DNA of 26,678 nt from a virus: the IMG/VR virus record IMGVR_UViG_3300049846_000539, positions 1 through 26,678 of that record; one strand, given 5' to 3'. This document shows, in pieces, positions 1 to 26,678 of this stretch (positions are counted from its first letter, which is position 1; each line of letters starts with the position of its first letter). The translations under genes were made by a program, and so were the position numbers. The notes under the pieces were generated by a model. It saw only the letters and a program-made list of their open reading frames with translations, made no database searches and had not been told where the DNA came from.

Positions 1-1
1 G

Positions 2-1360
2 CCCTATGCCCGCAATGCCCGGACCCACACCGCGGAGCAGGTCGCGCAGATCGCGTCGAGCATCCGCGAGTGGGGATGGACGAACCCGGTGCTGATCGAC
101 CCCGATGGGACGATCATCGCGGGACATGCGCGCGTGATGGCGGCTGAAAGCCTGAAGATCGCCGAAGTTCCGGTGATGATCGCCACCGGGTGGAGCGAAG
201 CGCAGAAGCGGGCCTATGTGCTCGCCGACAACCAGCTTGCGCTGAATGCCGGCTGGGACGAGGCGCTGCTGAAGGTTGAGGTCGCGGACCTGCAGGGCAT
301 GGGCTTCGACCTGCCCCTTCTGGGCTTCGAGGCGGGCGACCTGGACCGGCTCCTCGGCGCGCCGGTTGCGCAGGGGGCGCCACAGGGCGGGACGCGGGCG
401 GAGGGGGAAGACGACCCCGCGGACGCGGAGCCGACGCCACCACGCGCCGCCGTGACGCGGACGGGCGACCTCTGGTGCATGGGCGGGCAGCGCCTCCTCT
501 GCGGGGACAGCACCCGGGGGGAGAACGTCGAGCGCGTCCTCGCCGGCGACGAGATCGCGCTGCTGTTCACGAGCCCGCCCTACGGCAACCAGCGGAACTA
601 CACCACCGGCGGGATCTCGGACTGGGATCGGCTGATGCAGGGGGTGTTCGGCGCCGCCGGCGGCTTCGTCCGCGCCAACGGGCAGGTGCTGGTCAACCTC
701 GGTCTGATCCACCGCGAGGGCGAGTGGATCCCGTACTGGGATGGCTGGATCGGCTGGATGAAGGCGCAGGGCTGGCGCCGGTTCGGGCTCTACTGCTGGG
801 ACCAGGGACCCGGGCTGCCTGGCGACTGGAACGGCAGGCTCTCGCCCGCCTTCGAGTTCGTCTTCCATTTCAACCGCGAGGCGCGGCGGCCGAACAAGAT
901 CATCCCCTGCCGCTGGGCAGGGCACGTCAACGAGTCGCACGGCGGCATGCGAGCGAAGGACGGCACGGTCGGCGAGTGGGTGCATGCTGGCCGCGGCGTC
1001 CAGGACTTCCGGATCCCCGACAGCGTCCTGCGAATCACCCGTCACAAGGCGCGCGGGATCGAGACGGAGCACCCCGCGGTGTTCCCGGTGCTGCTGCCCG
1101 AGTTCGTGATCCAGTCCTACACCGACCCCGGCGAGGTGGTGTTCGAACCCTTCGGCGGCTCCGGTACCAGCCTGCTCGCGGCGGAGCGGAACGCGCGTCG
1201 CGGTCGCGCCATCGAGCTTGCCCCAGCCTATGTCGACCTCGCCGTCGCGCGCTGGAAGATGCTCCACCCGGATGCGCCGGTGACGCTGGACGGCGACGGG
1301 CGAACCTACGAGGCGATCGCCGCGGAGCGGCAGCGGGAGGGCGTCGCCGATGCCGCATAG
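2..1360 (+). CDS. ParB-like domain fused to DNA methyltransferase, probably N4-cytosine type (5' truncated by window edge)
   Basis: The reading frame is open from base 2. The first residues (PYARNARTHTAEQVAQIASS) match the inside of the next gene's N-terminus, so about 15 residues including the start lie outside the window. A ParB/sulfiredoxin-like domain (GHARVMAAE, then LADNQLALNAGWDE) is followed by a beta-class amino-methyltransferase: motif IV TSPPYGNQRNY comes first and the SAM-binding motif EPFGGSGTSLLAAERN lies near the C-terminus. A (T/S)SPPY motif IV is usual for N4-cytosine enzymes, whereas DPPY marks N6-adenine, so cytosine-N4 methylation is inferred. Such fusions are common beside phage terminase genes and may protect or mark packaged DNA. 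No partner endonuclease is visible here. The stop overlaps the next start by 11 bases. The family call is firm; the modified base is a prediction. Confidence 0.88.
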   Translation, partial: PYARNARTHTAEQVAQIASSIREWGWTNPVLIDPDGTIIAGHARVMAAESLKIAEVPVMIATGWSEAQKRAYVLADNQLALNAGWDEALLKVEVADLQGMGFDLPLLGFEAGDLDRLLGAPVAQGAPQGGTRAEGEDDPADAEPTPPRAAVTRTGDLWCMGGQRLLCGDSTRGENVERVLAGDEIALLFTSPPYGNQRNYTTGGISDWDRLMQGVFGAAGGFVRANGQVLVNLGLIHREGEWIPYWDGWIGWMKAQGWRRFGLYCWDQGPGLPGDWNGRLSPAFEFVFHFNREARRPNKIIPCRWAGHVNESHGGMRAKDGTVGEWVHAGRGVQDFRIPDSVLRITRHKARGIETEHPAVFPVLLPEFVIQSYTDPGEVVFEPFGGSGTSLLAAERNARRGRAIELAPAYVDLAVARWKMLHPDAPVTLDGDGRTYEAIAAERQREGVADAA

Positions 1361-2585
1361 CCTGGCGATCGAGACCTTCCCCCTCGTCGCGCTGATCCCC
1401 TACGCGCGGAACGCCCGCACCCATTCGGATGCCCAGGTCGGCCAGATCGCCGCCAGCATCCGCGAGTTCGGCTTCACTAACCCGGTCCTGGTGGATCGCG
1501 GCGGCGTCCTCATCGCCGGCCATGGCCGCGTCCTGGCGGCCAAGCTGCTCGGCATGGTCGAGGTCCCCGCCATCCGGCTCGGCCACCTGACTGAGTCCCA
1601 GGCTCGCGCGCTGCGCCTGGCCGACAACCAGCTGGCCCTCAACTCGGGCTGGGACGAGGAGATGCTCCGGCTCGAGCTGGGCGACCTCCGCGGCATCGGC
1701 GTCGATCTGTCGCTCCTGGGCTTCGGCGAGGGCGACCTGGCGCGGCTGATGGGCGGTGGCCGCGGGGGCAAGACCGACCCGGACGAAACCCCCGAGGTTC
1801 AGGCCACGCCGGTGTCGCAGCCCCTCGATCTCTGGATCCTGGGCGGCCATCGGATCATCTGCGGGAGCAGCACCGACCCGGCGACGGTCGAGCGGGTCCT
1901 CGGCGCGGTGCGGCCGCACCTGATGGTCACCGACCCGCCCTATGGCGTCGAGTACGATCCGGCCTGGCGCAATCGCGCCGGCGTCAGCACGACGAAGCGC
2001 ACCGGCGTGGTGCTCAACGACGACCGTGCGGACTGGCGTGAAGCCTGGGCGCTGTTCCCGGGCGAGGTCGCCTACGTTTGGCACGGCGCGCTGCACGCAG
2101 CGACGGTGGCCGAGAGCCTGATGGCCAGCGGCTTCGAGATCCGGTCGCAGATCATCTGGGCGAAGGACCGGCTGGTGCTCGGCCGCGGCCACTACCACTG
2201 GCAGCACGAGCCCGCGTGGTATGCGGTCCGCGGCAAGGGGCACTGGGCCGGCGACCGGAAGCAGACGACCCTCTGGCACATCGCCACGAAGGGCCAGGAC
2301 AGCGACACGGTGCACAGCACCCAGAAGCCGGTCGAGTGCATGCGCCGGCCGATCGAGAACAACAGCAGCCCGGGCCAGGCGGTCTACGAGCCCTTCAGCG
2401 GATCCGGCACCACCATCATCGCCGCGCAGCAGACCGACCGGTGCTGCCACGCGGTGGAGTTGAACCCGCTCTACGTCGACGTCGCGGTGCGCCGCTGGCA
2501 GGCCTTCACCGGCCAGGTCGCGCTCCTGGATGGAGGCGGTACCTTCGCGGAGACCGAGGCGGAGCGGCTGAAAGCAGCAGCATGA
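1350..2585 (+). CDS. ParB-like domain fused to N6-adenine DNA methyltransferase
   Basis: A 411-residue protein starting at ATG 1350 inside the end of the previous gene. Residues about 15-130 form a ParB-like N-terminal domain (LIPYARNARTHSDAQVGQIA, IAGHGRVLAAK, LADNQLALNSGWDE) that is clearly paralogous to the upstream protein. The C-terminal half is a beta-class methyltransferase: motif IV VTDPPYGVEYDP, then EPFSGSGTTIIAAQQ as the SAM-binding motif I and ELNPLYVDVAVRRWQ. DPPY predicts transfer of a methyl group from SAM to adenine N6. It ends in an ATGA overlap with the terminase small subunit gene, so it is probably co-transcribed with packaging genes. With no restriction partner visible it is best read as an orphan phage methyltransferase, for example against host restriction. 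Target sequence unknown. Confidence 0.9.
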   Translation: MPHSLAIETFPLVALIPYARNARTHSDAQVGQIAASIREFGFTNPVLVDRGGVLIAGHGRVLAAKLLGMVEVPAIRLGHLTESQARALRLADNQLALNSGWDEEMLRLELGDLRGIGVDLSLLGFGEGDLARLMGGGRGGKTDPDETPEVQATPVSQPLDLWILGGHRIICGSSTDPATVERVLGAVRPHLMVTDPPYGVEYDPAWRNRAGVSTTKRTGVVLNDDRADWREAWALFPGEVAYVWHGALHAATVAESLMASGFEIRSQIIWAKDRLVLGRGHYHWQHEPAWYAVRGKGHWAGDRKQTTLWHIATKGQDSDTVHSTQKPVECMRRPIENNSSPGQAVYEPFSGSGTTIIAAQQTDRCCHAVELNPLYVDVAVRRWQAFTGQVALLDGGGTFAETEAERLKAAA

Positions 2586-3061
2586 CCCGCGGCCGCAAGC
2601 CGAAGCCTACCCACCTGCGGCTGGTCACCGGGAACCCGGGCAAGCGGGCTCTCCCGAAAGCCGAAGCGAAGGTGGTACCGGCGCTGCCGTCGCCGCCGCC
2701 ACACCTCTCGGACGAGGCCAAGGTCGAGTGGGGCCGGATCTCCGAGGACCTGTTCAAGGTCGGGCTGCTCTCCGGCATCGATCGCGCCGCCCTCGCCGCC
2801 TACTGCCAGGCCTACGGACGCTGGGTGCAGGCGGAGAAGTCGCTGGCGGAGATGGCGAAGCGGGACCTGCTCACCGCCGGCCTGCTGATCAAGACGACCA
2901 ACGGCAACGCGATCCAGAACCCGCTGGTCGGCATCGCCAACAAGGCCGCGGCGGACATGGTCCGGTATGCCGCCGAGTTCGGGATGACACCGAGTGCCCG
3001 CAGCCGGATCGACGCAGAAGCGCCCCGTCCGCCGGCGGACCCCGCCTCCGCCTACTTCTGA
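2582..3061 (+). CDS. terS: Terminase small subunit, P27 family
   Basis: A 159-residue protein whose ATG overlaps the previous stop (ATGA). The N-terminus MTRGRKPKPTHLRLVTGNPG and the following proline-rich linker ending in PPHLSDEAKVEW are characteristic of phage terminase small subunits of the P27 (phage phi-27) family. The central helical region (IDRAALAAYCQAYGRWVQAE) and the TPSARSRI motif near the end complete the family pattern. Small terminases recognise viral DNA and feed it to the large-subunit motor at the portal. Length is typical and the large subunit follows directly, overlapping this gene by 68 bases in another frame. High confidence from motifs plus position. Confidence 0.93.
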   Translation: MTRGRKPKPTHLRLVTGNPGKRALPKAEAKVVPALPSPPPHLSDEAKVEWGRISEDLFKVGLLSGIDRAALAAYCQAYGRWVQAEKSLAEMAKRDLLTAGLLIKTTNGNAIQNPLVGIANKAAADMVRYAAEFGMTPSARSRIDAEAPRPPADPASAYF

Positions 3062-4907
3062 GGGGCCGGCGGATCCCGCCACCGCATGGGCGCAGGAGGT
3101 GGTGGCAGGTCGCGTGGTCGCGGGTCCCCATGTCCGGAATGCCTGCCGTCGCCACCTGGACGACCTGAAGCACGGTCCGCGCCGCGGGCTGGTCTGGGAT
3201 CTCGAAGCCGCCAACAGGGCGATTCGCTTCTTCCCCGATGTGCTGCGGCTGAACGGGGGGCAGTTCGAGGGCAAGCCCTTCGCGCTCCATCCGTCGCAGC
3301 AGTTCCGCATCGGCTCGCTGTTCGGCTGGAAGCGGGCCGACGGCACGCGCCGGTTCCGCCGGTTCTACGACGAGGAGGCCAAGGGGAACGGGAAGTCGCC
3401 GCTGCTCGCCGGCATCGGCATGTGGTGCTTGCTGGCAGACAAAGAGCAGCGCGCGGAGGTCTATGCCGCGGCGTCGAAGAAGGACCAGGCGATGGTCCTC
3501 TTCCGTGACGCGGTGGCCATGTTCCAGCAGTCGCCGGCGATCGCCTCGCGCCTGACGCCCTCCGGAGGCAACCCGGTCTGGAACTTGGCGGACCTGTCCA
3601 CCGGCAGCTTCTTCCGCCCCATCAGCAGCGACGATGGGCAGTCCGGTCCGCGCCCGTCCTGCGCGCTCTGCGACGAGGTGCACGAGCACCGCAACGGCAC
3701 CATGATCGAGATGCTGGAGCGGGGCTTCAAGTTCCGGCGCCAGCCGCTCCTGGTCATGGCCACGAACAGCGGCAGCGATCGCAAGTCGGTCTGCTGGCAG
3801 GAGCATCAGCACGCGGTCCGCGTCGCCGCCGGTACCAGGGAGCCCGATGCCGAGTTCACCTATGTCGGCGAGGTGATCGACGACGAGACCTTCGCCTTCG
3901 TCTGCAGCCTGGATCCCGGCGACGATCCCCTCGAGGACCCGTCCTGCTGGGTGAAGGCGAACCCGCTGCTCGATGTGACCGTGACGACCGAGTACCTCGC
4001 CGGTGTGGTGCGGCAGGCCAAGGCGATCCCGGGGAAGCTGAACAACATCCTCCGGCTTCACTTCTGCGTCTGGACCGAGTCCGACAGCGCGTGGATGGCG
4101 CGGCCGACCCTCGAGGCCTGCCTGCACGTTTTCGAGCCCCAGGACCACAGCGGCGCCAGCCTCTACGTCGGCGTCGACCTCTCCGCCACGCAGGATCTGA
4201 CCGCCATCGGCTTCTGCGTGCCGACCGGCTTCGTCGACATGCCGCGGGACGATGGCACCACCGCCAGGCTCCCGACCTTCGACGCGTGGGTCGAGGCCTG
4301 GACGCCAGGCAGCACGCTGCATGAGCGGGCTCTGCGCGACCAGGCACCCTACGACGTCTGGGTCGCGGATGGCTGGCTCAACTCGGTGCCGGGCAAGATC
4401 GTCCGCTTCGACTTCGTCGCTGCGCGGATCGCCGAGGTGGCGGGCCTCTACGACATCAAGGCGGTCGCCTACGACCGCTACGGCTTCAAACGGTTCTTCG
4501 AGCCGGAACTCGAAAGCTTCGGCCTGACGCTGCCGATCGTGGAGCACCCGCAGGGCGGCAAGAAGAAGGGCGCGGAGAGCGGCCTCTGGATGCCAGGCAG
4601 CAAGACGGTGCTCGAGGGCGCGCTGCTCGACGGGCGGATCCGGCTGCTGAACTCCCCGGTCCTGATCTCCGCGATGATGTCGGCGGTGGTCGAAGAGGAT
4701 GCGTGGGGCAATGCGTGGTTCTCGAAGCGCCGCGCCACCAACCGGATTGACCCGCTGATCGCGCTGGCGATGGCGGTTGGCGCGGCGTCTGCCGGCACCA
4801 ACCGCGTGCAATCCATCTACGACGATCCATCCGCATGGGATGCCGAGCCGGCTGCCGCGCAGCCTGAGCCCGTCTCTGGCGGCTGGGATGATGAGGACGA
4901 GTGGTGA
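2994..4907 (+). CDS. terL: Terminase large subunit (packaging ATPase and nuclease)
   Basis: A 637-residue protein of the HK97-type large terminase family, the motor that pumps DNA into the prohead and cuts concatemers. The N-terminal ATPase domain has a Walker A-like P-loop KGNGKS at residues 130-135 and a Walker B-like CALCDEVHEH with D227/E228. The C-terminal RNase H-like nuclease domain starts at YVGVDLSATQDLTAIGF (D395) and ends with the usual RIDPLIALAMAVGAA. The GTG at 2994 is the first start in the open frame and overlaps terS by 68 bases; conserved sequence begins near residue 27 (ADPATAWAQEVVAG), so a later GTG is possible. The stop overlaps the portal ATG (TGATG). Function certain, start less so. 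Confidence 0.95.
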   Translation: MPAAGSTQKRPVRRRTPPPPTSEGPADPATAWAQEVVAGRVVAGPHVRNACRRHLDDLKHGPRRGLVWDLEAANRAIRFFPDVLRLNGGQFEGKPFALHPSQQFRIGSLFGWKRADGTRRFRRFYDEEAKGNGKSPLLAGIGMWCLLADKEQRAEVYAAASKKDQAMVLFRDAVAMFQQSPAIASRLTPSGGNPVWNLADLSTGSFFRPISSDDGQSGPRPSCALCDEVHEHRNGTMIEMLERGFKFRRQPLLVMATNSGSDRKSVCWQEHQHAVRVAAGTREPDAEFTYVGEVIDDETFAFVCSLDPGDDPLEDPSCWVKANPLLDVTVTTEYLAGVVRQAKAIPGKLNNILRLHFCVWTESDSAWMARPTLEACLHVFEPQDHSGASLYVGVDLSATQDLTAIGFCVPTGFVDMPRDDGTTARLPTFDAWVEAWTPGSTLHERALRDQAPYDVWVADGWLNSVPGKIVRFDFVAARIAEVAGLYDIKAVAYDRYGFKRFFEPELESFGLTLPIVEHPQGGKKKGAESGLWMPGSKTVLEGALLDGRIRLLNSPVLISAMMSAVVEEDAWGNAWFSKRRATNRIDPLIALAMAVGAASAGTNRVQSIYDDPSAWDAEPAAAQPEPVSGGWDDEDEW

Positions 4908-6247
4908 TGGCAGGATGGCTCTCGCGCATCCTCGGCGCCCGCCGCTCCACTGAGCGGTATGACCCGCAGGACAGCCGCATTCCGTATCAGGGGCGCACGC
5001 TCGCCGGGGTCTATGTGGACCCGGATCGCGCGCTTACGAATAGCGTGGTTTGGGCGTGCGTCGGCTATCTGTCGTCCACCGTGGCGCAGCTTCCATGGCA
5101 GGTGAAGCGGGAACTGGCGAATGGCGGGTCGGAGGTTGTGCGCCGGCATCCGGTGGACACCGTCCTTGCTTGGCGGCCGAATCCTGAGTGGTCGCCGTTC
5201 CAGTTCCGCGAGACGATGGTCGGATGGGCGCTGCTGCGCGGGAATGGCTACGCGGAGATCGTGCGCGACGCTGCCGGCCGGGTGTCGGAGTTGTGGCCGA
5301 TCCATCCCGACAAGGTCGAGGTGCGCCGCGACACGGCGACGGATCGCCTGTTCTACGAGGTGCAGACCGGCGCGGGGAAGATCGACCTCGACCCGATGGA
5401 CGTGTTCCATCTGCGCGGGTTCGGGGATGGGCCGGTCGGGCTGAACGTGGCCGAATATGCCGCGCAGTCCATCGGCTGGGCGCAGGCCGCGGAACTGTTT
5501 GGTGCGTCGTTCTTCGGCAACGGCATGAATACGGGCGGCTTCATTGAGGTGAAGTCGGGTCTGAGCGCGGACGGCAAGACTCGGTTGCGCGCGGAACTGG
5601 ATAGGAAGCATCGCGGGCCGCGCAACGCGAATACGTGGATGATTCTCGACGCTGAGATGACTGCGAAGAAGCTGGCAGCGACGCCGGACGAAGCGCAGTT
5701 CGTGGCGACGATGCAGCATCAGGTCGAGACGATCTGCCGTTGGTTCCGCGTGCCGCCGCATAAGGTGATGCACCTCCTGCGCGGGACATTCTCAAACATC
5801 GAGCATCAGTCTATCGAGGTCGTGGTGGACAGCGTGACGCCGTGGGTAACGCGGCTGGAGCAGGAAGCTGACTATAAGCTGTTCGGCAGCAACCGTCAGG
5901 GGCTCTTCACCGACATCGACCTGACCGGCTTGCTGCGCGGCGATGCAAGCGCGCGCGGCACCTATTACCAGATGATGCGGAACGTCGGCGCGATCAACGC
6001 GAACGAAATCCGCGCCCGTGAAGGCATGAACCCTATCGGGGACGACGGCGACAAGTACGTCATGCAGGGCCAATACACGACGCTCGATATGCTCGGGCAA
6101 GAGCCCGCCCCGGCCCCCGCTGCGCCTGCCGCACCCGAGCCCGCGCATCAGGAAGACACGCCATCGCAGCAGGCGGCGGCCTGGCGGATCAGCACGATGG
6201 CGGCGGCGCTCGACGTGGCCGACCCGGAGACGGTTGATGCCGTTTGA
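4907..6247 (+). CDS. Portal protein, HK97 family
   Basis: A 446-residue portal protein that would form the dodecameric ring at the capsid vertex through which DNA enters and leaves. Supporting segments are the N-terminal [11 protein letters not shown]-like region ([20 protein letters not shown]), [59 protein letters not shown] and [10 protein letters not shown], all in the order of HK97-type portals. The ATG at 4907 is chosen over an in-frame GTG at 4901 because it sits in a TGATG overlap with the terminase stop and has an upstream GAGG. The C-terminal 60 residues are Pro/Ala-rich and probably disordered. The gene overlaps the next by 11 bases. Position between terminase and head protease is canonical. 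Confidence 0.95.
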
Positions 6248-6980
6248 CCAGCCGATACAGCCGCAGAACGAGCGCCGCGCGCCGCTGCTGGAGGCGGTGG
6301 CGCAGGCGACTGAGCGCAGCATGCGGACGCTTCTGCGGCTGGTGTCGCGGGTGTCGGCGCTTGAGGCGCGCGCGCCCGTTGCTGGCCCGCAGGGCGAGCG
6401 TGGTGACGTGGGACCGCAGGGCTTGCAGGGCGAAATGGGGCCGCAGGGTCTCATGGGGCCAAAGGGAGACCGTGGTGAGCCCGGCATTCCGGGCGAGCGC
6501 GGCCCGCAGGGCGACATCGGGCCGCGTGGTCTTCAAGGCGTCCAGGGCGAGCGCGGGGAGCCCGGCAAGGACGGGCGCGACGGGCGCGAAGGCCGCGATG
6601 GCGTGTCGATTGTTGCCGCGGATGTGGACGAAGCCGGCGCGCTGCTGCTGCGCTACTCGGACGGCCGCGAACATCGGGCGGGGCTAGTCATTGGTCCACC
6701 CGGCCCGCGTGGCGCGCAGGGCGATCAGGGGCCGCAGGGTGAGCGCGGCGAAAAGGGCGACCTCGGGCCGCGTGGTGCCAAAGGCGACACCGGCCCAAAG
6801 GGCGACAAGGGTGACCGCGGCGAGATGGGGCTTCCGGGCGCTGACGGCCGCGACGCCGAGCTGGTGCTGATGAGCGAGCCCGCGCCGGCCGACCTGACCG
6901 CCAAGGACTTGCCGCGCCTGCATTGGCGCGAGTTGCAGATCGGCGCAGCGACGTTTCGTGTGCTGACGCTGGAGGACTGA
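6237..6980 (+). CDS. Collagen-like protein between portal and head protease
   Basis: A 247-residue protein not recognised as a named phage family. Residues 1-49 hold a predicted amphipathic helix ([20 protein letters not shown]) that could act as a trimerising coiled coil. Residues 50-121 are 24 uninterrupted Gly-X-Y triplets. Residues 122-152 form a non-collagen interruption ([20 protein letters not shown]) and residues 153-206 are 18 more triplets. A 41-residue C-terminal piece follows. Collagen-like repeats in phages usually lie in tail fibres, where they form trimeric rods; here the gene sits inside the portal-protease head block. ATG 6237 overlaps the portal stop by 11 bases and is preferred over TTG 6234. 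A head fibre or portal/neck appendage is inferred. The repeats are certain, the role is not. Confidence 0.85.
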
Positions 6981-6984
6981 CCCC

Positions 6985-7647
6985 ATGTCCATCGTGATGC
7001 GCGCCGCGAAGGGCGACGGCGAAGTCCTGATCTATGACGGCATCGGCGCCGATTTCTGGGGCGACGGCGTGACCGCCAAGGGCTTCGCGAAGGAACTGTC
7101 GGACCTCGGCGCGGTCAACAGCCTGACCATCCGCATCAACAGCGGCGGCGGCGACGTGTGGGACGGCATCGCCATTCACGAAGCCATCGCGCGCCACCCG
7201 GCGGCGAAGAAGACGGTCGTGGTGGACGGCCTTGCTGCGTCCATCGCGAGTGTCATCGCCATGGCGGGCGACGAAATCCGCATCGCGCCTGGCGGCTTCT
7301 TCATGGTTCACAATGCATGGTCGATGAGCGTCGGCGATGCCGCGACCATGCGGAAGACGGCGGAACTTCTTGATAGCGTGTCGGGCCAGATGGCTAACAT
7401 CTACGCCGCGCGCACCGGCAAGCCGGCCGCAAAAATCAAGGAATGGATGAACGCCGAGACGTGGTTTGACGCAGAGACGGCGGTCAGCAACGGCTTCGCA
7501 GACGCCAAATCCCAAGACGTGGTGAAGGTCGCCGCGTCGCTCGACTATTCCCGTTTTCGCAACGTGCCGCGCCAGCTTCGCGGCGCTGTTCCGACGCCAC
7601 GCCTCGACGCGCTGGCAGCAAAGATCGCGGCAAAACGCCGCACCTAA
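6985..7647 (+). CDS. Head maturation protease, ClpP-like (S14 family)
   Basis: A 220-residue ClpP-type serine protease that in HK97-like phages cleaves the scaffold (delta) domain of the capsid protein during prohead maturation. The family signature is visible: INSGGGDVWDGIAIHEAI, the nucleophile context VDGLAASIASVIAMAGDE with S86 as likely catalytic serine, GGFFMVHNAWS with H109 as catalytic histidine, and a C-terminal WFDAETAVSNGFAD that supplies the usual acidic residue. Length matches phage ClpP-like proteases. A strong ribosome binding site GGAGGA lies 8 bases before the ATG, within the end of the collagen-like gene. It directly precedes the major capsid gene, as expected. Confidence 0.95.
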   Translation: MSIVMRAAKGDGEVLIYDGIGADFWGDGVTAKGFAKELSDLGAVNSLTIRINSGGGDVWDGIAIHEAIARHPAAKKTVVVDGLAASIASVIAMAGDEIRIAPGGFFMVHNAWSMSVGDAATMRKTAELLDSVSGQMANIYAARTGKPAAKIKEWMNAETWFDAETAVSNGFADAKSQDVVKVAASLDYSRFRNVPRQLRGAVPTPRLDALAAKIAAKRRT

Positions 7648-7648
7648 A

Positions 7649-7664
7649 TTCCGCACCCGCGGAA
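7649..7664 (+). other. Perfect hairpin just after the protease stop
   Basis: TTCCGC (7649-7654) and GCGGAA (7659-7664) form a 6 bp stem with an ACCC loop, starting one base after the protease stop codon. There is no T tract, so it is not a classic intrinsic terminator. It could protect or mark the 3' end of the upstream message, ahead of the capsid leader element. Confidence 0.4.
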
Positions 7665-7667
7665 GGC

Positions 7668-7736
7668 CCCTATCAGCCCTTGGGCAAGGCTTTGGACCGT
7701 CGAGAGACGGCCCGTCCCTGAGATGGAGCCTACCAC
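7668..7736 (+). promoter_or_regulatory. Structured leader element, copy A (before major capsid gene)
   Basis: This 69-base leader aligns end to end with the leader before the tail tube gene (17528-17596). Its core is a hairpin: CCGTC (7697-7701), GAGA tetraloop (7702-7705, GNRA type) and GACGG (7706-7710), extended across a conserved A-C mismatch (7696/7711) by GG/CC pairs (7694-7695 with 7712-7713). The conserved stretch GTCCC-N2-AGATGGAGCC follows; its GGAG (7725-7728) is the ribosome binding site, 8 bases from ATG. Upstream, CCCTTGGGCAAGGCT is identical in the tube leader. Stem changes relative to the other copies are compensated. Mechanism unknown. Confidence 0.75.
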
Positions 7737-9047
7737 ATGCTCGAAGAGCTGAGGGGGCGGCTTGCCGAGCTGCAGGCCGCCAACGAGTCCTTTGTCGCCA
7801 CCCTCCGCGACGAGAACCGCGAGCCGACCGAGGAGGAGGCTAGCGAGATCGACGCCCGCCTCGCTGAGATCGACCGCATCACGGCGAACGTGACGCGCAT
7901 CGAGCGCATCAGCGCCGCTGCGGAGCCGCAGCCCCGCAAGGTGACGCAGGCGGCCCCCGCCGCTGCGGCGCGTCCTTCGGTGCCGGCTCAGGCCAAGCCG
8001 AACGCGCGCACCTTCGGCTTCAAGCACATGGGCGAGTTTGCCAGTGCGGTGAAGGCGGCGGTCGGCGGCGATGCCGGCGCGACGGGGCGCCTCCAGGCGG
8101 CCATGAACGAGGGCACCGGCTCCGAAGGCGGGTTCCTCGTGCCTCCCCAGTATGCGACGAGCATTTGGGAGAAGGTCATGGGCGACGACAGCCTGCTTCC
8201 GCGCTGCGATGTCCAGACCATCGCCGGCAACTCGCTGGTCGTGCCGAAGGACGAGGTGACCCCCTGGGGTTCCAGCGGCCTTCAGGTCTATTGGGAGGGC
8301 GAGGCCAGCCAGGCGACGGCTTCCACGCCTTCGCTGGAGGCGACGCAGATCAGGCTCAACAAGCTGATGGGCGTCGTTCGCGTCTCCGACGAGGTGCTGG
8401 ACGATGCGTCGGGCCTCGATGTCTATCTGCGCAGCCGCGCGCCTCGGGTGATCGCCCAGCGCGTGAACACCGCCATCGTGACCGGCACCGGGGCGGGTCG
8501 TCCGCTCGGCCTGCTGAACAGCGATTCGCGCGTGACGGTGGCGAAGGAGACCTCGCAGCCGGCGGACACGGTCATGCACCGCAACATCATCAAGATGTGG
8601 TCGCGGCTGTATGCACCCTGCCGTGCAAACGCGGTGTGGCTCATTAACCAGGACGTGGAGCCGCAGCTTCATCAGATGTCGTTCCGCGATGTCGGCGCCT
8701 ATCCGTCCACTGCGACTGTCGCGCCCTCGCCGGCCTATATGCCGATGGGCGGCGTTTCCGGTTCGCCGTTTGCGACCCTGCTGGGTCGCCCGGTGATCCC
8801 GGTGCAGGCGTGCAAGACTCTTGGTGATGAGGGCGATATCATCCTCACCGACCTGAGCCAGTACCTCGTTGCCGTGAAGGCTGGCGGCGTGCAGACGGAC
8901 GTGTCGATGCATCTCTACTTCGACTACGGCCAGCAGGCATACCGCTTCACCTTCCGCATGGCCGGACAGCCATGGTGGAACACCACCATCAGCCCGGAGA
9001 ACGGCACAAACACGCTGTCGTCCGTTGTGACCCTGGCGGCTCGCTGA
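7737..9047 (+). CDS. Major capsid protein, HK97 fold, with N-terminal delta scaffold domain
   Basis: A 436-residue major capsid protein. Residues 1-60 are a charged coiled coil (LEELRGRLAELQAANESF and IDARLAEIDRITANVTRI) like the HK97 delta domain, followed by an Ala/Pro-rich linker (about 65-90) where the preceding protease probably cuts. The mature domain begins near FGFKHMGEFASAVKAAVGGD and has the family hallmarks NEGTGSEGGFLVPPQYATSI, VPKDEVTPWGSSGLQVYWEG, RLNKLMGVVRVSDEVLDDAS, VNTAIVTGTGAGRPLGLLNS and the C-terminal FRMAGQPWWNTTISPENG. The ATG has GGAG 8 bases upstream inside the structured leader. A GC-rich hairpin follows the stop. The most abundant virion protein, so special control of its expression is plausible. 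Confidence 0.95.
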   Translation: MLEELRGRLAELQAANESFVATLRDENREPTEEEASEIDARLAEIDRITANVTRIERISAAAEPQPRKVTQAAPAAAARPSVPAQAKPNARTFGFKHMGEFASAVKAAVGGDAGATGRLQAAMNEGTGSEGGFLVPPQYATSIWEKVMGDDSLLPRCDVQTIAGNSLVVPKDEVTPWGSSGLQVYWEGEASQATASTPSLEATQIRLNKLMGVVRVSDEVLDDASGLDVYLRSRAPRVIAQRVNTAIVTGTGAGRPLGLLNSDSRVTVAKETSQPADTVMHRNIIKMWSRLYAPCRANAVWLINQDVEPQLHQMSFRDVGAYPSTATVAPSPAYMPMGGVSGSPFATLLGRPVIPVQACKTLGDEGDIILTDLSQYLVAVKAGGVQTDVSMHLYFDYGQQAYRFTFRMAGQPWWNTTISPENGTNTLSSVVTLAAR

Positions 9048-9054
9048 TCCTAGT

Positions 9055-9076
9055 GGGGCCGCCTGAGCGCGGCCCC
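9055..9076 (+). terminator. GC-rich hairpin after the capsid gene; possible attenuator or partial terminator
   Basis: GGGGCCGC (9055-9062) pairs perfectly with GCGGCCCC (9069-9076) over a 6-base loop, eight bases after the capsid stop. The downstream bases GTCCTTCCC are only weakly T-rich, so termination would be partial; it may instead stabilise the 3' end of the capsid message. A comparable hairpin follows the tail tube gene. Confidence 0.5.
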
Positions 9077-9090
9077 GTCCTTCCCATCCC

Positions 9091-9132
9091 GCAGCGCCGC
9101 GAGGCGCCGCATCCCAGAGACGGAGTCCTGAA
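9091..9132 (+). promoter_or_regulatory. Structured leader element, copy C (before probable decoration gene)
   Basis: Third copy of the leader hairpin. GCGCC (9094-9098), GCGA tetraloop (9099-9102, GNRA type) and GGCGC (9103-9107), extended across the same A-C mismatch (9093/9108) by GC/GC pairs (9091-9092 with 9109-9110). It is followed by ATCCC-N2-AGACGGAGTC, matching the other copies, with GGAG at 9122-9125 and a 7-base gap to ATG. It lacks the upstream CCCTTGGGCAAGGCT segment of copies A and B. The stem is identical to copy B while the loop base differs but stays GNRA. Confidence 0.75.
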
Positions 9133-9645
9133 ATGGACAACACCCTTGCGCTTGAGCGCATGCAGATTGCGGCTGCCATCGCGCCGCAGGCTCTCACCAC
9201 TGCCCGCACTGGTTATGTCGCGTCCTTCAAGAACTATCGCCGTATTTTGGTGGTGTTCTTCAAGGGCATCGGCACGGCCGGCGACGACCCGACCATCACG
9301 CTTCTCCAGGGGACAGACATCGCCTTCGGCACGTCCAAGGCGATCAACTTCACCAAGGTCTGGACGAAGATGGACCTCACGAAGCTGTCCGATGTGGGGC
9401 AGTGGACGGAGACCACGCAGTCGGCGGCCAACACCTACACCGACGCCACCAGCGCCGAGCAAATGGCGATCTGGGCCATCGAGGTGAAGGCCGAGGACCT
9501 CGACGTGGACAACGGCTACGACTGCATCCGCGCCAGCATCAGCGATGTCGGCACGAACGCGCAGTACGGCTGCGTCTTCTACATCGGCCTCGACCCGCTG
9601 TACCCGGCGTCGCCCGCGAACATGCGCAGCATGATCGCTGACTGA
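9133..9645 (+). CDS. Probable head decoration/stabilisation protein
   Basis: A 170-residue protein with no catalytic motifs. Its pattern (LTTARTGYVASFKNYRRILV, then GDDPTITLLQGTDIAFGTSK, then EDLDVDNGYDCIRASISDVG and FYIGLDPLYPASPAN) resembles a small beta-rich phage protein type often found just after the major capsid gene. I do not know a characterised member. Position directly after the capsid gene, and the same structured leader as the capsid and tail tube genes, suggest a high-copy virion protein, so a capsid cement or decoration role is inferred. The stop overlaps the next ATG (TGATG). It could alternatively be an uncharacterised virion assembly factor. Confidence 0.6.
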   Translation: MDNTLALERMQIAAAIAPQALTTARTGYVASFKNYRRILVVFFKGIGTAGDDPTITLLQGTDIAFGTSKAINFTKVWTKMDLTKLSDVGQWTETTQSAANTYTDATSAEQMAIWAIEVKAEDLDVDNGYDCIRASISDVGTNAQYGCVFYIGLDPLYPASPANMRSMIAD

Positions 9646-10199
9646 TGAGGACAAAGGGTGGCGCGTGGCTGGACATCCAGCCGGCACGGTCGGGCGCTTT
9701 GGCCCGCGCCACCCAAGCACAACCGCCTTCGGCCTTCGGGCCGCGGGCAACTTTCATGCCTGGCGCGCGGGTTTACGCAGGCTCGCGCTTCGGCGCTGAT
9801 CTTTTCGTCGGTGACGGCGCCTCTATCAGCGAGGGCTGCCGGTTCGGTGACCGCTGCGTCGTCGGCCGAAACTCCACGGTCGGTCCGGGTTGCCGGTTCG
9901 GCAGTGGGGTCCGCATCATGGACCTGGCGCACATCGTCGGCGGTACCGAGATTGGTGATGATTGCTTCATCGCCATGGGCGTGATGACCTGCAACGACCG
10001 CCGGCCGCTACCCTACATCTACGACGAGGCGAGGAATCAGCCGATCCGCATCGGGTCGCGGGTGATGATAGGGGCAGGGGCGATCCTCTGCCCTGGCGTG
10101 TCTATCGGTGACGATGCGCGCATCTGCGCCGGGGCGCTGGTGACGCAGGATGTCGGGTCGGGCGTGACCATCAAGGCAGTGCGGGGCTGGGAATCGTGA
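9645..10199 (+). CDS. Left-handed beta-helix (hexapeptide repeat) acyltransferase, sugar N- or O-acetyltransferase-like
   Basis: A 184-residue protein with hexapeptide repeats from about residue 38: GARVYAGSRFGADLFVGDGA, SEGCRFGDRCVVGRN, VGPGCRFGSGVRI, IVGGTEIGDDCFIAMGV, then IRIGSRVMIGAGAILCPGVS and IGDDARICAGALVTQDV. This is the left-handed parallel beta-helix of acyl-CoA-dependent sugar acetyltransferases. The interrupted loop MTCNDRRPLPYIYD resembles the FTND loop of WbpD/WlbB-like amino-sugar N-acetyltransferases of lipopolysaccharide pathways. The first 35 residues are not part of the repeat. It begins an overlapping three-gene cassette with two glycosyltransferase-like proteins. Donor, acceptor and target (virion protein or host surface glycan) cannot be told from sequence. 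Confidence 0.82.
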   Translation: MRTKGGAWLDIQPARSGALARATQAQPPSAFGPRATFMPGARVYAGSRFGADLFVGDGASISEGCRFGDRCVVGRNSTVGPGCRFGSGVRIMDLAHIVGGTEIGDDCFIAMGVMTCNDRRPLPYIYDEARNQPIRIGSRVMIGAGAILCPGVSIGDDARICAGALVTQDVGSGVTIKAVRGWES

Positions 10200-10861
10200 T
10201 CGTCGCCAGCTTCTTTGCGCCGCGCCCTGAGCATCCGCGCTGGCGGGATTACCTGCCGGGACTGCATCTGCTTCAGGCGTCCTGCGACCGGCTTGGGCTG
10301 CGGCATGTCGTGATCGGGGATGAGCCGGTCGAAGGCTTTGACGTGCTGTCGGTGCCTGACCTCCCGCGGCTGCTGATGCCGGCTTTCGTCACCGGCCAGC
10401 GGCACGCCATTGAGACCCTGGACGACGACCTGTTGCTTGTCGGCGCAGATTGCGTGATCGCCAAGCGGCCCGATTATCCGCTTGAGATCGCGGACATCGC
10501 GGTGACCCTCGGCGACTTCTGGGACTGCCAACTCAACACGGGCGCTATCTGGATTGCACGGGCCGCGCGGGGCATTGCCGCCGAGATGTGGCGAGCAGCC
10601 GAACACGGCATCAAGGATGTCTGGGGCGACGACCAGATTGCCATCTGTCGGCAGTTTGAACCGCTGCCAGACCTCCGCACGCTGCCGACCATCCAGAAGA
10701 GGGGAAGCGTGCGGGTCGCCTATCTCCCGGTGGACCCGTGGAACCTGGCGCCAGTCGCGCCGGCTGACGATTGCTCGCATGCCGTGGTGCTGCACTTCCG
10801 GGGCAACCGGAAGGAATGGGCGGCCGAATGGTGCGAGAGGTGGATTGACCTCAGGCCGTGA
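10196..10861 (+). CDS. GT-A-like glycosyltransferase (nucleotide-sugar transferase fold)
   Basis: A 221-residue protein beginning at GTG in a GTGA overlap with the acyltransferase stop. The N-terminus MIVASFFAPRPEHPRWRDYL, the segment DDDLLLVGADCVIAKRPDYP (position of a degenerate DxD-type metal motif), CQLNTGAIWIARAA, VWGDDQIAICRQFEPLPDL and the late VVLHFRGNRKEW follow the order seen in GT-A glycosyltransferases of the GT8/nucleotide-diphospho-sugar class. The first Asp of a DxD motif appears replaced (GAD). No signal peptide or membrane segment is seen, so action is cytoplasmic. It is translationally coupled to its neighbours and lies in the late operon. Family-level call only; sugar and acceptor unknown. 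Confidence 0.65.
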   Translation: MIVASFFAPRPEHPRWRDYLPGLHLLQASCDRLGLRHVVIGDEPVEGFDVLSVPDLPRLLMPAFVTGQRHAIETLDDDLLLVGADCVIAKRPDYPLEIADIAVTLGDFWDCQLNTGAIWIARAARGIAAEMWRAAEHGIKDVWGDDQIAICRQFEPLPDLRTLPTIQKRGSVRVAYLPVDPWNLAPVAPADDCSHAVVLHFRGNRKEWAAEWCERWIDLRP

Positions 10862-11526
10862 GGCAGATTGGGCCTAGGCAGTGGGTGGATGATGGCACGC
10901 CCTGGCCGGAACCCTGGCAGTGGGGGCGGGACTACGAAGGCGAGACGGTTGTCATCCTCGGCAATGGCCCGACACTTGCAGATTTTTCGCCGGCCCAAGT
11001 GTCGGGCTATCGGCTGATCGCCATCAACTCGGCCTGTGAATGGGTCGGGCCGTTCGCTGCCACTGGCGACATGCTCTTTTTCCACGACAACTCGTGGAAT
11101 GAAAACCACCCCGGACACGCGCAGGCATGGCCCGGCTGGATCGTCACCACCAATCGCTACGCAGCCGCCCGTTTGCAGCCCCGTGCGAAGCGCCTGGACG
11201 CCACCGCGCTGACTGAGGCTGTCAGGGTGCATCCCGACGCTTTGCACGCCTCCAGCGGCCACACAGCGGCGGCCCTGGCGGCTGCGATGGGTGCCCGCCG
11301 CGTGGTGCTGCTGGGGTTCGATGGCGGGCATCGCGCCGGTCGCGCGCAGTGGCACAATTTTTACCGCGAAGGCGATGAGACGGTTTACGCCGAGCGGTTC
11401 CTGCCAGGCTGGGATGATCTGATTCCTGGCCTCGCGCGGTACGGCTGCGAGATCGTCAACGCCACGCCGGGCAGCTCGATCAAAGCCGCCCCTTTCCTTG
11501 ACCTTGCGTCGGCGCTGGCCGGCTGA
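10858..11526 (+). CDS. Rossmann-type protein resembling GT42/DUF115-like glycosyltransferases
   Basis: A 222-residue protein starting at GTG in a GTGA overlap. The region EGETVVILGNGPTLADFSPA-like (ETVVILGNGPTLADFSPAQV) followed by LIAINSACEWV resembles the nucleotide-binding start of CstI-type GT42 sialyltransferases and the MptE-like/DUF115 family, and also a protein in some phages annotated with the odd name norphogenetic protein. Later segments are HASSGHTAAALAAAMGARRV and VLLGFDGGHRAGRAQW, with a final YGCEIVNATPGSSIKAAPF. These fit a single Rossmann-like domain. It closes the three-gene sugar cassette. A glycosyltransferase role is likely but the substrate is unknown. Confidence 0.6.
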   Translation: MRQIGPRQWVDDGTPWPEPWQWGRDYEGETVVILGNGPTLADFSPAQVSGYRLIAINSACEWVGPFAATGDMLFFHDNSWNENHPGHAQAWPGWIVTTNRYAAARLQPRAKRLDATALTEAVRVHPDALHASSGHTAAALAAAMGARRVVLLGFDGGHRAGRAQWHNFYREGDETVYAERFLPGWDDLIPGLARYGCEIVNATPGSSIKAAPFLDLASALAG

Positions 11527-11537
11527 TCGGAGGCCCT

Positions 11538-11810
11538 ATGGTCCGCATCCGCTTTCTTGAGCGCACGGTGTACGACACCAACGGCCCCGGCCTCGGGCCG
11601 GTCTATGCGGCCGGCGAAGTGGTCGAGGTGACGCCGGACGTGGCCGAGCGGTGGTTCCGCCGTGGAAAGGCCGAAGCAGTGGCGGACGCGCCCAAGCCTG
11701 CCGCAGCGCCGAAGCCTGCGCCCGCTCCGGTTGCCGCGCCTGTCGCTGCGCCCGCGGCAGAGAAGATCGCTCCTGTCGCGTCGCGCGCCGACCGGCGCCC
11801 CTCCGTTTAA
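11538..11810 (+). CDS. Small phage protein of unknown function with Pro/Ala-rich tail
   Basis: A 90-residue protein with GGAGG 4 bases before its ATG. Residues 1-50 form a compact domain (VRIRFLERTVYDTNGPGLGP, AAGEVVEVTPDVAERWFRRG), a pattern seen in small proteins near capsid genes of other phages in which an aliphatic start is followed by a GEV...A.RW..RG motif. Residues 51-90 are a Pro/Ala/Lys-rich, probably disordered tail. It may be a minor head or connector component, but I cannot name the family. Its start is well supported; its function is not. Confidence 0.6.
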   Translation: MVRIRFLERTVYDTNGPGLGPVYAAGEVVEVTPDVAERWFRRGKAEAVADAPKPAAAPKPAPAPVAAPVAAPAAEKIAPVASRADRRPSV

Positions 11811-11831
11811 CGATCCCGAAGGTATCCCCAC

Positions 11832-12368
11832 ATGCACGACGCTGCAAATGCGGCTGACGCTATCGGCGTCGGCACGGTGATGAATCCTGCGCTGGCCGAG
11901 GCGTTCATCGCGCCTGCGATCACCTACGACGTGGAATGCGTCGGCCCGGACGGCGAAGTGAAGTGGACCGAACGCGTTCACAACGTCGTCTGCACCGCCG
12001 GCAAGACCGACATCGTTGACAAGTACCTCAAGGGCTCGTCCTACACCGCTGCATGGTACTGCATCCTCGCGGGCGCCGGCACAAAGGCCGCGGGCGACAC
12101 CCTCGCGTCGCATGCCGGTTGGACCGAAAGCACGCCCTATGCTGGCAACCGCCCGTCGATTACTTGGGGCACCACGTCGAGCGGCAGCAACACCAGCACC
12201 GCAGTGTCCATCAGCATCAACGCGACCGCGACCGTGGCCGGCGCTGGCATCTGCACGGTGAATAGCGGCACGTCGGGCACGCTCTACAGCGTGAGCGATT
12301 TCTCGGCGTCGCGTTCCGTTGCGTCGGGCGATACGCTCAACGTCACGTTTACAATTTCTGTTAGCTAA
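11832..12368 (+). CDS. Unrecognised beta-rich phage protein, probably virion-associated
   Basis: A 178-residue protein preceded by GAAGG 9 bases upstream of ATG. It contains NVVCTAGKTDIVDKYLKGSS, AWYCILAGAGTKAAGDTLAS, HAGWTESTPYAGNRPSITWG and a Ser/Thr-rich C-terminal half (SISINATATVAGAGICTVNS, VASGDTLNVTFTISVS). The pattern looks like a beta-sandwich structural protein and resembles uncharacterised proteins of alphaproteobacterial and Burkholderia-type phages. No catalytic motif is seen. It is followed by a TAATG overlap with the next gene, suggesting coupled expression. Virion role is inferred from context. Confidence 0.6.
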   Translation: MHDAANAADAIGVGTVMNPALAEAFIAPAITYDVECVGPDGEVKWTERVHNVVCTAGKTDIVDKYLKGSSYTAAWYCILAGAGTKAAGDTLASHAGWTESTPYAGNRPSITWGTTSSGSNTSTAVSISINATATVAGAGICTVNSGTSGTLYSVSDFSASRSVASGDTLNVTFTISVS

Positions 12369-13216
12369 TGCTAAAGCCCTTCGCCCAGGCGTTCGCGTAT
12401 AGCGCGAGCAACCAGCCGAGCACTCCATCCGCTAGTTCGTTCGGCACTGGAGTGACGGGCGGGAACAGCGCAAACGGGACGCAGGTTGCTTGGGGTGGCG
12501 GCGCGCTGGGCTTTGAGGGGCAACTTCTTCTTGTCAGATGGTGCGCAGGTGCCTCGGCAAACGCCGACACCCGCAGCCTGGTTGACATATTGATAGACCC
12601 GGCCGGCGGAACGTCTTGGTCTTCAACACCGCTCGTAAGCGGCATTTTGGCAGGCTTTGGTAACGCGACTGTCCTAACGCGCGAAATGTGGCTGCCGATC
12701 CGCATCCCCAGCGGGGCAAACCTCGGTTTGCAGGCGCGCAGCCTGACGACCGGCCGAACGCATCGAGTCATCATGCACGTTTTTGGCGGATACAAAGGCC
12801 CAGGGACTTGGCGCTGTGGGTCGCGTGTCGTCAGCATCGGCGTTGTGGAAGCCAACTACAACGGCACGTTGGTAACGCCTGGCGCATCAGGCTCGTGGGG
12901 GTCTTGGACCAGCATTCCTGCAGCAACGACGACAGACACCAATCTTTGGGCATTTAACCTCGTTTATGGTGGGGTAAATGGCAGCTCGATGAGCGGCCAC
13001 GCCTTGTATTTTCAAATGGGCGCGGGGTCACAGGTTCTTGGCGGGGATACGCCGCATTGCTTCGTCAGCAACAACACAAGTGAAGCCGTCACGAACTACG
13101 AAAGTTTCCCGGTTTGGCAAGACGTCCCTAGCGGAACGCAGATGCAGGTGCGGGCCAAGAACAGCACGACATCGCCGCAGGACAGTGGCGTTGCACTTTA
13201 CGCGGTGACGGGGTGA
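12368..13216 (+). CDS. Unrecognised Ser/Gly/Thr-rich beta protein, possible virion surface or fibre protein
   Basis: A 282-residue protein starting at ATG within TAATG. Composition is rich in Ser, Gly, Thr and aromatic residues (AQAFAYSASNQPSTPSASSF, FGGYKGPGTWRCGSRVVSIG, SGSWGSWTSIPAATTTDTNL), typical of beta-rich extracellular or virion surface proteins. No transmembrane segment or enzymatic motif is apparent. GC falls in this gene: hand counts give 60% at 12601-12660, against 75% at 3001-3060, and rare codons such as ATA and TTA occur, which hints at a different origin. It precedes two small unrecognised genes. A head fibre or receptor-contact role is a guess from composition and position. 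Confidence 0.55.
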   Translation: MLKPFAQAFAYSASNQPSTPSASSFGTGVTGGNSANGTQVAWGGGALGFEGQLLLVRWCAGASANADTRSLVDILIDPAGGTSWSSTPLVSGILAGFGNATVLTREMWLPIRIPSGANLGLQARSLTTGRTHRVIMHVFGGYKGPGTWRCGSRVVSIGVVEANYNGTLVTPGASGSWGSWTSIPAATTTDTNLWAFNLVYGGVNGSSMSGHALYFQMGAGSQVLGGDTPHCFVSNNTSEAVTNYESFPVWQDVPSGTQMQVRAKNSTTSPQDSGVALYAVTG

Positions 13217-13219
13217 CGC

Positions 13220-13558
13220 ATGGCGATTGCTGAATATGCCTCGGGCACGTTTTCGCCTGGTGCCACGTCCACAAGCTGGTCGGGCTTGAGCGGCGCGAAC
13301 ACCGACGACCGCATCATCCAGATTTTCTTTGACTGCAATGCGCTGGCGGCTGGCGACGTGGTAGAGCTGCGAGTGACTGAAAAGGCGTTGTCGTCCGGGA
13401 CGGCGCGTGTCTGTTGGGTGGCGACTGCTGCAAATGCGCTATCGGAGCCGATGATCGTCTCGCCGTCGATGATTGTGTTGCACGGCTGGACGGTGGAAGC
13501 ACGGCAGACGACCGGCACGGTGCGATCATTCCCCTGGTCAGTGCGGGCGATTTCCTGA
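13220..13558 (+). CDS. Unrecognised small phage protein
   Basis: A 112-residue protein starting three bases after the previous stop. It reads MAIAEYASGTFSPGATSTSW, then DDRIIQIFFDCNALAAGDVV, then SPSMIVLHGWTVEARQTTGT and ends FPWSVRAIS. The last part, a hydrophobic strand plus HGW and a final FPWS, resembles small proteins located among head/tail genes of other phages, with no known function. No clear Shine-Dalgarno precedes the ATG, so translation may depend on coupling. GC is low for the window. The stop overlaps the next start (TGATG). Confidence 0.55.
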   Translation: MAIAEYASGTFSPGATSTSWSGLSGANTDDRIIQIFFDCNALAAGDVVELRVTEKALSSGTARVCWVATAANALSEPMIVSPSMIVLHGWTVEARQTTGTVRSFPWSVRAIS

Positions 13559-13791
13559 TGCCGGCGACGACGTATCGCGTTTTTCAGCTTCCTAACTTCT
13601 CGGGCGGCTGGGATCAGGTTGGCCCACCGCTCCAGGCGGGCACTGATCGCCTTTATGGCGTTTTGGCGCATACGTGGAATATCACGGTAAAGCCGAACGA
13701 CATTAGCGTATCGCAAGGCTGGGTGGTGGTGAGGATGACTGATCGCCTACCCCTGGACCTTGAAACGCATCTCGGACTAACGCCGAGCTAA
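13558..13791 (+). CDS. Unrecognised 77-residue protein
   Basis: A short gene beginning at ATG 13558 in a TGATG overlap with the previous stop; the reading frame is open further upstream but only over the previous gene. The product starts MPATTYRVFQLPNFSGGWDQ and ends with DRLPLDLETHLGLTPS, with a central VLAHTWNITVKPNDISVSQG. No domain recognised. The stop-start overlap, codon use and same strand support it as a real gene. It may form a unit with the preceding small gene. Confidence 0.5.
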   Translation: MPATTYRVFQLPNFSGGWDQVGPPLQAGTDRLYGVLAHTWNITVKPNDISVSQGWVVVRMTDRLPLDLETHLGLTPS

Positions 13792-13795
13792 CGCC

Positions 13796-15451
13796 ATGAT
13801 GCCCTATGGCATCCTCGTACCTGGCGGCGGCCAACAGCAGGCCGTCACCGGGACAACGTACAACGACACCCTTACCGATACGGCGACCGGCGGCGAAACC
13901 GCTGCTGGCGCATCTACAGTTGCCCCGGCACTTACCGACACAGTATCCGGCGCCGACACTGCTGCGGCATCTGCGACTTTTGAAGGCGGCACGCTTTCCG
14001 AAACCGTCACCGGGGCCGACAGCGTCTCGGGCGGAATTGTCTTCTCCGATACGCTATCCGACAGCGCGGGCGCAAACGATAGCGTTTTAGTCGCGGGCAC
14101 GTTTGATGCCGGGACGCTTTCTGACGCTATCACTGGCGCCGATAGCGCGGACGCGCTGGTTACCGTCGAAGGCGCGCTATCCGACAGCGCCACGCCGGCC
14201 GATACGGCAGCGGTCGCGGTCACTTTTAACGCGGCGCTTTCCGATACTGCCTCGGGCGCGGATACCGCGGCAGGTGGCAGCCTTTATCCCGACACGCTTT
14301 CCGAGACTGTCACGGGCGCAGACAGCGTCCTAGTTGCGGGCACCTTCAACGGCTCGATTGCTGACACAGTCGCGGGTGCCGACGCGCTGGCGGTTAGCGC
14401 GACCTTCGTCGGCGCGCTGGCGGACAGCGGCACTGCTGCCGATGCGGTCTCGGACGCACAGATTCTCGTCGGCGCCGCGAGTGACGCAGTCACGGGCGCG
14501 GACGCGGTGTCGGTCGTCGCCACGATTGCGGGTGCGCTGTCCGATGCTGCCACTGGCGCGGATACGGCATCCGCGGCGGCGACGTTCAACCCGAGCCTAA
14601 GCGACAGCGCGTCCGGGTCTGACACAGCGTCCAGCGCGCACACTGCGGGCGCCAGCGTTTCTGAGACCGTCGCGGGTGCGGACAGCGTCGCTGCCGCGGC
14701 TACCTTCAACGCATCTGTTGCAGATGACGTAACTGCGGCGGACGTATCTCGCGCGGACCAGAACGACGCGATTACGGAAGATGTCGCGGCAGCGGACTCT
14801 GTCGCTGCGGCCGCAACGCTGGTCCCGTCCGCGTCTGACGCGGCAACGGGGGCCGATACTGCCGTCGCCGCGGTTACGGTTGCTGGCGCGCTTTCTGACA
14901 CCGCCACTAGCGACGATGCGATTGCCGCCGCTGCTACCTTCGTCGGGTCGGTTAGCGAAAGCGGCACGGGTTCGGATACCAGCAGCGGCGCGAACAGCAT
15001 CGCTCGCACGGTGTTCGAAGATGTCGCGGCGGCTGACAGCCTTGCGGAAGATGCGACGTTTGCGGCTGCGCTCTCCGATACCGGCACGGGCGCTGAGACT
15101 GCCGCTGTCACGGCCACATTTGAAGCATCGTCCACCGACGCAGTAACCGCATCAGACGCAGTTGACGACTTCCTGATCGGCTCGACGCTGAGTGATGCAG
15201 CTTCAGCGACCGACGCGGTCTCTGTGGTGCTGATCGCGGTCGTCTCGGTCAACGACGATGTCACCGCCGACGACGATTCCTGCTTCCTGCCGGTGTCGCG
15301 TCCGCGCACCACGCCAGGCCAAGCGGCAGCACGCAACCCGGCGGCTCAGGCAACCGGACGGGCTTCGGCAGGAACGGCAACGGCGCGCGGAACCGCAGGA
15401 CAGGCGACAGCACGAACGACTGCCGGGCGTGCTGATCCGAGATGTTGCTAG
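13796..15451 (+). CDS. 551-residue protein of about 24 tandem 20-residue Asp/Ala/Thr-rich repeats
   Basis: The protein starts at ATG 13796 (a second ATG follows directly) with a short unique N-terminus MMPYGILVPGGGQQQAVTG. Residues 25 to about 495 are tandem repeats of 20 residues, for example ALSDTASGADTAAGGSLYPD and TLSETVTGADSVLVAGTFNG: consensus small/Leu/Ser-(D/E)-x-(V/A)-(T/S)-G-A-D-(T/S)-(V/A), then four variable residues, then A-T-F-x-G. Each unit has two fixed acidic positions six residues apart. The last 50 residues are different: basic, Arg/Ala/Thr/Gly-rich (TAGQATARTTAGRADPRCC) with no acid until the end. No family recognised. The regular repeat suggests an elongated solenoid such as a beta-helix, perhaps a virion fibre. 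Codon use differs between copies, so the array is old rather than recently expanded. Confidence 0.8.
   Translation: MMPYGILVPGGGQQQAVTGTTYNDTLTDTATGGETAAGASTVAPALTDTVSGADTAAASATFEGGTLSETVTGADSVSGGIVFSDTLSDSAGANDSVLVAGTFDAGTLSDAITGADSADALVTVEGALSDSATPADTAAVAVTFNAALSDTASGADTAAGGSLYPDTLSETVTGADSVLVAGTFNGSIADTVAGADALAVSATFVGALADSGTAADAVSDAQILVGAASDAVTGADAVSVVATIAGALSDAATGADTASAAATFNPSLSDSASGSDTASSAHTAGASVSETVAGADSVAAAATFNASVADDVTAADVSRADQNDAITEDVAAADSVAAAATLVPSASDAATGADTAVAAVTVAGALSDTATSDDAIAAAATFVGSVSESGTGSDTSSGANSIARTVFEDVAAADSLAEDATFAAALSDTGTGAETAAVTATFEASSTDAVTASDAVDDFLIGSTLSDAASATDAVSVVLIAVVSVNDDVTADDDSCFLPVSRPRTTPGQAAARNPAAQATGRASAGTATARGTAGQATARTTAGRADPRCC
13868..15280 (+). repeat. Degenerate 60-base in-frame tandem repeat array
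   Basis: About 23-24 copies of a 60-base unit encode the 20-residue repeats of the enclosing gene. Unit length is nearly constant (19-21 codons). Copies are diverged at the DNA level but keep codons for S-(D/E) and G-A-D. Motifs such as GCGCTNTCCGA and GGCGCNGA recur. Confidence 0.8.
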
Positions 15452-15460
15452 GGGCATCCC

Positions 15461-16066
15461 ATGCTGACCATCGTGACCCCGGCAGATTCCGAACACCTGA
15501 CGACGCTGGCCCGCGCGAAGACCGAGCTGGGCATTACGGTGTCCACCTATGACAACCAAATCCTCGACCATATTTCCGAGGCGTCCAGCCTCATTGCTGA
15601 ATACTGCGGACGGGACGGTTTTGGGCGTGCATCCTACGAGCAAACCGAGCGCCTGACGTGTGCCGTGCCGCACATCATCCTAGACCGCGACATCAATGTG
15701 GAGATCACGGCGGTAACGGTGGACGGGACCGCGCTTGATGCTGCCGACTATGAGGTGGATGGCTCGCTTCTCTACAAGCTTGAGGATGACGAGCGCATCG
15801 CGTGGGAAGCCTATAAGACGGTGATCGAGTACGACGCCGGCTATGATCTTCTCGACAGCATGCCTTTTGCCATTGAGCGGGCATGCCTGGACATTGTGGT
15901 AAATCTCTACCGCGGCGCCGGCCGGGATGGGGCGGTGCGGATGGACAGCGTCGAGGGCGTCGGGTCGGTGGCGTATTTCGACGTTCGGTCGAATGCGGGC
16001 GTTATGCCCCTGTCGGCTGATCGCATTCGCGCGCTTGACCGCTACAAGCTTTGGGCGATCCGGTGA
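15461..16066 (+). CDS. Head-tail connector (adaptor) protein, HK97 gp6 / phiE125 gp8-like
   Basis: A 201-residue protein. The N-terminal half, LARAKTELGITVSTYDNQIL then DHISEASSLIAEYCGRDGFG, is the helical pattern of HK97 gp6-like connectors, and the overall length and the later SMPFAIERACLDIVVNLYRG fit the longer phiE125 gp8-type family. These proteins form the ring attached below the portal to which the stopper and tail join. The location between head and tail genes is right. ATG 15461 lies 9 bases after the repeat-protein stop with a GGGG-containing upstream. The stop overlaps the next GTG start (GTGA). Confidence 0.8.
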   Translation: MLTIVTPADSEHLTTLARAKTELGITVSTYDNQILDHISEASSLIAEYCGRDGFGRASYEQTERLTCAVPHIILDRDINVEITAVTVDGTALDAADYEVDGSLLYKLEDDERIAWEAYKTVIEYDAGYDLLDSMPFAIERACLDIVVNLYRGAGRDGAVRMDSVEGVGSVAYFDVRSNAGVMPLSADRIRALDRYKLWAIR

Positions 16067-16392
16067 CACCCGCCGCCGCAATCGCCATGCTGGACCGCCA
16101 GATCGCGCAGCACGGCGAGACCGTGACACTGACGCGCATCGGCACCCCGGACGTGACGCTCGATGTGCAGGCGTTCGTTCGGCGTGCGGTTGTCGATCCG
16201 CTGGTGCCAGGCGGCGACCCCGCGCAGTATGGGACCGTCGTTGTCCTGAGCCCGACCGGCCTGACGACCTTTGTGCCGCCGCTGCGCCTGGACCAGATCA
16301 CAGTCGGCGGCCGGGACGCGCTGATCGAGGAAGTCGAGACGGTGCGGATGGCAGACGAGGTCGTCCGCTACAACCTGCGGATCAAGGGCTGA
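16063..16392 (+). CDS. Probable head-tail stopper/closure protein
   Basis: A 109-residue protein. GTG 16063 in a GTGA overlap is preferred to the upstream in-frame TTG at 16051. The product begins MTPAAAIAMLDRQIAQHGET, followed by TLTRIG and the beta-rich PLRLDQITVGGRDALIEEVE and VRYNLRIKG. Size, beta-barrel-like composition and order (after the connector, before the neck/tail completion genes) match SPP1 gp16 or HK97 gp7-type stoppers, which seal DNA in the capsid. Sequence evidence for the family is weak; position carries most of the weight. It ends in TGATG with the next gene. Confidence 0.6.
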   Translation: MTPAAAIAMLDRQIAQHGETVTLTRIGTPDVTLDVQAFVRRAVVDPLVPGGDPAQYGTVVVLSPTGLTTFVPPLRLDQITVGGRDALIEEVETVRMADEVVRYNLRIKG

Positions 16393-17084
16393 TGTTTACT
16401 CGCCCCGCTCTCGCAAGCTTTACGCGCGAAATCACGGTGGCATCACGCGGGCTGTCGGGCGAGGCGGTCAGCCGCGCGATTGCGACAAAGGCCCGCCAGC
16501 ACATTGCGCAGGTCGAGCGCGACGCGACGGCCAGGTCCGGCGGTATTGAGCCCGGCAAGGTCACCATCGTTGACGGTCGCAAGACCGACGCGCTGGAAAC
16601 GGTGAAGCCGTCCGGCGCCATCATTATCCAGTGGGACTACATGACCGAGGCAGCTAACCGGGTCGTGCAGTTCCTCACGAGAAACGGCCCCGAGCGTAGC
16701 GGCGACTGGAAGAAGGCAATCACGATCTACGTGGACGACACGCCGCACCCGCGCCGGCAGCCGATCCCGGTCGGGGCGCAAGAGGTGGTGGTCGCGGTGC
16801 CGATTATCTACGCGCGCAAGCTGGAGGTTGGCCGCGACAAGGAAGGCGGCCCCTTTACGGTCGAGGTGCCGCGGCAGTTCATCACGGAACACGCACTTGC
16901 GGCACTGAAGCCGGCGCTGCGAAAGCTAGGCTTTGACGCCCGCGCTGCGTGGGTGCAGCACGCAACCGGCAAGGGCATTCCGCTCGCTCGCCGCAGCAGC
17001 GACAGCCGCCGCGCGCGGGCCGAGCGCAGCGACGCAATGCGCTTCCCTGGCATCGCCATACGTCGCAAGAGCGGCCCGCTGTGA
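16392..17084 (+). CDS. Probable neck/tail-completion protein (HK97 gp10-like position)
   Basis: A 230-residue protein starting at ATG in a TGATG overlap. It reads MFTRPALASFTREITVASRG, then VSRAIATKARQHIAQVERDA, GAIIIQWDYMTEAANRVVQF, VGAQEVVVAVPIIYARKLEV and a basic C-terminus RRSSDSRRARAERSDAMRF. The slot between stopper and tail terminator is that of HK97 gp10-type or minor tail proteins, but it is longer than the usual 130-150 residues, the extra being mainly the Arg-rich C-terminus. I do not recognise the domain with certainty. It overlaps the terminator gene (GTGA). Confidence 0.5.
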   Translation: MFTRPALASFTREITVASRGLSGEAVSRAIATKARQHIAQVERDATARSGGIEPGKVTIVDGRKTDALETVKPSGAIIIQWDYMTEAANRVVQFLTRNGPERSGDWKKAITIYVDDTPHPRRQPIPVGAQEVVVAVPIIYARKLEVGRDKEGGPFTVEVPRQFITEHALAALKPALRKLGFDARAAWVQHATGKGIPLARRSSDSRRARAERSDAMRFPGIAIRRKSGPL

Positions 17085-17512
17085 GCGGCCCCTACGCCGA
17101 CGCGAACACAGCCATTCGCGCGCTGTGGACTTCCGACTTCTCGACCAGCGTTTCCGGCGCTGTCGTGCGCTGGGCCGAGAACGCAAACGAGACCATCCCG
17201 GCGGCTGACTATTGGCTGCACAACGAGGTCGAGTTCACCTCTGAGGACATCGTCGCGTTTGGCGGCGGGCGCGCGCTGAACGAGCGCGAAATCTTCGGCC
17301 GCGTGTGCGTTCTGGTCATGTCGCGCCGAGGCCGTGGGGAATCGTCCGGCTTGACGCTGCTGGACGACGCGCTCGCCACCTTCCGCAGCAAGCGGAGCGG
17401 CGGCCTGTCCTTCGTTGGCGCGTCCGCCATGCCTGACCCTGCGCCGTCTGCTGACGGGCTGTGGTGGGTCCGTACTGGCATCGCTTCTTTCACGTATCGC
17501 TTCCAGGGCTAA
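17081..17512 (+). CDS. Tail terminator protein (DUF4128-like)
   Basis: A 143-residue protein from GTG 17081 in a GTGA overlap; a longer upstream extension of the frame would run through the previous gene. It starts MSGPYADANTAIRALWTSDF, has WLHNEVEFTSEDIVAFGGGR and LTLLDDALATFRSKR, and ends WVRTGIASFTYRFQG. This pattern, a small alpha-beta protein ending in an F.YRFQG strand, fits DUF4128-like tail terminators that cap the tail tube and join it to the neck. It lies immediately before the tail tube gene, as expected. Confidence 0.7.
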   Translation: MSGPYADANTAIRALWTSDFSTSVSGAVVRWAENANETIPAADYWLHNEVEFTSEDIVAFGGGRALNEREIFGRVCVLVMSRRGRGESSGLTLLDDALATFRSKRSGGLSFVGASAMPDPAPSADGLWWVRTGIASFTYRFQG

Positions 17513-17527
17513 CGCCCCGGACGACTG

Positions 17528-17596
17528 CCCCATCGGCCCTTGGGCAAGGCTGTTGCAGCGCCGTGAGGCGCCGCGTCCCATAGATGGAGCCCTCCC
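17528..17596 (+). promoter_or_regulatory. Structured leader element, copy B (before tail tube gene)
   Basis: A 69-base leader aligning with 7668-7736. The shared 5' part is CCC(T/C)ATC(A/G)GCCCTTGGGCAAGGCT. The hairpin is GCGCC (17558-17562), GTGA tetraloop (17563-17566, GNRA type) and GGCGC (17567-17571), extended across the A-C mismatch 17557/17572 by GC/GC pairs (17555-17556 with 17573-17574). GTCCC-N2-AGATGGAGCC follows, with GGAG at 17586-17589 and 7 bases to ATG. AAGGCT (17546-17551) can pair upstream or, through GGCT, with AGCC at the ribosome binding site. Confidence 0.75.
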
Positions 17597-18850
17597 ATGG
17601 CCCTGGCCGAAGGCAGCGCAATTCGGTTTGCGTACAAGTTCTATGCGTCCGGTACGATGGACAACAACGACGAGGCGGACACCGGCACCGATCCCGGCGC
17701 GTCCGGCGCGCAGACGCTTCGCCGCGTTTCGGCATCGCTGAACCTCCGCAAGAACGTCGTCGCCTCGCAGGAAATCCTATCCTCGCGCCAGGTCCGCAGC
17801 GCGCGGCACACGACCCGCCGCGTCGAAGGCAACATTGCCGGCGAGCTGTCGCCCGGCACCTACGCCGAATTCATCGAAGCCGCCATGCGCGGCACGGGCG
17901 CGGCGCTGGTAGCGGTGTCGATCACCGAATCCGACTGCACCAGCGTCACCGCGGACAATGCCACCAGCAAGTTCACTTTCGCCAGCGGCAACCCGGTGAC
18001 GCTCGGCTTACGGATCGGCGGCATCATCCAGTTTGCCAGCCTTTCGGTCGCCGCGAATAACAGCGTGCGCTACGTCATCACCGCATTCGGCGGCACGAAC
18101 AACCGCGAGGTCACCGTCTATCCGGCGCCGACCGATATGACGGCCGACACCACCTTCACCCTGACCACGCCGGGCCAGTCGGTCACGGTGCCGTCCTCGT
18201 CGCACGTCTCGCGCAAGGTGGCGCTGGAGCGGTACGACACCGACCTCGACCGTGCGCGCCTCTATACCGAATGCCGAGTGACCGGCTTCTCTGTCGCGGT
18301 GCCGGCGGACGGTATCGCCACCATCACGACCAACTTCCTCGGCCGCAGCCGGACGACGCTGTCCGGTGGCTCGGCGCCATACTTCAGCAGCCCGACCGCG
18401 ATGACGACGACGGAGGTCGCCAACTCGCTGAACGGCGTACTGATGATCGACGGTACGGCGCAGGGCGTGGTCACCGGGATCAACATCAACTTCGCCATGG
18501 AAGCGGACGCCCCGGCGGTTGTCGGGCAAGCGTTCGTGCCAGACGTGCTGCTTGGCACTTCTACCGTCACGGGCGACTTCACGGCGCTGGTTGACGATGC
18601 CGACGCGGTCAACACCGCGTTTGAGAATGAGAGCGAGATTTCTATTCTCGTCTATCTCACCTCGGGCAGCAGCACGGCCGACGCGATCAGCATCTACCTG
18701 CCGCGCGTGAAGGTCACGGGGGCCGAGGAAAACGCGCAGGGCGGAACGTCGCAGATCATCAGCGGGCAGTTCCAGGCGCTTGAATACACCGGCTCCGGCG
18801 CCGGCATTGCGACTTCGACGGTGCGCTACACCGACACCGCCTGGTCGTAA
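17597..18850 (+). CDS. Major tail tube protein
   Basis: A 417-residue protein matching the pattern of the phage tail tube protein 2 family (PF18906-like). It begins MALAEGSAIRFAYKFYASGT, with an early SASLNLRKNVVASQEILSSR, RRVEGNIAGELSPGTYAEFI (the conserved G.I.GELSPGTY element), and a second beta-sandwich half (GFSVAVPADGIATITTNFLG, YLPRVKVTGAEENAQGGTS, GQFQALEYTG). Rings of this protein stack to form the hollow tail. It is preceded by the structured leader shared with the capsid gene and followed by two GC-rich hairpins, consistent with a separately controlled, highly expressed cistron. Confidence 0.88.
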   Translation: MALAEGSAIRFAYKFYASGTMDNNDEADTGTDPGASGAQTLRRVSASLNLRKNVVASQEILSSRQVRSARHTTRRVEGNIAGELSPGTYAEFIEAAMRGTGAALVAVSITESDCTSVTADNATSKFTFASGNPVTLGLRIGGIIQFASLSVAANNSVRYVITAFGGTNNREVTVYPAPTDMTADTTFTLTTPGQSVTVPSSSHVSRKVALERYDTDLDRARLYTECRVTGFSVAVPADGIATITTNFLGRSRTTLSGGSAPYFSSPTAMTTTEVANSLNGVLMIDGTAQGVVTGININFAMEADAPAVVGQAFVPDVLLGTSTVTGDFTALVDDADAVNTAFENESEISILVYLTSGSSTADAISIYLPRVKVTGAEENAQGGTSQIISGQFQALEYTGSGAGIATSTVRYTDTAWS

Positions 18851-18875
18851 TCGAGACCGGCCCGGACAGCCGGCA

Positions 18876-18922
18876 GCGCGTCCGCGCGCGCAGACAGGCG
18901 GGGGCATGCCGGTGCCCCCGCC
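18876..18922 (+). terminator. Tandem GC-rich hairpins after tail tube gene; possible partial terminator
   Basis: A small hairpin GCGCG-TCCG-CGCGC (18876-18889) is followed by a perfect 10 bp stem, GGCGGGGGCA (18897-18906) and TGCCCCCGCC (18913-18922), around a 6-base loop. The sequence after it (ACCTTCCCC) lacks a true T tract. This could attenuate transcription into the chaperone and tape measure genes, or stabilise the tube message. Confidence 0.55.
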
Positions 18923-18943
18923 ACCTTCCCCGGCAGGAAGACA

Positions 18944-19474
18944 ATGCCCTCACCCTTCGATGCCCTCGCGCTCCCCATTGAGCGCACGGGCCGGCTTATG
19001 CTGCTTCACGGCGTCACCTTTGAACCCCTCCGCGACGAAGCGGGCGAGCAAGGGTGGATCGAAACGCTGTCGCTCGAGAGCGAAGAAGCGCAGGCGCACC
19101 GCCTTTGGCGCGACGACGAAGAGCGCAAGCTAGGCCGCTACTTCAACGCCGCCGAGGAATGGAAGGTCGCGGGCGAGTTGTTCGCCAAGCTGACTAAGGA
19201 TTGGCACCTTGTCGGCCTCGACGGCCGCGCGCTCGCCATACCCTGCACCTACGACGCCGCGGTGCAGCTCTACACGCACACGGCGACGCGCTGGCTTCGG
19301 CAGCAGGTGCAAAACCACATTCAAACGCGGTCTAACTTCTTCCCTTTGGCTGGGTCGATGCCGTCCGCGAGTGGGCACGGCATCAGTGGTGGCTCGACCA
19401 GCCCCTCAAGCGAGGCGGCACCCGACGCGCCATCTACGAGCGAGCCCAGGCTGCCACTGGACGACGAAGCCTAA
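18944..19474 (+). CDS. Tail assembly chaperone, short form (lambda gpG-like)
   Basis: A 176-residue product of the unshifted frame, starting at ATG with AGGAAG just upstream. Residues 1-135 look folded (MPSPFDALALPIERTGRLML, ESEEAQAHRLWRDDEERKLG, VQLYTHTATRWLRQQVQNHI). After the slippery site the residues become Ser/Pro/Gly-rich and low in complexity (ISGGSTSPSSEAAPDAPSTS), as is common in the unshifted extension of such genes. Location between tail tube and tape measure, and the frameshift into the next frame, define it as the G-type chaperone that binds tape measure and recruits tube subunits. Confidence 0.82.
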   Translation: MPSPFDALALPIERTGRLMLLHGVTFEPLRDEAGEQGWIETLSLESEEAQAHRLWRDDEERKLGRYFNAAEEWKVAGELFAKLTKDWHLVGLDGRALAIPCTYDAAVQLYTHTATRWLRQQVQNHIQTRSNFFPLAGSMPSASGHGISGGSTSPSSEAAPDAPSTSEPRLPLDDEA

Positions 19475-19737
19475 CACTCAATCAATACCAGCAGCCGCCC
19501 GGTTCTGACGGCGTGTGGCGCGCGTTCACCGAGTTGGACGCCGTCCGCCAATACACCGATAGCGGCTTTGGCCAGGCGCTCCAGCACCGCGACGTTGAGG
19601 CGTGGTGCCGCACGATGCGCTTTCCTCTCCACCCGGCAGAGATCGTCGCTGTTTTGCTGCTGGACGGTGAGCGCCGCCGCTTTGATGCGGAGGACCGCCG
19701 GAAGGCTGCCGACAGCCTCGATGGGGACGACGAATGA
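18944..19737 (+). CDS. Tail assembly chaperone, -1 frameshift fusion form (lambda gpGT-like)
   Basis: Predicted frameshift product: join of 18944-19348 and 19348-19737, 264 residues. The -1 frame is open from 19336 after a stop at 19333-19335. It reads like real protein immediately after the slippery site (GWVDAVREWARHQWWLDQPL, then RAIYERAQAATGRRSLTLNQ, TELDAVRQYTDSGFGQALQH, MRFPLHPAEIVAVLLLDGER), with Trp-rich content and no independent start needed. In lambda, gpGT supplies the T domain that contacts tail tube subunits. The final TGA overlaps the tape measure ATG (ATGA), the standard arrangement. Only a small fraction of ribosomes is expected to shift. Confidence 0.85.
19342..19384 (+). 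promoter_or_regulatory. Programmed -1 ribosomal frameshift signal: slippery heptamer and downstream hairpin
   Basis: C_CCT_TTG at 19342-19348 in the 0 frame fits X_XXY_YYZ, so both tRNAs can re-pair in the -1 frame (CCC TTT). After an 8-base spacer, GATGCCGT (19357-19364) and ACGGCATC (19377-19384) form a perfect 8 bp stem with a 12-base loop. GGGC in the loop (19373-19376) could pair with GCCC at 19401-19404, making a pseudoknot; that part is speculative. Confidence 0.85.
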
Positions 19738-22700
19738 GCGGTTCCCTGAGCGCGGTCGAACTGCAAGCCATCATCACGGCTTCGCTGAACGCCAGCAATT
19801 ATGTGCAGGGCGGTAAGCAGGTCGAGGCAGCAAACGCCAGCATGCAGCGGTCAGGCGAGGCAGTCGTCGGGTCGCAAGAGAAGATTACCCGCGGCGCGCA
19901 GAATGCGGCGCGGGCTTACGTTGACTGGAAGATCAAGACCGACCCGCTCGCCAAGGCGACGGTAGAACTTGCCAACGCGCAGGCTCTCCTCGACCGCAAC
20001 CTGCGGCTTGGCCTCGTCACTCAGGAACAGCATACCCAGGAGCTTGCCAAGGCAGAGGCCCGGTTCAAGGCCACCGCTGCCGCCGCATCTACGACCGCAA
20101 ACGCTTTCGGCGTTACCGCACGACAGGCCCAGCAATTGGCCCCGCAGATCAACGATGTCGTCACGTCGTTGCTCGGCGGGGCTTCTGCGTTTCAGGTGCT
20201 CACTCAGCAGGGCGGCCAGATCACGCAGGCCATGGGTGGCGTCGGCAACACCTTCCGCGCGCTCGCCGGCTTGTTTACGCCCATGCGCGTCGGCGTGCTG
20301 GCGGTCGGCGGCGCCATGGTGGCAAGCCTTGTCGCCTTTGAAAGCACGGAGCGGCGCGTCGCCACGCTGCGGGGGCAGCTTCGCGGCTACACGTCCGACT
20401 ATGAAGACCTGGCGCGTGTGCTGGACCGGCAGGCGAAGCGGCAGAGTGAAAGCCTGCCGGGTGTGTCGGGTGCGGACGTGCGGACGGCAACCGGCCGGCT
20501 CGCGCAGGTCATCACCAGCGACGACCGCGACAACCTGTCCGACTATGTGCGCCTGACGACCGACCTTGCGCGCAGTCTGGACACGGACCTTTCCGGCGCC
20601 ATCTCGCGCGTGACGAAGATTATCCGCAGCCCGGCCGAGGCGGCGCGCGACTTGGCAGAGAACGGCGTCCGCGGCTTCGATGAGCAGTTCCGCCGCCACA
20701 TCGAGTTGATGGAACGGGCGGGGGATCGGGCCGGCGCAACGGCCGAGGTCATCAAGCGGCTGCGCGAGGTAGTGCAGGGCGCGGCGCAGGACGGGTCGCC
20801 GCTACAGCGGTCGCTGTCGGACCTGTCCAAAGAGTTCGAAAGCCTTTGGAACACGATCAAGGACGGCCTGGCAGGGCCGGCGGCGGGCTTCACGTCATGG
20901 CTTGCCACCGTCATGCGCGCGAACCGCGAAAACGGGCAGGCGCAGCAGCTACCTGACGGCATGTCGCTGTTTCAAGTGCTGACCGGCCGCGGCGGCAGCA
21001 CATCGGCCGCCACGCCGCCCGCAGCCATCGCGCCGCATCTGGCCGAGGCGGCCCGCCTGACCGGACTCGACCCGGAACTGCTGGCCCGCGTGCAGCGTGC
21101 CGAGGGGCGGCTCAACCCGGATGGGTCTTGGGCTTCTAGCAGTGCAGGCGCGCGCGGCCCGATGCAGCTTATGCCGGGCACTTTCGCTGAGGTGGCGCAG
21201 CGGTACGGCATCCAGGGCGGCATTGACGACCCGCGCGCGAACACCATGGCGGGCGCCTACTACCTGCGCGACCGCCTGCAAGCGCGCGGCGACGTTGCGC
21301 TGGCACTGGCCGATTACAATGCCGGCCCCGGTCGCGTGGATCGCGTGCTGGCCGGGCAGGCGACGCTTCCTGACGAGACGGCGCGGTATGTCCGCGGCAT
21401 CCGCAGCGGCTACAGCGGCACCGGGCTCGAGGCGGCGAACAGCAACGCCCCCTTTGTCTCCGAGTATGGTAGCGGCCCCTTTGCGTCTGGTGGCAGCACG
21501 ACGGGCGGCCAGACCGCGGCTCAGCGCGAGTTCGACCAGGCCACCCGCCGGATGCGCGATGCCGGCGGCCCGACCGTTGATCGCCAGAACCTTGAAGCCA
21601 CACTCCGTCAGCAGCAGGAAATGCAGGCGCAGACAGAGCGCGGCACGACGGCATGGCGCGAGTGGCAGGACGCCATCGACAAGACCAAGGCAGCCCTGGT
21701 CGGGCTTGAGACGCCGGTCGAGAAGACCATCCGGCAGTTCCGCGATCAGGCGACGGTGGCGAACACCGCCGAGGGCTTCACGCGCGACCTTGCCCGCGCA
21801 TATCAGCAGCTTGATGAGACCGCCCGCAGCCAGCGCGGGACAGCCGCGACGCCCGAGGAACAGGCGGCGGTACGAAATGCACTGCTGGCCGAGCGCAGCG
21901 CGGGCCTGCGCGACCTGGGCGCCGAACTGACTCGCCAGATTGAGGCAGAGACGAAGCTGGCCGAGGCGCAGCGCGGAGGCGTTGCGGCCATGCAAGAGCA
22001 GGCCGCGGCGAACCGGGCGCGGGAAGAAGTCCGCAAGATGGGGCTTCAGGGCACGGAGCTTGAGGCGTCAGCCATCGAGAGCCTGACGGCCAAGTATCGC
22101 GACCTCGCCCGCGCGCAGCAGTCCAGCCAGGTCGCCGGCCTTCTTCAGACCCAGCAGCAGCAACTTCAGCTTGCGCGCGACGAACTATCGTCCATCGGCA
22201 TGTCGCCTGCCGAGAGCGCGCGCCGCAACGCCGAGATTCAGGCGCGCGGCGCGCTCGAGTTCCGCTTCGGCGCAGGCGCAGCCGATAACGCGAGCGGCCA
22301 GGAATACATCCGCAACGCGATGCAGATGGCCGACCTCCGCACGCAGGCGCGATACCTTAACGAGATCGCCAACTACGGCCGTGAGGCTGCGAGCATCCTT
22401 GTGGACGGCTTCCGGCAGTTCGCTTTCGAGGGCGCCAAGGCGAAGGACGTGCTCAAGAACATGGAGCGCGCGTTGCTGGACCTCGGCACACGGGCGCTTG
22501 TGTTGAAGCCGCTGGAGCAGGCGCTTGGCTCGCTGTCGGTCAAGCTGTTCGGCGGCGCCACGGGCGGGGCGGGCAGCAGTGGCGGTCTGGGCAGCCTGTT
22601 CAGCGGCGTCGGCAATCTCTTCGGCGGCGGCACATCGGCCGCCGCAGGCGCCGTCGCAGGCAATGCGGTCACGCCGATAGGTGAGGCGTTTGCTGGGTCG

Positions 22701-23024
22701 CTGGTGTTCCACCGTGGCGGCATCGTGGGCAATGACAACGCCCCCGTCCGCATGGTGCCGGGCGGCCTGTTCCGCGGCGCCCCGCGTTTCCACACAGGCG
22801 GCGGCTACCTGGCGCGCGACGAGTTCCCCGCAATCCTCCAGATGGGTGAGCGCGTGCTTACGCAGCGTCAGCAGGCGGCGACGGTCGCGGCGGTCAAGGG
22901 CGGCCGGAACGTGACCGTCATCCAGAACATCAAGACCGACGATCCCGGCGCCTTCAACCGCAGCCGGGACCAGATTGCCCGCGGTCAGGCGCGGGCCTTG
23001 CAGCGCGCATCGCGGAGCGCCTGA
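19734..23024 (+). CDS. Tape measure protein with embedded lytic transglycosylase domain
   Basis: A 1096-residue protein that sets tail length and is ejected first during infection. The N-terminal third resembles TMP_2-type tape measures (FGVTARQAQQLAPQINDVVT, SLLGGASAFQVLTQQGGQIT) and has a hydrophobic stretch (MRVGVLAVGGAMVASLVAF, about residue 184 on). Residues about 430-562 are an SLT-type lytic transglycosylase: ELLARVQRAEGRLNP with E457 as likely catalytic acid, GPMQLMPGTFAEVAQRYGI, ALADYNAGPGRVDRVL and ETARYVRGI. Long Gln/Ala-rich coiled coils follow, then the lambda-type C-terminal domain (ILVDGFRQFAFEGAKAKDVL, LLDLGTRALVLKPLEQALGS) and a Gly-rich tail. The muralytic domain probably opens the cell wall during DNA injection. 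Confidence 0.93.
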   Translation: MSGSLSAVELQAIITASLNASNYVQGGKQVEAANASMQRSGEAVVGSQEKITRGAQNAARAYVDWKIKTDPLAKATVELANAQALLDRNLRLGLVTQEQHTQELAKAEARFKATAAAASTTANAFGVTARQAQQLAPQINDVVTSLLGGASAFQVLTQQGGQITQAMGGVGNTFRALAGLFTPMRVGVLAVGGAMVASLVAFESTERRVATLRGQLRGYTSDYEDLARVLDRQAKRQSESLPGVSGADVRTATGRLAQVITSDDRDNLSDYVRLTTDLARSLDTDLSGAISRVTKIIRSPAEAARDLAENGVRGFDEQFRRHIELMERAGDRAGATAEVIKRLREVVQGAAQDGSPLQRSLSDLSKEFESLWNTIKDGLAGPAAGFTSWLATVMRANRENGQAQQLPDGMSLFQVLTGRGGSTSAATPPAAIAPHLAEAARLTGLDPELLARVQRAEGRLNPDGSWASSSAGARGPMQLMPGTFAEVAQRYGIQGGIDDPRANTMAGAYYLRDRLQARGDVALALADYNAGPGRVDRVLAGQATLPDETARYVRGIRSGYSGTGLEAANSNAPFVSEYGSGPFASGGSTTGGQTAAQREFDQATRRMRDAGGPTVDRQNLEATLRQQQEMQAQTERGTTAWREWQDAIDKTKAALVGLETPVEKTIRQFRDQATVANTAEGFTRDLARAYQQLDETARSQRGTAATPEEQAAVRNALLAERSAGLRDLGAELTRQIEAETKLAEAQRGGVAAMQEQAAANRAREEVRKMGLQGTELEASAIESLTAKYRDLARAQQSSQVAGLLQTQQQQLQLARDELSSIGMSPAESARRNAEIQARGALEFRFGAGAADNASGQEYIRNAMQMADLRTQARYLNEIANYGREAASILVDGFRQFAFEGAKAKDVLKNMERALLDLGTRALVLKPLEQALGSLSVKLFGGATGGAGSSGGLGSLFSGVGNLFGGGTSAAAGAVAGNAVTPIGEAFAGSLVFHRGGIVGNDNAPVRMVPGGLFRGAPRFHTGGGYLARDEFPAILQMGERVLTQRQQAATVAAVKGGRNVTVIQNIKTDDPGAFNRSRDQIARGQARALQRASRSA

Positions 23025-23027
23025 CGC

Positions 23028-23648
23028 ATGTCTTTCCACGACCTACAGTTCCCGGCGGGCATTGCCGAAGGCGCCGAGGGCGGCCCGGAGTTCTCCACCT
23101 CTGTCATCATCAGCAGCGGCGGCCATGAGCAGCGGCAAGCCAACTGGGCAACACCGCGGCGGCGCTGGAATGTCGGCACCGCCATTGTGGACGATACGTC
23201 CTACAACGCTCTTTATGCCTTCTTCCTGGCGTGCGGCGGCAAGCTGTCGGCGTTCCGGTTTAAGGACTGGTCGGACTACGAGGTGACGCGACAGCAGATC
23301 GGCTTGACCGATGGCAGCGACGCGACGTGGCCGATATATAAGACTTACACCAGCGGCAGCACGTCCACCGCGCGCTATATCACTCGCCCGGTGAGCGGCA
23401 CTGTGCGTGTCTGGGTGGACGGCACGGAACGCACGCTAGGCGGCGGTGGCAGTGAGTTTCAGGTCAGTCTGACGACTGGCGTCATCACGCTCGGGGCGAC
23501 GCTGGCGGCGCTCTCGGCAAAGACCATCGAGGTCTATTGCGAATTCGACGTCCCGGCGCGCTTCGACATCGACCACTGGCCCTTGAGCCTCAAGTCCTAC
23601 AGGATCGGTGAAGTCGCGGACATCCCGGTTGTGGAAATCCGCGAATGA
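23028..23648 (+). CDS. Distal tail protein, DUF2460 family (GTA gp12-like)
   Basis: A 206-residue DUF2460 protein. Family features are the start MSFHDLQFPAGIAEGAEGGP, RRRWNVGTAIVDDTSYNALY, FFLACGGKLSAFRFKDWSDY and the ending SYRIGEVADIPVVEIRE. In Rhodobacter gene transfer agents the homologue forms the distal tail ring that joins tube and hub. It starts 3 bases after the tape measure stop and overlaps the next gene by 4 bases (ATGA), in the conserved order DUF2460-DUF2163-NlpC/P60. Confidence 0.92.
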   Translation: MSFHDLQFPAGIAEGAEGGPEFSTSVIISSGGHEQRQANWATPRRRWNVGTAIVDDTSYNALYAFFLACGGKLSAFRFKDWSDYEVTRQQIGLTDGSDATWPIYKTYTSGSTSTARYITRPVSGTVRVWVDGTERTLGGGGSEFQVSLTTGVITLGATLAALSAKTIEVYCEFDVPARFDIDHWPLSLKSYRIGEVADIPVVEIRE

Positions 23649-24514
23649 GGTCCGCATCGGCCGGGATGATCTCGCACCTTGCGGGCGAGGAACAGAAGCG
23701 CACGACGCTTTGGCGCATCGTGCGGACTGACGGCGAGATATTCACATTCACCGACCACGACGAAGACGTTGTTTACGGCGGGGAAACCTACGCAGCGGCG
23801 CTTGGCTACAAGCGCACGGCGATGGCCGGCGGTAGCGATCTTGCGGTCGGTGGCGGCGACGTGCTGGGCATGCTGGACGACTCCAGTATCAGCATTACGG
23901 AACTGCGCGCCGGGCTCTGGGATCATGCGGAAATCCGCATCTTTGATGTCAACTGGTCAAACCTCGCCCAAGGCGAAATCAAGACAACGCGCGGATGGCT
24001 GGGCGAGGTCATTGCCCGCGACGACGGCAGTTTCAACGCCGAACTGCGCGACCTGGCGCAGCCGCTCCAGATCACGGTCGGCAGTTACTTTCAGGCCGAG
24101 TGTCGTGCCGACCTGGGCGACAGCCGCTGTACCATCGACCTGACGCCCGGCGGCTCTTGGACCCAGACGACCAGCATCGCCACGGTGACCGATAGCGTTA
24201 CGCTGGTCTTGGCGAACGACGGCATCGGAAGCTTTGCCGATGGGTGGTTTGAGGGCGGCGTCTGCATTTGGAACAGCGGCACGAATGACGGCGTGAATCG
24301 GGAAATCCTCTCTTGGACTTCGGCAAGCCGGACGCTTGTCCTGCTGGCGCCGCCGCCCTTCACTCCGTCCGCTACCGATCAGCTCTACCTCCAGCCCGGA
24401 TGCGACAAGCGCCGGGTGACGTGCCGGACGAAGTTCAACAACGCGCTTAACCACCGCGGCGAGCCATCGCTGCCGGGGCCGAACGCGATCATCAAGACGC
24501 CGAACTTTACGTGA
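23645..24514 (+). CDS. Tail hub protein, DUF2163 with BR0599 C-terminal domain (GTA gp13-like)
   Basis: A 289-residue protein with an N-terminal DUF2163 domain (LAGEEQKRTTLWRIVRTDGE, FTFTDHDEDVVYGGETYAAA) and a C-terminal phage BR0599-type domain (GCDKRRVTCRTKFNNALNHR, GEPSLPGPNAI). Four cysteines in conserved contexts, C153 (AECRAD), C162 (SRCTID), C253 (GCDKR) and C260 (VTCRT), are suited to hold an iron-sulfur cluster; such a cluster is reported, to my knowledge, for the homologous gene transfer agent hub and for lambda gpL. It would form the trimeric hub of the tail tip. ATG 23645 overlaps the previous stop. Confidence 0.9.
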   Translation: MRSASAGMISHLAGEEQKRTTLWRIVRTDGEIFTFTDHDEDVVYGGETYAAALGYKRTAMAGGSDLAVGGGDVLGMLDDSSISITELRAGLWDHAEIRIFDVNWSNLAQGEIKTTRGWLGEVIARDDGSFNAELRDLAQPLQITVGSYFQAECRADLGDSRCTIDLTPGGSWTQTTSIATVTDSVTLVLANDGIGSFADGWFEGGVCIWNSGTNDGVNREILSWTSASRTLVLLAPPPFTPSATDQLYLQPGCDKRRVTCRTKFNNALNHRGEPSLPGPNAIIKTPNFT

Positions 24515-24912
24515 CCCTGGACGAAGCCGCGCGCCGCTGGCTCGGCACGCCCTGGCGCCACCTTGGGCGCAACAGAGCAGGGGTGGACTGCATCGGTCTT
24601 ATCCTGCTGTCGGCGCTGGAGTGCGGGCACGATATTCCAGACCCGGCGCCCTACGCGCGTGAGCCGACCGATAACCGGCTGGTGCAGGGCATACAGGCGC
24701 ACGCAACGCGCGTCGGCGGCGCCGAGCCGGGCGACGTGTTGTTGTTCCGCTGGGGGCGTCTGGCAGCGCATGTCGGCATTGCTAGCGTGCATACGGTCTA
24801 TGGCGGCCCAAGCGTGATCCACGCCGCCGCCAAATACGGCGAGGTCTGCGAGCATCTGATGGCAGCAGACATTCTCGCAGCGCACGTCGCCACCTATCGC
24901 ATTCGAGGCTAG
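24511..24912 (+). CDS. NlpC/P60 cysteine peptidase of the tail tip (GTA gp14-like)
   Basis: A 133-residue NlpC/P60 protein from GTG 24511 (GTGA overlap). The start TLDEAARRWLGTPWRHLGRN leads to the catalytic cysteine C27 in GVDCIGLI, the catalytic histidine H87 in RLAAHVGIAS, and H104 in SVIHAAAKYG as third polar residue; GAEPGDVLLFRW is the usual strand before the His. These enzymes cleave peptide bonds in peptidoglycan stems and act at the tail tip during cell wall penetration. Together with the transglycosylase in the tape measure the particle would attack both glycan and peptide. Length and neighbours match gene transfer agent gp14. Confidence 0.93.
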   Translation: MTLDEAARRWLGTPWRHLGRNRAGVDCIGLILLSALECGHDIPDPAPYAREPTDNRLVQGIQAHATRVGGAEPGDVLLFRWGRLAAHVGIASVHTVYGGPSVIHAAAKYGEVCEHLMAADILAAHVATYRIRG

Positions 24913-24915
24913 CTG

Positions 24916-26678
24916 ATGGCCAAGCTAGGCGTGACAGCAGCCGGCGCGGTAGTCGGCGGCGTCATCGGTTCCTTCGTCGGCAATCCGATGCTTGGCGTTC
25001 AGCTCGGATGGGCTGTCGGCGGCCTAGCGTCATCGTTCGTCGGCAACAAGGATCAGCAAGGGCCGCGCCTTGCCGAGCTGACCATCCAGGGTAGCGCCTA
25101 CGGTAACCCGATCCCGCTGGTATCCGCGCGCGCCAAGCTGGCCGGTAACGTGATCTGGTGTGGCAAGATCATAGAGCGCAAGTCGAAGAAGCGTGCCGGC
25201 AAGGGCGGTCCGAAGGTCGTCAACTACACCTATTTCTTGAGCTTCGCGGTCGGTCTTTGCGAATGGCTGAATGACCCGGTTGATCCTGGCGTCCTGCGCA
25301 TCTGGCTTGATGATAAGCTGGTCTATGATGCCACCGGCTCCAGCGAAGTGACGAAGGTCTCGGGGCTCACCTGGCGCTTCTACCCAGGCAGCGCCACACA
25401 AACGCCGGACCCGTTGATCGAAAGCAAGCTGGGCACCGACGACGCGCCCGCGTTTCGCGATATGGCTTATATCGTGTTTGAGGAATTGCCCATCGACAGT
25501 TTCGGCAGGCGCATGCCGAACGTCACGGTGGAACTCAGCGCCGAAATCGCGCTCACCTTCCCGCAGGTCAACGCCACCGGCCCGACTTCGCCCGAATTCC
25601 CGACCGACCCGAGCGGCAACACATATCATGTTGATTGGCCGACCTCCGTTGCCGTCGATTTCAACCGCGGTCGCATCTACCAGGGGCGCACGCGCACAAC
25701 CGGCTATACCGGCATTCCAAACGACGAGGTGATCCGGGTCTATTCCCTGACAACGATGGAGACCCTGGCCGAATACAAGATGGGCGACATGGTCGAGCAT
25801 CTGTTCGGCACTGGCGAAACGCCCAGCACAGCGACGGTCGGCGCTGGCATTATGCACATGGGCGTGGATGGCTATCTCTACGTCACGGGCGGCGACGATA
25901 GCCGCACATGCCTGTGGAAGATTGACCCGGACGCCATGCGCGCGGTCGGCGTGTTTGGCCCTGTGGAGGGTGGCGGCAACCTCGGCAACGACAACGGCAC
26001 GCGCTTGTTGCTGCCGATGGCGATTCAGTCGGTCAGCATCGGCGGCGGCTCCAAGCGGGTTGTCTGCGTCCAGGGTTCCTATTCGGTCGTCGTCATCGAC
26101 TGCGACACGATGGAATACATCTGGGGCGCTTACGACGTATCAATCACGCCGCCGCCGATTAACTGCGCGCTCGGCATTGCTCCGCTCACATATCCCATCA
26201 TCATGGTGCCGGGCGCGCAGGACGGCGACGAAGGCGAGCTTTGGTATTTCCGCGGGTCTAACGGCACGTCGCCATACGAGATCGAGGTCATCCGCCTGCG
26301 GTTCACGACTGGCGCGACGGACATGGGCGCGGGCGTGGCGGCTGGTGTGCAGCGGACGAACTATACCGCGATTGACTTCGACGCCATCGACGCCAGCGCG
26401 TCCTATTGCCTCATGCAGTGCGCCTATTACGACCCGACCGACGAGACCTTCGTCCTGACGGTTGCAGGCGCCGGTAGCCCCGGCACGAGTTGGTCCCGGT
26501 TCACCACGTTCAAATGGTCGCCCGTGTCTGGCGTGGTGTGGTCGGTGGTCAACCATAACCTGCCGGCTCAGCACGACGGCCGCGGTGCAAACGGGCGGGC
26601 GTTGTCGAATATCTGGGGTCTCGCCGGCAACTTCGTGGTGACGCCGAGCAACGGTGACACCGTGCTGGATCAGGCCGG
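24916..26678 (+). CDS. Tail-tip/host-specificity protein with probable beta-propeller (3' truncated by window edge)
   Basis: The frame is open from ATG 24916 to the window end, giving 587 residues so far. Residues 1-45 form a Gly-rich hydrophobic, glycine-zipper-like segment (GAVVGGVIGSFVGNPMLGVQ). Residues about 49-215 match the hub-like start of phage and gene transfer agent tip proteins (GPRLAELTIQGSAYGNPIPL, AGNVIWCGKIIERK, YTYFLSFAVGLCEWLNDPVD, IDSFGRRMPNVTVELSAE). From about 230 on, recurring beta blades with VIRVYSLTTMETL, DGYLYVTGGDDSRTCLWKID, SYSVVVIDCDTMEYIWG and TTFKWSPVSGVVWSV suggest a propeller. Tip proteins bind the host receptor. It follows the peptidase gene by 3 bases. The propeller is a pattern reading, not proven. 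Confidence 0.85.
   Translation, partial: MAKLGVTAAGAVVGGVIGSFVGNPMLGVQLGWAVGGLASSFVGNKDQQGPRLAELTIQGSAYGNPIPLVSARAKLAGNVIWCGKIIERKSKKRAGKGGPKVVNYTYFLSFAVGLCEWLNDPVDPGVLRIWLDDKLVYDATGSSEVTKVSGLTWRFYPGSATQTPDPLIESKLGTDDAPAFRDMAYIVFEELPIDSFGRRMPNVTVELSAEIALTFPQVNATGPTSPEFPTDPSGNTYHVDWPTSVAVDFNRGRIYQGRTRTTGYTGIPNDEVIRVYSLTTMETLAEYKMGDMVEHLFGTGETPSTATVGAGIMHMGVDGYLYVTGGDDSRTCLWKIDPDAMRAVGVFGPVEGGGNLGNDNGTRLLLPMAIQSVSIGGGSKRVVCVQGSYSVVVIDCDTMEYIWGAYDVSITPPPINCALGIAPLTYPIIMVPGAQDGDEGELWYFRGSNGTSPYEIEVIRLRFTTGATDMGAGVAAGVQRTNYTAIDFDAIDASASYCLMQCAYYDPTDETFVLTVAGAGSPGTSWSRFTTFKWSPVSGVVWSVVNHNLPAQHDGRGANGRALSNIWGLAGNFVVTPSNGDTVLDQA

Follow-up and report, generated by a model that had tools for sequence, protein, structure and literature searches.

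The leader of phage T7 gene 10 is a translational enhancer of the major capsid gene, and Mu-gpT-DE, GP20-a/b and Proteo-phage-1 are conserved structured RNAs near phage structural genes, known from comparative genomics. In the T4 gene 32 leader, a pseudoknot ∼67 nt upstream of the start is a bound operator, and a review of T4 considers it possibly the only viral pseudoknot involved in translational autoregulation (PMC3014915). The leaders analyzed here stem from a viral sequence of 26,678 nt (IMG/VR record IMGVR_UViG_3300049846_000539, positions 1 to 26,678; "the window"). Like that of gene 32, they can contain a small predicted pseudoknot, which in copy A spans from ∼71 to 46 nt upstream of the start codon; with moderate support, pairing of a 5′ GCCN with a loop NGGC would make it an H-type pseudoknot upstream of the ribosome-binding site, as in T4-type gene 32 leaders. 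The A+U-rich unstructured stretch (UUAA repeats) that follows the gene 32 pseudoknot and overlaps the ribosome-binding site is absent; in its place lies a G+C-rich region with a second conserved hairpin, P2, and UCCCnnnGAUGGAG. The gene 32 product is a single-strand DNA-binding protein and an autorepressor acting via the A+U-rich stretch, whereas the genes downstream here encode virion proteins, and several unrelated ones share the leader. As with the T7 gene 10 leader, a capsid gene follows, and we infer an effect on translation for the element as well; the T7 leader, however, differs in sequence and structure and is not known to form a family across unrelated phages or across head and tail genes. 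With Mu-gpT-DE, GP20-a/b and Proteo-phage-1 the element has in common that it is a conserved structured RNA close to phage structural genes.

The preliminary description of the window recognized no described RNA family, and, with respect to Rfam 15, the element is indeed previously uncatalogued: at gathering scores, the window and 15 further loci gave no match, and a permissive search of six loci gave none overlapping the element. A published catalogue of candidate RNAs could still list it; that of Fremin and colleagues reportedly comprises thousands of candidate structured RNAs from viruses and phages and could include the element unnamed and unanalyzed.

The window carries three leaders (copy A, 7668–7736; copy B, 9091–9132; copy C, 17528–17596), all found in the sequence where the preliminary description had placed them. 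TCCCNNAGAYGGAGYC occurs exactly three times (at 7715, 9112 and 17576), each time on the plus strand and ahead of a gene; all other matches in the window require three mismatches, which is chance level. P2 was likewise found as described (2 bp, an A·C mismatch, 5 bp and loops GAGA, GCGA and GUGA), with three compensated pairs between copy A and copies B and C and 22–23 nt between hairpin and ATG. The preliminary description had overlooked a second hairpin in copies A and C, which forms the better conserved half of these leaders and has the loop CUUGGGCAA, whose GGGC can pair with a GCCC just upstream. The complete element would thus consist of a 5′ GCCN that pairs with the loop of hairpin P1 (CUU-N-GGC-AA) to form the pseudoknot, followed by P2 (5 bp, A·C mismatch, 2 bp, GNRA-like loop) and UCCCnnnGAUGGAG, with the start codon 6–10 nt further downstream.

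In copy A, a 6-bp hairpin, P0 (UUCCGC/GCGGAA; 7649–7664), lies between the stop codon of the protease gene (7647) and the pseudoknot module (7666–7691). The 5′ strand GCCC (7666–7669) is assigned to 7682–7685 from the association of GCCC with GGGC across copies; P1, AGCC-(CUUGGGCAA)-GGCU (7675–7691; loop 7679–7687), and P2, GG A CCGUC GAGA GACGG C CC (7694–7713), are assigned from sequence and covariation. The tail, UCCCUGAGAUGGAGCC (7715–7730), contains the Shine-Dalgarno (SD) sequence GGAG and a GCC that overlaps its last G. Copy C has the same modules (pseudoknot, 17527–17552): on the same grounds, GCCC (17527–17530) is assigned to 17542–17545, P1 reads CGGCC-(CUUGGGCAA)-GGCUG (17534–17552) and P2 reads GC A GCGCC GUGA GGCGC C GC (17555–17574), and the tail UCCCAUAGAUGGAGCC (17576–17591) again contains SD and GCC. 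Copy B (9091–9127) consists of P2 (9091–9110) and the tail AUCCCAGAGACGGAGUC, with neither the pseudoknot module nor GCC at the SD. A bulged-C form of P1 was dropped: copies such as that of locus L104 (CUCAC-AUUGGGCAA-GUGAG) pair continuously, and P1 is read as a stem of 4 bp closing a loop of 9 nt. Minimum-energy folding, which cannot show pseudoknots, preferred other pairings for copies A and C, and z-scores were weak.

All three downstream genes are on the plus strand. The major capsid protein with HK97 fold (7737–9047; PF05065, 1e-43; phrog_10) and the tail tube protein (17597–18850; PF18906, 1e-25), behind copies A and C, respectively, were correctly named in the preliminary description; the gene behind copy B (9133–9645; 170 aa), taken there for a probable decoration gene, matches only an unknown PHROG. 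Its family is small: the homologue at L435 (49% identity) has a similar P2-type leader and is the sole relative with one, those at L436–L438 being without.

Three copies in one window are thin evidence, and relatives elsewhere settle whether the element is real. Three scans of viral contigs, each with at least ∼120 rows listed so that copy counts are lower bounds, place the three leaders in a large family of which the preliminary description had seen only a part. There are at least hundreds more copies, and, as had been proposed from the window, the genes behind those listed encode almost exclusively virion proteins: among the matches listed, major capsid proteins of several unrelated PHROGs, scaffolds, major tail or tube proteins, and sheaths. 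Many contigs among these matches have two copies ∼3–4 kb apart, and a single phage can have the element in front of genes for head and tail alike. Positioning is strand-specific, and of 527 site calls (a redundant set, among the matches listed), 525 have the end of GGAG 6–10 nt ahead of the start codon; in a set chosen by capsid protein, the pseudoknot starts at a median of 20 nt past the upstream stop codon. The SD core GA-N-GGAG and the CCC are near invariant across copies, and P2-only as well as pseudoknot-only copies occur among the relatives. The carriers are apparently mostly phages of Alphaproteobacteria, and prophages of Pararhodobacter marinus and Novosphingobium FSW06-99 also contain the element. 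Among cultured phages, BLAST searches with the element gave convincing matches only in Pan4 and Pan3, and no clear element was seen in the capsid leaders of Bradyrhizobium phage ppBdUSDA122-1 and Caulobacter phage W2; a match to an ssRNA phage (H48), whose sequence is without the tail, was judged to be chance.

Selection on RNA structure, suggested earlier from the three copies, is borne out by compensated stems in the further copies. Over 10 pairs in the copies among the matches listed, 97.3% of cells were paired and both sides changed in nine of the pairs; the covariation score was 0.653, versus 0.167 for shuffled alignments and at most 0.057 when slid. Levels 1–3 of P1 paired in 100% of 119 deduplicated copies listed, although these levels were partly demanded by the search rule. 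The relatives and the covariation rule out chance or a local repeat; the outcomes that would have spoken against the proposal, stems broken without compensation or no other copies upstream of capsid and tube genes, did not arise. By these comparisons, both stems are conserved structure, and the modularity, the fixed position relative to the start codon and the class of gene behind are equally established. The predicted pseudoknot is supported, but less firmly. Among the matches listed, GCCC was present upstream of 112 of 120 G loops versus 8 of 69 other loops, and in the set selected by capsid protein, a loop hairpin within 330 nt upstream was found in 13 of 77 contigs, with a matching GCCC in 13 of 13. 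The fourth pseudoknot pair covaries overall, but weakly once the G-loop class is excluded (24 of 69 non-G loops paired versus 21 expected). Pairing of the CCC of the tail with the loop was ruled out because CCC is unchanged when the loop base changes, and the upstream GCCC is not, as a rule, the arm of a terminator hairpin, many copies having a separate hairpin before it.

Covarying stems, a constant strand and a fixed distance to the gene are the properties of structured cis-acting leader RNAs. We consider it about an even chance that this modular leader serves the translation initiation of abundant virion proteins, probably together with a host partner. Phages, probably mostly those of Alphaproteobacteria, would set it directly before their highest-copy virion genes. 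On the late polycistronic mRNA, the compact pseudoknot would fold just past the previous stop codon, followed by the GNRA-like P2, and both would keep UCCCnnnGAUGGAG unpaired at a constant spacing to the start codon. This would allow strong ribosome loading without dependence on the upstream gene, and capsid, scaffold, sheath and tube proteins would therefore be made in excess over the products of neighboring genes. The partner would most likely be of the host (ribosome, ribosome-associated or RNA-decay factor) because unrelated phages share the element. Pairing with the 16S tail was considered and set aside; the exact 3′ end was found in only one of eight genomes searched. Both the higher translation and the host partner are what we infer from sequence comparison; conservation of a leader would fit reduced translation or a protein operator just as well. 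Translation initiation nevertheless appears to us the first among the candidate jobs, ahead of the stabilization, processing or protein binding proposed in the preliminary description, in which neither the pseudoknot module and the modularity nor the conserved GCC at the SD had been noticed.

That GCC hints at regulation rather than plain enhancement. Of 108 pseudoknot copies listed, 103 (about 95%) have it after the SD, compared with 60 of 620 ordinary SDs; when the scan left those bases free, 10 of 11 pseudoknot copies had it but only 4 of 25 P2-only copies (16%; Fisher p 4e-5), and the contrast recurs inside single contigs, for example between copies A and C and copy B. Since it is a second complement of the same loop, an on/off switch is suggested, in which two partners would compete for the loop NGGC: the 5′ GCCN, whose pairing leaves the SD free, and the GCC at the SD, whose pairing masks it. 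We regard such a bistable switch as very improbable, given that the loop base and the base past the 3′ GCC show only a weak association (p 0.048, deduplicated), that divergent pseudoknot copies (L004, L023, L025 and L043) are without the 3′ GCC and some P2-only copies have it, and that pseudoknot and P2-only carriers may differ in ancestry. It would be a long shot to propose a new class of two-state RNA switch in many unrelated phages, whose invariant loop picks the 5′ GCC (on) or the SD GCC (off) and so times capsid, scaffold and tail production together on a host factor or signal. There is no ligand-related gene context that would hint at a riboswitch, and competing pairing partners are suggested at most. 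Masking of the SD by the 3′ arm of P1, seen in folds of copy A, was rejected as a general rule, since the tail stays constant across variants of the arm.

The loop bases beyond pairing needs (CUU, AA) are near invariant also in copies found without fixing them, which suggests that something binds them. A phage or host RNA-binding protein on the CUUNGGCAA loop and P2 might thus repress or time capsid and tail translation jointly, in keeping with an element that precedes both head and tail genes in a single phage and with the operator of T4 gene 32 as a known bound pseudoknot (PMC3014915). We find this somewhat unlikely: carriers fall into several unrelated capsid families, so that one common phage-encoded binder would be required, and the P2-only and pseudoknot-only copies leave no single binding site common to all. 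Decidedly unlikely is a role in mRNA processing, in which an RNase would cut between P0 and the pseudoknot and the 5′ end of the resulting capsid or tube message would be protected. In ∼40% of copies, compared with 17% of coding controls, the 40-nt stretch preceding the pseudoknot has an unusually stable predicted fold (z < −1.5), some upstream regions hold terminator-like hairpins, and Alphaproteobacteria use segmental mRNA stability in the puf operon; however, P0 is variable and absent in most copies, and the element, whose tail includes the SD, keeps its distance to the start codon and not to P0. A transcription element, be it a late promoter or an RNA acting on RNA polymerase like HK022 put, is hardly probable at all, despite the repeated copies before late genes, some of them right after terminator-like hairpins. 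No sigma-70-like promoter was seen near copies A or B, and the compensatory stem changes argue for RNA and the fixed start-codon distance for translation. Nor do P1 and P2 resemble an intrinsic terminator, a G+C-rich hairpin with a U run, as the SD segment follows them; a terminator scan of the plus strand found none at copies A or B.

Each particle of a tailed phage takes few portals but capsid and tube proteins by the hundred, and a single long late message often has to supply them all. A leader common to unrelated capsid families, to head and tail genes, and to siphovirus-like, podovirus-like and sheath-bearing gene orders would solve this problem of stoichiometry in a general and transferable way, and, given the remark on T4 cited above, it would be notable for a phage pseudoknot to be widespread at start codons. 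The element also provides a sequence handle by which capsid, scaffold, tube and sheath genes of uncultured phages can be recognized; it points to Alphaproteobacteria as their likely hosts and may offer a compact expression leader for those bacteria.

All three leaders of the preliminary description are present in the window, an IMG/VR virus record of 26,678 bases, as it had described them. The motif TCCCNNAGAYGGAGYC matched exactly three times, always on the + strand and each time in front of a gene; the remaining matches needed three mismatches, which is chance level. Copy A precedes the gene for an HK97 capsid protein (7737–9047, +), copy B that for a 170-aa protein without family assignment (9133–9645, +), and copy C that for a tail tube protein (PF18906; 17597–18850, +). 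What had been overlooked is a hairpin, P1, conserved in copies A (7675–7691, +) and C (17534–17552, +), with the loop CUUGGGCAA. The GCCC just 5′ of P1 (7666–7669 and 17527–17530, respectively, both +) is complementary to GGGC in this loop, a predicted pseudoknot; copy B consists only of the second hairpin, P2, and the tail containing the Shine-Dalgarno sequence (SD). Elsewhere in the window, the gene for a hexapeptide-repeat (left-handed β-helix) protein (9645–10199) adjoins the copy-B gene on its 3′ side, a 551-aa ORF of diverged ∼20-residue repeats (60-nt period; 13796–15451) is placed between head and tail genes, and an ORF with collagen-like GXX repeats (6234–6980) has portal and protease genes on either side, where fibre-like proteins are not usually encoded. 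The neighbouring ORFs 2–1360 and 1350–2585, the latter matching ParB-like nuclease and DNA methyltransferase families, look like a tandem duplication, judging from these family matches and common stretches at 71–75% DNA identity.

Both hairpins are supported by covariation. Among the matches listed, 97.3% of the cells were paired in 109 distinct rows, with both-sided changes in 9 of 10 pairs and a covariation score of 0.653 (0.167 when shuffled, ≤0.057 for slid structures), in an alignment that leans towards the model because it was fitted to it. When 119 deduplicated copies among the matches listed were parsed independently, P1 levels 1–3 paired in 100%, three of the pairs being partly demanded by the search rule; P2 displayed strong pair exchange, and its level 6 was an A·C mismatch in 45 of 113 copies. 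The three GCC:GGC pairs of the pseudoknot are uninformative by covariation because they were held fixed in the search. The fourth pair was Watson–Crick in 136 of 189 copies (shuffle mean 85, maximum 102), and GCCC occurred upstream of 112/120 G loops versus 8/69 other loops, a contrast that related carriers may inflate. Among non-G loops alone, there was only a weak excess (24 matches against 21 expected; p = 0.24, deduplicated p = 0.07), so complementarity is clear where the pair is G:C and partial where it is A:U, but is not enforced when the loop base is C or U. Of 77 contigs collected by capsid similarity, with no pattern used, 13 had the loop hairpin no more than 330 nt upstream of the capsid gene, and all 13 (three of them near-identical) had the matching GCCC.

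A GCC overlapping or abutting the SD (GGA-GCC or GGAG-GCC) was found in 103/108 pseudoknot copies versus 60/620 ordinary SDs. Among the matches listed of a P2-plus-tail scan that left these bases free, it was present in 10/11 pseudoknot versus 4/25 non-pseudoknot copies (p = 4e-5). The contrast also holds within most contigs with both leader types (exceptions: L078, L143, L138, and L236), and in the window, copies A and C have this GCC and copy B does not. The pattern is compatible with the 5′ GCC and the SD GCC competing for one P1 loop, but only as a hypothesis, because it emerged post hoc from inspection of the data; the weak link between the base after the SD GCC and the loop base, and divergent pseudoknot copies without the 3′ GCC, count against it.

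The joint P1 loop and tail pattern matched 16 viral contigs; a looser version matched at least 119, one requiring a non-G loop base at least 120, and P2 plus tail at least 120, all lower bounds from fetching biased towards close copies. Carriers are mainly metagenome fragments without known host. The loose pattern retrieved 24 stretches from bacterial genomes, 14 judged real from structure: 11 from named Proteobacteria or Alphaproteobacteria, and three from metagenome bins that carry the labels Myxococcales, Verrucomicrobiota, and Chloroflexia. The covariance model R1 (E ≤ 1e-4, strict filters) was positive in 5/385 Alphaproteobacteria, including the centre genome, where the element was known beforehand, and in 0/360 Gammaproteobacteria, run without a positive control. 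Two named isolates carry the element unannotated: Pseudanabaena phage Pan4 (ON968455.1), with a pseudoknot copy before the major tail protein (6937–7016; 36.9 bits), and phage Pan3 (ON968454.1), with P2 and tail before the capsid gene (4449–4480). Because their host is reported as a cyanobacterium (PMC9837993), restriction to phages of Alphaproteobacteria is likely rather than certain; either the element reaches further, or the reported hosts merit a check. Consistent with the preliminary description, comparison with Rfam gave no matching family, and the accessible part of Weinberg 2010 describes no such motif; the element may already be listed, unnamed, among the structured RNAs of viruses that have been catalogued in the literature. 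In mechanism class, it comes closest to the T4 gene 32 pseudoknot, two of whose defining features, the A+U-rich stretch after the pseudoknot and a downstream ssDNA-binding repressor gene, are absent here.

In nearly all copies, GGAG ends 6–10 nt 5′ of the start codon; CCC and GA-N-GGAG of the tail are near invariant (in part fixed by the search patterns), and a median of 20 nt separates the preceding stop codon from the start of the pseudoknot. PHROG matches of the 140 downstream protein clusters were mostly major head (phrog_10, 617, 2263, 15928, 29, 283, 1005, 264, 2353, and 6020) and major tail proteins (1407, 158, 13196, 584, 807, and 290), to which P2-only leaders add scaffolds (3927 and 9013), sheath (165), and tube (185). 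Scaffold genes follow such leaders in contigs L374, L400, and L413. In L368 (3131–5413), adjacent sheath and tube genes have P2 leaders upstream, as does a second sheath gene in L432 (1062–3173); both are contractile-tail phage contigs, and these leaders are P2-plus-tail alone. P2-plus-tail leaders also precede ORFs of ∼40–60 aa in alphaproteobacterial genomes (L357, 1495–1574, −; L358, 1501–1591). Two or more copies, frequently 3–4 kb apart, were present in 58 of 247 contig-strands, a count including a few spurious small-ORF calls. The 6.5-kb contig L206 has a near-identical pair ∼5 kb apart near its two ends (383–460 and 5406–5487), possibly terminal redundancy.

The fixed place relative to the start codon, the inclusion of the SD, and the modularity of the element suggest a role in translation initiation. 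Rival readings are that it acts in mRNA stability or processing, as a protein operator, as a switch, or in transcription. The genes behind it appear to have virion copy number in common, not homology, and its presence before capsid genes of several unrelated families suggests a partner in the host.
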